The notes beneath the pieces are model-generated. The model was not told the DNA's origin and searched no databases. It was given only the letters and a program-made list of their open reading frames with translations. Positions 1 to 64,000 of a stretch of 64,000 bases of DNA are shown here, in pieces. This stretch comes from Nitrospinaceae bacterium. GTDB taxonomy: Bacteria > Nitrospinota > Nitrospinia > Nitrospinales > Nitrospinaceae. A program made the translations under genes and the position numbers. Position 1 is the first letter of the stretch, and every line of letters begins with the position of its first letter. The stretch covers positions 1 through 64,000 of the forward strand of contig JAJDBJ010000008.1 of NCBI GenBank assembly GCA_029261395.1. The letters run 5' to 3'.

Positions 1-764
1 AGCAGGCCGACACTGACGGCTTGTCCACTGGCCAATCCTTCGTCAATGATACGCAGGGCCTCGTCGAGCGATTTTGCCGAGCGGTCGAGATAACCTTCCC
101 GGAGACGGCGTTTGATCTGCGCCGGGTTGACCTCGGCGACCAGGATGCAGGCTTCGTTCATGGTGCCCGCCAGCGGTTGCGCACTGCCCATGTTGCCGAG
201 TCCGGCGGTGTAGATCCATTTCCCTGCCAGGCTGTGCGAATTGAAATCGATCTGTCCGCAGGCGCCGAACGTTTCGTAGGTGCCCTGCAGGATGCCCTGG
301 GTGCCGATGTAGATCCAGCTTCCCGCCGTCATCTGGCCGTACATCATGAGGCCGAGCTGGTCGAGGTGGTCGAAATGTTCCTGTGTGGCATGGCTGGGCA
401 CGAGGTTGGAGTTGGCGATGATGACGCGCGGCGCGTCCGGGTGTGTCTGGGCGATGTACACCGGTTTGCCGGATTGCACACACAGGGTCTGGTCGCTTTT
501 GAGGCGTTTGAGTTCGGCGACGATGCGATGGTATTCCTGCCAGTTGCGGGCGGCGCGTCCGGTGCCGCCATAAACGATGAGCTGTTTCCAGTCGAGCGCG
601 ACGCGTTCGTCGAGATTGTTCTGGAGCATGCGCAAGGCGGCTTCGGTATCCCAGTCGCAACAACTGTGTTTCAGGGAGGTGGACGCGCGCGGCGCCTTTT
701 TGGGGCGTCGATTCATGGCCATGGGACGCGTGCCGGCGGTGCGTGTGGATGATTTCTTTTTCAT
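1..764 (-). CDS. hutU: Urocanate hydratase, 3' part cut by the window edge
   Basis: Second step of histidine degradation: urocanate plus water to imidazolonepropionate, with tightly bound NAD+, in the cytoplasm. The visible 254 codons read [48 protein letters not shown] and a nucleotide-binding segment [16 protein letters not shown], all signatures of the urocanase family; the catalytic half lies outside the window. The chosen ATG overlaps the hutG stop as ATGA, implying translational coupling. The first 40 or so residues are rich in Lys, Arg, Thr and Ser and unlike the usual N-terminus, so translation might begin at an internal Met (MAMNRR). The frame is otherwise well conserved. Confidence 0.93.
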
Positions 765-1687
765 TTCACCCCCTTGCGGGAAGCCACACCCAGGCAAAAG
801 TGGTAGAAGATGCCGACGGCGAGGCGGCCGGTGTGCTCCTCTTCGATCAGGGGGTTGTATTCCGACAGGTCGAACAGGTCGACCTTGGGATGGGCACCGG
901 CGGCGAACGCCATTTCGAACGCCTCTTTGGCGCGCAGGCCCATGATGCCGGGGCAGGACACGCCGGGGGCATCGGAGGCACGGATCGAATCGAGATCGAA
1001 GCTGACGAACAGCGAATCGCATTCCCAAGTCAGTCGTCCCAGTGCGTTGCGGAAGGCTTGTGCCGCCGCGTCGCCACGGGATACTTCCGAATACCAGATG
1101 ATATGTGCTCCCTTGTCTTGAACGTAGCGGGCGTGCTCCCGGCTCACCTGACTGCCCTGAGCGGCGAATTCGATGAACTGCTCTCCGGCGAAGCGGGAGT
1201 CTTCCAACAGGAGGCGGAAGGGAGACCCGCTATGGGCCTGGCCGTCCTTCAGGGGACGCACGTCCAGATGCGCGTCGATATTGATCACGCCGACCGGGGT
1301 ATCCGGTTTCGAGTCGAGTAGTGCGCGGGCGTTGGGGTAGGACTGATCGTTGCCGCCACCGACTACGAAGGGGATGCCGCCTTTTTGGATGATGGATGCG
1401 GTCTGTCGGGTGAGAGCGGCATGCGATTGATCCAGAGGCAGACCGGCTGGGATGTCTCCGGCATCGGCAAGGGTGATGTTGGACAGATCGATATTCATTT
1501 CCGGGTTGTCAATGGTGCCGTAGCGCCGAATCCAGGAGCGGAACTTTTCGGGTCCGTGGCGGGCTCCGGGACGCCCTCCGTTGATCTCCACTCCGGTATC
1601 GCAGGGGAACCCGAGGAGCACTACGGTCCCCTCCTGCCCCGGTTGAATGATATCTTTCAATGTGGGGTCGTCTGTCATAATATCCAT
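761..1687 (-). CDS. hutG: Formimidoylglutamase (arginase/agmatinase family)
   Basis: Hydrolyses N-formimidoyl-glutamate to glutamate and formamide, the last step of one histidine-degradation route. It is 308 residues, a normal length for the ureohydrolase fold. Manganese-site motifs are visible: DAHLDVRP (DxHxD) near the middle and [14 protein letters not shown] (DxD) toward the end. The first metal motif, normally GGxH, reads [10 protein letters not shown], so Asn replaces the usual His ligand. It lies directly upstream of hutU with a 4-bp overlap, which supports HutG over agmatinase or arginase. The start has no obvious ribosome-binding site; MTDDP three codons downstream is an alternative. 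Confidence 0.88.
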
Positions 1688-1875
1688 TTATAGAACGGTT
1701 TGGAGGGAAAGTAAACCGCTGTTAGGGGGATCGGGAGGGCTCACGGCTGAGACCGGAAATCGTGGAGATGCTCTGAATTTTGGTTTAGTGGCCTTTTTCT
1801 TGTCATCTCCACTCTCTTTTTGATATATTTCTACTACTATTATTCCCCGGCCATCCTATAAGGAGACTTTTATTT

Positions 1876-2208
1876 ATGCCCAGTTCCATCGAAGCGCTTA
1901 AGCAGGCTGTTGAGCTTGAACAACAGGCCCTAGATCTATATATCATCGCCATGGACAATGCGGTTCATGCGGAAACGAAACAAACGTTGAGAGAGTACGC
2001 CGACGACAAGCAACAGAAAATCGACACGTTGTCCTGGATGGTCATGGCGGAGTCCGGAGAACTCGAGAAGGAAGAGTCCGCTCCTCAAAACGGCGGCGAG
2101 AGACTGGCGGCAGGCAAGTGCCCTTTTTCCCGCGGCGACTTGGAGGCAATGGGTATTGATATGTCCCAGTCCACGATGGGCTTGGACGAGGACAATTCCA
2201 AATCCTGA
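1876..2208 (+). CDS. Small rubrerythrin/ferritin-like protein, probably without a metal site
   Basis: A 110-residue protein whose first 60 residues look like a ferritin-like helical pair: ELEQQALDLY resembles helix 1 of rubrerythrins, and a second amphipathic helix follows. The expected ExxH-type ligands in helix 2 are not seen (the region reads YADDKQQKIDTL), so iron binding is doubtful. A lone Cys lies in CPFS near residue 82, and the tail is acidic. AAGGAG lies 11 bases upstream of the ATG. The next gene, 32 bp downstream, encodes a zinc-ribbon protein, so the two may be co-transcribed. Function unknown; family assignment is by pattern only. Confidence 0.7.
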   Translation: MPSSIEALKQAVELEQQALDLYIIAMDNAVHAETKQTLREYADDKQQKIDTLSWMVMAESGELEKEESAPQNGGERLAAGKCPFSRGDLEAMGIDMSQSTMGLDEDNSKS

Positions 2209-2240
2209 ATGTAGAACCTTTTATTTTTGAGAGATGAAGC

Positions 2241-2666
2241 ATGGCTATCGAAGATCCTCATGATTTATTGATTGAGTGTTCAGATTGCGGGGTGGAGAAT
2301 ATGTTTTCCGAGTACAGCCCCGAGCAGGTAACGATTTGCAACCAGTGTCGCACGCGGTTGATGCATCCTGATTTCAGTCAGACGTATAATGAATATCGGT
2401 GCGACGATTGTGGTTTTATAATGTGTTTGTTGAAGGACACCGTATTCGAAAAAGGCAAGACCGCCTGCCGGTGCGGGGGCTTCAATATTCAAAAAATTGC
2501 CAAATCAACTCTTTACGAAGAAGCCGAAGAAGCCGGGGCCTTTGATGTGGATGAAGAAGACCTCGAACCCACTCTCAGTGATGACTGGTGTCGTTCGGAT
2601 TTATCGGGCCTTGAAGCGTCGGAGGATTACAACGAAATATTCGATCAGGATCCCGGGGACAACTAA
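2241..2666 (+). CDS. Acidic protein with two zinc ribbons
   Basis: A 141-residue cytoplasmic protein. Eight cysteines form two four-Cys sets: C13/C16/C33/C36 and C54/C57/C76/C78, the pattern of paired zinc ribbons (the second ends in a tight CRC). The last 50 residues are strongly acidic (EEAEEAGAF, VDEEDLEP). No enzyme motif is seen. It follows the ferritin-like gene closely and precedes the heptosyltransferase by 66 bp. Possible roles are nucleic-acid or protein binding; I cannot name one. Confidence 0.72.
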   Translation: MAIEDPHDLLIECSDCGVENMFSEYSPEQVTICNQCRTRLMHPDFSQTYNEYRCDDCGFIMCLLKDTVFEKGKTACRCGGFNIQKIAKSTLYEEAEEAGAFDVDEEDLEPTLSDDWCRSDLSGLEASEDYNEIFDQDPGDN

Positions 2667-2732
2667 ACGTTATCCTCTGGTATTTTTTAGTCAGTGCCTG
2701 CCTGATGCGGATGTGTTTGGAAGTTTGAAACA

Positions 2733-3896
2733 ATGAATAAAGCAATCCCACCTTCTGCTCTCCCGGCCAAAAAAATCCTGCTGATCAAGATGGGGGCCGT
2801 GGGGGACCTGATCATGGCCTCGTCTTTTTTTGAGGCGGTACGGCAGAACTTCCCACAAACCCGGATTTCTCATCTGGTTTCGGATCATTTGCTTCCCACG
2901 GTAAAAGAAAACCCCCATATCGACCGATTCATTCCTGCGGACTCTGATGCGCTTTACAAAGGCGGTTGGTTTTCGCAGTTGCGGGAAGTGTTTCGCCTTG
3001 TTGCCTTACTGCGGAAGGAACGCTTCGATACAGTCTTCGTCTTGCACTGGGCCTGGCAATTCAATGTGCTGGCGTTTTTGTGCGGGATTCCCGTTCGGGT
3101 GGGGTTCAAGCGGGATTGGGGAAGGCTGTTTTTGACGCACCGGGTGCGACCGGACGAGAATCAAAATAACCGGGAAGCCTATCTGAACTTATTGAGAATA
3201 TGGGGAGCATCGGTTCGCTACCAGAAAAGTCATTACTACCTTTCGGAACAGGAAGACCGTTTTCTGGAAACGTTTGTCGAGGAGCACCGGATGGGTGCCG
3301 AGGAGCAATTGATTGCGTTGGCTCCCGGCGGCGGCAGGAACATCAAACAAACCATGTTGACCCGCCTTTGGCCGGTCGACCGTTATATAGAACTTATCGG
3401 AAATTTCCTGCAGGCAGGCCCCTATCGGATTGTACTGATTGCCGGACCGGATGACGGCCCGGTGATCCAACCCATTTTGGAGCGGTATCCGCAGTGCATT
3501 GATACGCGTGCCCTGAGTTTTGGTGAAAAGGCCTCAATCCTCCGGCGGTGTCGTTTGCTGGTGGGTAACGACAGCGCTCCCATACATATGTCAACCGCCT
3601 TGGATATACCGACGTATTCTCTGTGGGGCCCGACCAACTTCAAACGGTATGGCGACCCGGTGCCGCACCACACCATGTTTTTCAAGAAGATCGAATGTTC
3701 TCCCTGTTATTCGTATGGGGAATTCCCGGCGTGCAACGACAACCAGTGCCTGCAAGCTATTTCGGTGGCCGAGGTTTGGGAAACACTGCAGGCGGCATTA
3801 AAGCAGAAAACTCCCAAGTCGCCTGTTATTGAAAGCTCCGCACCAGGGAAAGAGTTTTCCGGAAATATTGTTTCTGCTCCGCCAGTGGTTCCGTAG
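2733..3896 (+). CDS. Glycosyltransferase family 9 (ADP-heptose:LPS heptosyltransferase type)
   Basis: Transfers heptose, or a related sugar, onto a growing lipopolysaccharide core at the inner face of the cytoplasmic membrane. The 387-residue protein has the GT9 N-terminal motif GAVGDLIMASSFFEAVR, the central ALAPGGG, and the C-terminal donor-site motif LLVGNDSAPIHMSTALDIP followed by SLWGPTNF. A Cys-containing tail (CSPC, CNDNQCLQAI) is common in this family. Its 3' end overlaps the opposite-strand glycosyltransferase by 71 bp, so the two transcripts converge. The exact sugar cannot be read from sequence. Confidence 0.9.
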   Translation: MNKAIPPSALPAKKILLIKMGAVGDLIMASSFFEAVRQNFPQTRISHLVSDHLLPTVKENPHIDRFIPADSDALYKGGWFSQLREVFRLVALLRKERFDTVFVLHWAWQFNVLAFLCGIPVRVGFKRDWGRLFLTHRVRPDENQNNREAYLNLLRIWGASVRYQKSHYYLSEQEDRFLETFVEEHRMGAEEQLIALAPGGGRNIKQTMLTRLWPVDRYIELIGNFLQAGPYRIVLIAGPDDGPVIQPILERYPQCIDTRALSFGEKASILRRCRLLVGNDSAPIHMSTALDIPTYSLWGPTNFKRYGDPVPHHTMFFKKIECSPCYSYGEFPACNDNQCLQAISVAEVWETLQAALKQKTPKSPVIESSAPGKEFSGNIVSAPPVVP

Positions 3897-4770
3897 CACC
3901 CCAACCCACCCACTGCCTGAAATTCACCGCCAGAATGTTCATCCTCATCTTAAAACTCAGATAAGTTTTTAAGGCTCTGAGACTTTTTTCTCCCAGATGC
4001 TTTTTAAAGTAATACAACTGGCTTCTGCGGTGTTCCAGCGCACTGCGTTCCCGATTGGAGCGGACACTGCCGCCGCCGACATGAATCACTTCCGCTTCGG
4101 GGGTGTAGCGCACCTGCCAGCCGGACTGACGGACGCGACGGCACAGGTCGGCGTCTTCCAGGTACATGAAGAAAGCTTCGTCCATCAATTTCACATTGAG
4201 CAGGGCCTGCCGACGCAACAGCATGCAGGCCCCCTTCACCCAGGCCACTTCTCTTTTGTGGGAATGCAGGGAACGCAAAATCCAGCCCACGGGAGGAAAA
4301 CGGCGGTTCTCCCAAAGGTTGAAGAATATTTTTCGGACTACTTCGTTCCAGATGCTCACCTCATACCCAAAGGATAGCTGAAGACTGCGATCAGGATTCA
4401 ACAGCCGGCATCCCAACAGTCCCGTTTCGGGAGACTGATTCATTTCCCTCAGCAGAGTGGCGAGGGTTTTCGGCAGGACGACGGTATCCGGGTTCAACAG
4501 TAGGATATGCCGCCCCTGCGATGAGGTGATTCCCTGGTTGCTGGCACGCGCGAACCCCAGGTTTTCCGGATTGGCGATCAAGTGCGTCTTCGGAAATTCA
4601 TTACGGATGATATCTTGCGTCCCATCCTGTGAAGCATTATCCACCACGATCACTTCATGGTCGATGCCTCCGGCGGTTTGTTGGATCGATTCCAGACAGT
4701 CGCGCACATGTCTTCGTGAATTGTAGGTGACGACGACGATGGATAATTCCAATGGATTGGGATCGGTCAT
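3826..4770 (-). CDS. Glycosyltransferase family 2 (rhamnosyltransferase-like)
   Basis: A 314-residue GT-A enzyme that probably adds a sugar to a surface polysaccharide. Visible motifs: LSIVVVTYNS at the N-terminus, VVDNASQDGT, LLLNPDTVV (the metal-binding region) and FFMYLEDADLCRRVRQSG, typical of WbbL-like enzymes. The ATG at 4770 overlaps the stop of the upstream oligopeptide-binding protein (ATGA), so I prefer it to an in-frame Met 20 codons upstream. The C-terminal 24 codons overlap the end of the heptosyltransferase gene on the other strand. Confidence 0.88.
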   Translation of the reverse strand: MTDPNPLELSIVVVTYNSRRHVRDCLESIQQTAGGIDHEVIVVDNASQDGTQDIIRNEFPKTHLIANPENLGFARASNQGITSSQGRHILLLNPDTVVLPKTLATLLREMNQSPETGLLGCRLLNPDRSLQLSFGYEVSIWNEVVRKIFFNLWENRRFPPVGWILRSLHSHKREVAWVKGACMLLRRQALLNVKLMDEAFFMYLEDADLCRRVRQSGWQVRYTPEAEVIHVGGGSVRSNRERSALEHRRSQLYYFKKHLGEKSLRALKTYLSFKMRMNILAVNFRQWVGWGATEPLAEQKQYFRKTLSLVRSFQ

Positions 4771-6392
4771 TGATTTTCTATGGAGGAAGGTTGGTTGCCG
4801 GTCAACCGGACTCGTTTCAAATACAGCCATTCCATGGCGTTGAGGCCGAGGTTCTGCACATAAGGTTTCACCAGCACATTTTGTGCGGCGACGAAAAGAG
4901 AGATGATAGCAGAGTCGGTCTCGGTCAACAAAGTTTGCGCTTCATTGTAGATGGCTTGCCGGGCCTCAAGGTCCTGCTCCGCCGCTCCCCGGGCGATCAG
5001 GTGATCGTAGCGTTCGTTTTTCCAGCGAAGACGATTGTTGCCGCTGGTGGAAATGAACAGGTTCATGAAATTGTCGGGGTCCGGGAAATCCGCTCCCCAG
5101 CCGAGGCGGAACACCGGCGGCGGATCGACATCCAGTTTTTTCAGATACACCTTCCACTCCTGATCTTCCAGGCCGACTTCAAGTCCCAGGTGTTCTTTCC
5201 ATTGGGCCTGCACGAACTGAGCGATGAGGCGGTGGGTGGGATCGGTGTTGTAAGTGATGCTGAACGGAGGAAACTTCTTGCCATCAGAGTATCCCGCTTC
5301 CGCAAGCAAAGCCTGCGCTTTTTTGGGATCGAATGCAGGACCGATTTTGGAGTTGTAGCCGAACATGCCTTTGGGAATCCAGGACGCTGTTGGCAACTCG
5401 CCCCCTTTCAAAATGACGGGAATCTGTGACCGGTTGATGGCGTGGGAAAGCGCCCGCCGCACCCGGGCATCGTTGAACGGGGCTTTGGTGACGTTGAAGC
5501 CGTAGTAGTAACCCCGAAGCAGGGGAAGATTTTTGTACTCGGCATGGGTCTTGTAATGTGGAATTGCTACCGGCGGCAGTTCCGCCATATCCAGCTCGCC
5601 TGTTTCGTACAGAGTCAGTTCCGTGGTGGGGTTGCGGATCACGTACATGATGATCCGGTTCAGTGCCGGCGGGGTGTCGTAATAGTTCGGATTCGATTGG
5701 AGCACCAGTTTGTATTCGTGGTGCCACTGGTCGAGGGTGAAAGGACCATTGGTGACGATATGCTCCGGGTCGGTCCAGTGGTCGCCGTATTGTTCGATCA
5801 CGTCCCGGCGTTGCGGAAAGGTGACCATGAAGGTGGTGAGGCTGGGGAAATAAATCACTGGCCGTTTGAGGCGCACCTGCAGAATCGTCGGGGACAGAGC
5901 CTTCACGCCCACCTGGTCGGCATCCTTAATTTTACCGGCGTTGTACTCGGCGGCATTTTCGACATCGAACAGGAAATAGGCGTACTGGGAAGCGGTATCG
6001 GGATTGAGCAGGCGTATCCAGGCATACACGAATTGCTGGGCGGTCACCGGTTGACCGTCGGTCCACTTCACGTCGTCGCGCAGATAAAAGGTAATCACAC
6101 GCCCGCCTTCAGAAAATTCCCAACGTCTGGCGATGGCGGGGATGGGCTCCAGTCGCTCGTTGTATTGTGTCAGCCCCTCCATGATATTGGTCAGCACGTT
6201 GAAGGACACGCCATCGGTCGCCAGGGACCAGTCGAGAGTGGGCGGTTCGGTGGTCACGGCGATGCGCAGGGTCTTGCTTTCCAACGCTGAGGGTTCGCCG
6301 GAACAGCTGGTCATCCACAAGGCGCTTGCCAGGGCCAAAATCCCCAGGCCCAGGCCGAAGAGGGGTTTGCCGATATTCGGGATTGTTTTCAT
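4767..6392 (-). CDS. Oligopeptide ABC transporter substrate-binding lipoprotein (OppA/DppA type)
   Basis: A 541-residue extracytoplasmic solute-binding protein of family 5. It begins with a hydrophobic signal and a lipobox ending at Cys30 (WMTSC), so it should be lipid-anchored. Family features include LDWSLATDGVSFNVLTNIMEGL, TFYLRDDVKWTDGQPVTAQ (residues about 90-110), the AWIRLLNPDTASQYAY segment and VRRALSHAINRS. It should deliver oligopeptides to an inner-membrane permease, but no permease or ATPase gene adjoins it here. It overlaps the downstream GT2 gene by 4 bp. A start 6 codons upstream (MISLGT) is also possible. Confidence 0.88.
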   Translation of the reverse strand: MKTIPNIGKPLFGLGLGILALASALWMTSCSGEPSALESKTLRIAVTTEPPTLDWSLATDGVSFNVLTNIMEGLTQYNERLEPIPAIARRWEFSEGGRVITFYLRDDVKWTDGQPVTAQQFVYAWIRLLNPDTASQYAYFLFDVENAAEYNAGKIKDADQVGVKALSPTILQVRLKRPVIYFPSLTTFMVTFPQRRDVIEQYGDHWTDPEHIVTNGPFTLDQWHHEYKLVLQSNPNYYDTPPALNRIIMYVIRNPTTELTLYETGELDMAELPPVAIPHYKTHAEYKNLPLLRGYYYGFNVTKAPFNDARVRRALSHAINRSQIPVILKGGELPTASWIPKGMFGYNSKIGPAFDPKKAQALLAEAGYSDGKKFPPFSITYNTDPTHRLIAQFVQAQWKEHLGLEVGLEDQEWKVYLKKLDVDPPPVFRLGWGADFPDPDNFMNLFISTSGNNRLRWKNERYDHLIARGAAEQDLEARQAIYNEAQTLLTETDSAIISLFVAAQNVLVKPYVQNLGLNAMEWLYLKRVRLTGNQPSSIENQ

Positions 6393-6512
6393 TGTGCCCA
6401 AGGATATCATTGACTTGGGTGAGGCCCAACCGGGTTTTAGGATATTGAACTAATTGCTTTACTTTTTCATGGGACTCGATAGAATTAACGCTTTCCCAAT
6501 TTTCGAGCGATT

Positions 6513-7193
6513 ATGGCACCCAAAGTAAATTTTGAAGACCTGACGTGGATTCGCCGCTGGGTCAAAAAAGGCCTGAGCAAGGATAAAAAGACTCTGGACT
6601 TGTCCAAACGCCGCTTCAATTTGCAAATTGCGATTGAAGTGGCAGAAGGCATGGCGGTTCCGGGAATCGAGACCCTGTATATGCACGGTTGCTGGCTGAA
6701 GGATCCGTATATGGAGGAGCTGGCCGTATCCGACCTGTTCGCTCCTGTGAAGGAGCTCTGGATGTATGAGAACAGCATCGGTAGTGAGGGCGCCCAGTAT
6801 ATGGCGGAATCTGAAAAGTTTGAGAACCTGCAATACCTGAGCCTGTATTCGAACAAAATCGGACCCGAGGGAGCGGTCGCGCTGGCGGAATCTCCGTATC
6901 TGTCCCGGCTGGAAACGCTCGACCTGTCGTTCAACAAGGTAGGCGATGAGGGCGCGGCTGCGCTGGCGCAGTCCAAACATCTGAACCGGCTCAAGGTTCT
7001 GCATCTGGATGCCAACGGCATCGGTGCCATTGGCATGGCGGCTCTGGCCGAATGCTCCGGCTTGCGCAACCTCACGACGCTCAACCTGACCTACAACCGG
7101 ATGGAGCCCGACGGACTCGAATTACTGGCGAACTCCCCGCGCCTCAAGCAATTGGAAATATTTAAATCGGACGCTCCCCAAGAAGATGACTGA
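6513..7193 (+). CDS. Leucine-rich repeat protein, ribonuclease-inhibitor type (first of pair)
   Basis: A 226-residue protein made almost wholly of LRRs of the RI subtype, about 26-28 residues each, of the form LxxLxLxxNxIGxEGAxALAxS (for example LETLDLSFNKVGDEGAAALA). Around six repeats are visible after a charged N-terminal 45 residues. No signal peptide or membrane segment is seen, so it is probably cytoplasmic. Its last 8 bp overlap the next LRR gene, implying coupling. LRR surfaces bind proteins; the partner is unknown. Confidence 0.85.
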   Translation: MAPKVNFEDLTWIRRWVKKGLSKDKKTLDLSKRRFNLQIAIEVAEGMAVPGIETLYMHGCWLKDPYMEELAVSDLFAPVKELWMYENSIGSEGAQYMAESEKFENLQYLSLYSNKIGPEGAVALAESPYLSRLETLDLSFNKVGDEGAAALAQSKHLNRLKVLHLDANGIGAIGMAALAECSGLRNLTTLNLTYNRMEPDGLELLANSPRLKQLEIFKSDAPQEDD

Positions 7194-8676
7194 TACCTTA
7201 CCCTCCAAAAACGACGAGCAACGCATCCTCGACGCTCTTCAGGAAAAACTCGGCTGGCAATCCCCGGACCTGGATTTGAGTTATGACCGGTTGGGAGATG
7301 TCGGTGTGACTTTTCTCGCGCGGAAATGCAACTTATCCCATGTGCGGATGTTGAACCTGAGTTGGAACGAGATTTCGGATGCAGGACTGCGTGCCCTGGC
7401 GGCATGCCCGACTCTGGGCAATTTGACTCACCTGCATTTGGATTCCAACCGGATCGGCGATACGGGCGCTCAGGCGCTGGCGGATTCCGTACAGTTGGGC
7501 CGGGTGAAGTTGATCAACCTGACCAATAATCGAGTGAGTGATGCAGGAGCTTTGGCCCTGATCAAATCCTCCAAACTGCCGAATCTGGAGTTTCTGGAAC
7601 TGGAACTCAACCAGGTGGGCGTCAGCCGGTTAAGCCGGTTTCCGGATGGTGCCGCCAATGCTTCTTTGAAATGGCTGAACTTGAGGAGCAATCAAATCAG
7701 TAGTGAGACTTTGGAGGACTGGGTGCAGACGGGAGCGTTTGCGCCGCTGACGCATTTGAATCTGGGCTGGAACCGGATCGACGACGCAGGTGCCAAACTG
7801 CTGGCCCATTCCCCGACCATCGCCCGGCTGGAAACGCTTTTGTTGCACTCGAATCACGTCAGCACCGACGGGGCGAACGCTCTGGCGCAGTCCAAAAACC
7901 TTCCCAACATCCGCGAATTGTTCATGTATGACAACGATTTCAATCAGGATGGGGAAACGGCGCTCAACGACAAGCATATCCGGCAATTGATTCGGAAGCA
8001 TTTGAAGGGAACGACTCTCAGTATCAATGGCAAGCAGTTGAACAACAGCGGTCTGGAAGCCCTGGCCCGATGCCCGGAACTGGCCAAGGTGGAAACGCTG
8101 TCCCTGCGCAATAACCATTTCGATCACATAGGTTTGATCGCTCTGGTGGCATCGCCGCATCTCAAAACTCTGAAAGTGCTGAATGTGATGGACAATCCGA
8201 TCGGCAATAAGGGAGTGGTGGGGATGGTGGAGTCGGCTGTATTTGACGGATTACAGCGGTTGAATCTGGAGCGGACCGGGTTGACCTCTTCCGGGATTCT
8301 GGCCCTGGCGGTTTCCAAAAAACTTTCTGCGCTGGAAGAGCTGAACGTCAGCCACAACGATATCGGCGACCGCGGCGCGAGCATGCTGGCCGCTTCCGAA
8401 TTATTGGGCCAACTTCAGCGCCTGTTTCTGTGGAACACCCATATCGGCGACGAAGGATTGCGGGCGATTGCGCATTCCTCCAGCTTGACCCGTCTGCAAG
8501 AGTTGAAAGTCTGCAACAACCAGATTGGTCCGAATGGTATTCAGGCACTGGCCGAGTCGGATCAATTATCCCGCCTCAAAAAACTGGACCTCAGAAACAA
8601 CCAGTTCAGCATCAACACCTTCGTCCACTTTACGCATTCCCCAAAGTTCAAGGCGCTGGAAGAATTTCGATTCTGA
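7186..8676 (+). CDS. Leucine-rich repeat protein, ribonuclease-inhibitor type (second of pair)
   Basis: A 496-residue protein of about 16-17 tandem RI-type LRRs, such as LTHLHLDSNRIGDTGAQALA and VKLINLTNNRVSDAGALAL. It divides in two by a less regular stretch around residues 255-285 (LNDKHIRQLIRKHLKG), where the repeat phase is interrupted. No secretion signal or enzymatic domain is seen. It starts inside the end of the preceding LRR gene (8-bp overlap), and the two probably arose by duplication. It converges with the secreted-protein gene downstream. Confidence 0.87.
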   Translation: MTDTLPSKNDEQRILDALQEKLGWQSPDLDLSYDRLGDVGVTFLARKCNLSHVRMLNLSWNEISDAGLRALAACPTLGNLTHLHLDSNRIGDTGAQALADSVQLGRVKLINLTNNRVSDAGALALIKSSKLPNLEFLELELNQVGVSRLSRFPDGAANASLKWLNLRSNQISSETLEDWVQTGAFAPLTHLNLGWNRIDDAGAKLLAHSPTIARLETLLLHSNHVSTDGANALAQSKNLPNIRELFMYDNDFNQDGETALNDKHIRQLIRKHLKGTTLSINGKQLNNSGLEALARCPELAKVETLSLRNNHFDHIGLIALVASPHLKTLKVLNVMDNPIGNKGVVGMVESAVFDGLQRLNLERTGLTSSGILALAVSKKLSALEELNVSHNDIGDRGASMLAASELLGQLQRLFLWNTHIGDEGLRAIAHSSSLTRLQELKVCNNQIGPNGIQALAESDQLSRLKKLDLRNNQFSINTFVHFTHSPKFKALEEFRF

Positions 8677-8718
8677 TTTGATACAGGAAAACTGAAGGGC
8701 AAAGAGCAGGGAGAGGTC

Positions 8719-9291
8719 TTACTGGTCTTTGTGGGTCACTTGCGCGTTATTTGAAGTCAGGATTTTTTGTACTCGGGCCAATTCTGTCGTGAACCGCTTG
8801 AACTTTTCTTTGTGTTTTTCGTCCTTGTTCAAGTTATTGATGAATTCTTCCAATGTTTTCAGGTTTTTGCTTTTGGACAGATCCTCTTTCAATTTATTGA
8901 TCTTCTTTTCAAGCTCCGCAAACGCGGGATCCTTGCGGGACAGCTCTTCAGAAAATTCGGGGAACCAGTCCAGATTGGCAAAAGCGTACAATCCTTTATC
9001 CCGGACGATCATATCCGGGTGCTTGTCGGACATGTATTGAAATTTTTTGGTGTCGTATTCCATTTCTTTCAGACGCCATTCAAGACTTTCGTCAGCGACC
9101 GGTTTCAATTCCGGGCGGTCCACGACGACGATGTCATAGAGCTTCAGCATCCAGTCTTTTTTGACCTGTGACAGGGTATCCCAAGCCGGATCTCCTGTTT
9201 TAGAGATACCCTCCTCGGCTAACGCCACACCCGCCTGAAGCAGTAGAACCACCAGAATGACCAATAGATTTCGCAAAACTTTCTTCAGCAT
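8719..9291 (-). CDS. Secreted protein of unknown function
   Basis: A 190-residue protein with a clear signal peptide (hydrophobic LLVILVVLLLQAG, then ALA before EEG). The mature part is charged and helical, with an aromatic middle (YAFANLDWFPEFSEEL) and a Lys/Glu-rich coiled-coil-like C-terminal half. No domain is recognised. The ATG at 9291 sits behind GAGGG; an in-frame TTG lies one codon upstream. It is transcribed in the same direction as the NuoF-like gene, but a strong terminator separates them, so it probably has its own promoter. Confidence 0.72.
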   Translation of the reverse strand: MLKKVLRNLLVILVVLLLQAGVALAEEGISKTGDPAWDTLSQVKKDWMLKLYDIVVVDRPELKPVADESLEWRLKEMEYDTKKFQYMSDKHPDMIVRDKGLYAFANLDWFPEFSEELSRKDPAFAELEKKINKLKEDLSKSKNLKTLEEFINNLNKDEKHKEKFKRFTTELARVQKILTSNNAQVTHKDQ

Positions 9292-9424
9292 CAATACAAA
9301 CCCTCGAAAAAACGTTGTAATGCCCTATGTAAGTGTACTTCTATTATATAGTAGTCTTTAAAATATGGCAGGTGAAATCTGTCAAAAAAACTACAGAACT
9401 CTTGAAAGGAGGCTAAAAACAAGC

Positions 9425-9461
9425 AAAAAAATCCCTGGGACAACGGGGTCCCAGGGATTTT
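9425..9461 (-). terminator. Intrinsic terminator below the NuoF-like gene
   Basis: Perfect 11-bp stem (9431-9441 with 9448-9458) and a 6-base loop. On the minus strand it is followed by at least six T residues, 35 bp past the stop of the NuoF-like gene. A short T run on the plus strand could make it weakly bidirectional. Confidence 0.9.
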
Positions 9462-9495
9462 AGTATCCGATGGCAAATAAAATTGAAGCTATGGA

Positions 9496-11316
9496 TCAGG
9501 CAATCGCCAGAAAATTACAGGCCTGGTAGCAGGCGTTGCAGTTGATGCACAGGTCCATATCGATGTGGGCCGCGACTTTTTTGGTGCCGCCGGTGATCGC
9601 GCCAGTAGGGCAGGGTTTGATGCACGCGCCACACGCAACGCAATCGTCCTCTTTCACCACATACTTGTACAGACCGGTACACATGGCCGCATCGCACACC
9701 TGGTCGACAATGTGCCGTTCGTATTCTTTCCGGAAATACTTGAGTCCGGTCAATACGGATTTGACAGCCGTCTCACCCAGGCCGCACAGCGAGGTTATGT
9801 TGATTTCTTCGCACATTCCCTGAAGCTTATCCAGGTATTCGATTTTACCGCGGCCTTCGGCGATATCGTCCAGCATGTTTTTAATCAGAGTGAGGCCGAT
9901 TCTGCAGGGGGTGCATTTGCCGCAGGTTTCCGCTTCGTTGAAGCCGATGGAGAATCGCGTCAGGTCGATCACGCAGGCCGATGCGTCGTAGGCCGATAGA
10001 CTGGCCTGGCCCATGATAGCACCGGCTTCGATCAGGCTTTCGTAATCTGTTTTGACGTCGATGTTATCCGGAGGCAGAAATCCGCCGGTCACGCCGCCGA
10101 TATGGACTACCTTCAATTCTTTTTTCTTAACGATGCCGCCACAGTAATCTTCGACGATCTCGCGGACCGTGGTGTTCATGTCGAACTCCATGAGGCCGCT
10201 GTATTTGATGTTGCCCGCCAGCGCCCACACTTTGCATCCGTGTGCGTTGTCCGGTCCCATGTTGAGATACCAATCGGCACCTTTACTGATAATGAAAGGC
10301 ACTGTCGCATAGGTTTCGGCGTTGTTGAGACTGGTCGGATAACCGAACAACCCTTTCTCGGATGAATGCGGAGGCTGGGCTTTCGGGAACGGCCGCTTGC
10401 CTTCGACGGAGGCCATCAACGCGGTTGACTCACCGCCGATGAACGCTTCCATGCCTTCATGCACGTAACAGTCGATGCTGAAGTCGGACCCCATAATGTT
10501 GTTGCCGAGGAACCCGCGTTCGCGCGCCGATTCCAGCGCCTTGTTGAGCCGGCGCACCGCGATGGAGTAATCAGAGCGGGTGTAGATAATTGCGTCGGTC
10601 GCCTGGATAGCGTAGGCGGCGATCAGAAGCCCTTCCAGAACCTGATGCGTACTGCCTTCCATGACACTGCGGTCCATGTAAGATGCGGGGTTGCCTTCGT
10701 CGCCGTTGACCATGATGTAGCGTTTCTCGGCCTGTACGCTGGCGGCCTTCTCCCATTTTTCACCCGTGATAAAACCGCCGCCGCCCTTGCCGCGCAGGTT
10801 GGATTTTTTCACTTCGGCGATGACTTCCGCCGGCTTCATGGTCAACGCTTTCTTGAGCGCTTCGTAACCGCCGACTGCGATATATTCGTCGATGTTTTCG
10901 GGATCGATGTTGCCGCCGTGTGCCAGTGCCACGCGCGTTTGCTTCTCAAGCTTTTCGTAATAGTCCGGCTTGGCCGCACCCTTGGCAACGGGCTTGCCAC
11001 CGATGATGTGATCCTTCATGATTTTGGCAACCATGTCCGGCTTGACGCGTTCATAGGTGACGCGCGGCTGGCCGGGAATATAGATGTCCACTAATACGTC
11101 GCGACTGCAATAACCACGGCAACCGACCTGGCCCAGCGAGCAACCGCCTTTTTCCATGATTTCGGCGGCGGCGTGGTTCTCTTCGATCTGTTTCTCGAAT
11201 TCTTCGTAGACCGCTTCCGCACCCTCTGCGATACCGCTCAGGCTTTTGCAAACGGTGATCTTCACCGTTTCTTTTTTCGTGCTCGAGGCTTGGGCCTGTT
11301 CCGCCACAGCTTCCAT
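9496..11316 (-). CDS. NuoF-like FMN/iron-sulfur oxidoreductase with C-terminal 2[4Fe-4S] domain
   Basis: A 606-residue protein related to the 51-kDa subunit of complex I and to HndC/HydB-type subunits. Order: thioredoxin-like 2Fe-2S domain (residues 15-90; Cys 23, 59, 66, 70), flavin domain with LRGKGGGGFITGEKW and NGDEGNPASYMDR, SLBB-like region, a NuoF-type 4Fe-4S binding region (CGKCTPCRIG with CGLGE) and two ferredoxin motifs at the C-terminus (CVACGACIKPCP, CINCNACYQACN). Both nucleotide/FMN motifs differ from the classical GRGGAGFPTG and DEGEPGT forms. It stands alone, without NuoE, NuoG or hydrogenase genes. Probably passes electrons between NAD(P)H and a ferredoxin-like carrier; substrate uncertain. 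The start has an AGGAG site. Confidence 0.85.
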   Translation of the reverse strand: MEAVAEQAQASSTKKETVKITVCKSLSGIAEGAEAVYEEFEKQIEENHAAAEIMEKGGCSLGQVGCRGYCSRDVLVDIYIPGQPRVTYERVKPDMVAKIMKDHIIGGKPVAKGAAKPDYYEKLEKQTRVALAHGGNIDPENIDEYIAVGGYEALKKALTMKPAEVIAEVKKSNLRGKGGGGFITGEKWEKAASVQAEKRYIMVNGDEGNPASYMDRSVMEGSTHQVLEGLLIAAYAIQATDAIIYTRSDYSIAVRRLNKALESARERGFLGNNIMGSDFSIDCYVHEGMEAFIGGESTALMASVEGKRPFPKAQPPHSSEKGLFGYPTSLNNAETYATVPFIISKGADWYLNMGPDNAHGCKVWALAGNIKYSGLMEFDMNTTVREIVEDYCGGIVKKKELKVVHIGGVTGGFLPPDNIDVKTDYESLIEAGAIMGQASLSAYDASACVIDLTRFSIGFNEAETCGKCTPCRIGLTLIKNMLDDIAEGRGKIEYLDKLQGMCEEINITSLCGLGETAVKSVLTGLKYFRKEYERHIVDQVCDAAMCTGLYKYVVKEDDCVACGACIKPCPTGAITGGTKKVAAHIDMDLCINCNACYQACNFLAIA

Positions 11317-11738
11317 GGACCTTCTCCTATGACTCTATATAATCATTGAATTTAAGTTGTTTAATAGCCGTTCGTTCCCCGGAATCTCTCATCCTGAAGT
11401 TGGGGGGAAGATGCAAATAATAATATAAATTCTAACAGGTTCCAAGGAATTTCCATACAATCCGGTAAGGAAAAGGGCGAAATCTTCAGGCCTGATCCTT
11501 GAAATAAAAGAAAATACACCTCCCGGCCAGTCGAGAAAGAAAGTCTTGTGGGGAACCCAAGTGTCCAGTGCCGAAACCCCCTCAATCTTCTCCCTTTAAC
11601 CTCAAGTATATCACTCTCATCCAGAGAAATTTAACGAGATATACAGTTCAAGGCGGTTTTTACCGGGTGGGGTTGCTGGCAGATTATGCAATTTCAGGGA
11701 CTTGCAGGCGTTATGGCAGAAAAGACGGTTTGCTCAAT
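11317..11738. other. Intergenic stretch between the NuoF-like and LysR genes
   Basis: 422 bp. The right part follows the 3' end of the LysR gene; the left part must hold the promoter of the NuoF-like gene (AT-rich segment at 11330-11360). A short minus-strand open frame here has no ribosome-binding site or recognisable sequence. I see no RNA gene or repeat. Confidence 0.5.
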
Positions 11739-12626
11739 TTAGCTCTGGGTGCGGAACCGGGCGATGGTTTTTTCCACAATTCTGACATTTTTGGAATCCT
11801 CCCTGACCAGGGCCCACATATCGGATTCTATATCTTTCAGTTGCCCCAATTTGATGAGCAATCCGCTGGCCAGAGCCTCGTTCACGGTGTTTTGAGGAAG
11901 GACGGCCACTGCGTTGCCCTGGATGGCGGCCAGTCGTAACAGAGCGACATCATCGGCTTCGCCGATAATTTGCGGCCTTATTTCGTTGTCTGCGAAATAT
12001 TGATCGATTTCCGCACGAATCTGGCTGTGCCGCGTGAATTGAATCATGGGGAGGTTGTTCAGGGATTTTGGGAAGTTTTTCCTGGCGAAGGAGTATTCGG
12101 GGTTTCCCACGGCAATGATTTTCCGGGGCCGGAGCCGGAAGTTGAAAATTCTTTTCCTTTGATGCTGGACTTCGCGGTCACTGAGAACGATTTCCAGATT
12201 TTTGTTTTCCAGCAGGAAAAGCAATTCATCCAGGCCGCCTTCCATCACGCTCACAGAAATGGTTTTATCTTTCCATAAAGGGACGACGAATTCATGGATA
12301 TGGGTGGAAGACAGGGAGGGCAATACGCCCACTCGAACCAATCGTTGTTTGAGGGGTTTAATCTGTTGGACGGCGTATTTCATCTCTTCGGTTAAGTTGA
12401 AAATACTATTGCAATAGTCCATGGCGACTTTGCCTGCGTTATTTAAAATCAATTTCCGTACTTTTCGGTCAAATAGCTTTTTACCGAAGTAGTTTTCCAG
12501 ATTCTTCAGTTGGGAGCTTAAGCCGGGTTGCGTGAGGTGAAGTTTCTGGCTGGCTTTCTTGATCGAACCCTCTTTGGCGATAGTCCAGAAATAGTAAAGA
12601 TGGTTGATGTTGGGCAGGTTAATCAT
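11739..12626 (-). CDS. LysR-family transcriptional regulator (NhaR-like)
   Basis: A 295-residue regulator. Residues 5-65 form the winged helix-turn-helix: HLYYFWTIAKEGSIKKASQ, then LTQPGLSSQLKNLE and LFDRKVRKLILNNAG. The rest is a periplasmic-binding-protein-like effector domain. NLPNINHLYYFWTIAKEGS is the N-terminus seen in NhaR-type regulators that respond to sodium or pH. It is divergent from the coiled-coil/NAGGN gene cluster, with a 222-bp AT-rich spacer, so control of that osmolyte cluster is a reasonable guess. Ligand unknown. Confidence 0.9.
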   Translation of the reverse strand: MINLPNINHLYYFWTIAKEGSIKKASQKLHLTQPGLSSQLKNLENYFGKKLFDRKVRKLILNNAGKVAMDYCNSIFNLTEEMKYAVQQIKPLKQRLVRVGVLPSLSSTHIHEFVVPLWKDKTISVSVMEGGLDELLFLLENKNLEIVLSDREVQHQRKRIFNFRLRPRKIIAVGNPEYSFARKNFPKSLNNLPMIQFTRHSQIRAEIDQYFADNEIRPQIIGEADDVALLRLAAIQGNAVAVLPQNTVNEALASGLLIKLGQLKDIESDMWALVREDSKNVRIVEKTIARFRTQS

Positions 12627-12848
12627 CGGGTCCTCGGTTGTTTATAGTTAAATATAATATTATGCATATATAATTATATTTCAATTTTACATTATGTATA
12701 GGTCGTGTGACAATTATTATCTGATTGAGGAGCCTGTTTTTTAGTTTGCGGGTATGCACACCCGGCTGCACCGGATTACAGGCGAGTTTTAGCTTTTTAA
12801 GCGATTTATTCATCCCGAAAACCGAACTTCATCAAGAAGGAGGTAATC
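12627..12848. promoter_or_regulatory. AT-rich divergent promoter region, LysR gene / coiled-coil gene
   Basis: 222 bp between divergent genes. The half next to the LysR start (12640-12710) is very AT-rich, with overlapping short dyads (for example around ATGCATATATAATTATAT). LysR proteins typically bind T-N11-A dyads in such divergent spacers. A strong AAGGAGG ribosome-binding site precedes the plus-strand gene. No exact -35/-10 is assigned. Confidence 0.45.
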
Positions 12849-13157
12849 ATGAGTACGCGAGATAAATATATTGAAATGGCTAAAGCTCAATTGGACGAGT
12901 GGAATGCTACGATCGATAAGTTGGAGGCCGAGTCCAAAAAAGAAAAGGCCGAAATGCAATTAAAGTATGAAACTCAAGTGAAGGAAATGAAGGTCAAGCG
13001 CGATGAACTCCAGGAAAAACTTAAAAAAATTTCGGGAGCGACTGATGATGCCTGGGAAACATTGAAAGATGAATCTGGAAAACTGCTGGATCAGATGAAG
13101 GGCACCCTGGTGGAAACCAAGGAAGCTTTTTTGGCAGGGTTGAATGAAAAGAAATAG
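12849..13157 (+). CDS. Small coiled-coil protein upstream of the NAGGN cluster
   Basis: A 102-residue, highly charged helical protein. Residues 10-60 form a continuous heptad pattern (AQLDEWNATIDKLEAESKK and onward); the second half (WETLKDESGKLLDQMKGTL) resembles an amphipathic four-helix element. It has no signal peptide or membrane segment. A near-ideal AAGGAGG lies 6 bases from the ATG, suggesting high expression. It ends 42 bp before the osmolyte amidotransferase and probably shares its transcript. Function unknown; a stress-related or scaffold role is only a guess. Confidence 0.75.
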   Translation: MSTRDKYIEMAKAQLDEWNATIDKLEAESKKEKAEMQLKYETQVKEMKVKRDELQEKLKKISGATDDAWETLKDESGKLLDQMKGTLVETKEAFLAGLNEKK

Positions 13158-13199
13158 ATCTTGCCCTGTTAAAACGACAACCCTTTTTGGAGCGAATTG

Positions 13200-14975
<1,776 letters not shown>

Positions 14976-15008
14976 CAAGCCATGTATTCAATGAATGAGG
15001 AGTCTCCC

Positions 15009-16727
15009 ATGGTGGCATTACCGGAGTTAAAAAAACCTATGCCTACAAACCGCTTCAAGGATCAGGAGTCGGAAAATATCGTATTTGATTGCGGATGGGG
15101 CCGTTTGATTTTTGGGAACACCTTTGATGATCCGGAACAACTGGTGGACGCACTTCGGAATGAACAGCGCGGAAAGCGCAATATCGTGATTTATTCCAGT
15201 GAGCCGCACGTGGCTTTATCCATCGCCCCGCAGGAAGTTTTTTTGGATCCTTCCCACCATTTCCGCCTGCTGAAAGAAAACTACAAACCCGGTCCCAAAC
15301 GGAGAGAGGGTTTTTGTATTCGAAGTTTTGATGCTCGTCGGGATATTGACCGCATGAACCAAATTTATCAATCCCGGGACATGGTGTTGGTCGATCCTTC
15401 GTACCTGCGCGAAATGGAAAACCAGGGAAAGATGTCCCTGTTCGTTGCCGAAGACACCAAAACCGGGAAAATCTTGGGAGTCATTACCTGTCTGGATCAC
15501 GAAAAAATTTACAGGGATAAGCAAAAAGGGGTCAGTTTATGGGCGCTGGCAGTGGACCCGCAGGCGATTCAACCTGGTATCGGGGAACTTTTGCTTCGTC
15601 ACAGTGCAGAGCACTTTTTCAGGGCCGGACGTGAATTTATCGATTTATCCGTTTTACATGATAACGATCAGGCCATTGGGCTTTATCAAAAACTGGGTTT
15701 CCACAAAGTCTCCTTCTTTTTTATAAAGCATAAAAGCGCGATCAATGAAAAGTTGTATACCGGACTCATTCCCGAGAACCTCTTGAACCCCTATGCCATG
15801 ATTATCATCAATGAAGCTCGCCGAAGGGGCATTGCCACGGAAATACTGGATGACGAGCTCAATCTGTTCAGCCTTTCCTTTGGGGGACGCACCATCCGTT
15901 GCAGAGAATCCTTGAGCGAATTAACCAGTTCCATTGCTCTGCAGATATGCTCGGACAAGGCTTTGACTCAGAAGGTTCTTCAAGATAATGGATTAAAGGT
16001 TCCGAGACAGATGATTGTCTCGACCCCGGAACACAATGTGGAATTTCTCAACAAATACCGTCGGATCGTGGTAAAGCCTGCACAAGGAGAGCAGGGCGTC
16101 GGGGTCAGTGTTGATCTTTCCAATCCGGAAGAAGTGGAGCTGGCCGTGGAACGGGCGAGAAAGGTGAGCGAAACGGTTTTGCTGGAGGAGTTTGTTGCAG
16201 GCAGGGATTTGAGGGTTTTGGTGATTAACAACGAGGTGGTCGCCGCGGCTTTTCGTCAGCCTGCGCAAATAAAAGGGAATGGCGTTTTTACCATCAGGGA
16301 GTTAATTGAAAAGCAAAGCCGTCGGCGGCAAAGTGCAACCGGAGGGGAAAGCTCTATTCCTTTGGATGAGGAAACCCTGCGGTGTATCCAGGCCGCGGGG
16401 TACACTCTGGATTCCATCATTGGCGTCGGAGAACGATTGAACGTTAGAAAAACGGCAAATCTTCATACCGGAGGAACCATACATGATGTGACGGACCAAC
16501 TGCACCCCGAACTGGCCCAGGCCTGTCTGCAAGCGGCACAGGCCCTCCAAATTCCAGTCGTGGGGATTGATTTGATCATTGTTGATGATCAAAAACTCAA
16601 ATATAAAATCATCGAGGCTAATGAGCGGCCGGGGCTGGCCAATCATGAACCTCATCCGACCGCCGAACGATTTATTGATTTGCTGTTTCCCCAGACCAAG
16701 GTTCAAAATAAATTGGAATACCTCTAG
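15009..16727 (+). CDS. ngg: N-acetylglutaminylglutamine synthetase (GNAT/ATP-grasp fusion)
   Basis: A 572-residue fusion that should acetylate glutamine and ligate a second glutamine to build the NAGGN dipeptide. Residues 20-90 hold the family-specific CGWGRLIFGNTF block; 95-240 are a GNAT domain (LWALAVDPQAIQPGIGELLL, DLSVLHDNDQAIGLYQKLGF); 290-565 are an ATP-grasp domain like that of cyanophycin/glutathione synthetases (VVKPAQGEQGVGVSV, LHTGGTIHDVTD, EANERPGLANHEPHPTAERF). Start at 15009 follows a GAGGAG site and matches the usual family N-terminal length; ATGs at 14982 and 14991 are in frame. It is 33 bp behind the amidotransferase gene. Confidence 0.92.
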   Translation: MVALPELKKPMPTNRFKDQESENIVFDCGWGRLIFGNTFDDPEQLVDALRNEQRGKRNIVIYSSEPHVALSIAPQEVFLDPSHHFRLLKENYKPGPKRREGFCIRSFDARRDIDRMNQIYQSRDMVLVDPSYLREMENQGKMSLFVAEDTKTGKILGVITCLDHEKIYRDKQKGVSLWALAVDPQAIQPGIGELLLRHSAEHFFRAGREFIDLSVLHDNDQAIGLYQKLGFHKVSFFFIKHKSAINEKLYTGLIPENLLNPYAMIIINEARRRGIATEILDDELNLFSLSFGGRTIRCRESLSELTSSIALQICSDKALTQKVLQDNGLKVPRQMIVSTPEHNVEFLNKYRRIVVKPAQGEQGVGVSVDLSNPEEVELAVERARKVSETVLLEEFVAGRDLRVLVINNEVVAAAFRQPAQIKGNGVFTIRELIEKQSRRRQSATGGESSIPLDEETLRCIQAAGYTLDSIIGVGERLNVRKTANLHTGGTIHDVTDQLHPELAQACLQAAQALQIPVVGIDLIIVDDQKLKYKIIEANERPGLANHEPHPTAERFIDLLFPQTKVQNKLEYL

Positions 16728-16755
16728 ACAAGTTTAAAAAAATGATAGGAACTTT

Positions 16756-17862
16756 ATGATCTCTCTGCCATTCAATATCCATTACACCCGGAATTTGCTC
16801 TTAGAGTTGTTGAATATTCCGAGCCCCACAGGCTATACAGATACCATTGTTCATCGGGTTTGCCAGGAATTGACCGCCCTTAAAATTCCTCATGAATTGA
16901 CCCGCCGAGGGGCCATTCGCGCCGATCTCAAAGGGGACCAGGCAAGCCCGGACCGGGCGATTGTGGCTCATCTGGATACTCTGGGTGTCATGGTTAAGAA
17001 TTTGAAGTCCAACGGTCGGTTGGAGATTGTTCCTATTGGGTCTTGGTCATCTCGCTTCGCCGAGGGAGCCCGGGTAACGGTTTTCTGTGACCAGGATAAA
17101 AGTTACCGGGGCACCATTCTCCCGGGTAAATCTTCTGGCCATACTTTTAACACTGAAATTGATACTCAGCCGGTCGCCTGGGAAAACGTAGAAGTTCGGG
17201 TCGATGCCCTCGCCAATAATAAATCGGATTTGGAACAGTTGGGAATTAACGTGGGTGATACGATTGCCTGCGACCCGGTTCCGGAAATAACCGACACCGA
17301 TTATATCAATTCCCGTTATCTAGATGATAAAGCGGGAGTGGCGGCCATTTTTGGGGCCGCTAAAGCGGTGATGGAAGGTGACGTGCGATTGCCCGTGGAT
17401 TGCCATCTGCTTTTCACGATATCTGAAGAGGTGGGGGTGGGGGCGTCTCACATTTTGCATGGTGATGTGGCGGAACTGGTTTCCGTGGATAATGCGACGC
17501 TGGCAAACGGGCAAAACAGCAGTGAACTGGGGGTCACCGTTGCCATGCAGGATTCCAGTGGCCCTTTTGACCGCCATCTGGCTCACAAGTTGATCGACTT
17601 ATGCCGGGAACACGATATTGAACATGCGCGTGACGTTTTTAAATTTTACCGGAGTGATGCCGCCTCCGCGATGGAAGCCGGCAACGATATCCGAACCGGC
17701 CTGCTGGGCTTCGGACTCGATGCTTCGCATGGCTATGAGCGGGTTCATCTGAAATCTTTGGAAGCTTTGGGAAAGTTGCTCACCCTGTATTTCCAAAGTC
17801 CGCCCACCTTCAAACGGGACCGTCATTTATTGGGTTCTTTGAAAGATTTCCCAATAGAATAA
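16756..17862 (+). CDS. M42-family peptidase-like hydrolase of the NAGGN cluster
   Basis: A 368-residue dinuclear-metal hydrolase related to PepA/FrvX aminopeptidases (TIGR03106 type). Metal-site motifs: VAHLDTLG (His, Asp), RYLDDKAGVAAIFG (bridging Asp), TISEEVGVGASH (catalytic and ligand Glu) and a His in GLDASHGYERVH. It starts 28 bp after the ligase gene behind AGGA. It is the third member of the conserved trio, where it may trim or recycle the dipeptide; that role is inferred. It is the last gene of the cluster, followed by a convergent gene. Confidence 0.88.
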   Translation: MISLPFNIHYTRNLLLELLNIPSPTGYTDTIVHRVCQELTALKIPHELTRRGAIRADLKGDQASPDRAIVAHLDTLGVMVKNLKSNGRLEIVPIGSWSSRFAEGARVTVFCDQDKSYRGTILPGKSSGHTFNTEIDTQPVAWENVEVRVDALANNKSDLEQLGINVGDTIACDPVPEITDTDYINSRYLDDKAGVAAIFGAAKAVMEGDVRLPVDCHLLFTISEEVGVGASHILHGDVAELVSVDNATLANGQNSSELGVTVAMQDSSGPFDRHLAHKLIDLCREHDIEHARDVFKFYRSDAASAMEAGNDIRTGLLGFGLDASHGYERVHLKSLEALGKLLTLYFQSPPTFKRDRHLLGSLKDFPIE

Positions 17863-17931
17863 TTACAGCCGGATTTTCCCGCAAACCGCCGATCAACGGA
17901 TGGATGCCGATTTGCAGTCCACAGCTTGAAT

Positions 17932-18987
17932 TCAGGGGACGAGTAATCCGATTTTGTTGTTGTACTTGCCTTGGAAGTACCTGCCCATTTCCGTGAACCA
18001 GATATTGCCGTCCTTGTCCAGAGCGATCTGTGTGGGGTGACTGTCGGGATTTGGCAGTTTATAGTACCGCACTCCTTTGTGTGTCCCCGGCCTGGCTTTG
18101 GACAAGTCGAGTCGACCGATGGCGTCCGGATTAGCGGCGGTGAACCAGACATAGTCTTTCTTTTCATCTATATAAAGGTCGTGCGGACTGCGTTCCTTAC
18201 CCAGAAAATATTCCACAACTTTTGGTTTTTCCCGATTTAAATCCAGTTGTGCCAGTTTACTGGCAAACATTTGGGTGAACCAAATCGTGCCGTCCTTGGA
18301 TAGGGTCATGCCATGCGGGACGGATTTTTCTGGAGGGATGATAATTTCTTCGACATCCCCGGTTACGGGGTCCAGCGAACCCAGCTTATTCGAGAAAGTA
18401 TTGACCCAGAACATGCCTCCCTGTGTGTACCATATCTTATCCCCCACCAGGACCAGGGCGTGCGGGTTACCGGGTCCGATAGGGAACTCAGTAATTTTGC
18501 CGGTCATGGGTTCGAGTCGGCCCACTTTATTACTCTGAAACTCCAGGAACCAGATTGAGCCGTCTGAGCCTTCTACTATCTGATGAGGTTCGCTGTGGGG
18601 AGAGGGAATGTCGTACTCTTTAAAAGTACCCTTTTCCGGGTCCAGGCTTCCGATACGGTTGGCCCCTTCCGTGAACCAGATCAAACCATTTTTAGCAATC
18701 GTGATGTAATGCGGCTTGCTATTAGGGTGAGGCAGTTCGTATTCGGTAATACCCTGGGAGGTCAGAGACATGGCCTTTGTGGGGTCCAACTTGCCGATGC
18801 GGTTGGCATTCAATTCGGTGAACCAAAGGTTCCCCTGCGCGTCAAAGGCCAGATCGGCAGGACTGCTGTCCGGTGTGGGGGTGTAATATTCCAGGACGAT
18901 TTCGCCATAAGCGCTGGCGGATATCAACAGGAAACACCCGCCCGCCAGCAACGCCAAACGCAACTTTAAGACCCAACTCTTAACCAA
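17932..18987 (-). CDS. Secreted Vgb-like seven-bladed propeller protein
   Basis: A 351-residue exported protein: signal peptide (LRLALLAGGCFLLISASAYG), then seven repeats of about 42-50 residues with the blade signature xIWFTExxxNxIGxLDP (NLWFTELNANRIGKLDP, SIWFLEFQSNKVGRLEP, TIWFTQMFASKLAQLDL). This is the streptogramin (virginiamycin B) lyase fold. True Vgb enzymes are cytoplasmic; this one is exported and such homologues are usually not antibiotic lyases, so an enzymatic role is doubtful. It converges with the NAGGN cluster. Confidence 0.85.
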   Translation of the reverse strand: MVKSWVLKLRLALLAGGCFLLISASAYGEIVLEYYTPTPDSSPADLAFDAQGNLWFTELNANRIGKLDPTKAMSLTSQGITEYELPHPNSKPHYITIAKNGLIWFTEGANRIGSLDPEKGTFKEYDIPSPHSEPHQIVEGSDGSIWFLEFQSNKVGRLEPMTGKITEFPIGPGNPHALVLVGDKIWYTQGGMFWVNTFSNKLGSLDPVTGDVEEIIIPPEKSVPHGMTLSKDGTIWFTQMFASKLAQLDLNREKPKVVEYFLGKERSPHDLYIDEKKDYVWFTAANPDAIGRLDLSKARPGTHKGVRYYKLPNPDSHPTQIALDKDGNIWFTEMGRYFQGKYNNKIGLLVP

Positions 18988-19360
18988 AATTCTACCTTTC
19001 CAGTACTTTAAATTTAAGCTATGTCTTTATAAGATAACAGGATAACGCCAATCAAAAAAGGGTAAATAAAATAGCCCGTTTGTTTTCATTTTTAATTGGA
19101 TTGATGGACTTACCCTGCATGTGCCCATTTATTGAACCAAGTACGGGGAACGCAATGCCCCCCATTGAGGCTAGAGATCTAACGCTCATTCATAGCTCCC
19201 GCCAGCAGGGCCGCTAGTATCCCCTAAAAAGGTTGATTTCGGACAAAAATATTTTCTGCCCCGACTATTAAGGCTCTTTTTGTCTATTTTTCGACAAACC
19301 GATCCTTTATCCTATTTACACCGAGTGTAACTTTATTCATCTGAGTTGAGCGGTGCTGCT
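18988..19360. other. Divergent intergenic region, propeller gene / large TPR gene
   Basis: 373 bp between divergent starts. AT-rich tracts near 19010-19080 and 19225-19320 could hold the two promoters. The plus-strand gene has only a weak GAGCGG ribosome-binding site. No repeat, tRNA or riboswitch is recognised. Confidence 0.5.
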
Positions 19361-22300
19361 ATGAAGCGGTCATATATTCTTATTTCAATTTTAGTGATGT
19401 CCTCGCTGGGTTTGGGTTGGCTGTACTGGCAGGACCCGGTGCAATTTCGGCAGAATTTTTCCCTGGTGGAGTTGTTTGAGTCTCCGCAGGGTAAGCCTGC
19501 CAGCAAGGATAACAACTATATTACCCATATAGCGCTCTCTCCCGTAGATAAACAGTTCCCCAATGTCCTCCAAACCGCTCCAGAGAATATGCTCAATGCA
19601 GTTCAAACCGCTTATCGGTTGAGTCCCGACAATCGCCTGTTATTGGCCGTGGGTGAAATATATTTTTTGTATACCGGACAAGAACCTGCAAAGGCGGTTG
19701 CCGAATACAGGGGATCGGGCTGGAGGATTCGATATCAAAACCAGGAGGTGGGCACTTTGCCGGAATTGCCCGACTTTCCTGATTTCATGAAGCTGTTGTC
19801 TCAATGGTCCCGCCAGTTGAATGAGCAGTATCCTTTAAATTTAAAGGAGTCTCAAAACGAAAGCTGGAAGCAATCGGTGACCGGTCAACTGGATCGGATA
19901 CTGTTGCCACATGTTCTGTCCGCATTGAAGGAAATCGATTCGCAATGGCAGCAGGGCCAACGCGATCCGGCGTTATTATCCCTGGCGGCGCGCGGTCTGG
20001 CGCTGATGACGCTCCAGTCGTCGGATCGAATGGAAATATTGGACCCGCTACCCGCCAAAGCGCTGGCGATGCTGGCGATGGCGCGTTCGATGACCCGGCA
20101 GGATATGGACTGGGAAGAATCGCTTCTAGCGGAGGTGATGGATTATTCCGCCCATGCCATTCGCTTCGCTAAAAAATTATCCTCTTCAGATCCCCTTCGG
20201 CACTATGTGAACCGCAACGATCCACGTCTCAAAAGTTTGGCTGAATCGGAAAATGCCGACCGATTTCCGCGCTATCTATGGTTGCTCCGACTGGCCAAGC
20301 GGGAAGACTTGCAGGGTTGGTATCAATGGTTGAACACCGGGTTTGGCGACGACTCTGTATCGCTCCCTCTTTTAAAAAGTGGTCTGGACATCGAATCATT
20401 TTTCACCACCCGAAACTTTTCACGGGAAGTGCAGCAGGTTGTTCTTTTAGATCTGGAACGCGAAATTCACGGCCCTTCCAAGAAAGACCCCGGTCTGGAA
20501 ATCCGACACTTTTTATCCAATAGTAAGTACTACACTGTTCTAAACGGACTGCTGGGGTTGGACAATCCGACCATCATTGAACTGATGGAGCGAATGGAAT
20601 CCCGCCTGGAAACCCTTGAGCAGAAGCACAAAGGTCCGTTTCTGACCGCCAACGTCTACAACTCCTATTTCAGCGCGTTCTTCTACACCACGATGTACAT
20701 TGAAGGGCTTTATAATTTGGATTCCCTGGCTTCCCCACAGGGAACCGAGGAGTTTCAAGCGCAATTGAAAGGCCGGATCGAGGTGGCGATCCGGCGGGTC
20801 AAAGCCCTGTTCAAAGTCCTTAAGGACAATGTGTCGACCTTAAAGGGAGCCGGGCCGCTGTCTACGGGGTCGTTTTGGGATTTCAAAAACCAAACGAATA
20901 AAGAACCGGATCGCATCGATGAGTTCGTTATCTGGTACAACCACCTCGCCGAATCAGAGTTCGGCACTCCAAGCGTTCAGCACTTGGCGGACGATATTAT
21001 AAATTTAAAAACTTTTGGTGCCTATCCTTTGTACCGCAGCTTCCAGGAAGCCAAAAGATATTTTAAGCCTACGGATACCGCGTGGTTCATTGCTTTGAAG
21101 CGAATGGCGTATCGGATGGATACCCGACCGTTTCACCGGAATCTGTTGGGTCAAATGTCCCTGTGGTATCTCAATGACTTGAAGTTGTCCGAAAAATTGT
21201 ATCAAAGTATCGTGGCAACCAGCCCCAGTCATTACGACGCCACCGTGGCCAAATACGCTCATTACAAAAATGACAAGAAAATGCTGGCCCGGCTGATGGA
21301 TAATCCCAGTATCAAAATGGAAACTCGATCCAAAGTCGTCGATTATCTGGCCGAACAAAAAAGCGTTAAGCCAAAATTCATATTTAAACAATATGAAAAG
21401 CTGATACGGGAAAACCCAGACGACTGGGATGTCAGCTATGATTACGCCAAATACCTGAACAAAAATAAAAAATATTCAAAGGCCCGCAAGGTCACCCGCA
21501 GTTGGTTGAAAAGGGAGGTGCCGACGCCCGGATTGGAATGGAATGTGTCTAAAGACTTTATTGCTAAAACCTATAATGAAGAAGGCCGCTATAAAGAGGC
21601 TTTGCAAGCGGTTCCCGACAGTTATAAAGGAAGTTCCCTGAGTCTTCGGGGTGAATTATTGGAAAAACTGGGTCGATTGGAAGAAGCCGAAAAGGTTTTT
21701 CGGATACTTCAGACTCGGTATCCCTCCGATTTTTCCAGCGGCTTACCCCTGGTGAAATTTCTTTGGGGCCGTGGTCGATATTCAGAGGCTGGGGATCTGG
21801 TTCTCAAGTCAAACTATACCATCAGTCAGTATCGATGGCGGTTCAGGTTCTGTCCTGCGTTTGTCGAAGTATTTGCAGACAAACCCAGGGAAGAGGCACT
21901 GAAAGCCCTGGCGCCTTTTATTCAGGCAAAGCTTTATTTTGATAAATTGAATAGAATTTCGTATTTGCTGGTAAAGGAAAAAAAATACGAATTGGCTTTT
22001 GAGATCGGAAAGGCTATTGTCCAAATCCCTTCCAATAAAAGCTATATTGCAGTTCACTATTTTGAGGATTACAAAAATTGGAAAGGCGAGAAAGCCGCTC
22101 TGGCCTGGGCCCGAACATTAATTCCCGAGGGCAGAAGAGACGCCAGCTCCCAATACATCTACCAAACTGAGGAATTCGGATTATTGTGGTCCCTGGTGGA
22201 GAAACCCAAGATTGAATATGCCTGGCTGATGCGGGCCGCCGCGTCCCTGCAATACAAAGGATTGAAGAAGAAGGATCGTAAACAATTGATCCAATACTAC

Positions 22301-22585
22301 AAATCCGCCAAGGGGGACTGGGATCTGGCGGGGAAATACCTGCTGGGAATGGTCTCCCAAGAGGAGGTCATCAAACGCTCCAAGCCCGCCTTCACCCGAG
22401 GAGTCTATGCGTTTTACCTGGGCCTGAAGGCCGAAACCGAGGGGCGACTGGAAGAGGCCTCGGACTGGTACCGTGTTTCCATGGAAACGGGTTGGTATCA
22501 GGTGGCCGAATATCACTGGGCCGTACAAAAATTGGAGGAATGGGAAAACCAAAGCCGGTTTCTCGCTCATCTTGACCTTAAATAA
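19361..22585 (+). CDS. Large TPR-containing membrane-anchored protein, 1074 residues
   Basis: The N-terminus is a single membrane anchor or uncleaved signal (YILISILVMSSLGLGWLYW), which would place the remainder in the periplasm. The long body is helical; TPR/SEL-like repeats are clearest in residues 620-1060 (DNPDDWDVSYDYAKYLNKN-type units, SLRGELLEKLGRLEEAEKVF, LGLKAETEGRLEEASDWYRV). The first 600 residues show no known domain. ATG at 19361 is preferred to a TTG five codons upstream. It may be a scaffold for envelope assembly; no partner is evident from the neighbours. Confidence 0.8.
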   Translation: MKRSYILISILVMSSLGLGWLYWQDPVQFRQNFSLVELFESPQGKPASKDNNYITHIALSPVDKQFPNVLQTAPENMLNAVQTAYRLSPDNRLLLAVGEIYFLYTGQEPAKAVAEYRGSGWRIRYQNQEVGTLPELPDFPDFMKLLSQWSRQLNEQYPLNLKESQNESWKQSVTGQLDRILLPHVLSALKEIDSQWQQGQRDPALLSLAARGLALMTLQSSDRMEILDPLPAKALAMLAMARSMTRQDMDWEESLLAEVMDYSAHAIRFAKKLSSSDPLRHYVNRNDPRLKSLAESENADRFPRYLWLLRLAKREDLQGWYQWLNTGFGDDSVSLPLLKSGLDIESFFTTRNFSREVQQVVLLDLEREIHGPSKKDPGLEIRHFLSNSKYYTVLNGLLGLDNPTIIELMERMESRLETLEQKHKGPFLTANVYNSYFSAFFYTTMYIEGLYNLDSLASPQGTEEFQAQLKGRIEVAIRRVKALFKVLKDNVSTLKGAGPLSTGSFWDFKNQTNKEPDRIDEFVIWYNHLAESEFGTPSVQHLADDIINLKTFGAYPLYRSFQEAKRYFKPTDTAWFIALKRMAYRMDTRPFHRNLLGQMSLWYLNDLKLSEKLYQSIVATSPSHYDATVAKYAHYKNDKKMLARLMDNPSIKMETRSKVVDYLAEQKSVKPKFIFKQYEKLIRENPDDWDVSYDYAKYLNKNKKYSKARKVTRSWLKREVPTPGLEWNVSKDFIAKTYNEEGRYKEALQAVPDSYKGSSLSLRGELLEKLGRLEEAEKVFRILQTRYPSDFSSGLPLVKFLWGRGRYSEAGDLVLKSNYTISQYRWRFRFCPAFVEVFADKPREEALKALAPFIQAKLYFDKLNRISYLLVKEKKYELAFEIGKAIVQIPSNKSYIAVHYFEDYKNWKGEKAALAWARTLIPEGRRDASSQYIYQTEEFGLLWSLVEKPKIEYAWLMRAAASLQYKGLKKKDRKQLIQYYKSAKGDWDLAGKYLLGMVSQEEVIKRSKPAFTRGVYAFYLGLKAETEGRLEEASDWYRVSMETGWYQVAEYHWAVQKLEEWENQSRFLAHLDLK

Positions 22586-22712
22586 GCTTTAATTACCGGG
22601 AACACCTCCTCCGCTCTCCGCAACGCCGGAAATGAAGATTCCCCTTGTGCGCACAGCCCAATTCCAATAGAATTTCAATTCTTTGTAATAAACCTAATTC
22701 ATAGAAAGACTT

Positions 22713-24236
22713 ATGATCAAAACATCCGTTAAATTTGACGACGTTCTCAAACATAAAACCGATTGCCTCATTTTACTCAGTCTGGAGACCAAACCGGCAG
22801 GTCTTCTGAAACAAATCGACGGCCTGCTGAATGGCGCGATAACTGCCGCGTTCAAGTCCAAACGCTTCGAGGGCAAACTCAACCAGACTTTCCAGCAAAG
22901 CGTGCGCGGGTTGATAGGCGCGGATTCGATACTTGTCGTAGGTCTGGGCAAATCAAAAGACGTTACGGAAGAGCAAATCCGACAGGCATCCGGCACCGGT
23001 TCCAAAGCGGCTGAAAAATCACGCCACCACAAAATTTCCATTTTCCTGAACGAGGAGGATGCGGGTAAGCTCGCAAAATCCAAAAAATCCCAAACGGGCA
23101 GTCCCGTGGCCGCGGCATTGGTGGAGGGGGCTCAGCTCGGATTGTACCATTTCGACCCATACAAGAGCCTGGACAAGAAGGACCCGCCTTCTCGTATCAA
23201 GGAGATCGTTGTTCTCGCCTCTTCCAAATCCAAAGTGAAGGATTATCAGGCGGGCGTGGGTCAGGCGGAGAAGCTGTGCGAGGCGGTGATGGCCACACGC
23301 GATCTCATGCATCATCCCAGCAACACGGCCACACCGACGTTTTTGGCGAAAGCCGCACAGACGATGGCGCGCAAGCACAAGATCACCTGCAAGATCCTTG
23401 AGAAAAAGGACATGGTCAAACTCAAGATGGGGGCACTACTGGGCGTGGCCAAGGGCAGTCACGAGCCGCCCAAGTTCATCGTCATGGAATACAAAGGCGG
23501 TAAGCCGAAAGACAAGCCGGTGGTGATTGTCGGCAAGGGCGTCACGTTTGATACTGGCGGCATCTCCTTGAAAGGCGGTGCGGGTATGGATGAGATGAAG
23601 TTCGACATGTCCGGCGGCGCGGTGACCATCGGCACCCTGCAAGCGGTGGCCAGTCTGAAGCTGAAGGTCAATGTCGTCGGTATCGTTCCCGCGACCGAAA
23701 ATATGCCGGGAGGTTCGGCCATCAAGCCGGGGGATATCCTCACCGCGTCCAACGGAAAGACCATCGAAGTGTTGAACACCGATGCCGAAGGACGCTTGAT
23801 CCTTGCCGATGCTCTGGTGTACGCGCAACGCTACAAACCGAAAGTGTTGATCGATTTGGCTACCCTGACCGGTGCGGTGATCTCGGCATTGGGGCATCAA
23901 GCCGCGGCGGCCATCGGTACGGATCAGAAACTGATTGGAAAATTGATCGAAAGTGGAGATGCCACCGGCGAGCGGTTGTGGCAACTCCCGTTGTACGAAG
24001 AGTTTGAGAAGGCCACGAAGAGCGACATCGCCGATCTCAAAAATATCACCTCCGGTGGTGTTGGAGCGGGTACGATCACTGGCGCGGCATTTCTGAAACC
24101 GTTCACCGGAGATTTTCCCTGGGCGCATCTCGATATCGCCGGGACCGCCTGGACCTCCGATGAAAAACCGTATGTTCCCAAAGGTGGGTCCGCCTACGGT
24201 GTGCGCCTGCTCATCGACTACCTGAAAAACCTCTGA
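22713..24236 (+). CDS. pepA: Leucyl aminopeptidase, M17 family
   Basis: A 507-residue cytoplasmic zinc/manganese aminopeptidase that removes N-terminal residues from peptides; usually hexameric. The catalytic domain has GKGVTFDTGGISLKGGAGMD, EMKFDMSGGA and the family signature NTDAEGRLILADAL, with SGGVGAGTITGAAFLKPFTG near the end. The N-terminal macro-like domain (residues 1-160) is more divergent, as usual. The next gene starts 3 bp after the stop, so the two are likely co-transcribed. It fits the peptide-use theme of the window. Confidence 0.95.
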   Translation: MIKTSVKFDDVLKHKTDCLILLSLETKPAGLLKQIDGLLNGAITAAFKSKRFEGKLNQTFQQSVRGLIGADSILVVGLGKSKDVTEEQIRQASGTGSKAAEKSRHHKISIFLNEEDAGKLAKSKKSQTGSPVAAALVEGAQLGLYHFDPYKSLDKKDPPSRIKEIVVLASSKSKVKDYQAGVGQAEKLCEAVMATRDLMHHPSNTATPTFLAKAAQTMARKHKITCKILEKKDMVKLKMGALLGVAKGSHEPPKFIVMEYKGGKPKDKPVVIVGKGVTFDTGGISLKGGAGMDEMKFDMSGGAVTIGTLQAVASLKLKVNVVGIVPATENMPGGSAIKPGDILTASNGKTIEVLNTDAEGRLILADALVYAQRYKPKVLIDLATLTGAVISALGHQAAAAIGTDQKLIGKLIESGDATGERLWQLPLYEEFEKATKSDIADLKNITSGGVGAGTITGAAFLKPFTGDFPWAHLDIAGTAWTSDEKPYVPKGGSAYGVRLLIDYLKNL

Positions 24237-24239
24237 CCC

Positions 24240-24722
24240 ATGACTGATACGATCATCATGTTCGTCCACCTGCTGGCCGCGGGAGTGGCGGCGGGAAGCG
24301 GTATTTTCGGTCTGGTCCTGCTGTGGCCCCGCATCTTCGATTCGAAGGGAGACGAAACGCTGGATGAACATTCGGCGGCCTACAAAGTGATCGACTTGTT
24401 GGCGCCAACGGTTTTTACCTGCTTGCTGTTATTGATCGGGTCCGGCGTCTATTACATGATGGAAAATTACACCGAACAGGTCAACCTCAAGGAGGGGTAT
24501 TACAATATCCTCGGCATCAAGCTGATCTTTGTAGTGATGGCATTTTTGCTGAGCCTGTATCAAACCTTTGGTCTGCGTTCCAAAATTGCGCACCTGGACC
24601 TGCGACCGGAAAACCGTCAATGGGTTCGACCCACGCTGGAGAAAATGAAGTATCTGGGCGGCATCACATTGGGGGCCATTGTGTTCGCACTTTTCATGGG
24701 CATCTACCTGACGCGGTATTAG
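24240..24722 (+). CDS. Four-helix membrane protein, CopD/DUF2269-like
   Basis: A 160-residue integral membrane protein with four predicted helices (residues 5-27, 55-75, 92-110, 134-155). The first contains His9 in IIMFVHLLAAGVAAGSGIF, and the helix layout resembles CopD-like or DUF2269 proteins. No metal-binding set is obvious. It follows pepA by 3 bp and probably depends on its promoter. Function unknown. Confidence 0.75.
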   Translation: MTDTIIMFVHLLAAGVAAGSGIFGLVLLWPRIFDSKGDETLDEHSAAYKVIDLLAPTVFTCLLLLIGSGVYYMMENYTEQVNLKEGYYNILGIKLIFVVMAFLLSLYQTFGLRSKIAHLDLRPENRQWVRPTLEKMKYLGGITLGAIVFALFMGIYLTRY

Positions 24723-24888
24723 TAGAGTCCCTCTACCGGTAATTTTAAAGCGTTTGCTGGCGAAAGTAACTAGTCAATCCCGCCATAACGCCATTGAAAA
24801 TTTGCTCCGGCGCTTCGCTGGAAAAGTGACTTGTGCTGGAACCCGAATTTCAGTAATATGCCATTCAAATTCAATAAGGATTTTTGTG

Positions 24889-25167
24889 ATGACAGAACAG
24901 GAATCAACCCCACCTCAACCCGCACCTGAAGAATCGCTGAATGCGGAAATCCTCACGCCTGAAGGCTCGGAAGCCGACTCCTCAACCGAAACGGAAGAAG
25001 AGATCGACCTGAATCATTTGTTTCCGGAAGAGGAGACCGATCTCAATGAGTTGTTTCCTGAGAAGGAAATGCGAACTCTTTTGAAGAAAGTTCAAAGGAA
25101 CCAGAAAGACTTGGGGAAAATGAAGGACCGGTTTTCGGATTCCTTCAGCGAGCCGGACGCGGAATAA
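24889..25167 (+). CDS. Small acidic protein
   Basis: A 92-residue protein, very rich in Glu, Asp and Pro in its first 65 residues (two related LNHLFPEEE/LNELFPEKE units), then a short basic helix. No membrane segment. ATG at 24889 follows AAGGA; the open frame extends upstream without homologous-looking sequence. It converges with the secreted protein gene at 25181. Function unknown. Confidence 0.65.
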   Translation: MTEQESTPPQPAPEESLNAEILTPEGSEADSSTETEEEIDLNHLFPEEETDLNELFPEKEMRTLLKKVQRNQKDLGKMKDRFSDSFSEPDAE

Positions 25168-25180
25168 TTTTCGGCCTCTC

Positions 25181-25618
25181 TCATTTGCACCGGACAAAAA
25201 ATTCCCGTTCTTCCAGAAAGCTGTTATCCAGAAAAACCCGCACTTTCCACTTGCCGTAAAACTTTGCCGCCTCGGCATTGAGATGAGTGGATGCCGCCTG
25301 TTCCTCCACATTTAGAAATTCCAGAGCCAGCCAGCCATTGGTTTCTTTTTGTTGTCCCACAAAATCAAGAAAGCCCTGGTCCTGCAAGGTTCCTTCGGGG
25401 TTGAACCACCGCGCCGTGATGCGGTGCTCGCCGTATACCTTGAGCCAGGTGGTCATCAGATACACCCGCTCCCGGCAATCAAATTCAGTTGCTGTTTTTT
25501 GATCAACCAGACTCTTCACCAGCTTCAAGGTGTAGGAGGGTACATTCACTTCGGTCGCACTTCCCGTCGCAGGGAGCCCAGTTAGTAGCAATAAAAATGT
25601 GATGATTCGCAGAGTCAC
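25181..25618 (-). CDS. Secreted protein of unknown function, GTG start
   Basis: A 145-residue protein with signal peptide (RIITFLLLLTGLPATGSA). The mature domain is mostly beta, containing two Cys residues (FDCRERVYL and VRCK at the very end) that could form a disulfide, and RITARWFNPEGTLQDQGF, reminiscent of domains that measure ligands in the envelope. The start is GTG with no clear ribosome-binding site. It lies 20 bp behind the TPR gene on the same strand, suggesting a two-gene unit. Confidence 0.7.
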   Translation of the reverse strand: MTLRIITFLLLLTGLPATGSATEVNVPSYTLKLVKSLVDQKTATEFDCRERVYLMTTWLKVYGEHRITARWFNPEGTLQDQGFLDFVGQQKETNGWLALEFLNVEEQAASTHLNAEAAKFYGKWKVRVFLDNSFLEEREFFVRCK

Positions 25619-25638
25619 AATATCAAGGGTGCCGGTTG

Positions 25639-26370
25639 TTAATGAATGGCGTAGCCTTCTTCAGCGGAAGATCCACGCAAGGCCTGGGAGTGTTGAGTTT
25701 TAGGCAACCGGTGCAAGCGGTTGAGAACGCCCGTCATCTGTTCCACTCCCATATTATAATGTAGAGTCGCAAAAGTATCCCGCGCATGAGTGAAAGAGTC
25801 GATGGCCTCGGGAATCCGGTTTGCCTTCCAGTACATGTGTCCCATCCCTTCATGAACGCTTCCCGCAACGCGGTTGGGTTTACCGTCTTTCAATAAGCCC
25901 AGGGACTCGGAATATCGTTTTTCAGCTTCCTGAAAGTTTTCGTATTTCATGTGAAGATCGGCTATTTCCTTGATGGAGTCGGCCTGTCCCAGCAGGTTGG
26001 CAGTCTGCGCATGATACCGGGCGGCGAGCAGATAATGCTTCTCCGCCTCTTTCGGATTGCTGGCCCAGGCATATAAGTCAGCCAACGAATTATGAGTGGT
26101 GGCGACGCGGTGAACATCCTTGCGCTCTTCGTAAATGGCGATGGCCTTGCGGTAATTGTCCACCCCTTGAGGGAATTCGCGATAGAAGTAATTTTCTGAT
26201 GCTTTTTGGATGTAAGAAGCGGCGATGTCTTCCGGTTCGGGATAGGGGTTGAGGGGGTTGTCCGTCAACACCGGCAGATGCTTTTCCGGGATGATCAGAA
26301 ACGGCATCGCCACCAACAAAGCGAAACCCGCGAACAGCATCAACCCTTTTTTGTTCCAGAACCTTTTCAT
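25639..26370 (-). CDS. Membrane-anchored TPR protein
   Basis: A 243-residue protein with an N-terminal membrane helix (LMLFAGFALLVAMPFLIIP) after a basic start, then four to five TPR-like units: YFYREFPQGVDNYRKAIAIY, RVATTHNSLADLYAWASNPK, EAEKHYLLAARYHAQTANLL and RIPEAIDSFTHARDTFATL. The repeats should face the periplasm and mediate protein contacts. It is upstream of the small secreted-protein gene with a 20-bp gap. Confidence 0.8.
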   Translation of the reverse strand: MKRFWNKKGLMLFAGFALLVAMPFLIIPEKHLPVLTDNPLNPYPEPEDIAASYIQKASENYFYREFPQGVDNYRKAIAIYEERKDVHRVATTHNSLADLYAWASNPKEAEKHYLLAARYHAQTANLLGQADSIKEIADLHMKYENFQEAEKRYSESLGLLKDGKPNRVAGSVHEGMGHMYWKANRIPEAIDSFTHARDTFATLHYNMGVEQMTGVLNRLHRLPKTQHSQALRGSSAEEGYAIH

Positions 26371-26485
26371 AAAGACCGAAGTGGAATATTTGATAAACAG
26401 GAAATCATGACGTTCCCATTCACCGCTTGATTATACCCCAGGCCGATTCAGAGGGATCAACTATTCATTCGAGGTCAGGGTAGTT

Positions 26486-27487
26486 TCAGGAAGGGACGCG
26501 GGCGACACGCAAGCCCCGCGCTACAAACTTAAAATTCAACACGTTGCCGCCGTGTTTCTGCAGGGCCTGGATGACGTCTTCCCGTTTTTTTGGAGGGACA
26601 AAGAAGGCAACACAGCCACCACCACCGGCACCGCAGACTTTCGCGGCCAGGGCGCCTTTGTTTTTCGCGGCGAGGACCATGCGGTCCATCTTGGACGTGC
26701 TGATTCCCGGCGCCAGCGCTTTGCGGGCTTTCCATTCCTCGTTGAACCAATGATCAAACCGTGTCAGCTTGCCTTGCGCTAACAGTTTTTCCATGTGGCG
26801 CGCCACCTCGGCGATGCGTGACAAGCTTTTCAGCGTCTTCGCGTTGCCGTCGATAGTTTTCTTGTACACCGACCAGTTGTTGATGCCGGAGTGATGCGGC
26901 TGGCCCGTGTAGCACAGAACGAATCGCTGGTTGAGATCTTTGAGGTCCATCGGCAGTTGCCGCCGTTCGGTTTTCACTATTCCGGGTTGAATGGACTGCA
27001 CCCCGCCGAACATGGCGGAATAATAATCCTGGGTCCCGGCGGGCACGTCGATCACCTGGGTTTCGACGTTCTTGGCGATTTCGATCATCTGCTCACGGCT
27101 GTACCGTCTCTTGGTGAACAAATTGAGTGCGCCGTTCAACGCAATGTTCAACGCCGAGGAGCCACCGATGCCCGATCCCGCCGGAGCCTCACAGTGTGTG
27201 ACCATGTGCAAGCCGGTTTTCGGTTGGTAAAACCGGATCAGCTTGATGAGCAAGACCAAAGGGTGTTTGTCGGGTAGAGCGGCGAGATTCCGAAATTTTG
27301 CCTTGCTTCCCAGATCACGGGATTCGATGACGATCGCTTTATCCTGCCGGGCGGTCAGCTCCACCGTGGCGTATAAATTGATCGCGGCGTTCAGAGTCGG
27401 GGGATTATCAAAAAAGAGATGGAGCGGCCACAGGTCGAGTGTGCCGCCAGCCAGATCGATTCGCGTGGGAGCTGAGCTTCGGATCAT
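26486..27487 (-). CDS. GHMP-family sugar kinase (HddA-like)
   Basis: A 333-residue cytoplasmic kinase. GHMP motifs: PTRIDLAGGTLDLWP (substrate region), APAGSGIGGSSALNIAL (phosphate-binding loop, about residues 98-115) and VCGAGGGGCVAFF near residue 285. The APTRIDLAGG start is typical of D-glycero-D-manno-heptose-7-phosphate kinases and related enzymes that feed heptose into LPS or S-layer glycans; a fucokinase-like role is the main alternative. The nearby heptosyltransferase (2.7 kb) is consistent with heptose use, but the genes are not linked. Confidence 0.85.
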   Translation of the reverse strand: MIRSSAPTRIDLAGGTLDLWPLHLFFDNPPTLNAAINLYATVELTARQDKAIVIESRDLGSKAKFRNLAALPDKHPLVLLIKLIRFYQPKTGLHMVTHCEAPAGSGIGGSSALNIALNGALNLFTKRRYSREQMIEIAKNVETQVIDVPAGTQDYYSAMFGGVQSIQPGIVKTERRQLPMDLKDLNQRFVLCYTGQPHHSGINNWSVYKKTIDGNAKTLKSLSRIAEVARHMEKLLAQGKLTRFDHWFNEEWKARKALAPGISTSKMDRMVLAAKNKGALAAKVCGAGGGGCVAFFVPPKKREDVIQALQKHGGNVLNFKFVARGLRVARVPS

Positions 27488-27515
27488 GTTTACTCAAAAG
27501 GTAGGTGGGAATAAG

Positions 27516-28169
27516 TTAGATTTTATCTTTGTCTTCTTCTTCTTCAACGCCATTCCCGGCTTCCAGTTTTTTTACCTTGGCGTTCAATTTATCCATCAAC
27601 ACATCGAAGGAATCATTATGGATCACCTTGCCGAACTGGGACCGGTAATTCTTGATCAAGCTCACTCCTTCAACAACGATATCGTACACCAGCCACTCGT
27701 TCGGGCCCTCGATTAATTTGTAATCGACGTTGATCAAATCGTTTTTGCGCACCACCTCGGTTTTAACCATGGCGTATTTGCCTTTGACGATTTCATCAAC
27801 ATAATTGATTTTTTCGTCCGAGTAGTTTTCGAGTTTGTTGGCATAGGAATTTTCCAAAAGCTTGCCGAATACATCGACAAAGGCTCTTCGTTCCTCGGGT
27901 TTGATCTTCTTCCAGTGCTTGTTCCCGAGAGACCGTTTGCCCATTTCCAGGAAGTTGAACTTGGGAAAGATGATATCCTTCATTTTAGACCGCCGGGTTG
28001 TGCGATCATCTTTGTACTGTGGGTCGGTCACTACCGTGATCACCTGATCGATGGTGGCTCTCAGTCCTTCGGTAATTCCTGAGGCTTGAGCCGCTTTCCC
28101 GGCTCCCAGAATCAACACCAACGAAAATCCGATAATCGACAATCGGTTTCGAAAAAATATTTTTTTCAT
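27516..28169 (-). CDS. mlaC: MlaC/Ttg2D-family periplasmic phospholipid carrier
   Basis: A 217-residue exported protein: signal peptide (LSIIGFSLVLILGAG, cleavage near AQAS), then the Tol_Tol_Ttg2 fold with ITVVTDPQYKD, IIFPKFNFLEMGKRSLGNKHW and an end region EWLVYDIVVEGVSLIKNYRSQF, a hallmark of MlaC. It should carry phospholipids between membranes. Start at 28169 follows an AAGGA site. The other Mla components (ATPase, permease, MlaD) are not in this neighbourhood. The C-terminus adds an acidic tail (EEEEDKD). Confidence 0.88.
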   Translation of the reverse strand: MKKIFFRNRLSIIGFSLVLILGAGKAAQASGITEGLRATIDQVITVVTDPQYKDDRTTRRSKMKDIIFPKFNFLEMGKRSLGNKHWKKIKPEERRAFVDVFGKLLENSYANKLENYSDEKINYVDEIVKGKYAMVKTEVVRKNDLINVDYKLIEGPNEWLVYDIVVEGVSLIKNYRSQFGKVIHNDSFDVLMDKLNAKVKKLEAGNGVEEEEDKDKI

Positions 28170-28457
28170 GGTCGATCCTTCCATGATAGACATTGACAGA
28201 GGTTGAATTTCGCCGAATGGGAGTTGATTAAGCAGAGGCAGGAACAAGGCCCTCCCAAGCTCCCGTATTCTTGAACAATTTATTGTAAAGCAAGGGATTA
28301 AAAATTACATAAAAATTTTCAGGTGCTCGGAAACGCCGCGGTCTTCTTCGCTATCCGATTCCTGAAATCAACCGGTTTGCGCTTGTTTCCAGACTCAGAT
28401 TTATATACAGTCATCATTCCTGAATGATCAAATAAACATCTCAATCTGGAAAGTTCC

Positions 28458-29720
28458 ATGAAAATTCTCATTATCGGTGGCGGCGGACGCGAACATGCCC
28501 TTGCCTGGAAAATAGCGCAAAGTCCGAAAGTGACTGAACTGTTTTGCGCACCGGGCAACCCCGGAACGGCCCAGGTGGCCACCAACCTCGACATCCCGGC
28601 AGACGATATCGACCGGCTACTGGCCTTCGCTCTGGAACAGTCCATCGACTTGACGGTGGTGGGTCCGGAACAGCCGCTCGTGCTGGGTCTTGCCGACCGG
28701 TTTCAGGAGAAGGGCCTGAAAGTGTTCGGGCCCTCCGCCAAAGCCGCACAGCTGGAGGGCAGTAAGGCGTTTTCCAAGGAATTGATGCAGAAATATAATA
28801 TTCCCACTGCGGCATACGCGGCGTTCGACGATCCTGATGCCGCGCGCGCTTATTTGAAAGGCAAAGGTCCGCAGGTGGTGAAGGCCGACGGGCTGGCGGC
28901 AGGCAAAGGCGTGTTTGTGTGCGCGAACGAAGCCGAAGCGCTGGACGCCATCGGCCAGATCATGAACGATAAAATTTTTGGCGAGTCCGGCAGTCGCATC
29001 ATCATAGAGGAACGGTTGGAAGGGCAGGAGGTTTCCCTGCTGGCGTTCACCGACGGAATCACGGTACTCCCGATGGAAGCTGCGCAGGACCACAAAGCCG
29101 TGTTCGACGGCGATACCGGTCCCAATACCGGCGGCATGGGCGCGTATTCTCCCGCTCCTGTTTTCACTCCCGAACTCAAGCAGGAGGTGATCCAACGGAT
29201 CATGGTCCCGGCGGTCAACGGTATGCGGGCGGACGGCATTCCGTATCAGGGCGTTTTGTATGCGGGCTTGATGATCACTCCCAACGGTCCGAAGACCCTC
29301 GAGTTCAACGCGCGGTTCGGCGACCCGGAAACGCAACCGCTGATGATGCGGATGCAGAGCGACATCGTTCCCATCATGGAAGCCTGTGCCGACGGCACCC
29401 TCGATACCTGTTCGCTGGAATGGAAACCGGACACGGCAGTGTGCGTGGTGATGGCGGCGGAGGGTTATCCCGGTTCGTATGAAAAAGGCCGACCGATACA
29501 CGGCCTCGATCCGGCCAACTCGTTACCGGGGGTCACTGTCTTTCATGCCGGAACGAAGCAGGCGGGAGAAGATATCGTCACCAGTGGCGGCCGCGTGCTG
29601 GGTGTCACCGCCTTGGGCGACACTGTTCAAAAGGCGATTGAAAAGGCTTATCAGGCGGTCGAAAAAATCCAATGGCAAGGCGCGCAATACCGCAAAGACA
29701 TCGGCCAAAAAGCCCTCTAA
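28458..29720 (+). CDS. purD: Phosphoribosylamine-glycine ligase
   Basis: Second step of de novo purine synthesis: joins glycine to 5-phosphoribosylamine with ATP. The 420-residue length is standard. Motifs: ILIIGGGGREHALAWK at the N-terminus, VVGPEQPLVLGL, KADGLAAGKGV (ATP-grasp), the signature RFGDPETQPLMMRM near residue 285 and a C-terminal PurD domain with GGRVLGVTALG. It is monocistronic by position, with unrelated genes on each side. The upstream 288 bp to mlaC separates divergent promoters. Confidence 0.96.
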   Translation: MKILIIGGGGREHALAWKIAQSPKVTELFCAPGNPGTAQVATNLDIPADDIDRLLAFALEQSIDLTVVGPEQPLVLGLADRFQEKGLKVFGPSAKAAQLEGSKAFSKELMQKYNIPTAAYAAFDDPDAARAYLKGKGPQVVKADGLAAGKGVFVCANEAEALDAIGQIMNDKIFGESGSRIIIEERLEGQEVSLLAFTDGITVLPMEAAQDHKAVFDGDTGPNTGGMGAYSPAPVFTPELKQEVIQRIMVPAVNGMRADGIPYQGVLYAGLMITPNGPKTLEFNARFGDPETQPLMMRMQSDIVPIMEACADGTLDTCSLEWKPDTAVCVVMAAEGYPGSYEKGRPIHGLDPANSLPGVTVFHAGTKQAGEDIVTSGGRVLGVTALGDTVQKAIEKAYQAVEKIQWQGAQYRKDIGQKAL

Positions 29721-29927
29721 TTTCACCGGTTTCGGCTTGGTGGAGAAAAAACTAAATACCTGAAGATGATCCCGGGCCGGAGATATGAGTCATCGACTCA
29801 CTGATTACGAATCTCAAAATCATCATTTTTATATCTGAAATTTTTGTGACCCAAGAAACGAAACGCCATGCTAGACTACGTTCGATTTCTCCTATCACTG
29901 CTTAACGATTGATGGAGGGTTCGAAAA

Positions 29928-31154
29928 ATGTCAAAACTCACAAAGCGTGTGAGTGTCACGGCCTCTCATCAGCGCGTCCCCAGCACACCCGTGTTATGGC
30001 GTGTCTTGCCGCAAGGGCTCGTCTTTCTTGTGCTTGGCATGTTGCTATCCTGTATTCTTGTCCCCAACGCTTCAGCAGATTCGGAAACATTTGAGCGCGA
30101 GAACGTTACCCTCAAGGGCAGTCATACTGACATGCAGTTTCTCGCCGGACGATCGATACGAATCACCGCCAAAGTCGCCGACGACGTATTCGCTGCCGGT
30201 CGCGATGTTACGTTTGATTCTGCTTCGGTCCAAAACGCTATTGTCGCCGGGTACGATGTCGAACTGCGCGGTGGCACTGTCGCAGATATGATTGCAGCGG
30301 CAGCCAACATCAAAATCGCCGGCATCATTAAAGACGATCTAGTCGCCGCTGCACGGTCGATCCGGGTTTCTTCCGACGGAACGATCGGTGGCGATGCCCG
30401 CTTTGCCTCCGAAACAATCGACATGGAGGGGCGCATTAATGGAAACATGCGGGCCGCGGCGGCACGCATCACCATCAATGGCAAGATTTCCGGCAAGGCG
30501 GATTTGCTCGCAGAGCGGATTGTCATTGGGTCCGGCGCCGCTATAGCCGGCGACCTGATTTACCGTAGCGATGAAAAACCTGAAATCGCCGATGGAGCGA
30601 CGATTGGCGGAAAAGTCCGCCGGATCGAGATCGACAAGTCCAATCTCAGCACGATTGGCTTCAGTATTCTCGGTATCGGAATGTTCATCGCACTTTCCTG
30701 GACGGTTGCCTCGCTTTTGCTCATCATCATCGTCCAGCTGGCGTTTCCAGGTCTCATGGCTGCTGCGGCTGGACAACTCCAGACGAATCTTTGGTCCAAT
30801 CTCGGGCGCGGTATTGCGGGTTTGTTACTCACCGTTGCCGTTACAGGTTTCCTGTTTGCCTCCATTCTTGCCATCCCCATCGGAGTTGCCCTGCTTTTTG
30901 GAATCGCCCTGGTGTGGCTGATGGGTCTGGTGGCAGTGAGCAATTATATTGGGCTGCTTCTCAGACGCGTGAGGCGGGCTTCCTCTGCTGACATTCAGCT
31001 TGCCGGTGGGATTGGCTGGGCGATCGCGGGAGCGATTGTCCTGGGTATTGTCACTCTCATTCCGTTCGTGGGAGGGACTGTTGCGGGGCTGGCGATTGCG
31101 GGAGGGTTCGGCGCCGCCGCCGCTGAGCTGTGGGAGCGGCTACGGGCCGCTTGA
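29928..31154 (+). CDS. Bactofilin-like (polymer-forming) exported domain with membrane-spanning C-terminus
   Basis: A 408-residue protein: N-terminal hydrophobic segment/signal (LVFLVLGMLLSCILVPNASA), a region of short repeats (residues 60-225) with the right-handed beta-helix rhythm of bactofilins (VADDVFAAGRDVTFD, VVQNAIVAGYDVELRG-type units, GRINGNMRAAAARITINGKI), then at least four membrane helices (residues 238-400), ending GGFGAAAAELWERLRAA. True bactofilins are cytoplasmic and soluble; the export signal and membrane part suggest an envelope relative. GAGGG precedes the ATG. Confidence 0.8.
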   Translation: MSKLTKRVSVTASHQRVPSTPVLWRVLPQGLVFLVLGMLLSCILVPNASADSETFERENVTLKGSHTDMQFLAGRSIRITAKVADDVFAAGRDVTFDSASVQNAIVAGYDVELRGGTVADMIAAAANIKIAGIIKDDLVAAARSIRVSSDGTIGGDARFASETIDMEGRINGNMRAAAARITINGKISGKADLLAERIVIGSGAAIAGDLIYRSDEKPEIADGATIGGKVRRIEIDKSNLSTIGFSILGIGMFIALSWTVASLLLIIIVQLAFPGLMAAAAGQLQTNLWSNLGRGIAGLLLTVAVTGFLFASILAIPIGVALLFGIALVWLMGLVAVSNYIGLLLRRVRRASSADIQLAGGIGWAIAGAIVLGIVTLIPFVGGTVAGLAIAGGFGAAAAELWERLRAA

Positions 31155-31196
31155 ATACGCTCACGGGAAGCATTGAAAGCCGCTACTGAAGAAAGC

Positions 31197-31227
31197 AAAA
31201 ACCCGGAGGCCTTCAATGACGGCCCTC
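31197..31227 (-). terminator. Probable terminator of the glycosyltransferase/methyltransferase unit
   Basis: On the minus strand, a GC-rich stem (31221-31227 with 31206-31211, one bulged base) is followed by CGGG and five T residues, 25 bp past the family-1 glycosyltransferase stop. Confidence 0.5.
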
Positions 31228-31251
31228 AACCCATTGGTATGGATTTTTATC

Positions 31252-32535
31252 CTAAAGGAAATTGACTATTTCCTGAGCCGCCTTAGCGGCTCCGTCGATT
31301 TGATCCTGTTCCAGCTTTAGTCGTTTCATGTTCTCTCGAAACCGGGAGTCGGTAACAAGCGTCTCGAGTGCTGATGCGAGCTGTTTTCTGGTCAATTCCT
31401 GTTTCCACAACATTATGCCGGCACCTTGCCTTTTGACCAGAGAAATATTTCCTGCCTGCTCTTGCTGCATCGGAATCCCCACTAACGGAGTGCCCGAATG
31501 AATGGCCGTTTGCACAGTACCCGCGCCACCGTGTGTAATCGCGATATCGGCCATCGGGTTCACTAAATGTGCTGGCAGGTGCGATTGGAAAAGCACCTGT
31601 TCCGTGGAACTATTGTTATCATCTAGAATAGTCGTTGTCACAATCAGAGCCCGCAAGTCGAGTCCACGGACAATATCAATAATCGAACGAAGAACTTTGG
31701 GTGAACCCGACACACCCATTGCACAATACAGTTTGGTTTGAGAAGTGTTGAAGTGATCTCGCACGGGCTCAGGAACTGTGCCAGGAAGGTGGGCGTAGCA
31801 GGGGCCACCGTATCTATACTTTGGTGGTTTGTGAAAGAACTCGGGATGCGCGGGGCTATAGCCCTCAAGCTCCTCGGGGCTAATGCCGAGAATGGATGGT
31901 GTATCCATTACCAGTGTGAGATCCCCCGCCATGAAATCGAGAGTGCTTTTGTATTGCGGCAAGCCCAACTCCGTCGCCAGTTGGTTAAAGGGCTTAATCC
32001 AGAGGCGCACCCTCGGCATCAACCAATTCATTAAACGGTTCATTGGCAAATAATGAAATAACTTCACTATGCTTCCACTTAGAGCGGCAGGTGCGAATTC
32101 TGCCATCTTCCGATCAAAAAATGGTGCCGTCCAGGGACCTGGCTGTTGCACAATGATCGGGATTCCTGCTAATTGAACCGATAAATATGACGGAAGATTC
32201 CATCCGATAAGCACGGCATCAGCATTGACCTGCCGCAAGGCGTCGGCTTCTGCTGGCACATACGCCTTCAATTCTTCGTAAGTAAAGAAGCTACTACTCA
32301 GTGACTTGCTTCCCTCACCCCGATTGTATTTCATGTATTCCTTCGCGCGCTCCGGCGACATGGTTGGATTAATCGAGACAACCTCAAAACCCGCGTCGCG
32401 TGCAAAGGATTCGTACGGTCCACCGTGACTAAAGAAAACCACTTCTTGTTGTAGCTTACGAAGGGCTTTGCCAATTTCGAGTAAACGGGAAACCTCTGAA
32501 AGATAAAAAAAGTGGGGAAAACAAACGATTTTCAT
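31252..32535 (-). CDS. Family 1 glycosyltransferase (MGT/UGT type)
   Basis: A 427-residue GT-B enzyme that glycosylates a small or lipid acceptor using a nucleotide sugar. The N-terminal half starts IVCFPHFFYLSEVSRLLEIG; the C-terminal donor-site motif ITHGGAGTVQTAIHSGTPLV with PMQQEQAGN is characteristic of UGT/MGT enzymes. A strong AAGGAGG precedes the ATG. It lies 14 bp behind an isoprenylcysteine-methyltransferase-like gene on the same strand, which suggests joint modification of a lipid-like or isoprenoid molecule; the acceptor is unknown. Confidence 0.87.
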   Translation of the reverse strand: MKIVCFPHFFYLSEVSRLLEIGKALRKLQQEVVFFSHGGPYESFARDAGFEVVSINPTMSPERAKEYMKYNRGEGSKSLSSSFFTYEELKAYVPAEADALRQVNADAVLIGWNLPSYLSVQLAGIPIIVQQPGPWTAPFFDRKMAEFAPAALSGSIVKLFHYLPMNRLMNWLMPRVRLWIKPFNQLATELGLPQYKSTLDFMAGDLTLVMDTPSILGISPEELEGYSPAHPEFFHKPPKYRYGGPCYAHLPGTVPEPVRDHFNTSQTKLYCAMGVSGSPKVLRSIIDIVRGLDLRALIVTTTILDDNNSSTEQVLFQSHLPAHLVNPMADIAITHGGAGTVQTAIHSGTPLVGIPMQQEQAGNISLVKRQGAGIMLWKQELTRKQLASALETLVTDSRFRENMKRLKLEQDQIDGAAKAAQEIVNFL

Positions 32536-32549
32536 TACCTACCTCCTTA

Positions 32550-33245
32550 TCACCAAATACCCGGTACCAGACGCCAGCGCACACGCGTAGCATATTCACG
32601 ATAGCCGTCGAGCTCTTCTTGTAAAGTCCGATCTTCAAGCCAGGTCCGGACCAGCAATGCGATAATGGCAACACCGCAAGGAATCAGAGAGTACAGTGAG
32701 CCGATAATAAAGGAAGCCGAAACAGCCCCGAGAATCATAGATAGATAACCCGGATGCCGGACGAAACGATAGGGACCGCCGGTGATGACCTCGTGGCCCC
32801 GGTCTGTCTGAATCCGCACGGTGGTTTCAAAAAACCGGTTGACTGCGATCGCCCAGGAACCAAAGGAGACGCACAAGGCAAAAAGAATGACGCCGGCGAT
32901 GGCATAATTGATATGAAGCTCCGACCAATGGTATCTTCCCACGTCCATCCCGGCGACAATCGGGAACGCAATCAGCGAGATTGCGAAATAGAACGCCAGG
33001 AAAATTTTATCCCAGGGTTTGGTTCCCTCTTTAATGGTGGCCCGCTGATTGGCGAGCTCGGGCGCGAGTTTCCAGAAGATCACTGAGACCACAAAAAGGC
33101 CCAGGTAATCGATACCCAATAAAAGCCATGCCCTGGGGATGTCCAGCCGACCCGCGGCCAGAAAGAAACAACTATAAAACACCGCTTTCCAACCAAAGGG
33201 CATGAGAATCGTCTTGATACCGTCCCGGGTCAGTTGGTTTTGCAT
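32550..33245 (-). CDS. Isoprenylcysteine carboxyl methyltransferase-family membrane protein
   Basis: A 231-residue integral membrane protein with about five helices. The C-terminal signature GGPYRFVRHPGYLSMIL, then RTWLEDRTLQEELDGY and a final R-WRLVPGIW, is that of the ICMT/PEMT methyltransferase superfamily, which methylate membrane-associated substrates with SAM. Bacterial members rarely act on prenylated protein. It is first in a two-gene unit with the GT1 gene (14-bp gap). Confidence 0.85.
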   Translation of the reverse strand: MQNQLTRDGIKTILMPFGWKAVFYSCFFLAAGRLDIPRAWLLLGIDYLGLFVVSVIFWKLAPELANQRATIKEGTKPWDKIFLAFYFAISLIAFPIVAGMDVGRYHWSELHINYAIAGVILFALCVSFGSWAIAVNRFFETTVRIQTDRGHEVITGGPYRFVRHPGYLSMILGAVSASFIIGSLYSLIPCGVAIIALLVRTWLEDRTLQEELDGYREYATRVRWRLVPGIW

Positions 33246-33330
33246 GATCTAACATGCCTCTGATTTAAGGGTATATTTCGCTGAACTTTACCATCAAGGA
33301 AGGAGTGAATGGGGATAAAAATTACGAGGA

Positions 33331-33711
33331 TCAGTCCAACTGCGGTTCTTTGATGTCCTTGACGACTTCCATCTGTTTGTTGAACAGTTTGGCGGAGAGG
33401 TACCAACTGCCCCAGGAGATCAGAACGATGGTGCCGATGCCGATGCCGGCCCACAGGCCGACATTCCCCGATTCCCCCATCCCTCTAATAAAGATGAACA
33501 TTCCCAGCGGCAGGGCCATGATGAATCCGAAGCAGGTGAGTAGCATGGAGCTTCGGGCGTAATACTTGGGCCGGACGTCGATATTGAGTTCGCTCAGGTA
33601 TTTCTGGTTTTCCGGCATGGCGGCGTCGAGCAGTTCCACTTCGCCCTCGCATTTTGGGCAAAACTGGCCGCCCCAGAACGCATCCTTGCACTGCAAACAA
33701 AATTTAACCAT
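33331..33711 (-). CDS. Zinc-ribbon membrane protein
   Basis: A 126-residue protein. The N-terminus is a four-Cys zinc ribbon (C5xxC8 and C18xxC21: CLQCKDAFWGGQFCPKC), followed by two membrane helices (about residues 55-77 and 86-108) and a short polar tail. The ribbon would face the cytoplasm. No enzymatic motif. It is divergent from the asparaginase-family gene with a 78-bp spacer. Confidence 0.75.
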   Translation of the reverse strand: MVKFCLQCKDAFWGGQFCPKCEGEVELLDAAMPENQKYLSELNIDVRPKYYARSSMLLTCFGFIMALPLGMFIFIRGMGESGNVGLWAGIGIGTIVLISWGSWYLSAKLFNKQMEVVKDIKEPQLD

Positions 33712-33789
33712 AATCGTGAATCCAGTATATGGGGTGATCGATTAACGATATCATACCCCATCCGGCCAGCAGGCCAAAGAGGAAAGAAT

Positions 33790-34572
33790 ATGTCCGCAAA
33801 ACAGCTCATTATACTAGCCCACGGCGGGGCCGGGTCCGACAATGCCCACTCCGATGGCACCGACCACGCCTGCAATATAGGCCTGGAGTTGATGCAGTCT
33901 AAAACCCCGGTGCTGGAGGTAGCCTGTCGCGCGGTAGAAATTCTCGAAGACGACCCCCGCTTCAACGCCGGCACCGGATCGCGCAAACGCAGTGACGGAT
34001 CGGTACGAATGGACGCCGCCTGCATGAACAGTGAAAATAGGTTCGGCGCGGTGTCGTCGATCGAGCACATCAAAAATCCCATACACGTGGCCCGTCATGT
34101 GGCGGACTCCGAATACCGGTTACTGACCGGGGAGGATGCGCATCAATACGCCATTGAGCTCGGGTTCGAAAAAGTGGACATGACCCGCATCGATTCCAAT
34201 GCGCCCGGCACCGATACGGTGGGCGCCGTGGTGTTCGATGGCACACAGTTCGCCGCCGCGCTGAGTACCGGTGGTACCGGCGGATCGCGTCCCGGCCGGG
34301 TCGGCGACGTGCCGCTCATCGGATGTGGATTGTACGCCGGAGAGCACGGAGCGGTTGCCGCCACCGGCCATGGAGAATCGATCACCCTCAACCTTACCGC
34401 CTACCGAACCTATGCCATGCTGGAGCAGGGCATCGCCCCGCAAGAAGCATTGGAAACCGCGCTTTCCTGGTTTGAGGATGTGCAGGATATCGGCCTGTTG
34501 ATCGTCAGTCGCAAGGCCCTCGCCGGCGGCTCCAACCGGAGCATGGCCTGGTCCACTCTTACGGAAAAATAG
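33790..34572 (+). CDS. Isoaspartyl peptidase / type III L-asparaginase (Ntn hydrolase)
   Basis: A 260-residue self-cleaving N-terminal-nucleophile hydrolase that removes isoaspartyl residues from peptides or hydrolyses asparagine. Family motifs: LAHGGAGSDN at the N-terminus, DDPRFNAGTGS, the cleavage and catalytic site PGTDTVGAVVFDG (nucleophile Thr before VGAV), and STGGTGGSRPGRVGD, CGLYAGEHGAVAATGHGE. It is shorter than the usual 300-320 residues, mainly in the linker before the cleavage site. GAGGAAAG precedes the ATG. Confidence 0.88.
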   Translation: MSAKQLIILAHGGAGSDNAHSDGTDHACNIGLELMQSKTPVLEVACRAVEILEDDPRFNAGTGSRKRSDGSVRMDAACMNSENRFGAVSSIEHIKNPIHVARHVADSEYRLLTGEDAHQYAIELGFEKVDMTRIDSNAPGTDTVGAVVFDGTQFAAALSTGGTGGSRPGRVGDVPLIGCGLYAGEHGAVAATGHGESITLNLTAYRTYAMLEQGIAPQEALETALSWFEDVQDIGLLIVSRKALAGGSNRSMAWSTLTEK

Positions 34573-34640
34573 GTAGCACTCATCGGTGTTTATCTGTGTT
34601 CATCTGTGGTTAATTTGTTCTGCTATTCGGTCTGAATTTT

Positions 34641-35480
34641 TTATACGACGGTGAGGGGCACTTGTTCGGGATCGAAGAGGGTGGTGATGTCGCTGAAGCG
34701 GATGCCGGCGAGTTCGAGCGTAGTGGTTATTTGCGTGCCGTTGTACACGAGGTTCCACAAGCCGTTGCCCACCTCGGATAAATTATCGATGGTCTGGCTG
34801 AGCAAATCCTGCTGAAGAACGCTGAACAGATCCAGCCCCGTCACCGCCCATTTAATGTTGATCTCCAGGCACCGGTGATAAAACGCCAGTTCCAATTGTA
34901 CTGCGTTCAGATGTTTGCGTAACGGATGCAGACGCCGCGCATCCGGAAACAAGACTTCGAAATCTTTTTCAATCGCCCGCGCTTTCCATCCGGTCAGCAG
35001 ATAACCCACACCCCGCCAGTCGAGCAGTCGCAGTTGTTGCACGTGACCCGTCACGCGGTCGACCAGGTCGCCAGTCATGGTAGATGCCAGGTGCAAATCG
35101 GGATGTTCTTTTTTCCTGAGAGCGTTCAAAGCCGACAGGTCCTTGTACAGTTCCCGCAGGCAGGTATTGAGGTGGGAGATGCTCACCGGGTCGTTGGGCT
35201 GGCGCGTGTCCTTGAGCGAATATTGCACGACATCAAGGTTGCGGTCGGCTTCTTCCGTGTAGTTGATTTCCGGCAGATCCAGCAGGCGATGAAAGCTTTT
35301 CGGCGAGAGGGCAGGGTCGATGCCCGACTGCTCGATCAGCCATTGCCGTCCCTTGCGGATGCGGAGCACCTCGCGCAGGGTTTCGACCAGTTGGTCCAAC
35401 GGCTCGCCCGACTGCTCGAACGGTTCGAGGTCGGTGCCGTCATTCAGGATTTTTTTGAGAATACGTTTCGGGTCGCGCAT
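34641..35480 (-). CDS. Conserved-looking protein of unknown function, 279 residues
   Basis: A cytoplasmic, mostly helical protein with no signal peptide or membrane segment. Notable stretches: LREVLRIRKGRQWLIEQSGI, CLRELYKDLSALNALRKKEH and FYHRCLEINIKWAVTGLDLF. I recognise no family. Codon use and frame look normal for the region. It is convergent with the isoaspartyl peptidase and is separated from the Nfu gene upstream by a palindromic repeat, so it is probably transcribed alone. Confidence 0.65.
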   Translation of the reverse strand: MRDPKRILKKILNDGTDLEPFEQSGEPLDQLVETLREVLRIRKGRQWLIEQSGIDPALSPKSFHRLLDLPEINYTEEADRNLDVVQYSLKDTRQPNDPVSISHLNTCLRELYKDLSALNALRKKEHPDLHLASTMTGDLVDRVTGHVQQLRLLDWRGVGYLLTGWKARAIEKDFEVLFPDARRLHPLRKHLNAVQLELAFYHRCLEINIKWAVTGLDLFSVLQQDLLSQTIDNLSEVGNGLWNLVYNGTQITTTLELAGIRFSDITTLFDPEQVPLTVV

Positions 35481-35491
35481 AGGTTAATAGG

Positions 35492-35576
35492 TGTCATGCT
35501 CAGCCTGTCTAAGTATGGCACCGTGTCGCATTTTCCTTCGGCAAGCTCAGGACAGGCTAATCGGTTCAGGGTGACA
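35492..35576. repeat. REP-like palindromic element
   Basis: 85-bp intergenic element bounded by TGTCA and TGACA and containing AGCCTGTC (35502-35509) and GACAGGCT (35551-35558) in inverted order, with CTTCGGCAAGCTCAGGACAG, a core seen in dispersed palindromic repeats of many bacteria. A fragment with the same flavour (GTCATCCCGAGCCGGTCGAA) lies at 36930-36949. Confidence 0.6.
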
Positions 35577-35608
35577 CGGTTGAACATGTAAAGATTAGCT
35601 AAGAACGA

Positions 35609-36220
35609 CTATATATTACCTCGCTGTATGAGGACGGTCAGATCGGGGGAAAGATTTTTTTGCAGGATGCTCTGGATGGCCACCAGCGTGCCGGATTCAG
35701 CTTTCGAGCAACTGCCGCAGGCGCCCTGGTAACGGATGCGCAGGACGTTGTTTTCGAAGTCCTCAATCAGTATATTGCCGCCGTCCGCCGCCAGCAGGGG
35801 GCGGATATTTTCATCCATGAAGGCGTCGATGACCTCGGCTTTGATCGGATCGCTGAACGTGTCGAATTCTTTAAGGTCAATTTCGTCGAGGATGGTTTTT
35901 TGCTTTTCGCCCGCGTCTTCGGCATTGTCGTAATAGACCAGCGATTCCTCGATGGTCTGGATGACGGGATCGATTAACAGTTCCCATTCCTCGGCGGAGT
36001 CGAGGGTGACGGATACGAAGCGGTCCTGGATGAGCAGGGCGGAGACCACGCCGAAGCTGAACATGGTTTCGGCGAACGGGTCGCCTTCGGCTTCGATATC
36101 GTTGTTGAACGAGCGCATACCCTGGGCGATGGCCTTGGTATTGAGGTTGAACTTGAGCGCTGCGGGATTCGGAGTCGGCTCCGTCGCCACAACCATGAAG
36201 TTTTTCTTTTGAGCTTCCAT
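35609..36220 (-). CDS. nfuA: Nfu-type iron-sulfur cluster carrier
   Basis: A 203-residue scaffold/carrier delivering [4Fe-4S] clusters to target enzymes. Residues 10-95 form an Nfu N-terminal domain (TEPTPNPAALKFNLNT, FSFGVVSALLIQDRFVSVT); residues 125-200 are a NifU C-terminal domain with IRPLLAADGGNI and the cluster-binding CxxC in QGACGSCSKAESGT. Between them is an acidic linker. AAGGA precedes the start. It is useful context for the iron-sulfur-rich oxidoreductases encoded in the window, although not linked to them. Confidence 0.92.
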   Translation of the reverse strand: MEAQKKNFMVVATEPTPNPAALKFNLNTKAIAQGMRSFNNDIEAEGDPFAETMFSFGVVSALLIQDRFVSVTLDSAEEWELLIDPVIQTIEESLVYYDNAEDAGEKQKTILDEIDLKEFDTFSDPIKAEVIDAFMDENIRPLLAADGGNILIEDFENNVLRIRYQGACGSCSKAESGTLVAIQSILQKNLSPDLTVLIQRGNI

Positions 36221-36334
36221 TGGTTTCCTTAAAGATATTTATTCACTATAGAGTAGCCTATCCCGGAGGGTACGGGAAGGGCGGTTTTGAGGCATTTCAA
36301 GTTTAGATGCGGGAAACCGGGCAATGGATTCAAT

Positions 36335-36660
36335 CTCCTGCGCGGAGGGCGAATTTAGCTGAAGCCGAACTGAATAACATGTCCTTAATCATCGCATCAA
36401 CAGTCTGATATTTTGCGTGTGGAAGCACTCCACCTCCTGCGCGGAGGGCGAGTTTAGCTGAAGCCGAGCTGAATAACACGTCCTTAATCATCGCATCAAC
36501 AGTCTGATAATTTGCGTGTGGAGGCACTCCACCTCCTGCGCGGAGGGCGAATTTATCTGGAACCGGGTCGAACCACACGACCTTAATCATCGCATCAACA
36601 GCCTGATAATTTGTGTGTGGAGGCCACTCCACCTCCTGCGCGGGGGGCGAGTTTGCTCAC
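36335..36660. repeat. Tandem array of about 99-bp repeats (three full copies and one partial)
   Basis: Copies begin at 36335, 36434, 36533 and 36633 (spacing 99, 99, 100 bp) with CTCCTGCGCGGAGGGCGA; the shared middle contains CCTTAATCATCGCATCAACA. Each junction carries two adjacent small hairpins, for example GTGGAG-GCA-CTCCAC at 36518-36532 and CCTCC-TGCGC-GGAGG at 36532-36546. The fourth copy diverges after about 28 bp. Because 99 is a multiple of three, one minus-strand frame stays open across the array; I do not regard it as a gene. Confidence 0.85.
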
Positions 36661-36855
36661 GCCGTGTGACGTTTTCGGGTATGGATTCAATTCCTTCCAC
36701 CGGCGGCATTGGTTTTTCACTAAAAACCTGTTACATTTCTCCTGCCCGGAGGGGGAACTGGCTGACCGGTAACGGCCCGAGAGAATCTTTTGGGCGCAAT
36801 TTAAAATACTCCTCTTACCAAGGAGGGGAACCGGCGAAGTGCAGAACCCAATATG

Positions 36856-36908
36856 CCCCTCTTTGTAAAGAGGGGTTGGGGTGATTTAGCTCCCCCTTGT
36901 AAAGGGGG
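36856..36908. repeat. Two C-rich/G-rich perfect palindromes
   Basis: CCCCTCTTT-GT-AAAGAGGGG at 36856-36875 (9-bp arms) and CCCCCTT-GTA-AAGGGGG at 36892-36908 (7-bp arms), separated by GTTGGGGTGATTTAGCT-like sequence. An imperfect relative lies at 36821-36838. Same class as the hairpins at 54083-54224. Confidence 0.7.
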
Positions 36909-36990
36909 CCGGGGGGATTCTTCATTTAAGTCATCCCGAGCCGGTCGAAGAGTGGCTTGGCACTTCAAAGATTTCTTCAAGATATTGCGA

Positions 36991-37077
36991 GCGAGGGTGG
37001 CGGAACTGGTAGACGCCCAGGACTTAAAATCCTGTGAGGGTAACCTCGTGCGGGTTCGATTCCCGCCCCTCGCACCA
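36991..37077 (+). tRNA. trnL: tRNA-Leu, anticodon UAA
   Basis: A class II tRNA of 87 nt with encoded CCA. The acceptor stem GCGAGGG (36991-36997) pairs with CCCTCGC (37067-37073), discriminator A at 37074, CCA 37075-37077. T arm GCGGG-TTCGATT-CCCGC at 37050-37066. Anticodon loop reads TAA within ACTTAAAAT (37022-37030). A long variable arm (GAGGGTAACCTC) confirms Leu/Ser class; UAA gives Leu. A repeat copy begins at the base after CCA. Confidence 0.97.
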
Positions 37078-37200
37078 CTCCTTCGCGGAGGGCGAATTTG
37101 GCTGAAACCGGGTCGAACCAAACGACCTTAATCATCGCATCAACGGCCCGATAATTTGCGTGTGAGGCACTCCACTTCCTTCGCGGAGGGTGACCCGCGT
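37078..37200. repeat. Fifth and partial sixth copies of the 99-bp repeat
   Basis: The repeat seen at 36335-36660 resumes at 37078, immediately after the tRNA 3' end, with CTCCTTCGCGGAGGGCGAAT and the same CCTTAATCATCGCATCAAC core. A truncated next copy starts at 37175 (spacing 97 bp). The tRNA gene is thus flanked on both sides by the same repeat family. Confidence 0.8.
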
Positions 37201-37214
37201 GACGCTGTACCCAA

Positions 37215-37236
37215 CCGGGCTAGGCCCGGTGCTAAT
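37215..37236. repeat. Palindrome CCGGGC-N3-GCCCGG with GCTAAT tail (copy 1)
   Basis: Perfect 6-bp arms at 37215-37229 followed by TGCTAAT. A second copy with AGCTAAT follows the same palindrome at 54115-54136, 17 kb away. Confidence 0.6.
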
Positions 37237-37289
37237 TTAGCCAAGGCGTTATCGTACGATCCCAAAGTTATTCTCGCCACCAAAGGTAT

Positions 37290-37317
37290 TAAAATTACCT
37301 GCGGAGGTGCTCCGCAG
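37290..37317 (-). terminator. Probable terminator of the DUF1499 gene
   Basis: Perfect 8-bp stem CTGCGGAG/CTCCGCAG (37299-37306 and 37310-37317) directly after the stop codon, followed on the minus strand by GTAATTTTAA. Confidence 0.55.
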
Positions 37318-37701
37318 TTACCGGGAAGTAGTCCTGCTTTCCATTGCCTGCACTATACCTGCGGTTATTTCCGTCATTCTCTTCTTGTTGACCCCCATGT
37401 CGCTATAGCCGGTACGCGAGGCGGACCGGAAGTGGATCAGTTTCTGTTCGGCGTCGATGAGGAATTCGACATCGTCTATGAACCGGAATATTTTGCTTTT
37501 AAAGGTGTAGTGCAGGTAGTTGATGGATTCTTTTTCCAGATGGGTACTGGGCAGGTTTTCGACCACGCTTTTTATAACTTTTAGCACCTCTTTGGGATCC
37601 AGCGTAAATGGAATGGGGTCCATTTGTTTGCTCTTTTGCTGTGTCTGTGTGGAAACACAGTTCGGACTTTCAGGGCAGGGTTTGAGTTGTGGATCGCTCA
37701 T
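37318..37701 (-). CDS. DUF1499-family protein
   Basis: A 127-residue protein. It carries the hallmark CPESPNCVST of DUF1499 near the N-terminus, then a region matching the rest of the family: HYTFKSKIFRFIDDVEFLID and IHFRSASRTGYSDMGVNKKR near the C-terminus. The family has no assigned activity; many members are exported or lipid-anchored, but no signal is evident from this start. ATG at 37701 is chosen because upstream in-frame sequence (36 codons) does not resemble the family. A terminator follows immediately. Confidence 0.82.
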   Translation of the reverse strand: MSDPQLKPCPESPNCVSTQTQQKSKQMDPIPFTLDPKEVLKVIKSVVENLPSTHLEKESINYLHYTFKSKIFRFIDDVEFLIDAEQKLIHFRSASRTGYSDMGVNKKRMTEITAGIVQAMESRTTSR

Positions 37702-37820
37702 TGTATTAATTCCAAAAGAATATTGCCCAAGGGCGCACCGCTTGGAGCGGATCAGTTGCTGAAACAGGTATCCTTCATTCCCCAGTACACTATCGCATTG
37801 GTCGGACATATTGAAGAAAT

Positions 37821-37854
37821 AAAAAAAGGCGGCTCCCGTTATGGGGAACCGCCT
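37821..37854 (-). terminator. Terminator below the cold-shock gene
   Basis: Minus-strand hairpin AGGCGG-TTCCCC/GGGAGCCGCCT type (37827-37854, one internal mismatch) followed by at least six T residues, about 130 bp past the csp stop. Confidence 0.7.
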
Positions 37855-37984
37855 GCTTTCGAATAGTCGCTGTTGTGTTCATCCGGCAGGTTGATTGCCT
37901 CTGCCGCAATTAAGACTGTCGCCAGGTGTTGAACCAAACATCCTTGCGGATAAATACTCCAACCGGAGTGGAAAAAGGTTTCAA

Positions 37985-38185
37985 CTACTTGGGTAAAACG
38001 TTGTGGGCCTGGGGTCCTTTATCCCCAACGTTCATTTCATATTCAACGGTCTGGCCCTGCTTCAAAGTCTTGAACCCTTCCTGTTGAATCTGAGAGAAAT
38101 GAACAAAAACATCGGTGCCTTCATCCGTCTCAATAAAACCATACCCTTTGCTATTGTTGAACCACTTCACTTTTCCATCAGCCAT
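37985..38185 (-). CDS. cspA: Cold-shock protein (CspA family)
   Basis: A 66-residue single-stranded nucleic-acid-binding OB-fold protein, acting as an RNA chaperone. RNP1 (KGYGFIE) and RNP2 (VFVHFSQI) are intact, with [15 protein letters not shown] at the start and KGPQAHNV at the end. Start at 38185 follows a GGGGGAGA site. Upstream open frame does not encode a family extension. A terminator lies 130 bp downstream. Confidence 0.96.
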
Positions 38186-38533
38186 AGCGAAATCTCCCCC
38201 AAAATGTAAAAAGAATGGCCATATCCTACCACAAGTCTGTTTTTTTTCCAGTAGAGACCAGACCAAAAAAAGGGGAAATCGTGAGGCTGAAAATATCCCA
38301 CTTTCCATGGTTATAAGCTATTGATTTTATGATTATTATTTCGCTGGCAGTGGGTGGTGGGAGGGCGTGGAGGCGGTTCGGGATGATTTTTTCTCAGTAT
38401 AAGATCGGGGACCGGCGTCCCAGCCGGACAGCTACCTGCTTGGCGGCACAGTTTGGAGTTCCGGCTCCCTTCCTCTATAATTCTCCTTTCCGGCGACACT
38501 TGATTATTTTCCTGTTTGGAAAGGTTTCCTGAC
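38186..38533. other. Divergent intergenic region, csp gene / FAH-family gene
   Basis: 348 bp. The csp-proximal 140 bp are AT-rich with long T and A tracts (38238-38274), as expected for a cold-shock gene leader. The right part is GC-rich with a GGGAC-CGGC-GTCCC hairpin near 38407-38420. No known riboswitch is recognised. Confidence 0.5.
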
Positions 38534-39181
38534 ATGCGATTCGCACTCGGCTCGCGCAACTTGAACGCGCAACGTATTTTTTGTATTGGCAAAAATTATG
38601 CGGAGCATGTCAAAGAGTTGGGCGGCAGTGCGCCCGGTCAACCGGTCGTGTTCATGAAACCGGTGTCTTGTCTGGTTCCGCCCGGTGAGTCGATTCGGAT
38701 GCCGACACATGGCAGTAACCTGCACCACGAGGCGGAATTGGTAGTGGTGATTGGCAAAGCTGGAAAGAATATTCCCGAGTCGGACGCCGTAGCCCATATT
38801 GCCGGGCTGACGCTGGGATTGGACCTGACCCTGCGCGATGTGCAGGCGGACATGAAAAAGAAAGGCTGGCCGTGGGAAATTTCGAAAGCCTTCGATCACA
38901 GTGCGCCTTGCGGAAATCCCATCGCATATGATGAAAACATTCCACTCGATAACATTCCGTTTCAGTGCTCGGTAAATAGCGACCTGCGCCAAACCGGCAA
39001 CAGTGGCGAGATGATGTTCGCGATTCCTCACCTGATTCACTTCCTGAGCGGCATCTGGGAATTGATGCCAGGAGATTTGATATACACCGGCACGCCGTCG
39101 GGAGTCGGGCCATTACATTCCGGCGACCGCGTCACTCTGCACAGCGACCTGTTGGGAACCTTCGAATGGCCGCTCGCCTGA
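38534..39181 (+). CDS. Fumarylacetoacetate hydrolase-family enzyme
   Basis: A 215-residue FAH-fold hydrolase, isomerase or decarboxylase, the size of short-form acylpyruvate hydrolases (FAHD1-like). Motifs: RIFCIGKNYAEHVKELG, metal-binding LHHEAELVVVIG (Glu pair), GLDLTLRDVQ (Asp), KAFDHSAPCGNPI and MPGDLIYTGTPSGVGPLHSGD near the end. FAHD1-type enzymes hydrolyse acylpyruvates or decarboxylate oxaloacetate; the substrate is not settled here. ATG at 38534 matches the family start; a TTG six codons upstream is less likely. Confidence 0.9.
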   Translation: MRFALGSRNLNAQRIFCIGKNYAEHVKELGGSAPGQPVVFMKPVSCLVPPGESIRMPTHGSNLHHEAELVVVIGKAGKNIPESDAVAHIAGLTLGLDLTLRDVQADMKKKGWPWEISKAFDHSAPCGNPIAYDENIPLDNIPFQCSVNSDLRQTGNSGEMMFAIPHLIHFLSGIWELMPGDLIYTGTPSGVGPLHSGDRVTLHSDLLGTFEWPLA

Positions 39182-39419
39182 GTGCGGGTGCTGATATTGC
39201 ATCCTGCCTGGAATTTTTTAAAGAGTTCATGAAGCACGCCTGAATCGTCCTAATCTGCCTGAACTCATTCGTTTTCCCGATTCTGCCTGCCCGGGGGGAA
39301 CGACGAGCCCATTTAAAGTTCCTGAGGGCGCTAAACACTTCAAAAATATGTGCTACTATATTTTACAAATACAATAAATGTGAATCTTTAGAATTTTAAA
39401 AATACTGCTGGGAGCCGCT

Positions 39420-41087
39420 ATGTTCGCTGGGAAAAGTGTTCATCCGAAATCATGTCTATCGGGATGTGGAGTTTTGATTGTTTTGGTTTTAATGGGAAGT
39501 ATGACCGGGTGCTCCAGTCGTGCGCCGGAAACGGACAGGCTTTATAGCTCTGACGGAGAGGAGAAAGGAAGCGCGACCAACCCGTCCGCCTCTCTTTCTC
39601 CGAACCCACCTTCCGGCACCGCCATTGCGGTCCCCATCGCCTCCTATCCTTCAGCCGACCGCGCGGTGGTTCTTCGATACGCAGAAAAGGGCGAAAACGA
39701 TTCAGCGAATATGAGTCAGGCTTTAAAACTGGTGCAAAGAGCAGAACAACTATCCCACGCTGAGCGAACGATGGAGGACTATCTGGTTCTTGCGGCCCAT
39801 TATCGGCTCAAAGGAGATCTGCAGAAAGTGGTCCAACATGCAAATCAGGGGATCATGGCGAAGTCGGACAGCAAAAGAGTCAAGGCCTATATGTTTATCT
39901 ATTTGGGTTATACCTACGAGAAAACGAGTCCGACCATGGCCGGGTCTTATTTCAAGCAGGCCGTTCAGATCGATCCCGATTTCTATAAAGGCAATTATGA
40001 GTTGGGCCGTATTTCATTTGAAAAGAAAGACTACTCTGCGGCCAAAGTTGCCCTTAAAAAGGCCTTCGACCAGAATCCTGAGAGCGCAGATGTGTATGGG
40101 ATGCTGGGTCAGATGTTTTATGGAATGGACCTGTATGCGGAAGCGGCGGAGTCTCTGGAAAAAGCATTGGCCATGAGCCCGCAAACTCACTGGCTGCACC
40201 TCAAATTGGGCGACACCTATTTTTATGGATTGAAAAAAAGAGAAGAGGCGGGACGATATTATCAACAGGCCGTTGCAACCAGCGATTCAGATCCCGATAC
40301 GCTTTTCGGAGTGGCTCTTTACTATAGATACAAGAATGAATATGAAAAAGCGGATAAGCTTTTACAAAAAGCAATGCTTTTGGATCACAAGAATCCGAAA
40401 TATAAGCGGGAGCTGGACGACATGCTTTCCGAGCAAAGCGAAATGGCAACGGAAATCCAGAAATACAAACAGGCCATCGCGAAAAATCCGAATGATCCCA
40501 ACCCTGTAGCTGATCTGGGGAAATTTTACCTGAGATGGAGAAAGTACGACAAGGCGGAAGAGCAATACAAAAAAGCAGTGCAGTTGGCCGCAATAGTTCC
40601 CAAAGCACCTGTAGCGGCGGCTGTCAAGACAGACGCTGACGATCTGGACTTTGACGAGACAGAATCTGACAAGCCGGTTGAGCCTGTCGTGCAAGAGCCT
40701 TCCAAGGTACCGGAGTACGCCAACAGTTTGGGATGGTTTTATTACAATGATAAAAAATATGTTCAGGCTGAGACAGCATTCAAGACGGCACTCAAGGTTA
40801 ATCCGAAACACACTCCGGCACAGTTCGGGTTGGGTCGGACCTATGAGGCTCTGGAACAATACGACCTGGCCGCATCTCACTATACCCAGGCCGCCGCCCT
40901 GGACCCGGAAAATCAGGAGGCGCAAAAGCGCCTCGACGCTTTGAAGGCATCAGGCAAATTGGTGGCGGTGGGAGAGATGGTTAAAGCAAAAGAGGGAGAG
41001 ACCGGTAAAGCGCCAATGCAGGAGGTTAAGAAGTGGGTCGGCACATTCCCGATAGGAGAGAAATCGAAGACATCCTTGTCGAGCTGA
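39420..41087 (+). CDS. TPR-repeat lipoprotein
   Basis: A 555-residue protein with a signal peptide and lipobox (SMTGC, Cys31). A low-complexity Pro/Ser linker follows, then ten or so TPR units from residue 90 to 510, such as YKGNYELGRISFEKKDYSAA, LGDTYFYGLKKREEAGRYYQ and LGWFYYNDKKYVQAETAFKT. An Asp/Glu-rich insert (DADDLDFDETESDKPVEP, about residues 405-425) interrupts the array. Probably a periplasmic-facing scaffold, as in PilF/BamD-like or exopolysaccharide systems; neighbours do not specify which. Confidence 0.85.
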   Translation: MFAGKSVHPKSCLSGCGVLIVLVLMGSMTGCSSRAPETDRLYSSDGEEKGSATNPSASLSPNPPSGTAIAVPIASYPSADRAVVLRYAEKGENDSANMSQALKLVQRAEQLSHAERTMEDYLVLAAHYRLKGDLQKVVQHANQGIMAKSDSKRVKAYMFIYLGYTYEKTSPTMAGSYFKQAVQIDPDFYKGNYELGRISFEKKDYSAAKVALKKAFDQNPESADVYGMLGQMFYGMDLYAEAAESLEKALAMSPQTHWLHLKLGDTYFYGLKKREEAGRYYQQAVATSDSDPDTLFGVALYYRYKNEYEKADKLLQKAMLLDHKNPKYKRELDDMLSEQSEMATEIQKYKQAIAKNPNDPNPVADLGKFYLRWRKYDKAEEQYKKAVQLAAIVPKAPVAAAVKTDADDLDFDETESDKPVEPVVQEPSKVPEYANSLGWFYYNDKKYVQAETAFKTALKVNPKHTPAQFGLGRTYEALEQYDLAASHYTQAAALDPENQEAQKRLDALKASGKLVAVGEMVKAKEGETGKAPMQEVKKWVGTFPIGEKSKTSLSS

Positions 41088-41697
41088 CGCCCCTCATGCA
41101 ACTTTATCAAAGACAACACGCTTTATATTGCTTTGAATATAGCCTGTCAGGTTTTGCCGATTTGCTGTAGGAAGCCCAAAACCCCTCCACCCCAAACGAC
41201 CTTAATCCACCGCTAGTGCCCGGTATCCCGTCCCTGCCAGCCCTCCAATACCCCCCTAACCCACTTCCCGTATAACACGCGAATTACAAGCTCTCACAAA
41301 GACTGACAAAATTCGTCATGTTGTTTCACATTAAATACAACTTTTGGCCATTTTCCATAAAGGCCGGGAATTGAATAATTTTCAGCGACTTAGAGACCAA
41401 ATATACGGATTTTCATATAACTGTTTGTTTCATTTGACCAAGTTTTCGTACAATTACAATCACTGAAAATATTTTGTAATTTTTAAGTCCCTGTTAACAA
41501 AGGATTTAAGCGAATATCGATGGTTATGAAAAAATGGCACAAGGATTGCTTTATTAATAACATCCATTAAGTAAAAGAATTACCGGGGCTTCGAGAGAAC
41601 CCTTCTTTATATCCCCCCAACTTTTAGAGGGGTTTTCTCGGACCGGTTTTTAATTGCAGCGTTTTGAAACTAAACGAGCAACCTGAGGAGGTTTAGC
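41088..41697. other. Long intergenic region before the 72-residue gene
   Basis: 610 bp. The left 200 bp include what looks like a decayed copy of the 99-bp repeat (CCAAACGACCTTAATC at about 41193-41208) and a C-rich stretch (ATACCCCCCTAACCC near 41249-41263) resembling the palindromic family. The middle (41280-41580) is AT-rich without evident genes. The right end holds the hairpin described separately. Confidence 0.5.
41592..41640 (+). promoter_or_regulatory. Long hairpin in the leader of the 72-residue gene
   Basis: An 11-bp stem: CGAGAGAACCC (41592-41602) pairs with GGGTTTTCTCG (41630-41640) with one G-T pair; a 27-base loop contains an alternative small stem CCCC/GGGG ending in TTTT. It lies 58 bp before the ATG. 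Could act as an attenuator or stabilising leader; no known riboswitch class recognised. Confidence 0.45.
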
Positions 41698-41916
41698 ATG
41701 TTTTATCAAGTTCGCATTAAAAGAGCAGATGGTACCGTGAAGAAGATTGTATCCGAAAATAAATTGAACAACAGGCATTGGGATAATTTCCAGAAGAGCG
41801 AAGAGGAGATTGGATTGGTCACCGCTTCCAAGCAACAGGTTCCAGCCTGGGTTAAGCAGAAGTTGGATCTGGAGTATATGGAAACTTACTCGGATATGAT
41901 GAATTATAACGGTTAA
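41698..41916 (+). CDS. Small protein, 72 residues, unknown function
   Basis: MFYQVRIKRADGTVKKI at the start suggests a small beta-sheet region; the rest (PAWVKQKLDLEYMETYSDMM) is helical and amphipathic. No signal or membrane segment. The GAGGAGG ribosome-binding site six bases upstream is one of the best in the window, and the region has a long structured leader, so strong, regulated expression is likely. No family recognised. Confidence 0.72.
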   Translation: MFYQVRIKRADGTVKKIVSENKLNNRHWDNFQKSEEEIGLVTASKQQVPAWVKQKLDLEYMETYSDMMNYNG

Positions 41917-42218
41917 GTGTCGTCTGATTTCTGATGTAGAGAGTTCTCAGGTGAGCCGTCCGCAGTGTTGGGATTGAGCTCGCCCTGGGTTGAAAATCCT
42001 GCCTTGGGTTTTTAATCGTGTGCAATCCCTGAGACGGGGATTTGTAACTGTTATCGCGTGTTTACAGTATTGCCGCCACCACAGGGTTGCACCCTGTCCG
42101 CTTACTTTATAACTCCCCCCATTTTCGTCCATTATTTGTTAGAATACTGCCATCTATAGGTTCCCGTTCCTGCCCGCAGGAGGGATCTGTTCCATATTCC
42201 TCTACTTAAGAGTATTTC
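41917..42218. other. Intergenic region with two strong hairpins
   Basis: 302 bp between two plus-strand genes. AATCCC-N7-GGGATT at 42024-42042 and ACAGGGT-TGC-ACCCTGT at 42081-42097 are perfect stems, neither followed by a T tract. A small RNA is possible but no class is recognised, and a minus-strand open frame over it has no supporting features. Confidence 0.4.
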
Positions 42219-42704
42219 ATGACTGACCCGGCGGATTCCGAATCCATAGAGCACCTTAAAGATCTCGTTGCCAAGAACCCGAATGATGCTCAGGCTTGTC
42301 TGAAGTTAGGCAATGCTTTCCTGAAGGAATTAAACGGCACTGAAGCCTTGGATGCCTTTCAAAAGGCCACGCGCTTGCAACCGGAGTGCGCTGAGGCTTA
42401 CTTTGGTTTGGCCAAGTCCTTCGATGCCCTACAGCGGTATGAAGAGATGTTGGACGCCTTCAAGGAAGCCTGTTGGCTCAAACCGGACTGGTCGGAAGCT
42501 CATTACAATCTGGGATTGGGCTACATGGTTGTGGGTTTGTACGAAGATGCCCTTGAGCCGCTCAAGGAAGCGGTCAAAGTGAAGCCGGACTATGCCGAGG
42601 CTCACCGCGTTCTCAGTCTGGTGTTCAAGATGACTGGTTTTGACGAGCAATCTGCATTTCATAAAAAAGAAGCCGCCCGACTCAATCCCGATTTTGCGGG
42701 ATAA
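42219..42704 (+). CDS. TPR protein
   Basis: A 161-residue soluble protein of about four complete TPR units of 34 residues: CLKLGNAFLKELNGTEALDA, AYFGLAKSFDALQRYEEML, HYNLGLGYMVVGLYEDALEP and HRVLSLVFKMTGFDEQSAF, each followed by a Pro-bearing turn (KPDWSEA, KPDYAEA). No signal peptide, so cytoplasmic. It converges with the amino-acid dehydrogenase gene. The partner is unknown. Confidence 0.88.
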   Translation: MTDPADSESIEHLKDLVAKNPNDAQACLKLGNAFLKELNGTEALDAFQKATRLQPECAEAYFGLAKSFDALQRYEEMLDAFKEACWLKPDWSEAHYNLGLGYMVVGLYEDALEPLKEAVKVKPDYAEAHRVLSLVFKMTGFDEQSAFHKKEAARLNPDFAG

Positions 42705-42734
42705 AAAAATACCGGCCCCCTCAGAAGGCACCGG
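42703..42734 (-). terminator. Terminator of the 2-oxoacid oxidoreductase operon
   Basis: On the minus strand, CCGGTGCC pairs with GGGGCCGG (42712-42734; one mismatch, one G-T) and is followed by seven T residues. It lies 28 bp past the amino-acid dehydrogenase stop. Confidence 0.7.
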
Positions 42735-42762
42735 CACTCTTCCTTTATCAAATCATTGACAG

Positions 42763-43869
42763 TTAAACATTCGCGTTACGGCCCATCGCCGCATCAATCG
42801 GTTCGCGCGCCATGTCCAAAGCCGCCTTGTGCGGAACGATCTTTTCCTCACGAACGCGTCTAAGCACTTCCCGCGTGTTGCGTCCGATGGTTTCGCGAAT
42901 GGTGGCAAACGCATCATCCGCCGTCAAGCCCTGATACTCCGTGGCGGCACATATCACTCCTCCGGAATTGGCGATGATGTCGGGAATGATCCAGACCCCC
43001 CGGACATGCAGTTTTTCAGCCGCTTCACGGGTGATCGGAATATTCGCACCCTCCAGCACCAGCTGGGTGTTCAACAGGTGTTGGTTCAACATCGTGAATA
43101 CATCCGGCCTTGCGGCGGGGATGAAGATCTCCGTTTCCAGGGACAGCACGGCATCCCGCTCCAGCGCTTCACCCAACCGGGAATCCGCAACTTTTCCTCC
43201 AGTATTAACGAATTGAATCAGGGAGGGAATATCAATCCCGGCGGAATCATACAGAGCTCCTTTGGAATCATTAACGGCAATCACTTTAACGCCCCGTTCC
43301 AGCAGGAATTTCGCCGTCGCTTTGCCGACATTGCCGAATCCCTGGATGATCACACGCGCGTCCTTGAGCGGCAAGCCGATGGCATCACTGGCGACATCCG
43401 CCGCCATCGCTACGCCGTAACCGGTCATGCCCAACTCGTCCAGCGGCAGGCCTCCGAGCAGTCGCGGCAGGCCGACGGCGCGTCCGATTTCTTCATGCAC
43501 CCAGGCCATGCTCTGCTCGTCGGTTCCCATATCCGGACCCGGGATGTAACCCTTGATATCCCGGATGGACCGCGCAAACGTTCGCACCAGAGATTCCTTG
43601 TCGGGTGATCGCGGGTCTGCAAGGATGCCGGACTTGGCACCGCCATGCTTCAACCCGTTCACGGCATTCTTCAGCGTCATCGCGCGCGCCAGTCGGAACA
43701 CCTCGCGTGTGCTGACGTCCGGCGCCATGCGTGTACCGCCGATAGCGGGTCCCAGAACGAGGTTGTCGATTACGACAATAGCGCGCAACTGGGTTTTAGG
43801 ATCGTATATATGAGTGATTTGTTGCGGGCCGAATTCATCGGCGAAATTATCCATGTATTGAGTATACAT
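42763..43869 (-). CDS. Glu/Leu/Phe/Val-type amino-acid dehydrogenase
   Basis: A 368-residue NAD(P)+-dependent enzyme that oxidatively deaminates an amino acid to a 2-oxoacid, or the reverse. Motifs: GPAIGGTRMAP, catalytic-Lys region LKNAVNGLKHGGAKSGI, IPGPDMGTDE, Rossmann VIIQGFGNVGKATAKFLLE and ANIPITREAAEKL. Length suits leucine dehydrogenases (about 365) better than typical glutamate dehydrogenases (410-450), but substrate choice cannot be read with certainty. Start follows an AAGGGGGGTGAG site, 18 bp after the acyl-CoA synthetase, and it is the last gene of the operon. It would supply or consume the 2-oxoacid used by the oxidoreductase. Confidence 0.88.
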   Translation of the reverse strand: MYTQYMDNFADEFGPQQITHIYDPKTQLRAIVVIDNLVLGPAIGGTRMAPDVSTREVFRLARAMTLKNAVNGLKHGGAKSGILADPRSPDKESLVRTFARSIRDIKGYIPGPDMGTDEQSMAWVHEEIGRAVGLPRLLGGLPLDELGMTGYGVAMAADVASDAIGLPLKDARVIIQGFGNVGKATAKFLLERGVKVIAVNDSKGALYDSAGIDIPSLIQFVNTGGKVADSRLGEALERDAVLSLETEIFIPAARPDVFTMLNQHLLNTQLVLEGANIPITREAAEKLHVRGVWIIPDIIANSGGVICAATEYQGLTADDAFATIRETIGRNTREVLRRVREEKIVPHKAALDMAREPIDAAMGRNANV

Positions 43870-43887
43870 GTCCTCACCCCCCTTGCA

Positions 43888-46014
43888 TCAAAGTGGAACC
43901 TGCGTGATTTTGGCGTCCAGAACCACCAAGTCTTTTTCGTATAGCCGGACCGGATTAAAATCCAGCGACAGAATATCGGGTTCGGAGACCATCCAGTGCG
44001 CGACCCACTTCATAAAAGCCAAGAGTTTTTGGGAGTCGAGCTTGGGTTTTCCGCGAAACCCCTGAATGATTTTCCATGCCTTCGTTCTTTGGACTCCTCC
44101 TGAAATTTCTGTATTCGTAGCGGGAAGCACCAGCCGCGCGATGTCTTGATACAGTTCGACGTAACTGCCGCCGGTTCCGAACAGAAGTACCGGACCGAAT
44201 TGAGGGTCGCGGTGGCCCCCCACCATTAAGTCGAGACCCGGCGGCATTTGCTGTTCCGCCCACACCTGTCCCGGCCAATCCTTGTAAAAAGCCTCCCACT
44301 GGCGAAGCAAACTTTTTTCGTCATTCAAATCGAGTTGGATCCCTTTCATCTCGGTTTTGTGTTGGATGTCCGGTCCCACCGCCTTCAACGCCACAGGAAA
44401 CCCGATCTCAGCGACTGCCCGGTGAATATCCTCTTCGCTGTTGACATGAAGGTGCCGGGGGACTGAAATGTCACATTGCCTCAGCAGATTTTTGATCTGC
44501 ATTTCATGCGGATTTTGATCCATGGACCGCAACCAGAGCCGGGCCGGTAAAGTGTCGAATGCTGTCTGAGTTTCATTCTCCGGTTGCCCGGTCACCCACC
44601 GGGATTGCCGTGCCAACAGCTCCAGACCGTGCGCCGCACGCTCGCCCGTGGCAAATATCGAAATACCACTGCCCTGCAGAACGGAATTCAATTCACCATA
44701 CAGTGAACCGTAAGCGCCGACCGTTACCGACAGGTTTTCCGGCAACCGGGATTTCAGCATCGGGCCGATGTCGGCAGTGATGCCTTCCGTGCCCGGTAAC
44801 AACACCAGTAGCAGTGCGTCGTATTCACCGGTCTTCAGCAAATACTCGATTATGGATACGCATTGTTCGTTGGTGCCGGAACCGGTCAGATCAATGGGAT
44901 TGCGGAACGAATAATAAGAAGGGTACAGCTCCTTCAGAGCGAGTTGAAACTTTTGAGACGGTTCAGGAACCCGGAGCCCCGCCTGCTCGCACATATCGGT
45001 CAGCATCACTCCCATGCCGCCGCCGTTGGAGACCACCAGGGTGCGGTCGCCTCCGGCTTTCGGTTGATCGCTGAACAATTGCAGAGCATCGACCATTTGC
45101 TCCAAACCATTCACTTCGATCAGCCCGGTCTGTTCGCACGCCGCCTTGAAGACGGAATACGATCCTGCCAGCGAAGCGGAATGGGCGAGAGCCGCTTGTC
45201 GGCCTCTTTCGGCTTTACCCCCTTTGAAGACGATAATGGGTTTACTGCGGGCGATGGTCCGTGCCGTTTCCATGAACCGGGGCCCGTCCTGCACGCTTTC
45301 CAGGTACAGTCCAATAACGCGCACTTGCGGATCACGTGCGAACTCTGCGAGCAGTTCGCATTCGCCAATGTCGATGCGGTTGCCGAAATTGACTGCACGG
45401 TGGACGCCTACCCCCAATCCACCGAGATGACCCAGCATCTGCATCAGAAACGCCCCGCTCTGCGAGATAAAAGCGACCGAACCGGGTTGTGGTAATGTCA
45501 GTTCTTCCGGTTTCAAAAAGAAACTGTTGAATCGATCCGGCGCACTGAACACTCCCATCCCGTTGGGACCGATGATGCGGATGCCAAGCTGTTGCGCTTC
45601 ATCGCGAATCTGATGTTGCAGAATTTCTCCGGCTTCGCCCGTTTCTGAAAACCCGCCACTGATGATGATCAGGTGGTGGATCCCTTTGGCCGCCAGCGGT
45701 TTAAGGAGGGGTAAGACTTTTGAAGATGAAACCGCGACCACCGCGAGATCCACCGTTTTGGGTAAATGTTGAATATCTTTCACCACCGGGCAATCGGCCA
45801 CGGCATGTCCTGAAGGATGAACCGTTGTAATCGTCCCGCCGTATTTTTGGTGCAACAGATTTTGAACGATATATTTCCCCAGGTTCCCTTGTTTGGGCGA
45901 AGCACCGATGACCGCCACCGACCGGGGAGCAAAAAAAGGACGCAAATCCAATCGTTCACCTTTGGCATTTGGATGAGAGCGTTCATTGATTTCTTTCACA
46001 AGAAGTTCACTCAT
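43888..46014 (-). CDS. ADP(NDP)-forming acyl-CoA synthetase, fused alpha-beta form
   Basis: A 708-residue enzyme interconverting acyl-CoA + ADP + Pi and acid + CoA + ATP. Order: CoA-binding domain (RSVAVIGASPKQGNLGKYI), succinyl-CoA-ligase-like domains with GPNGMGVFS and the phospho-His segment AALAHSASLAGSYSVFK, then a C-terminal ATP-grasp domain (FPVALKAVGPDIQHKTEMKG, VGGHRDPQFGPVLLFGTGGS). The start at 46014 overlaps the beta-subunit stop by 8 bp. In archaea this enzyme makes ATP at the end of 2-oxoacid fermentation; its operon position after the oxidoreductase supports that coupling. Acyl specificity unknown. Confidence 0.9.
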   Translation of the reverse strand: MSELLVKEINERSHPNAKGERLDLRPFFAPRSVAVIGASPKQGNLGKYIVQNLLHQKYGGTITTVHPSGHAVADCPVVKDIQHLPKTVDLAVVAVSSSKVLPLLKPLAAKGIHHLIIISGGFSETGEAGEILQHQIRDEAQQLGIRIIGPNGMGVFSAPDRFNSFFLKPEELTLPQPGSVAFISQSGAFLMQMLGHLGGLGVGVHRAVNFGNRIDIGECELLAEFARDPQVRVIGLYLESVQDGPRFMETARTIARSKPIIVFKGGKAERGRQAALAHSASLAGSYSVFKAACEQTGLIEVNGLEQMVDALQLFSDQPKAGGDRTLVVSNGGGMGVMLTDMCEQAGLRVPEPSQKFQLALKELYPSYYSFRNPIDLTGSGTNEQCVSIIEYLLKTGEYDALLLVLLPGTEGITADIGPMLKSRLPENLSVTVGAYGSLYGELNSVLQGSGISIFATGERAAHGLELLARQSRWVTGQPENETQTAFDTLPARLWLRSMDQNPHEMQIKNLLRQCDISVPRHLHVNSEEDIHRAVAEIGFPVALKAVGPDIQHKTEMKGIQLDLNDEKSLLRQWEAFYKDWPGQVWAEQQMPPGLDLMVGGHRDPQFGPVLLFGTGGSYVELYQDIARLVLPATNTEISGGVQRTKAWKIIQGFRGKPKLDSQKLLAFMKWVAHWMVSEPDILSLDFNPVRLYEKDLVVLDAKITQVPL

Positions 46015-46960
46015 CGTACTGCTCCCAGTAAGCATCCACGTTACTCTGAATTTGGGCGATGATGTCGTCGCGCCGTTTCGGAGCAAACAGGTGTTGGAAC
46101 CGTTTTTGACGCTCCAGATATTTCTCAACCGGCAGGCGTTTGCGCGGCCGTTTCGTATGAATGACTTTGCCGTCCACAAACTCCTTGATCGGAAAGATGC
46201 CGGTATCGACCGCCAGTTTGGCGATGAGGTGCGTGTCTTTCGGATCGAATCCCCAACCGGTCGGGCAGGGCGACAGGCAGATGAACAGCCGCGGTCCCTT
46301 CATACCCTTTGCTTTTTTAAATTTGTTGGACAGGTCGATCGGCTCGCGCGGCGATACCGTGGCCAGGTACGGCGGATTGTGCGCCATCCAGATGCCGAAC
46401 AGATCCTTCTTGGTTTGCTCGGAACCCGCCGGGTGTTCCGGCGTGTTCGGGCTGGTCATCGTGTAACTACCCAAAGGGGACGCCCCGGAATGTTGGAACC
46501 CGGTATTGCCGTACGCCTCGTTGTCGTAGCAAAAGTAAATGAAATCGAGGTTGCGATGAATCGCCGCCGAAGTGGGGCTGAGCCCCATATCGTTTGTAGA
46601 GCCGTCCCCCGCCACCACGATAACCTGTAGATCTTCCGCTTTAGGCAGTCCGTGTTTTTGCATGCGGATGTCCAACGCGTCGCGCACCCCTTGCGCCGCC
46701 GGCACCGGACCGCTCATGGTCGTATACAACCACGATCCCTTCAGTGGCGTGAACGGGTAGACGGAGATCAGCGTGAAGCATCCCGCCGCATTACACGTCA
46801 ACGTATTTTCTCCCAGGACTTTCATGGCGAGACGCATCCCTTCCAGACCGCCGCACCCGGCGCACAGAGCGGAACCCGGTGCGATCTCCTCTTCAGGGTT
46901 CAAGTCGGTAACCTTTTTATATTTGGATTCCTCAAGGGAATCAGAAATGGTGGCTTTCAT
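46007..46960 (-). CDS. porB: 2-oxoacid:ferredoxin oxidoreductase, beta subunit
   Basis: A 317-residue thiamine-diphosphate-binding subunit of a pyruvate- or branched-chain 2-oxoacid:ferredoxin oxidoreductase. Motifs: ALCAGCGGLEGMRLA (cluster-ligand Cys), AAGCFTLI, the ThDP motif VVAGDGSTNDMGLSPTSAAI and YDNEAYGNTGFQHSGASPLG; later CPTGWGFDP. Start overlaps the alpha-subunit stop by 4 bp. It should bind the proximal [4Fe-4S] cluster through its N-terminal Cys pair and a Cys in the middle of the chain. Confidence 0.93.
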   Translation of the reverse strand: MKATISDSLEESKYKKVTDLNPEEEIAPGSALCAGCGGLEGMRLAMKVLGENTLTCNAAGCFTLISVYPFTPLKGSWLYTTMSGPVPAAQGVRDALDIRMQKHGLPKAEDLQVIVVAGDGSTNDMGLSPTSAAIHRNLDFIYFCYDNEAYGNTGFQHSGASPLGSYTMTSPNTPEHPAGSEQTKKDLFGIWMAHNPPYLATVSPREPIDLSNKFKKAKGMKGPRLFICLSPCPTGWGFDPKDTHLIAKLAVDTGIFPIKEFVDGKVIHTKRPRKRLPVEKYLERQKRFQHLFAPKRRDDIIAQIQSNVDAYWEQYDE

Positions 46961-48201
46961 GGAATGCGAGCCTCCCTGGGAAATCCGGCGATTTGCCGGA
47001 GTTGATCGAACTGCTTGAGATCCTTTTCGTCAAACAGGAACAGCGGGTCATCGCCGGGTGCCTCATCCAATCGTTGCAGGATGCTGATAAAATCCCCTTC
47101 CTGAATATCCCGGCCACCCAAACCGCCAATCACTGAAAGCAGATGTTGCGGACGGTCTTCCCGCCGGTACACCGCTTTCAATATTTCCGGATAGAGGATG
47201 CCTCCCATGCCCGGCGCCAGATTCTGATCAATCACTGCAACTTTGGGCCGATGGGCCAGGGCGTCGGCAATGATCTGGGACGGGAACGGTCGCAGAAGGC
47301 TCAGTTTGAGCAGGCCGGCTTTGATGCCGTTCTTGCGCAGATGCTGTACCGCCGCTTTGCCCTTGGTGGCAAAGGAGTTGCTCATGACGAAGACATATTC
47401 CGCGTCGTCCAGCCGGTAGCGCTCCACCGCATCGTAAAAGCGTCCAAACCGTTCGCCGAATTCCTGAGTGATTTTTTGGTAAACATTCACCACATTTTGC
47501 GCGGCCAGGTGATGCTGAATTTTGAAATAGGAATAATTGCCGCCGCCGAATACCGCCGATGCCCGCGCCATGGGCTCGGAAGCCTGGAACACTGGTTGTG
47601 ACGGTTTGAATAGCGGCAGAAATTCTCTCACTTCGGCTTCATCCGGCAACACCACCGGTTCGCGGGTGAAGGACAGATAGAACCCGTCCAGGTTGACCAG
47701 CACCGGCAGGCAGACTTCCGGGTCTTCCGCGATGCGGTAGGCCATCAAGATATAGTCGAGAACTTCCTGCGCGGTTTCCGCGTGCAATTGAATGATTCCG
47801 GTGTCGCGCAGACTCAGAACGTCATTATGATCCGGCTCCAGCGTAATCGGAGTCGCCAGCGCGCGCGATACGTTGACCAGCACCAGCGGCACGCGCCACC
47901 CGGCAATGGTGTGCAGAGCCTCCAATCCATATAAAATTCCCTGGCTTGAGGAAGCGGTGAACACACGCACCCCGGAAGCGGCCGCCGCACCCGCCGCCAT
48001 GAACATCGAATGCTCCGAGTCCATGTTGGTGTACTTGCCGTGCATGTGGCCATCGGCAAACCATTGCGCCAGGGTTTCGACGATTTCGGTTTGCGGGGTG
48101 ATGGGGAACGCCGGTACATAATCGACACCTGCCAGCCGAGCGCCCCAAGCCGCCGCTTTATTTCCGGTTAACATGATTTGTTTATTGCGGGTCAGTTCCA
48201 T
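46957..48201 (-). CDS. porA: 2-oxoacid:ferredoxin oxidoreductase, alpha subunit
   Basis: A 414-residue alpha subunit with the pyrimidine-binding and transketolase-C-like domains. Motifs: GNKAAAWGARLAGVDYVPAF then PITPQTEIVETLA, NMDSEHSMFMAAGAAAASG, VFTASSSQGILYGLEAL and the end domain GIKAGLLKLSLLRPFPSQII, IGGLGGRD. PITPQT plus this architecture is shared by archaeal pyruvate and isovalerate enzymes, so substrate class is open. GGAGG precedes the ATG, and the gene overlaps the gamma-delta gene by 10 bp and the beta gene by 4 bp. Confidence 0.93.
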   Translation of the reverse strand: MELTRNKQIMLTGNKAAAWGARLAGVDYVPAFPITPQTEIVETLAQWFADGHMHGKYTNMDSEHSMFMAAGAAAASGVRVFTASSSQGILYGLEALHTIAGWRVPLVLVNVSRALATPITLEPDHNDVLSLRDTGIIQLHAETAQEVLDYILMAYRIAEDPEVCLPVLVNLDGFYLSFTREPVVLPDEAEVREFLPLFKPSQPVFQASEPMARASAVFGGGNYSYFKIQHHLAAQNVVNVYQKITQEFGERFGRFYDAVERYRLDDAEYVFVMSNSFATKGKAAVQHLRKNGIKAGLLKLSLLRPFPSQIIADALAHRPKVAVIDQNLAPGMGGILYPEILKAVYRREDRPQHLLSVIGGLGGRDIQEGDFISILQRLDEAPGDDPLFLFDEKDLKQFDQLRQIAGFPREARIP

Positions 48202-49100
48202 GATTCCACCTCCCGGAGTATTTCAATAGCGTGCTTGGGACACTCCGTTGCACAAATCAGGCATCCTTTGCAGTGGTCGTAATCAATCACCGGTTTATCG
48301 TTGGTATCCATCCGAATGTCTCCTTCCGGGCACCGGGCATAACAAATGGCGCATCCGTTGCACTCCTCGTAATTAATCACCGGGCGATGTGTCCGCCAAT
48401 TACCGGTCTTGCGCAGGGCCATGTTGCCTGTGGCAAAAATAAGCGGAGCCGAATCGACCGGGGGACGACGCTCCAACGTCACTAACCGGCTGGCCGAGAA
48501 CCCCGCATCGGACTCGCTGAACTCCAGGTCAAACGAAGGCGCTTTCTGAAAGACCTCCTCGGCCAGTTTAAGATTGGCGGCAATTTTTTCGGGCCCGAGA
48601 CGTCCTTGCCCCAACTCCTCCCGAATCGCCTGAAGCAGATGATGCAGGTCAATACGGCCCATCAGGCGCGCACCCACCGCAGCCAGAGCCGTGCTGAGAA
48701 TCATCGGTTTCTGGATGTACTTCTGGCACAGCTCGGAAATATCCAACTGAACCGGAAGAGACTCCAACTGGTAATGCTGTTTGAGATCGTGCGATGTATG
48801 CCGGGAATTGATAAAGATGAGTGTGGAGGCATCCGTGCCTTGGGTGACTGCGGCCATGGGGTCGGACAGCAACGTCTCATCGCCGATCAAAACGATATCC
48901 GGCTGAGCAATAGGTCCCCGCTCCAACACGATATTTTTACTGAACCGCGCATACGCGGCGATTGGGGCTCCCCTTCGCTCCGCTCCATACAAGGGGAAAT
49001 CCTGAGCCTGATACCCGGCCAAGTGCGCCGCCGTACCCAAAATCTGGCTGGCGGTTTTGATCCCCTGTCCCCCGCGGCCATGAAGTCGTATCCGTAACAT
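48192..49100 (-). CDS. porG: 2-oxoacid:ferredoxin oxidoreductase, fused gamma-delta subunit
   Basis: A 302-residue fusion. Residues 1-185 are the gamma domain (RLHGRGGQGIKTASQILGTA, PLYGAERRGAPIAAYARFS). The C-terminal 75 residues are a two-cluster ferredoxin delta domain: CNGCAICYARCPEGDI and CKGCLICATECPKHAI. Many organisms encode these parts separately. It is the first gene of a five-gene operon and has a strong AAGGAGG site. Electrons from the 2-oxoacid would leave by this subunit to ferredoxin. Confidence 0.93.
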   Translation of the reverse strand: MLRIRLHGRGGQGIKTASQILGTAAHLAGYQAQDFPLYGAERRGAPIAAYARFSKNIVLERGPIAQPDIVLIGDETLLSDPMAAVTQGTDASTLIFINSRHTSHDLKQHYQLESLPVQLDISELCQKYIQKPMILSTALAAVGARLMGRIDLHHLLQAIREELGQGRLGPEKIAANLKLAEEVFQKAPSFDLEFSESDAGFSASRLVTLERRPPVDSAPLIFATGNMALRKTGNWRTHRPVINYEECNGCAICYARCPEGDIRMDTNDKPVIDYDHCKGCLICATECPKHAIEILREVESWN

Positions 49101-49681
49101 TGGAGCCTCCTTTTATGTTCAATTCTTCGACTCTTCTTTTTCTTTCCGACCGAGGAACGAAGCTTTTAAAGTCAATCAGTTAAGGGCAAGTTTAAAGACA
49201 CCTGCTCACATCTAATATGAAACCCTGAAAGGAATTTTTCCATTAATTCGGAGACGGGAGAACGAGCTTCAATTTTGAAAGATAAAAAGTGGAAAATCAG
49301 GGTTTTTGGAAAGGGTGTCCAGCTAGAGCGGCTAACTTCAGACCTTTTGGGCTGGAGGATTTTTGCTATAAATCGGTTCCCAAAGAATCTACGCTAGTCC
49401 AAAATCAAAAATCACCAAGCTGGACAACTCAATACTTTTGAAGTAATTAAAGAAGTTGACACCTCAAGAATATGCGTTAAAATTTTTTATACCTGTTAGT
49501 ATAAAGAAGGGAGTACGCGCGGGAATTGCGTTGAGATTTCATCGCTTATATGCCTATTTTTGGGGTATTTTGGGAGCTTCTTTCTTTCTGTAGTGAAATC
49601 AACGAATTATCCTTCGGCCCCATTGCATTATCAGGAGGGGCTGGTATTGACCCACTCAATTTTTGATTTTGGATCGACTTA
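49101..49681. other. Divergent intergenic region, 2-oxoacid oxidoreductase operon / coiled-coil-TPR gene
   Basis: 581 bp. The left part must carry the promoter of the oxidoreductase operon. An inverted pair GTCCAGCT (49317-49324) and AGCTGGAC (49418-49425) spans 93 bp. The right part holds the plus-strand promoter listed separately and a leader of about 190 bases. No RNA gene is recognised. Confidence 0.5.
49456..49483 (+). promoter_or_regulatory. Sigma-70-type promoter for the coiled-coil-TPR gene
   Basis: TTGACA at 49456-49461, 16-bp spacer, TAAAAT at 49478-49483. The predicted transcript would have a leader of about 190 bases before the ATG at 49682. Confidence 0.6.
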
Positions 49682-51319
49682 ATGGCCGCAACCAAAGGGA
49701 TTGCCCAAACGCTTCAGGATGTTCTGAACAACCTTCAAAGGCAGGTGAAGGAGAAGACTTTAGCGTTGGATGAGGCGAATAAGAAAATTGCGTCTCTGTC
49801 GGGTGACCAGGGAGGAGACTTTACTGTTGAGTTGGACACGGAGAAAGAAAAGCGAGCCGAGGCTGAAGCGCAGTACAAGGAAGCTAAAGCTGAGATTTCC
49901 AAACTTCAAAAACAAGTTGACGAAGGATTAGCAAGCGGTCAGGGAGATTCTTCAGCCGAGTTGACTCAGGAAATAGAAAAGCGAACCAAGGCTGAAGCGC
50001 AGTACAAGGAAGCTAAAGCTGAGATTTCCAAACTTCAAAAACAAGTTGATGAAGGATTAGCAAGCGGTCAGGGAGATTCTTCAGCCGAGTTGGCTCAGGA
50101 AATAGAAAAGCGAACCCAAGTCGAGAAGGACCTGGCGGACCGCACCGCTGAGTTGCTCGAGGCCAACAAAAAGCTACTTGCCGAAACCGAGGCCCGCACG
50201 AAAGTGGAGGCGGATCTCAGTAAAGCTGAACAAGAAGAGAGTGGCATCCCTGAGGCCGAACATCAAAAAGAAATTGCTCAACGTGAAAAGGCGGAAACGG
50301 CTCTCCAGGAGGCTCAGTCGCAGCTGAAAGAGGTCCAGTCGAAATTTGCAGAATCGCAATCCCAATTGAAGGAAGCTGAAAAGAGTCAGGGACAGGGTTC
50401 CAAGGAGATGAAGGCATTAGAAAAGGAAATGGCGACTCTTCTGCAATCCCAGGAATCTCTGAAGCAGGAAAAAGAAAATCTGGAAACTCAGCAGTTCGAA
50501 GTGCAGTCTCAATTGAAAGCGGCGCAAGCTCAGCAGGGTCAAGTCGGCGCTGAAACCAAGGCTCTTCAAAAGGAGCTGGACGAAGTCAAAAAAACCTGTG
50601 ACCAACTGCAGGAAGTAAAAACCTCCTTGGAAGAAGATAAGGCACTTCTTGAAACCAAGCTCAGGGAACTGCAATCCCAACTGGCAGAGGCCAAAAAATC
50701 AACCGATGATCCTGCCGCCGCGAAAGCCGCCAAGGCCGAGTTGGAAGAGGCTCACAAGTCCCAGCAAACGTTGAAGACCGATAACGCCAAGCTGGAAGCT
50801 CAGGTAAAAGAGTTGGAAGCGAAATTACAATCGGCCTCGAAAGCTTCTGCGGCACCTGCCGCAAGTCCGGCATCGCCGGCGTTTGCGTCACCGCCGCCCA
50901 CCGCATCCACTCCTCCTCCGTCACCCAAAGCATTTACGGCTGAGGATAAAGAGATGGAGCGGTTGCGTCAGGCCATTGATAAAAATCCGAAGGATGTTGA
51001 AAGCATGATCAAGATGGCGGAAGTGGCATTCGCAGCCAGTCGTCACCAGGATGCCATTGAACCGTTAAAGAAAGCGGTCAAGCTCCAGCCGAAGGATGCG
51101 GAGCTTTTTTTCATGCTGGGAGAAGCGCACTACAAGGCCCAGCAATATCACGATGCGCTGACTCCCCTCAACTACGCTGTCCGGGTCAATCCCAAAATGG
51201 CCAAGGCGCATTACAATTTGTGTCTGATCAATGAGCTGGTGGGTAATGAAGAGGCCGCACAGAAACATTATCAACTGGCCATCAAAATCGATCCCAAAAT
51301 CGAACAGAAAATGAGCTAA
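49682..51319 (+). CDS. Long coiled-coil protein with C-terminal TPR domain
   Basis: A 545-residue protein. Residues 10-380 are nearly continuous heptads rich in Glu, Lys, Gln and Ala; then a Pro/Ala/Ser linker (residues 385-415) and three to four TPR units (IDKNPKDVESMIKMAEVAFA, LFFMLGEAHYKAQQYHDALT, HYNLCLINELVGNEEAAQKH). It contains a near-perfect 129-bp tandem duplication (49862-49990 and 49991-50118), i.e. 43 residues repeated. No signal or membrane segment. The start lacks a good ribosome-binding site. Likely a cytoplasmic scaffold; function unknown. Confidence 0.82.
   Translation: MAATKGIAQTLQDVLNNLQRQVKEKTLALDEANKKIASLSGDQGGDFTVELDTEKEKRAEAEAQYKEAKAEISKLQKQVDEGLASGQGDSSAELTQEIEKRTKAEAQYKEAKAEISKLQKQVDEGLASGQGDSSAELAQEIEKRTQVEKDLADRTAELLEANKKLLAETEARTKVEADLSKAEQEESGIPEAEHQKEIAQREKAETALQEAQSQLKEVQSKFAESQSQLKEAEKSQGQGSKEMKALEKEMATLLQSQESLKQEKENLETQQFEVQSQLKAAQAQQGQVGAETKALQKELDEVKKTCDQLQEVKTSLEEDKALLETKLRELQSQLAEAKKSTDDPAAAKAAKAELEEAHKSQQTLKTDNAKLEAQVKELEAKLQSASKASAAPAASPASPAFASPPPTASTPPPSPKAFTAEDKEMERLRQAIDKNPKDVESMIKMAEVAFAASRHQDAIEPLKKAVKLQPKDAELFFMLGEAHYKAQQYHDALTPLNYAVRVNPKMAKAHYNLCLINELVGNEEAAQKHYQLAIKIDPKIEQKMS
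49862..50118 (+). repeat. 129-bp tandem duplication inside the coiled-coil gene
   Basis: Two adjacent units beginning GCTGAAGCGCAGTACAAGG at 49862 and 49991 differ at only about three positions (for example GAC/GAT and ACT/GCT). The exact 129-bp period keeps the reading frame and adds about six heptads of coil. Confidence 0.85.
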
Positions 51320-51321
51320 TT

Positions 51322-51337
51322 GCAGACACGAGTCTGC
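51322..51337. terminator. Hairpin between convergent genes
   Basis: GCAGAC-ACGA-GTCTGC perfect stem in the 42-bp gap between the coiled-coil-TPR gene and modC. No T run follows, so termination strength is uncertain. Confidence 0.35.
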
Positions 51338-51361
51338 CTCCTCCCCATTCCCAACCGTTAA

Positions 51362-52462
51362 TCAGTATTCCTCTATTTCGTGCACCATTTTGACCGCCTT
51401 CACGTTGGCGTAGACTTGCATCCCAGGTTTCAGCTTCAAGTGGGCCAGTGATTTGCGGGTGATGGTGGCGAGAATGGGTTCCCCGACATCCAGCTTGAGA
51501 TTCACCGAACTGCCCTGGGCATCCGTCGGACCGATTTCCAGAATGGTGGCCGGGAGCGTATTCAACACACTGGTCGGGGTAACGGGTTTTCCCAGCGCGA
51601 TGCTGATATCCTGCGCCAGCAAATGCACACGCAACGAACTGCCCACGGCAAGCGGTTGCTCGGGAATATAAAGTGACTGATCCCGATACTGCACACGTGT
51701 GAGACCAAACTCGGCTTCATGCTCGGCGATGGTGGTGGTCAAAACGGATCCCACGCTTGACGGCCCGGTTTTTCCTGCCAGATCAAGACGCGACAAGACT
51801 TCGTTGGCCGGACCTGTCGCCACACTTTTCCCTTCTTGCATTAAAACCAACGTATCCACCAATTGCAAAACTTCGCTCAATGAATGGGTGACATAAACGA
51901 TAGGCAGTTTCATTTCCTGTCGCAGGCGTGTCAGAAAGGGAAGAATATCCTGCTTGCGTTGCGCGTCGAGGTTGGCCAGCGGCTCGTCCATCAACAACAA
52001 CTGTGGGTTGGTCAACAAGGCCCGCCCGATCGCCACGCGTTGCTGTTCGCCTCCGGAAAGTTTCTGAGGCCGTCGATCCAACAGCGGATGCAGGTCCATC
52101 AAATCGGTCACCTGATCGAAAGTGATTTTTCTATGCTCGGGAGCAATCCGCCGGTACCCGTAATTCAAATTGTCCCGCACGGTTAAATGAGGAAACAGCC
52201 GGGCTTCCTGGAATACCATTCCGATGGGCCGATGGTGAACCGGAACGAATGTGTTGTGCGTTGCGTCCTGCCACACGTGGTCGCCGAACTTCATGTAGCC
52301 GGTGGGTGACCGTTCCAGACCGGCCAGACAACGCAGGAGGGTGGTCTTGCCGGAACCGGATCGTCCGAAGATGACCGTCACCCCTTCATCCGGGAACTCC
52401 AGTTGTGTGTCCAACTCAAATTGTTTGTATTGAATCCGGAACCGGGATTGGATCGTGCTCAT
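51362..52462 (-). CDS. modC: Molybdate ABC transporter ATP-binding protein
   Basis: A 366-residue importer ATPase. Walker A GRSGSGKTTLL, Q-loop region GMVFQEARLFPHL, signature LSGGEQQRVAIGRALL, Walker B LLLMDEPLANLD, H-loop VYVTHSLSEVLQ, then a C-terminal TOBE/Mop molybdate-binding domain (residues 290-360: LPATILEIGPTDAQGSSVN, LAHLKLKPGMQVYANVKAV). Start at 52462 overlaps modB by 4 bp (ATGA). It powers uptake of molybdate, needed for molybdenum-cofactor enzymes. Confidence 0.95.
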   Translation of the reverse strand: MSTIQSRFRIQYKQFELDTQLEFPDEGVTVIFGRSGSGKTTLLRCLAGLERSPTGYMKFGDHVWQDATHNTFVPVHHRPIGMVFQEARLFPHLTVRDNLNYGYRRIAPEHRKITFDQVTDLMDLHPLLDRRPQKLSGGEQQRVAIGRALLTNPQLLLMDEPLANLDAQRKQDILPFLTRLRQEMKLPIVYVTHSLSEVLQLVDTLVLMQEGKSVATGPANEVLSRLDLAGKTGPSSVGSVLTTTIAEHEAEFGLTRVQYRDQSLYIPEQPLAVGSSLRVHLLAQDISIALGKPVTPTSVLNTLPATILEIGPTDAQGSSVNLKLDVGEPILATITRKSLAHLKLKPGMQVYANVKAVKMVHEIEEY

Positions 52463-53142
52463 GAGACGTGTACCGGCAGGCGGCGGTTGAATGCGTAGAC
52501 CATCAACAACACCGCAAATGAAAACAGCAAGAGGCCGCCTGATAGCAGATGCGCCTGCGAGTATTCGAGCGCTTCGACGTGATCGTATATGGCAATGGAC
52601 ATCACTTTGGTTTTGCCGGGAATGTTGCCGCCCACCATCAACACCACTCCAAACTCCCCCAGCGTATGGGCGAATCCCAAAACGATCGCGGTGAGATAAC
52701 CCCGCACCGCCATGGGAGAAGCAACGCTGAGGAAGGCATCCCACTTGGATGCGCGGAGCGACCACGCCGCTTCCAGATAGGTTTTGCCGGAGGCTTCAAA
52801 GGCGCCCTGTAACGGTTGCACGACGAACGGAAACGAGTAAAGAGTGGACGCGATCACCAGACCGGTAAAAGAAAACGCGAGAGACGAACCGGTGATGGAT
52901 TGAAAGGGTCCGCCGACCACGCCATTGGCGCCGAGGGCGATGAGCAGATAAAATCCAAGCACCGTCGGCGGCAACACGAGTGGCAGGGCGACCACCGCCT
53001 CCACCCAGACCCGTGCGCGGGACGGCGTGTGCGCCAGCCACCAGGCGACAGGCGTTCCGATCAACAGCAAAACTCCGACCGTCGTCGCCGCCAGCTTCAG
53101 CGTAATCCAGATCGGTTGCCAGTCCATTAGTGAGGGGTCCAT
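52459..53142 (-). CDS. modB: Molybdate ABC transporter permease
   Basis: A 227-residue inner-membrane permease with about five helices. ITLKLAATTVGVLLLIGTPV starts the family pattern; the cytoplasmic EAA loop contact with ModC reads LEAAWSLRASKWDAFLSVASP (with an interrupting region), and GFAHTLGEFGVVLMVGGNIP is the typical ModB signature. Start at 53142 is 8 bp beyond the modA stop; an open frame continues upstream over modA but is not family-like. Confidence 0.95.
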   Translation of the reverse strand: MDPSLMDWQPIWITLKLAATTVGVLLLIGTPVAWWLAHTPSRARVWVEAVVALPLVLPPTVLGFYLLIALGANGVVGGPFQSITGSSLAFSFTGLVIASTLYSFPFVVQPLQGAFEASGKTYLEAAWSLRASKWDAFLSVASPMAVRGYLTAIVLGFAHTLGEFGVVLMVGGNIPGKTKVMSIAIYDHVEALEYSQAHLLSGGLLLFSFAVLLMVYAFNRRLPVHVS

Positions 53143-53150
53143 CGTTTCTT

Positions 53151-53927
53151 TTACTCTTTCAGGCCGTAGCCGTAAGATTGAATCAGTTTGCGTGCCGTGT
53201 CCGATTTTAAAAATCGCAAAAGCGCCTTCGCCGCCGGTTGCGATTGACCTCGCATTAAAAGCACCGCGTCCTGATCGATGGCCTCGTACAAATGTTCCGG
53301 TACGATCCACTGGCTACCCTTGATCTTCAAGTGGGGATCCATGACCTGAGACAGGGCGACAAACCCGATCTCCGCATTGCCGGTAGCCACAAATTGAAAT
53401 GCCTGGCTAATGTTCTCACCCTGGACAAGAGTGGGTGAGACCGACTCCCACAGGTTCAGTCGCGTCAGTGCCGTGTAGGCGGCTTTTCCGTAGGGCGCGG
53501 TTTTGGGGTTGGCCAGCGCGAGATGTTTGAAATTGCGTCGCTGTAAAACAGTTTTGCCATCACCGTCGATGTGCCGTGGATCGGCACTCCATAAAACAAT
53601 TTTACCCTGGGCATACGTAAACCGCGTTGCCGGAACCGCTTGGCCATTATTTTCCAAAAGCCGGGGACGCTCACTGTCCGCCGAAAGTAAAACGTCAAAT
53701 GGTGCGCCGTGCAGGATCTGCGCGTACAGTTTTCCAGTGGACCCGGATACGGTGCGTACGTTGTGCCCGCTCTGCTTTTGAAATACCGGGACCAACTGTT
53801 TGAAGGGATTCAGGAAATTGGAAGCCACCGCCACCGTCACCTCCCCGGCAAACACGGAAGATCCGCAAAAGGTGATGAAGGCGAAGGTCGATGCCAGTAC
53901 CCACCGCTTTGAAATTAAAATCGTCAT
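53151..53927 (-). CDS. modA: Molybdate-binding periplasmic protein
   Basis: A 258-residue exported binding protein. Signal peptide ends near SSVFA, then VTVAVASNFLNPFKQLVPVF, SGSTGKLYAQILHGAPFDVL and LSADSERPRLLE, all ModA signatures; IGFVALSQVMDP follows. Captures molybdate or tungstate for ModBC. First gene of modABC; a candidate operator lies 44-73 bp upstream. Confidence 0.95.
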   Translation of the reverse strand: MTILISKRWVLASTFAFITFCGSSVFAGEVTVAVASNFLNPFKQLVPVFQKQSGHNVRTVSGSTGKLYAQILHGAPFDVLLSADSERPRLLENNGQAVPATRFTYAQGKIVLWSADPRHIDGDGKTVLQRRNFKHLALANPKTAPYGKAAYTALTRLNLWESVSPTLVQGENISQAFQFVATGNAEIGFVALSQVMDPHLKIKGSQWIVPEHLYEAIDQDAVLLMRGQSQPAAKALLRFLKSDTARKLIQSYGYGLKE

Positions 53928-53970
53928 ACTGCCAGTTCCTGAACAAGGTTCGTTTGGAATGTGCTGTGAG

Positions 53971-54000
53971 TATCGATATATATCATAAAACATATCGATA
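53971..54000 (-). promoter_or_regulatory. Candidate ModE-type operator upstream of modA
   Basis: Inverted repeat TATCGATAT (53971-53979) and ATATCGATA (53992-54000) with a 12-bp centre rich in A and T. It resembles the ModE consensus ATCGnTATATA-N6-TATATAnCGAT. The position, just upstream of modA, fits repression by molybdate. No modE gene is in the window. Confidence 0.5.
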
Positions 54001-54082
54001 GGTCAAACCTTAAAATTGAGCTCCGGCCTTACCAGCCCCTCCTTTGGAAGAAGAGCTTTGCAAATGCCAGGTTTTAGATATT

Positions 54083-54224
54083 CCTCCCCTTACTAAGGGG
54101 AGGATACAGGTGGGCCGGGCAAGGCCCGGAGCTAATATTCTCCTCTCCCCTCATGGGGAGAGGATTAAGGTGAGGGGTGGAGTTATTATAACCTCCCCTC
54201 TATCCCCTCCTTGGTAAGGAGGGG
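54083..54224. repeat. Cluster of palindromic repeats
   Basis: Four perfect hairpins in 142 bp: CCTCCCCTTA-C-TAAGGGGAGG (54083-54103), CCGGGC-AAG-GCCCGG with AGCTAAT tail (54115-54136), TCCTCTCCCC-TCAT-GGGGAGAGGA (54141-54164) and CCCCTCCTT-GGT-AAGGAGGGG (54204-54224). Same families as at 36856-36908 and 37215-37236. Confidence 0.75.
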
Positions 54225-54400
54225 ACAAGTACTTGTGTAAAGGTTTCCTTTAGAAAGAGAGGAGCCGCAGGACTTTGGACCTATTGTTAATTTGCGCTCA
54301 GTGATTACCGGTGGTCGTCAAATGTCAGCCAGTTGCCTCCAAGCGTTAGCTTGGGGAAAATTCGTTGCAAAGGGATGAGGGGGAAGCTACCCTGTTAAAT

Positions 54401-54637
54401 ATGGAAAAAAACTTCGAACCTCTAAAAGACCGACTGCGCATCATCTGTGACCGGCTGGATCCTGAAGAGCAGGCCTCGTTCCGTCCCTTGATTGATAATT
54501 TTACCGGTGGGACCTCGGAATTTCAGAGGATCATGCGTGATCTCGGAAAATTTGGCCCTAAAATTGGCGAGGGCTCGACATTCGGCATCTACCGGGAGGT
54601 GCAAAACCTCTTTGATCAGGCCAACCGCGGGGAGTAA
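54401..54637 (+). CDS. Small helical protein, 78 residues
   Basis: A small soluble protein: ENFEPLKDRLRIICDRLD-like helix, then PEEQASFRPLIDNFTGGTSE and a C-terminal FGIYREVQNLFDQANRGE. No family recognised. It ends 6 bp before the acylphosphatase gene and is likely co-transcribed with it and the ABC ATPase. ATG at 54401 has no strong ribosome-binding site; an upstream in-frame TTG (54365) is possible. Confidence 0.6.
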   Translation: MEKNFEPLKDRLRIICDRLDPEEQASFRPLIDNFTGGTSEFQRIMRDLGKFGPKIGEGSTFGIYREVQNLFDQANRGE

Positions 54638-54643
54638 CCAGTC

Positions 54644-54919
54644 ATGAGCGATACAGCCGCGGTTCATCTATTCGTCCACGGTCGCGTCCAAGGTGTGTTT
54701 TACCGGGCCAAGACGCAAAAAAAAGCGGAGGCACTGGGGCTGAACGGCTGGGTGAAAAATTGCGATGACGGGTCGGTGGAAATCCACGCCGAAGGCAACA
54801 GGGCAAAACTGGATGAATTGATCGAATGGTGCCGGAAGGGTCCGGCTCTGGCGTCGGTATCCAATATAGATTTGAACTGGGTCGAGTCTGAAGGCTTGCA
54901 CTCTTTTGATATTCGATAG
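54644..54919 (+). CDS. acyP: Acylphosphatase
   Basis: A 91-residue enzyme hydrolysing acyl phosphates such as acetyl- or carbamoyl-phosphate. The catalytic Arg is in VHGRVQGVFYR and the catalytic Asn in LNGWVKNCDDGSVEIHAEG. Length and fold match the family. GGAG precedes the ATG, which lies 6 bp after the 78-residue gene. The ABC ATPase begins 10 bp after its stop. Confidence 0.94.
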   Translation: MSDTAAVHLFVHGRVQGVFYRAKTQKKAEALGLNGWVKNCDDGSVEIHAEGNRAKLDELIEWCRKGPALASVSNIDLNWVESEGLHSFDIR

Positions 54920-54929
54920 AGAGGCAGTG

Positions 54930-55697
54930 ATGTTACACATTCATAATGTGATCAAAAGTTATCAGGATTTGGAAGCTGTGAAAGGCATCAACCTGGAAGT
55001 TCCCAAGGGCGAGATCTTCGGGTTTCTGGGCCCCAACGGCGCGGGTAAAACCACCACTATCAAAATGATTGTCGGACTGCTCAAGCCGACCTCCGGAACC
55101 ATTTCCATCGGCGGGTTTGATATCGGCCGCCAAGCCATCGAAGCCAAATCCATTTTGGGATACATTCCCGACCGTCCTTTCATTTACGAAAAGCTGACCG
55201 GTCGCGAATACCTGGGGTTCATTGCCGATCTTTACAATATGAATGCCGCTGACATCGCTGAACGGATCCAGAAGTACCTGGATTTTTTCGATCTCACCGA
55301 GGCTGGCGACAAACTGGTCGAGGGCTATTCACACGGGATGAAACAGAAGCTAATCATCTCCGGCGCCTTGCTGCACGATCCGCAGTTGGTGGTGGTGGAT
55401 GAACCGATGGTGGGACTCGATCCCAAAGGCGCGCGGCAGGTCAAGCAGTTGTTCCGCGACCTGTGCCAGAAGGGAACGACCATTTTCATGTCCACCCATT
55501 CACTCGGCATTGCAGAGGCGATGTGCGATCGTATCGGCATCATCCAAAAAGGTGAAGTCATCGCGCTGGGAACTCTCAAAGAATTGCGCAAACAGGCCGA
55601 TCGGGATCACGAGAACCTGGAAGATCTTTTCATGGAGCTGACCGGCGACACGCATCTCGAACAACTGAGCGGCATGATGGCCGCGGCTTCCTCATAG
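54930..55697 (+). CDS. ABC transporter ATP-binding protein (exporter type), no adjacent permease
   Basis: A 255-residue ATPase of the ABC-2/DRA family. Walker A GPNGAGKTTTIKMIVGLL, variant signature YSHGMKQKLIISGALLH, Walker B QLVVVDEPMVGLDP, H-loop MSTHSLGIAEAMCD, and a C-terminal tail (HENLEDLFMELTG) typical of this group. It would drive export or organise a membrane complex, but the next gene on this strand is absent: the downstream gene is on the opposite strand. Start at 54930 follows GAGAGG. Confidence 0.92.
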   Translation: MLHIHNVIKSYQDLEAVKGINLEVPKGEIFGFLGPNGAGKTTTIKMIVGLLKPTSGTISIGGFDIGRQAIEAKSILGYIPDRPFIYEKLTGREYLGFIADLYNMNAADIAERIQKYLDFFDLTEAGDKLVEGYSHGMKQKLIISGALLHDPQLVVVDEPMVGLDPKGARQVKQLFRDLCQKGTTIFMSTHSLGIAEAMCDRIGIIQKGEVIALGTLKELRKQADRDHENLEDLFMELTGDTHLEQLSGMMAAASS

Positions 55698-55722
55698 AGT
55701 ATCAAACTCAAAAGCTTATGTA

Positions 55723-55745
55723 GTCAAGAAGAGACTTGACCCCTT
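55723..55745 (+). terminator. Possible terminator after the ABC ATPase gene
   Basis: Stem GTCAAG-AAGAGA-CTTGAC followed by CCCCTTTTC, 25 bp past the stop. The stem is only 6 bp and moderately AT-rich, so strength is doubtful. Confidence 0.35.
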
Positions 55746-55754
55746 TTCGACTAT

Positions 55755-56324
55755 TTAGTCTTTAATGGTGAGAACCTTGCGCACGTAACGTGCCTTGTCA
55801 TCAAAGGCCACGACAGTGAAGCGGTACTCGACCGCGAGCGAGCAGATTTCCTCGAAGTAGTCCGGCAAGCCGGACACAGCCGGGAATATCGGGTCATAGT
55901 CTTCTCGCCAAGACGCTAATTCGACCAATGCTGCCGACCCCGGCACCAAGACCGTTTCCGTGTCTTCGGATTTGCGCCCTGCTCCCTTGTACACGGCAAG
56001 GCTATACGCGTGACCCGAAATGTCCGCGAATTCCGGCCCGTCCTTTTTGCGGTATTCAATCTTGATCAGTTGAAACCGAACTCCCGTCGCAATCTGTCGG
56101 CCTACATTACGGACGTAGAAGCCGAATATTTTCTCGTCCCGAATCTCACCGGGACCAACTTCCGCGCCATGAGACAAAATCTGACAATTTTCGTGAGGAA
56201 GCTCGATAACCAGCCGGGGGCGCCTCCACCATTCACAGAGTAACCGCGCCACGTTGATTAGTTGCGCGAGTAGAAAGCCAAGAATGGCTCCAATACCTGA
56301 TCGAATGAGATCGCCGTATTCCAT
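55755..56324 (-). CDS. Membrane-anchored protein of unknown function
   Basis: A 189-residue protein. One N-terminal membrane helix (LIRSGIGAILGFLLAQLINVA), then a cytoplasmic or periplasmic beta-rich domain (FGFYVRNVGRQIATGVRFQL, SAALVELASWREDY) and a final YRFTVVAFDDKARYVRKVL. Its layout resembles immunity-type or phage-related small membrane proteins, but I recognise no family. It stands alone between convergent and divergent genes. Confidence 0.6.
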   Translation of the reverse strand: MEYGDLIRSGIGAILGFLLAQLINVARLLCEWWRRPRLVIELPHENCQILSHGAEVGPGEIRDEKIFGFYVRNVGRQIATGVRFQLIKIEYRKKDGPEFADISGHAYSLAVYKGAGRKSEDTETVLVPGSAALVELASWREDYDPIFPAVSGLPDYFEEICSLAVEYRFTVVAFDDKARYVRKVLTIKD

Positions 56325-56408
56325 GGTCGCCCCAGCTCCATCCATAAGCATAATACCCGAAATTGTGTGATCGATCAGCCACCCGCTCCCCCTGGGAGGA
56401 AGGGGGAG

Positions 56409-57617
56409 TTATTCAGCCTTAGGCGCTTCTTTTAAAATTCCCGACACTTCTTGTTTGCTACCACCGCGCACAATTTTGAGTCGCACCGTGTCTCCAAAAT
56501 TATATTTTTGCAGTTGAGCGGCCAAATTTTCCACGTCGGCCAGTGCGTTGCCGTCCAGTTCCAACAGCACATCGTCTTTTTGCAGGTTCATCCTCTCCGC
56601 GTTGGAACCTTTCTCGACTTCCAAGACCTTGAGCCCGTTCTCCAGCTCTTTCAGGAAAACTCCCAGCTTGATGCGGTTGGGCGGCGGGACGATGTAGGAC
56701 ACTTTCCAGCTGAAGTTCGATGCGAGCAAGGGAATCGATACGCTGGTCTGCATTTTCATTTCACGATTCTTCAATTCTTTGGGGATCTCCGTGACTTCAG
56801 GCAGGATGATCGAATAGGCATGCGGTACGCGCCGGAAGGCACGCTTGGGAATGCCGTAACCGTATTGCACATGAAACCCGCCCGCCAGCACAACCAGTTT
56901 GCGATTCTCATTGGCTTCGTCCTTTAAGAAGTTAGCCACCGTTTCGGCCATCGATTCTTCCCACAGCAGGAGCATCTGATACGGCTTGGAGACTACCCCG
57001 GTATGCGTGTCGTTGCCGCCAAACAGGGACATCGAATACGCCCGGTGATATTCATCGGTTAAATCGATTTCCGGCAGGCCGTCCTGGTCGGGTCCGCCGT
57101 CACGGAATTTTTGTTCGAGGGCGCGCGACGATTTCAATCCGATCAGCGGGATGGAGTTTTCTTTTAAATATTCGAAGATGGGCTGGTACAGCCCGTAGCC
57201 GTGTCCCCAGTTTTTCCGGAACAGTTTGCGAAATTGCTTGTCCGGCAAATTGCCTTTCTGCCAGTGGTCGAGGTCGTCCTGAGCCGAGCGGCGGAACATT
57301 TCCATGCCGACGGAAATCTGGCCGGGGAATTGTTCCTGCAGGCGGCGGATGATTTCGAGCTGAACCCGGTGCGCTTCGAGGTTGTCGTGGGTTTCGCCGA
57401 TATAGATGACGCGCGACCCGGAGACGGTATCGATCATCTGCTCCACCGAAACCGTGAGTCCGGTCGGCAGGTGCAGGATTTCTCCCTCATTCAGTTCACC
57501 CAGGTTTTTGTAGGGAGAACCTTGATTAGGGACGGCGAAGTCCTCCGCCCCGGCGGCGGATGCGAACAATCCGGCCATCAGGGCCAGCAGGATACCTGTC
57601 AGTGGAATCGTTTTCAT
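56409..57617 (-). CDS. ChaN/Tiki-like haem-binding-type protein with C-terminal PDZ domain
   Basis: A 402-residue exported protein: signal peptide (LLALMAGLFASAAGA), a Tiki/ChaN domain (residues 50-280) with VIYIGETHDNLEAHRVQLEI, SVGMEMFRRSAQDDLDHWQK and VVLAGGFHVQYGYGIPKR, then a PDZ-like domain (residues 315-395: GLKVLEVEKGSNAERMNLQK, DDVLLELDGNALADVENLAA). ChaN proteins bind haem and associate with iron uptake; the conserved Glu/His residues also resemble TraB/Tiki proteases. The fused PDZ suggests substrate or partner recognition. Start at 57617. Confidence 0.87.
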   Translation of the reverse strand: MKTIPLTGILLALMAGLFASAAGAEDFAVPNQGSPYKNLGELNEGEILHLPTGLTVSVEQMIDTVSGSRVIYIGETHDNLEAHRVQLEIIRRLQEQFPGQISVGMEMFRRSAQDDLDHWQKGNLPDKQFRKLFRKNWGHGYGLYQPIFEYLKENSIPLIGLKSSRALEQKFRDGGPDQDGLPEIDLTDEYHRAYSMSLFGGNDTHTGVVSKPYQMLLLWEESMAETVANFLKDEANENRKLVVLAGGFHVQYGYGIPKRAFRRVPHAYSIILPEVTEIPKELKNREMKMQTSVSIPLLASNFSWKVSYIVPPPNRIKLGVFLKELENGLKVLEVEKGSNAERMNLQKDDVLLELDGNALADVENLAAQLQKYNFGDTVRLKIVRGGSKQEVSGILKEAPKAE

Positions 57618-57841
57618 GGGGTCTTGCGGAGCCTCCGAAAAGGAACGAGTATTTAAATCATTAAACCATAATATCAAAGGTTTAGGGAAAACTCATCCGT
57701 CTGGGAAAAGGCGGCTTGACATCAAATCGGACATGGTCAATAATATCAGACTCTTGTCATTTCCCAATGTGTTGCTCTTTATAACAAAGGGTTTCATCAG
57801 GGATTTCATGTTGTAGACTCTTGAAAGGGGTTGTTTTACTT

Positions 57842-58033
57842 TTGGAAGTTACCGTACATCAAAATCAGGTTGATAAAGCACTCAAAGCGCTCAAGCGGCA
57901 AATGACCAAGGAAGGCCTGTTGAAGGAACTCAAGCGGCGCCGGTTTTACGAAAAACCTTCGGTCAAAAAGAAGCGCAAACAGAAAGAAGCCAAGAAGAAA
58001 AGAAAATCGGCCATGCGTCGCAGTTTTTCTTAA
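57842..58033 (+). CDS. rpsU: 30S ribosomal protein bS21
   Basis: A 63-residue, strongly basic ribosomal protein. QVDKALKALKRQMTKEGLLK and KRRRFYEKPSVKKKRK are clear bS21 signatures. No ATG is in frame near the N-terminus. An AAAGGGG site (57824-57830) points to a TTG at 57842, giving MEVTVHQNQ, the usual bS21 start. A long-range alternative is the TTG at 57821. Followed directly by a terminator. Confidence 0.93.
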   Translation: MEVTVHQNQVDKALKALKRQMTKEGLLKELKRRRFYEKPSVKKKRKQKEAKKKRKSAMRRSFS

Positions 58034-58056
58034 CTTCAACACAGGCTGAAAAATTC

Positions 58057-58089
58057 AACGGCAGAGGGGTTTCCCTCCGCCGTTTTTTT
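58057..58089 (+). terminator. rpsU terminator
   Basis: AACGGCAGAGGG-GTTT-CCCTCCGCCGTT type stem (58057-58084; one A-C mismatch) followed by seven T residues. Its T tract overlaps the stop region of the convergent methyltransferase gene. Confidence 0.85.
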
Positions 58090-58864
58090 ATGGCTTCGAG
58101 TTCGAACCTGCCGCGCGTTGTCTTTGTATTTCGTAGAACACAATGGCCGCGGCGGTCGATGCGTTGAGCGAGTCCAGTTCCCCGGCCATGGGGATGGACA
58201 CGGTAAAATCGCAGTTTTTTTTCAGTATGGGCCGCACTCCCTTGCCTTCACCGCCGATGATCAGAGCCACCGGCGTGTTGAAATCAAACTCATAGCAGGG
58301 GCGGTCCCCCTCCATATCGATTCCCACGATCCAGAACCCTTTTTCCTTTAAAGTTTCGGCGCCCTGATTCAAGTTGGAGACACAGGCGATGGGAAGTGAC
58401 TCGATCGCCCCGGCGGAGCATTTCGCGACCGTTTCGTTGAGAGGTGCCGACCGGTGCCTGGGCAATACCAGCCCCTGCAATCCAAGCACCCACGCCGACC
58501 GGATCAGCGCTCCCAGGTTTTGCGGGTCCTGAATTTCGTCCGCCAGCACCAGCGCCGGATGAGGGCCGGACTGATAGGCCTGCTCGATCAATGAATCCAA
58601 CCCAAGGGTTTGGAGGGGAGAAAAGTAGCCGACGATGCCCTGATGAGTGAGCTTTCCAAATTTTTTACGGAACGCCGCGGGCGGCAGAGTCTCCACACGG
58701 GTTTGAAGTTTTTCCGCCAATTCCAAAAGAGGCGCCAGCCGGGATGGCGGGTTCCCCTTTTCGAGAACGATTTTGTGGCATTTTCGTTTCCCCAGCGCCA
58801 GAGCCTGGTGAAGCGGGTGAACACCGTAAACCATTTCCTGGTCCTGCTTCTTTTTTTCACTCAT
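58088..58864 (-). CDS. rlmB: 23S rRNA 2'-O-methyltransferase, RlmB type (SpoU family)
   Basis: A 258-residue SPOUT methyltransferase. N-terminal substrate-binding part VYGVHPLHQALALGKRK; catalytic motifs ADEIQDPQNLGALIRSAWVL (motif 1), ALIIGGEGKGVRP (motif 2) and IPMAGELDSLNASTAAAIVF (motif 3), the knot region. RlmB methylates G2251 of 23S rRNA in E. coli; a TrmH-type tRNA enzyme is a less likely alternative given length. Start MSEKKK at 58864. Confidence 0.9.
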   Translation of the reverse strand: MSEKKKQDQEMVYGVHPLHQALALGKRKCHKIVLEKGNPPSRLAPLLELAEKLQTRVETLPPAAFRKKFGKLTHQGIVGYFSPLQTLGLDSLIEQAYQSGPHPALVLADEIQDPQNLGALIRSAWVLGLQGLVLPRHRSAPLNETVAKCSAGAIESLPIACVSNLNQGAETLKEKGFWIVGIDMEGDRPCYEFDFNTPVALIIGGEGKGVRPILKKNCDFTVSIPMAGELDSLNASTAAAIVFYEIQRQRAAGSNSKP

Positions 58865-59070
58865 GGATTTCGAGGGTTGGTGGGCTGAATAATACCCCAA
58901 ACAGGTTTGCAGGCAATTGAAACTTAATGATATAGTTAAGGCTAACGAATCCTCTTGTATTCAAACTTGCCGGTCGATAAGAAATTACCACAATCCTTCC
59001 AAAATGTGGTCTTCTAAATGGACGATTTAAAGGGTTTTGACGTGCGTAATCCTGTTTTCAATAAAAATTA

Positions 59071-62000
59071 ATGGCGATTTCCAAAAGAAAACTCATTTAC
59101 CCGATTTTTGCCACGCTGGTGTTTCTCGGCCTGGTCGTGATCGGAGTGTGTTACGTCCAGTTAAAGGACCTTGACGCTCTGCGCAACGCAGTGGCTGAGG
59201 AAATCCACGCGGAAACCAAGCGCGACGTGAAAATCGGTTCCGCGCAATTGGATTTTACGGAAGGTATCGGATTGCAGTTGAGTGACGTGACGCTTAAGGG
59301 CGCGTCCGCACAGCAATCGGATTTTACCTGTAAAAAAGTTCTGGTCATGTTGCATTGGCTTCCTCTGCTGAAAGGGGAAATCAAAATCCAAGAACTCGTT
59401 TTTGAAGGCCTGATGTTGCAAGTCTCCCGCGACGACCAGGGAGTATTCAATCTCGGTAATATTTCCTCTGCGGAAGAGCCGCAACGTTCCGATCCCACTA
59501 TTCCTCATTTGCTCCAGGTGGGTCTGATGCACAGTGTGCAGGTCCGCAAGAGTGAGTTGTGGGTGGTGGATCATTTTATCTCTTCCGGTTCCAAGCCTTT
59601 GGTCACCAAGATCAAAAACCTTTCCATTTCATTAAATAAACATTTTACGAAGTCGTCGCTCCGGGTGCATTTGGATGGCGACGTTCCTTTCACGAAACAG
59701 GAAAGTGGAAAGCTCAAGCTGGACGGAAAGATACGGGTACCCGAAGATTTGTCGAACCTATCCAAGGTGGCCATAGAAGCGGCCCTGCAAATTCAGGACG
59801 TGGGCACCCACTCGTTTGAGCCCTATCTGGAAAAGGTGTTTGAGCAACATCTTGGGGATCATCTCGTTTCTCTCGATACCCAATTTACCGGTACGCTGGA
59901 CGGTCATATTCAGTTATCCGGAACTTTAAAGCATACTCCTCAGGCACCTGTCCTCCAGCACGACCTGTCCAATTTGGCTCCGCCCGTTCAAGGAAGCCTC
60001 GACTATAATTTTATTTTTAATAAAGATACAGTTGAGTTCAAGCAATTGGATTACCGGACCGGGGATTTTTTCCTCGCGATCAATGGTACTTACGCCAACT
60101 TTCTTTCTGACAAAGCCTGGTTGACGATGACCCTGAAGTCGGAGCCCTTCAAAGTTCAAAATAGCGCCAAATATCTTCCCTTGAAAGTTTTCAGCAAGGA
60201 TATTCACAACCGCTTGCATAAATTTTTAAAAAAGGGGGAAGTGGAAGTCGCCTACTTGAACATAGAAGGTCCGCGGACGGTATTTGAAGGCCGATCGAAT
60301 GCAGAAATCCAAAAATATGATTCCGCTTTGCTCATCCTTCGAAATGTGGATATGGGTATGGATGCGTTGCCGTTGCGCAATGTGTCGGGAGAGCTCAACT
60401 TTAAGGAGAGCGTTGCCAGGGTAAAAATTAAGGAGGCAAACTTTGAGCATGTGTTGATCCAGAATGTGTCCGGTGTTGTCACCCAACCTTTAACCGATCC
60501 CATGATCGAAGGAACTCTGGAGGCAGAAGGGGCTTTGGCGCCATTGGCACTTTTGATTGAGAAGAAATGGACATTGCCTCGGCGATTGGCTTTTTTCAAA
60601 GAACTCAAACGTATTAAAGGAATCGGTCACGGAAAACTGAGTGTCCGGGGCCCTCTCTACAAGAATGAGCAACTGATGTGGTCAGGAAATATATCCCTTG
60701 AGCGTGCCGGGTTTATCAAAAAAGGATGGAGTGCCCCCATCCACAATATCAACGGCAACATGCACTTTAAAAGTGTAGCGGGTTCGTCAGGTTCCAACGG
60801 CAAGAAGAAGGGCGGTAAGACTTGGGCTCTCCGGTTCGAGAATTTTAACGGGGAATTTGGCAATCACTATTTCAGAGATATCAATGCGGAATCTTTTATG
60901 GAAAACGGTATTCCGGTGAAGAAGGTCCACGGGAAAATTCAGCTGGGAGCGCTGAAAGCTGAGCAGGTGATCGACACACCGTTTGAAGGGAAAATTAAAT
61001 CGTTTCTTAAAAATGTCCTGTTGCAAAGTGGAGAGATTGATTTTAATTATCAGAATACAGGACCCGGACCGGGAAAGAAGCCGTCTCAAAGCAAAGGTTC
61101 TCTGCAAATCAAAAAATTATATTTGAAGCATTCCAAAAAATTTCGCCTACTGAATGATATAAACGCCACTGTGTCGTTTGACGATCACAACATTGATTTA
61201 GAGCAGGTCGAGGGTTGGTATGGCGATTCTCCCCTTAAACTCAAGGGGAGATTTAAAAATTATTCCAAATCCAAGCCGGAGCTGGTTTTAACCGCCCGTT
61301 CCACGGGTTTTTTAAGGCAGGATTTTGCCGGGATTCCCTTTCTGGAAACTCTGGAATACCAGGGGCCTGCAAAAGTAGATTTGAAACTTCACTGGTCCGA
61401 CCAGTTCGTAAAGCTGAAAAAAAAGGTGGACTTGACCCGAGTTTCGTACCGGTACAAAAATTTCCTGATCAAGCCTGAAAATGTTTCAAACTCTATCGAA
61501 ATTTCCGCCATGCTGGATTCGGAAGGGAAAGTTGACTTTAGGGAAGTGACCTTCGAGTTAGAGGGTAGCAAGGTGAGTGGGAACGGTTTTTTGAAAAGCA
61601 TGGACGACCCGCAGTTTTCCATTCAATTTGGATCGGACCATTTCAAAACCTGGCCGGCTTCTCAATACATTCGCCCCCTTCAGGGCTCGATGGGAGGGGA
61701 CGCCTCTTTCCATATTTCGGCACGAGGCAACTTTGATAATTTGGAAGACGCCGTGCTTCAGGGAGACGTCCGGTTGAAGGGGATTGAGTACAAGCCCGAT
61801 CATTTTCTCGTTCCCATTAAATTCAATGCAGATATGAAATTCAAGAACAAGCATTTCCAAATTATAAATGGAAAACTGGAGGCGAAGGGTTCCAAAGTTT
61901 TTTTTGGTGGGGATTATCAGGGAGGAGAAGCCCCTCATGTCGCTCTGAAGTTGGTGGGGCCGGATCTGGATTTGAACCAAATGATTTCTGAAGAGGGAAA

Positions 62001-62916
62001 ACCTTCGAAGGGTTTTTTGAGTTGGTTGAGTGAAACTCGTGTTTTTTCCAAGGGGTCGGGAGAAATTGAAATCAAGCTCAACCGGTTTGCTCAAAAATCC
62101 TGGACGTTACCGGAAGTCGTTGGAAAAATTACATTCAAAGACCAAATATTACAAACCAGGAATTTCACTCTGGGCCAGGCCAAGATTGATGAGGTTCAGC
62201 TCATGGGTAAATTGTCTCTGGCCGATAGTCAAAGCCCTTCATTTGAAGCAGTCTTGATCTCCCGCGGCGTTCAGGCCGACAGGTTGTTCGGTATGTTTGG
62301 GGGTATCTTCAAAGGCAGTTTGACGGGGAATGCGGTTTGGTTTAAAGCGCGCCTCCAGGGTCAAGGCGGAGATCTAAAGCAACTCACAAAAAGTTTGAAG
62401 GGTCGGCTGTCCTTCGACTTTAAGGACGGTCGGATTAATACGGGAAAACTTTTGAACGGCGCGGTAGAACTGTTTGGAATTTCCATCGATCCGAAAACAG
62501 TCGACAAGAGAACCCGCGAACCTGATACTGATTACAGGCAGATCTTTGGGGATTTCTCCATACTGGATGGCGTGGCGCGTACAGAAAACTTTTTGTACGA
62601 GGAAGAGGAGAAACGCCTGTCCCTGGTCGGAGCCTTTGATCTCAATACCAGTCGAATGGGTACCGTTGTGGGCTACGCTCCTTTTCGCACAATGGATCGC
62701 ATTATAAAAAGGATTCCGCTTCTAGGTCCCATTATTACCGGTGGAAAAGAAGGGAGTTTGATCACTTCCTATTATAAAGTTGAAGGTCCCTTCAGCGACC
62801 CCAAAGTCGAGTCTGTTCCCTTCAAATCCATCAGCGAAAAAATATTGGGCACCCTCGAAGGGATCATCATCGCCCCAAGCGAACTGTTCACCGAAAGTGA
62901 ACCTGCAAGCCCCTAA
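59071..62916 (+). CDS. AsmA-family protein, 1281 residues
   Basis: An inner-membrane-anchored giant of the AsmA/YhdP type, proposed to bridge the periplasm and move phospholipids to the outer membrane. One N-terminal membrane helix (LIYPIFATLVFLGLVVIGVC), the AsmA opening with IGSAQLDFTEGIGLQLSDVT and LLKGEIKIQELVFEGLMLQV, long beta-rich repeats, and the C-terminal AsmA_2/DUF3971-like block (LKGRLSFDFKDGRINTGKLL). Length is at the upper end of the family and close to YhdP (about 1266). ATG at 59071 has no strong ribosome-binding site. Confidence 0.88.
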   Translation: MAISKRKLIYPIFATLVFLGLVVIGVCYVQLKDLDALRNAVAEEIHAETKRDVKIGSAQLDFTEGIGLQLSDVTLKGASAQQSDFTCKKVLVMLHWLPLLKGEIKIQELVFEGLMLQVSRDDQGVFNLGNISSAEEPQRSDPTIPHLLQVGLMHSVQVRKSELWVVDHFISSGSKPLVTKIKNLSISLNKHFTKSSLRVHLDGDVPFTKQESGKLKLDGKIRVPEDLSNLSKVAIEAALQIQDVGTHSFEPYLEKVFEQHLGDHLVSLDTQFTGTLDGHIQLSGTLKHTPQAPVLQHDLSNLAPPVQGSLDYNFIFNKDTVEFKQLDYRTGDFFLAINGTYANFLSDKAWLTMTLKSEPFKVQNSAKYLPLKVFSKDIHNRLHKFLKKGEVEVAYLNIEGPRTVFEGRSNAEIQKYDSALLILRNVDMGMDALPLRNVSGELNFKESVARVKIKEANFEHVLIQNVSGVVTQPLTDPMIEGTLEAEGALAPLALLIEKKWTLPRRLAFFKELKRIKGIGHGKLSVRGPLYKNEQLMWSGNISLERAGFIKKGWSAPIHNINGNMHFKSVAGSSGSNGKKKGGKTWALRFENFNGEFGNHYFRDINAESFMENGIPVKKVHGKIQLGALKAEQVIDTPFEGKIKSFLKNVLLQSGEIDFNYQNTGPGPGKKPSQSKGSLQIKKLYLKHSKKFRLLNDINATVSFDDHNIDLEQVEGWYGDSPLKLKGRFKNYSKSKPELVLTARSTGFLRQDFAGIPFLETLEYQGPAKVDLKLHWSDQFVKLKKKVDLTRVSYRYKNFLIKPENVSNSIEISAMLDSEGKVDFREVTFELEGSKVSGNGFLKSMDDPQFSIQFGSDHFKTWPASQYIRPLQGSMGGDASFHISARGNFDNLEDAVLQGDVRLKGIEYKPDHFLVPIKFNADMKFKNKHFQIINGKLEAKGSKVFFGGDYQGGEAPHVALKLVGPDLDLNQMISEEGKPSKGFLSWLSETRVFSKGSGEIEIKLNRFAQKSWTLPEVVGKITFKDQILQTRNFTLGQAKIDEVQLMGKLSLADSQSPSFEAVLISRGVQADRLFGMFGGIFKGSLTGNAVWFKARLQGQGGDLKQLTKSLKGRLSFDFKDGRINTGKLLNGAVELFGISIDPKTVDKRTREPDTDYRQIFGDFSILDGVARTENFLYEEEEKRLSLVGAFDLNTSRMGTVVGYAPFRTMDRIIKRIPLLGPIITGGKEGSLITSYYKVEGPFSDPKVESVPFKSISEKILGTLEGIIIAPSELFTESEPASP

Positions 62917-62955
62917 TCGTTTCCTCAAATGGAAGTGATGCTCCTGAACTGAATT

Positions 62956-64000
62956 ATGGCTGATCGCTTTAAATTCCAGTGGAACGCAAGAGGGGTGTAT
63001 TTATTCTGCTTTGCGTTACTGTTCATAGTGGTTTTTATCGTATTCAAAGGTTCCCTAGATAACGGGTTTGTCTATCTGGATGACAACGAGTATGTGGTAG
63101 AAAATTCTTTAATCCGATCCCTCGCTCCTGACAATTTGTGGAACATGCTGGTGGCCACCGGGCCGGCTTATTGGCATCCCTTGACCTGGCTTTCCCACGC
63201 AATCGACTATTATTTTTTTGGAGACAACCCCGGCGGACATCATTTAACCAGTTTGTTTTTGCACGGGTTCAATGTCTTCTGGGTTTTTCTACTTTGCATG
63301 TATTTGCTTTCCCGTGGGGACAAGGCGGAGAGGACGTTTTCAAAAGCCCTTGCAGTCGCCCTTTTTTCGGCTCTCGCATTTGGCTTGCATCCCTTGAGGG
63401 TGGAGTCGGTGGTCTGGGCGGCCGAACGCAAGGATCTTCTGTGTGCGTTTTTCATGTTTCCTGCAATGCTGACCTATCTGAAATATGCAGATGCGGACTT
63501 GCCGGCCGATCGCAAACGCTGGTACCGGTGGACCCTGATTTTGTTTGTCCTCGCTCTGATGTCTAAGCCGATGGCGGTCACCCTTCCTCTGGTTCTGCTG
63601 TTATTCGATGTGTATCCCCTGAATCGTTTTCGTGCCGGGTCTCAATGGCTTCGCCTGGTGATAGAAAAGGTTCCCTTTTTTGTACTCAGTCTGTTGTGCG
63701 GTCTGCTCACTCTATTTGCCCAGAACAAATCCGGTGCGGTGATGTCTGTCGACACCCTGAGTTATACCGACCGGGTGTTAAACGCATTTCACAGTGGTGT
63801 GTTTTACCTTGAAAAAACCCTGTGGCCACATCCCGTCGTCCCCTTTTACCCATTTCCTGAACACGGTTTCCTGATGTATCTGAAAGCAACGGCCTTTATC
63901 GCTTTGACGGTATTCCTCGTCGTACTGTGGCGGAGAGGGCAACGGTTGGGGCTGGCCGTCTGGCTGTTCTTTTTGATTACTGTATCGCCGGTGATCGGGA
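62956..64000 (+). CDS. TMTC-like / TPR-associated membrane glycosyltransferase homologue, 3' end cut
   Basis: Open to the window edge; 348 codons visible. A multispanning membrane protein: after an N-terminal helix (LFCFALLFIVVFIVFK) it has FVYLDDNEYVVEN, AYWHPLTWLSHAIDYYFFGD, then AFGLHPLRVESVVWAAERKD and MSKPMAVTLPLVLLLFDVYP, which are hallmarks of the bacterial homologues of TMTC proteins (GT-C-like O-mannosyltransferases, usually followed by TPR repeats). The DD in LDDNEYV is the proposed first-loop catalytic position. Start ATG at 62956 is 39 bp after the AsmA stop, so the two may be co-transcribed. Confidence 0.87.
   Translation, partial: MADRFKFQWNARGVYLFCFALLFIVVFIVFKGSLDNGFVYLDDNEYVVENSLIRSLAPDNLWNMLVATGPAYWHPLTWLSHAIDYYFFGDNPGGHHLTSLFLHGFNVFWVFLLCMYLLSRGDKAERTFSKALAVALFSALAFGLHPLRVESVVWAAERKDLLCAFFMFPAMLTYLKYADADLPADRKRWYRWTLILFVLALMSKPMAVTLPLVLLLFDVYPLNRFRAGSQWLRLVIEKVPFFVLSLLCGLLTLFAQNKSGAVMSVDTLSYTDRVLNAFHSGVFYLEKTLWPHPVVPFYPFPEHGFLMYLKATAFIALTVFLVVLWRRGQRLGLAVWLFFLITVSPVIG

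Follow-up and report, generated by a model that had tools for sequence, protein, structure and literature searches.

In Pyrococcus furiosus and other Thermococcales, the 2-oxoacid:ferredoxin oxidoreductases (KORs) POR, VOR, IOR and KGOR convert 2-oxoacids to acyl-CoA and reduced ferredoxin, and ADP-forming acyl-CoA synthetases (ACS) then yield the free acid and ATP; the oxoacids arise by transamination and the work is spread over several KOR and ACS isoenzymes (PMC3942289). The five-gene operon described here for a Nitrospinota bacterium probably encodes a variant of this Pyrococcus-type amino acid fermentation but combines a dedicated hydrophobic-pocket dehydrogenase, one oxidoreductase with fused gamma and delta subunits and one synthetase with fused alpha and beta parts in a single bacterial operon. 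The five-subunit POR/OGOR of the reductive TCA cycle (rTCA) in Hydrogenobacter, Nitrospira and Nitrospina belongs to the same superfamily and has homologues on two other contigs (C65 and C17) of the genome under study. In these enzymes, however, gamma is not fused to delta, the genes are not linked to those for the operon's kind of synthetase or dehydrogenase, and the beta subunits are only 30-32% identical to that of the operon. Nitrospira marina contains a third POR-like cluster, likewise an extra four-subunit oxidoreductase in a nitrite oxidizer, that is induced at low oxygen and reported missing from most Nitrospira (PMC8115632), whereas the family of the operon is present in many of them. 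Our literature search found no description of the module in Nitrospinota, and the main texts of the papers on the genomes of N. gracilis and of Nitrospinota, searched by keyword, mention neither an ADP-forming synthetase nor a branched-chain oxidoreductase.

The operon (Table 1) resides in the window, i.e. the whole stretch of 64,000 nucleotides that was analyzed. Recomputed overlaps amount to 10 bp for gamma-delta/alpha, 4 bp for alpha/beta and 8 bp for beta/synthetase, and a gap of 18 bp separates the synthetase and dehydrogenase genes. A G-rich Shine-Dalgarno sequence precedes all five starts (AAAGGAGG in the case of the gamma-delta gene). A longer synthetase reading frame would begin at 46179; we prefer 46014 because GGGAG lies upstream of it. 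Promoter and terminator scans returned sites no more often than did shuffled sequences. An earlier note had described these five minus-strand genes with the same overlaps and gap, and we can confirm it to the base; Pfam and NCBIfam profiles bear out the protein families it named, and its remark that such a layout would be notable in a respiratory Gram-negative holds for a host from the Nitrospinota.

Table 1. Genes of the operon in transcriptional order, with positions in the window.
Product	Domains	Position	Strand	Size	Protein
2-Oxoacid:ferredoxin oxidoreductase, fused gamma-delta subunit	POR gamma, 2x[4Fe-4S]	49100-48192	-	302 aa	P0005
Oxidoreductase, alpha subunit	POR_N, PFOR_II (Pfam)	48201-46957	-	414 aa	P0004
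Oxidoreductase, beta subunit (TPP, proximal [4Fe-4S])	TPP_enzyme_C	46960-46007	-	317 aa	P0003
ADP(NDP)-forming acyl-CoA synthetase, fused alpha-beta	CoA_binding, Succ_CoA_lig, ATP-grasp_5	46014-43888	-	708 aa	P0002
Amino acid dehydrogenase, hydrophobic non-glutamate side-chain pocket	ELFV (Glu/Leu/Phe/Val-type) dehydrogenase	43869-42763	-	368 aa	P0001

With alpha, beta, gamma and delta domains, a TPP motif and three [4Fe-4S] clusters, the oxidoreductase is of the four-subunit POR/VOR type. The gamma-delta subunit exceeds the cut-offs of both TIGR02175 (PorC_KorC, 122 bits) and TIGR02179 (PorD_KorD, 90 bits) and its eight cluster cysteines are invariant in 69 homologues, as are C33, C36, C61, C232, D119 and N152 of the beta subunit in 82 homologues. 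Thr35 and Arg132 of the alpha subunit correspond to Thr31 and Arg114 of PFOR. An oxalate oxidoreductase, in which Arg takes the place of the first of these residues (YPIRP in 5C4I vs. FPITP in our alpha subunit), was ruled out on the basis of this site, which is Thr in 70 of 70 homologues covering it. Profile scores of the alpha and beta subunits place archaeal pyruvate synthases above VOR, all of them below every curated cut-off: alpha reaches 355 bits with PorA_Arch, its best NCBIfam model (cut-off 550), and 265 bits with VorA (646), while beta reaches 251 bits with PorB (405) and 227 bits with the VOR-type model (405).

That archaeal PorA and PorB are the top profiles, and that the scores of the synthetase also include acetate--CoA ligases, could point at a pyruvate-centred role: alanine would be converted via pyruvate and acetyl-CoA to acetate with formation of ATP. 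Alternatively, the enzyme would serve CO2 fixation at low oxygen as an additional pyruvate synthase that is oxygen-sensitive. The four-subunit POR-like complex of N. marina, which may belong to the same family, rises strongly at low oxygen (PMC8115632). We nevertheless regard this role as improbable, since the scores stay far below the pyruvate synthase cut-offs, the dehydrogenase is an ELFV-family enzyme rather than an alanine dehydrogenase, partner synthetases in other organisms are of the branched-chain type (see below) and the genome already holds two other oxidoreductases. The latter are of the CO2-fixation type and the operon's enzyme is therefore not needed for that purpose; a function as rTCA pyruvate or 2-oxoglutarate synthase was rejected in view of these separate paralogues.

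The fourth gene product is a predicted ADP-forming acyl-CoA synthetase (ACD). It combines CoA-binding (CoA_binding_2), ligase (Succ_CoA_lig) and ATP-grasp (ATP-grasp_5) domains with both catalytic histidines, H278 and H552, which are conserved in 42/42 and 40/40 homologues reaching the respective site. Its closest solved structures are 3-hydroxypropionate- and 4-hydroxybutyrate-CoA ligases [ADP-forming] and ACD alpha/beta.

The dehydrogenase matches PF00208 and PF02812 and retains the catalytic residues K67, K79 and D113. A fold search ranks glutamate dehydrogenase (GDH) first, pointing at a GDH-type scaffold. Lys89 and Ser380 of GDH are replaced by I43 and A308, and all operon homologues covering both sites have I, L or V at the former and A at the latter, while a separate canonical GDH in the same genome keeps Lys and Ser. 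As both residues binding the glutamate side chain are exchanged, we rejected a glutamate dehydrogenase. In size and in the hydrophobic residues at the two sites the enzyme resembles leucine and phenylalanine dehydrogenases of the ELFV family, although in overall sequence and fold it is nearer to hexameric GDH than to leucine dehydrogenase. Judged from these residues, the pocket is compatible with branched-chain amino acids. G111 and A308, which we take to occupy the sites of Ala113 and Val294 in leucine dehydrogenase, are smaller than their counterparts. If the enlarged pocket accepted phenylalanine, methionine or a range of hydrophobic amino acids, phenylacetate or similar acids would be the products of the module. 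This appears very unlikely to us: enzymes acting on aromatic 2-oxoacids are usually members of the IOR family, to which the operon's oxidoreductase does not belong according to profile scores, and the partner synthetases suggest short branched acids.

A branched-chain substrate is suggested by the gene context of homologues outside the Nitrospinota. In ANME-1 the homologous genes come after ilvB-ilvH-ilvC, and in Methanococcoides and Verrucomicrobiales the same oxidoreductase and dehydrogenase adjoin an AMP-forming synthetase with MbcS as best family and 3ETC as best solved relative; such pairs next to AMP-forming synthetases also occur in Gammaproteobacteria and Desulfurivibrionaceae. MbcS, known from Staphylococcus aureus, acts on 2-methylbutyrate and isobutyrate (PMC10026030), and 3ETC is MacsMa, a 2-methylbutyrate enzyme (PMC10455477) from methanogen branched-chain acid assimilation. 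Because relatives either follow ilvBHC or adjoin 2-methylbutyrate-type synthetases, valine, isoleucine and leucine are probably the substrates of the operon, even though Nitrospinota have an unrelated, ADP-forming synthetase in place of the MacsMa/MbcS-like enzyme. Branched-chain amino acids had already been proposed from the sequence; gene context now supports them, whereas the oxidoreductase, with higher profile scores for pyruvate synthases than for VOR, does not.

The beta gene is present in 28 of 61 related genomes. All 27 related Nitrospinota loci have the five genes in identical order wherever the contigs extend far enough to show it, and the order persists where synthetase identity falls to 44-57% and where flanking genes vary. 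As the operon sequences of Nitrospinota moreover form one clade (SH-aLRT 100), the linkage is not due to chance, and the operon is held in fixed order across Nitrospinales, the order of marine nitrite oxidizers. Genes for NfnAB, formate-THF ligase, carbamate kinase or group-3b hydrogenase flank it in 14 of 22 long loci from relatives; five relatives have this island without the operon inside it. Genomes with the operon tend also to have group-3b hydrogenase (Fisher p 2.5e-6 for 61 genomes, 0.0015 for 28 good ones) and carbamate kinase (1e-4 and 0.0015), with kinship and assembly gaps ignored in the calculation. Neither group-3b hydrogenase nor Nfn occurs in the window's genome or in the two relatives closest to it.

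The assimilatory direction has to be considered as well. External branched short-chain acids would be activated to acyl-CoA at the expense of ATP; reductive carboxylation, with reduced ferredoxin as electron donor, and amination would then yield valine, isoleucine or leucine. Rumen methanogens assimilate 2-methylbutyrate and isovalerate in such a way. Consistent with this are the AMP-forming synthetases adjoining the pair in the four groups named above, which drive activation, the position beside ilvBHC in ANME-1, the reduced ferredoxin on hand in an rTCA host and the use of branched acids as Ile/Leu precursors by methanogens (PMC10658910). On the other hand, the Nitrospinota synthetase is ADP-forming, and such enzymes usually make ATP in amino acid fermenters (PMC3942289); the genes around the operon in relatives make up an island of fermentative character. 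Of 29 genomes surveyed, all have citramalate synthase and 26 have an IlvE that exceeds the cut-off, irrespective of the presence of the operon. The assimilatory route is therefore not needed, and a requirement for the operon in branched-chain amino acid biosynthesis was rejected for the window's genome, which has both enzymes. Altogether, we consider assimilation unlikely, though less so than a role centred on pyruvate. The earlier note had called the reverse direction equally possible. Because island genes flank the operon in relatives, the ATP-forming direction at low oxygen is favored, but hydrogenase and Nfn are missing from the window's own genome.

It is thus probably a complete, reversible route between amino acids, probably branched-chain, and short-chain acids that is encoded here. 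The NAD-linked dehydrogenase would convert the amino acid to the 2-oxoacid, the oxidoreductase would decarboxylate the latter to acyl-CoA with reduction of ferredoxin, and the synthetase would release the free acid and form ATP. Most likely, the module would run toward the acid when oxygen is scarce, providing ATP without respiration. In many relatives, ferredoxin and NADH may be re-oxidized via Nfn and group-3b hydrogenase; in the window's genome, other ferredoxin users, e.g. the two other 2-oxoacid:ferredoxin oxidoreductases, could take over. We infer NAD as cofactor, the exact substrate, the direction and the conditions of use; to our knowledge, no enzyme of the operon's clade has been assayed. 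The three steps and the gene linkage, as proposed in the earlier note, are well supported by families, intact catalytic residues and conserved order, and fermentation withstands comparison with CO2-fixation-type oxidoreductases, from which the beta subunit is distant, and with enzymes having the glutamate-binding Lys and Ser. That all five genes form one module leading from an amino acid, probably branched-chain, to acid and ATP at scarce oxygen has, in our estimate, an even chance of being correct.

More tentatively, and with somewhat less than even confidence, we suggest that Nitrospinota, nitrite-oxidizing lineages included, carry a complete ATP-yielding fermentation module, often as a cassette in an anoxic-survival island (Nfn, formate-THF ligase, carbamate kinase, group-3b hydrogenase), and that supposed obligate autotrophic respirers can ferment amino acids in oxygen-minimum waters and sediments. 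The reported absence of heterotrophic growth in cultured Nitrospina (PMC3578206) counts against an ATP-yielding use of the operon in general. A type-II DMSO-reductase model retrieved NxrA-sized frames (944-1158 aa) from three close relatives and none from the draft genome of the window. Bacteria of the Nitrospina type, the principal nitrite oxidizers of the sea, are also found in oxygen-minimum zones and anoxic sediments, where we know of no agreed mode of energy conservation for them. The conserved operon, often near hydrogenase and Nfn genes, is a concrete and testable candidate. The combination of one oxidoreductase-dehydrogenase pair with two unrelated acyl-CoA synthetases, ADP- or AMP-forming, across phyla also offers a natural comparison of how pathway direction is set. 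If the suggestion is true, supposedly strict respirers would gain an undescribed way to use amino acids at low oxygen.

The five genes form a real and conserved operon. Recomputed coordinates place them on the minus strand exactly where the earlier note had put them, again overlapping by 10, 4 and 8 bp, with an 18-bp gap thereafter, and the gene families assigned there are clear: three subunit genes (fused gamma-delta, alpha, beta) of a 2-oxoacid:ferredoxin oxidoreductase, an acyl-CoA synthetase of the NDP-forming type with fused alpha and beta parts, and a 368-aa dehydrogenase of the Glu/Leu/Phe/Val-type (ELFV) family. G-rich Shine-Dalgarno sequences precede all five starts, the strongest, AAAGGAGG, standing before the first gene; the operon is bounded by a divergent 581-bp intergenic region on its 5' side and by a convergent TPR gene on its 3' side. 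The residues checked, which are known to matter for catalysis in these families, are all present and invariant wherever homologues cover the sites. For the oxidoreductase these are the TPP motif, four beta and eight delta cysteines and the equivalents of PFOR Thr31, Arg114 and Asn996, for the synthetase both catalytic histidines.

Features of the window, with observations on individual genes
Feature	Position	Strand	Remarks
Arginase/agmatinase-family protein	761-1687	-	
Oligopeptide-binding protein (OppA-like)	4767-6410	-	
NuoF-like protein	9496-11316	-	606 aa; extra N-terminal part, C-terminal [4Fe-4S] domains; adjoins LysR regulator
Consecutive genes for asparagine-synthase-like, GNAT/ATP-grasp and M42 peptidase proteins	13197-17862	+	Layout known from N-acetylglutaminylglutamine amide osmolyte clusters
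M17 leucyl aminopeptidase	22713-24236	+	
Dehydrogenase	43869-42763	-	
Synthetase	46014-43888	-	
Beta	46960-46007	-	
Alpha	48201-46957	-	
Gamma-delta	49100-48192	-	

The draft genome comprises 2.94 Mb and is 97% complete. A beta orthologue (at least 70% identity) occurs in 28 of the 61 genomes sampled from the order and nearer kin, and none of the 27 loci of relatives departs, up to contig ends, from the gene order gamma-delta, alpha, beta, synthetase, dehydrogenase. Named close relatives (L070-L095) are Nitrospinota, most of them Nitrospina, Nitrospinaceae or Nitrospinota by designation, and in the tree of alpha plus beta the Nitrospinota sequences group into a single clade (SH-aLRT 100). As the synthetases share just 44-57% identity beyond the nearest kin and the flanking genes vary, the linkage is maintained by selection.

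Identification of the dehydrogenase as glutamate dehydrogenase (GDH) was rejected, because alignment to solved GDHs revealed replacement of both glutamate side-chain residues: Lys (GPAKGG in solved GDHs) by Ile (GPAIGG) and Ser (AGGVTVS) by Ala (SGGVICA). The operon homologues inspected carry Ile, Leu or Val at the first site and Ala at the second wherever covered; the catalytic Lys, Lys and Asp are retained. The two sites are presumably those known as Lys89/Ser380 in C. symbiosum GDH and Leu40/Val294 in LeuDH. Among solved folds, GDHs come closest (TM about 0.85) to the structure predicted for the enzyme (pLDDT 87), pointing to a GDH-type scaffold with a predicted hydrophobic pocket. Lys and Ser are both retained in L035, a further GDH-family protein encoded in the genome; a second ELFV dehydrogenase (L034; L040:6823-8091, contig C29; 422 aa) likewise lacks them and carries Leu and Cys instead.

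In HMM comparisons alpha and beta reached no curated equivalog, all scores lying far below cut-off, with archaeal PorA/PorB nearest, followed by other pyruvate (POR) and 2-ketoisovalerate (VOR) oxidoreductases. Genomic context says more. The homologous genes of ANME-1 (L136) stand immediately after ilvB, ilvH and ilvC, with a split ADP-forming synthetase and then the dehydrogenase downstream of them; such a split synthetase also adjoins the homologues in anammox bacteria (L132, L137). The dehydrogenase adjoins the oxidoreductase in Gammaproteobacteria (L126), Desulfurivibrionaceae (L143), a proteobacterial MAG (L119), Verrucomicrobiales (L148) and Methanococcoides (L127), where the third enzyme is an AMP-forming acyl-CoA synthetase. 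For the L127 and L148 synthetases, MbcS is the top-scoring family, with 2-methylbutyrate and isobutyrate as the acids it activates (PMC10026030), and among solved structures 3ETC comes closest (MacsMa, preferring 2-methylbutyrate; PMC10455477); both are distant matches, the former below the MbcS cut-off. On account of this distance, a branched-chain substrate is best regarded as likely rather than as fact.

In relatives the operon often lies within an island ordered NfnAB, formate-THF ligase, PrsW, TPR, operon, cytidylate-kinase-like gene, a gene resembling cyclic-2,3-diphosphoglycerate synthetase, carbamate kinase and group-3b hydrogenase (HydB-cNMP-HydG-HydD-HydA). The operon behaves as a cassette, since in five genomes (L168-L172) the island is present but the operon is missing from this position. 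The island itself is order-wide, with or without the operon (L168-L174, L043-L067). In tests uncorrected for shared ancestry, presence of the operon is associated with that of the hydrogenase (p 2.5e-6 in 61 genomes, 0.0015 in 28 good ones) and with carbamate kinase (p 1e-4 and 0.0015, respectively).

The route that the earlier note had proposed, from amino acid to acid plus ATP, is well supported and its branched-chain substrate likely; the fermentative direction is favoured but open, every step being reversible in principle. For ATP formation we count the ADP-forming synthetase of Nitrospinota, an enzyme type through which fermenting Pyrococcus conserves energy (PMC3942289), the presence of branched-chain biosynthesis genes in the genomes anyway, and the island genes, several of which can serve to form ATP or to get rid of reductant, flanking the operon in 14 of 22 long loci. 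Against it counts that neither group-3b hydrogenase nor Nfn was found in the genome studied or its two nearest kin, and that carbamate kinase lies away from the operon in all three (here on contig C12); in this lineage reduced ferredoxin would have to be re-oxidised elsewhere. The NuoF-like protein is a possible NADH:ferredoxin partner, and the OppA-like, M17 aminopeptidase and arginase/agmatinase-family genes possibly serve peptide and amino-acid supply. In other phyla, the sets with an AMP-forming synthetase suggest assimilatory use.

The alpha gene of a CO2-fixation-type oxidoreductase appears split between the end of contig C8 (87912-88148) and the start of C65 (16-957), so that some 40 kb probably separate the operon from this cluster. 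In the sister genome G005, contig C37 carries both oxidoreductases, one beta gene lying at 10.0 kb and the other at 46.3 kb.

N. gracilis has been described as an obligate autotroph with five-subunit POR and 2-oxoglutarate oxidoreductase (OGOR) and with a 3b hydrogenase whose role was unclear, and glycogen fermentation was suggested (PMC3578206). The words fermentation and branched-chain are absent from the main text of a 2024 Nitrospinota comparison (PMC10839748). When oxygen is low, Nitrospira marina induces an additional POR-like complex of four subunits (PMC8115632). Among Nitrospira, loci L097-L142 (L110 being that of Ca. Nitrospira defluvii) encode the oxidoreductase family of the operon and lack the dehydrogenase; in many of them a gene distantly similar to acyl-CoA synthetases (about 30%) is located on the opposite strand at a distance of a few kb. 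Our search of openly accessible papers found no description of the five-gene module. While the chemistry of the route is already known from archaea, what is new in Nitrospinota is its arrangement in a single operon with its own hydrophobic-pocket dehydrogenase, often inside the island described above.
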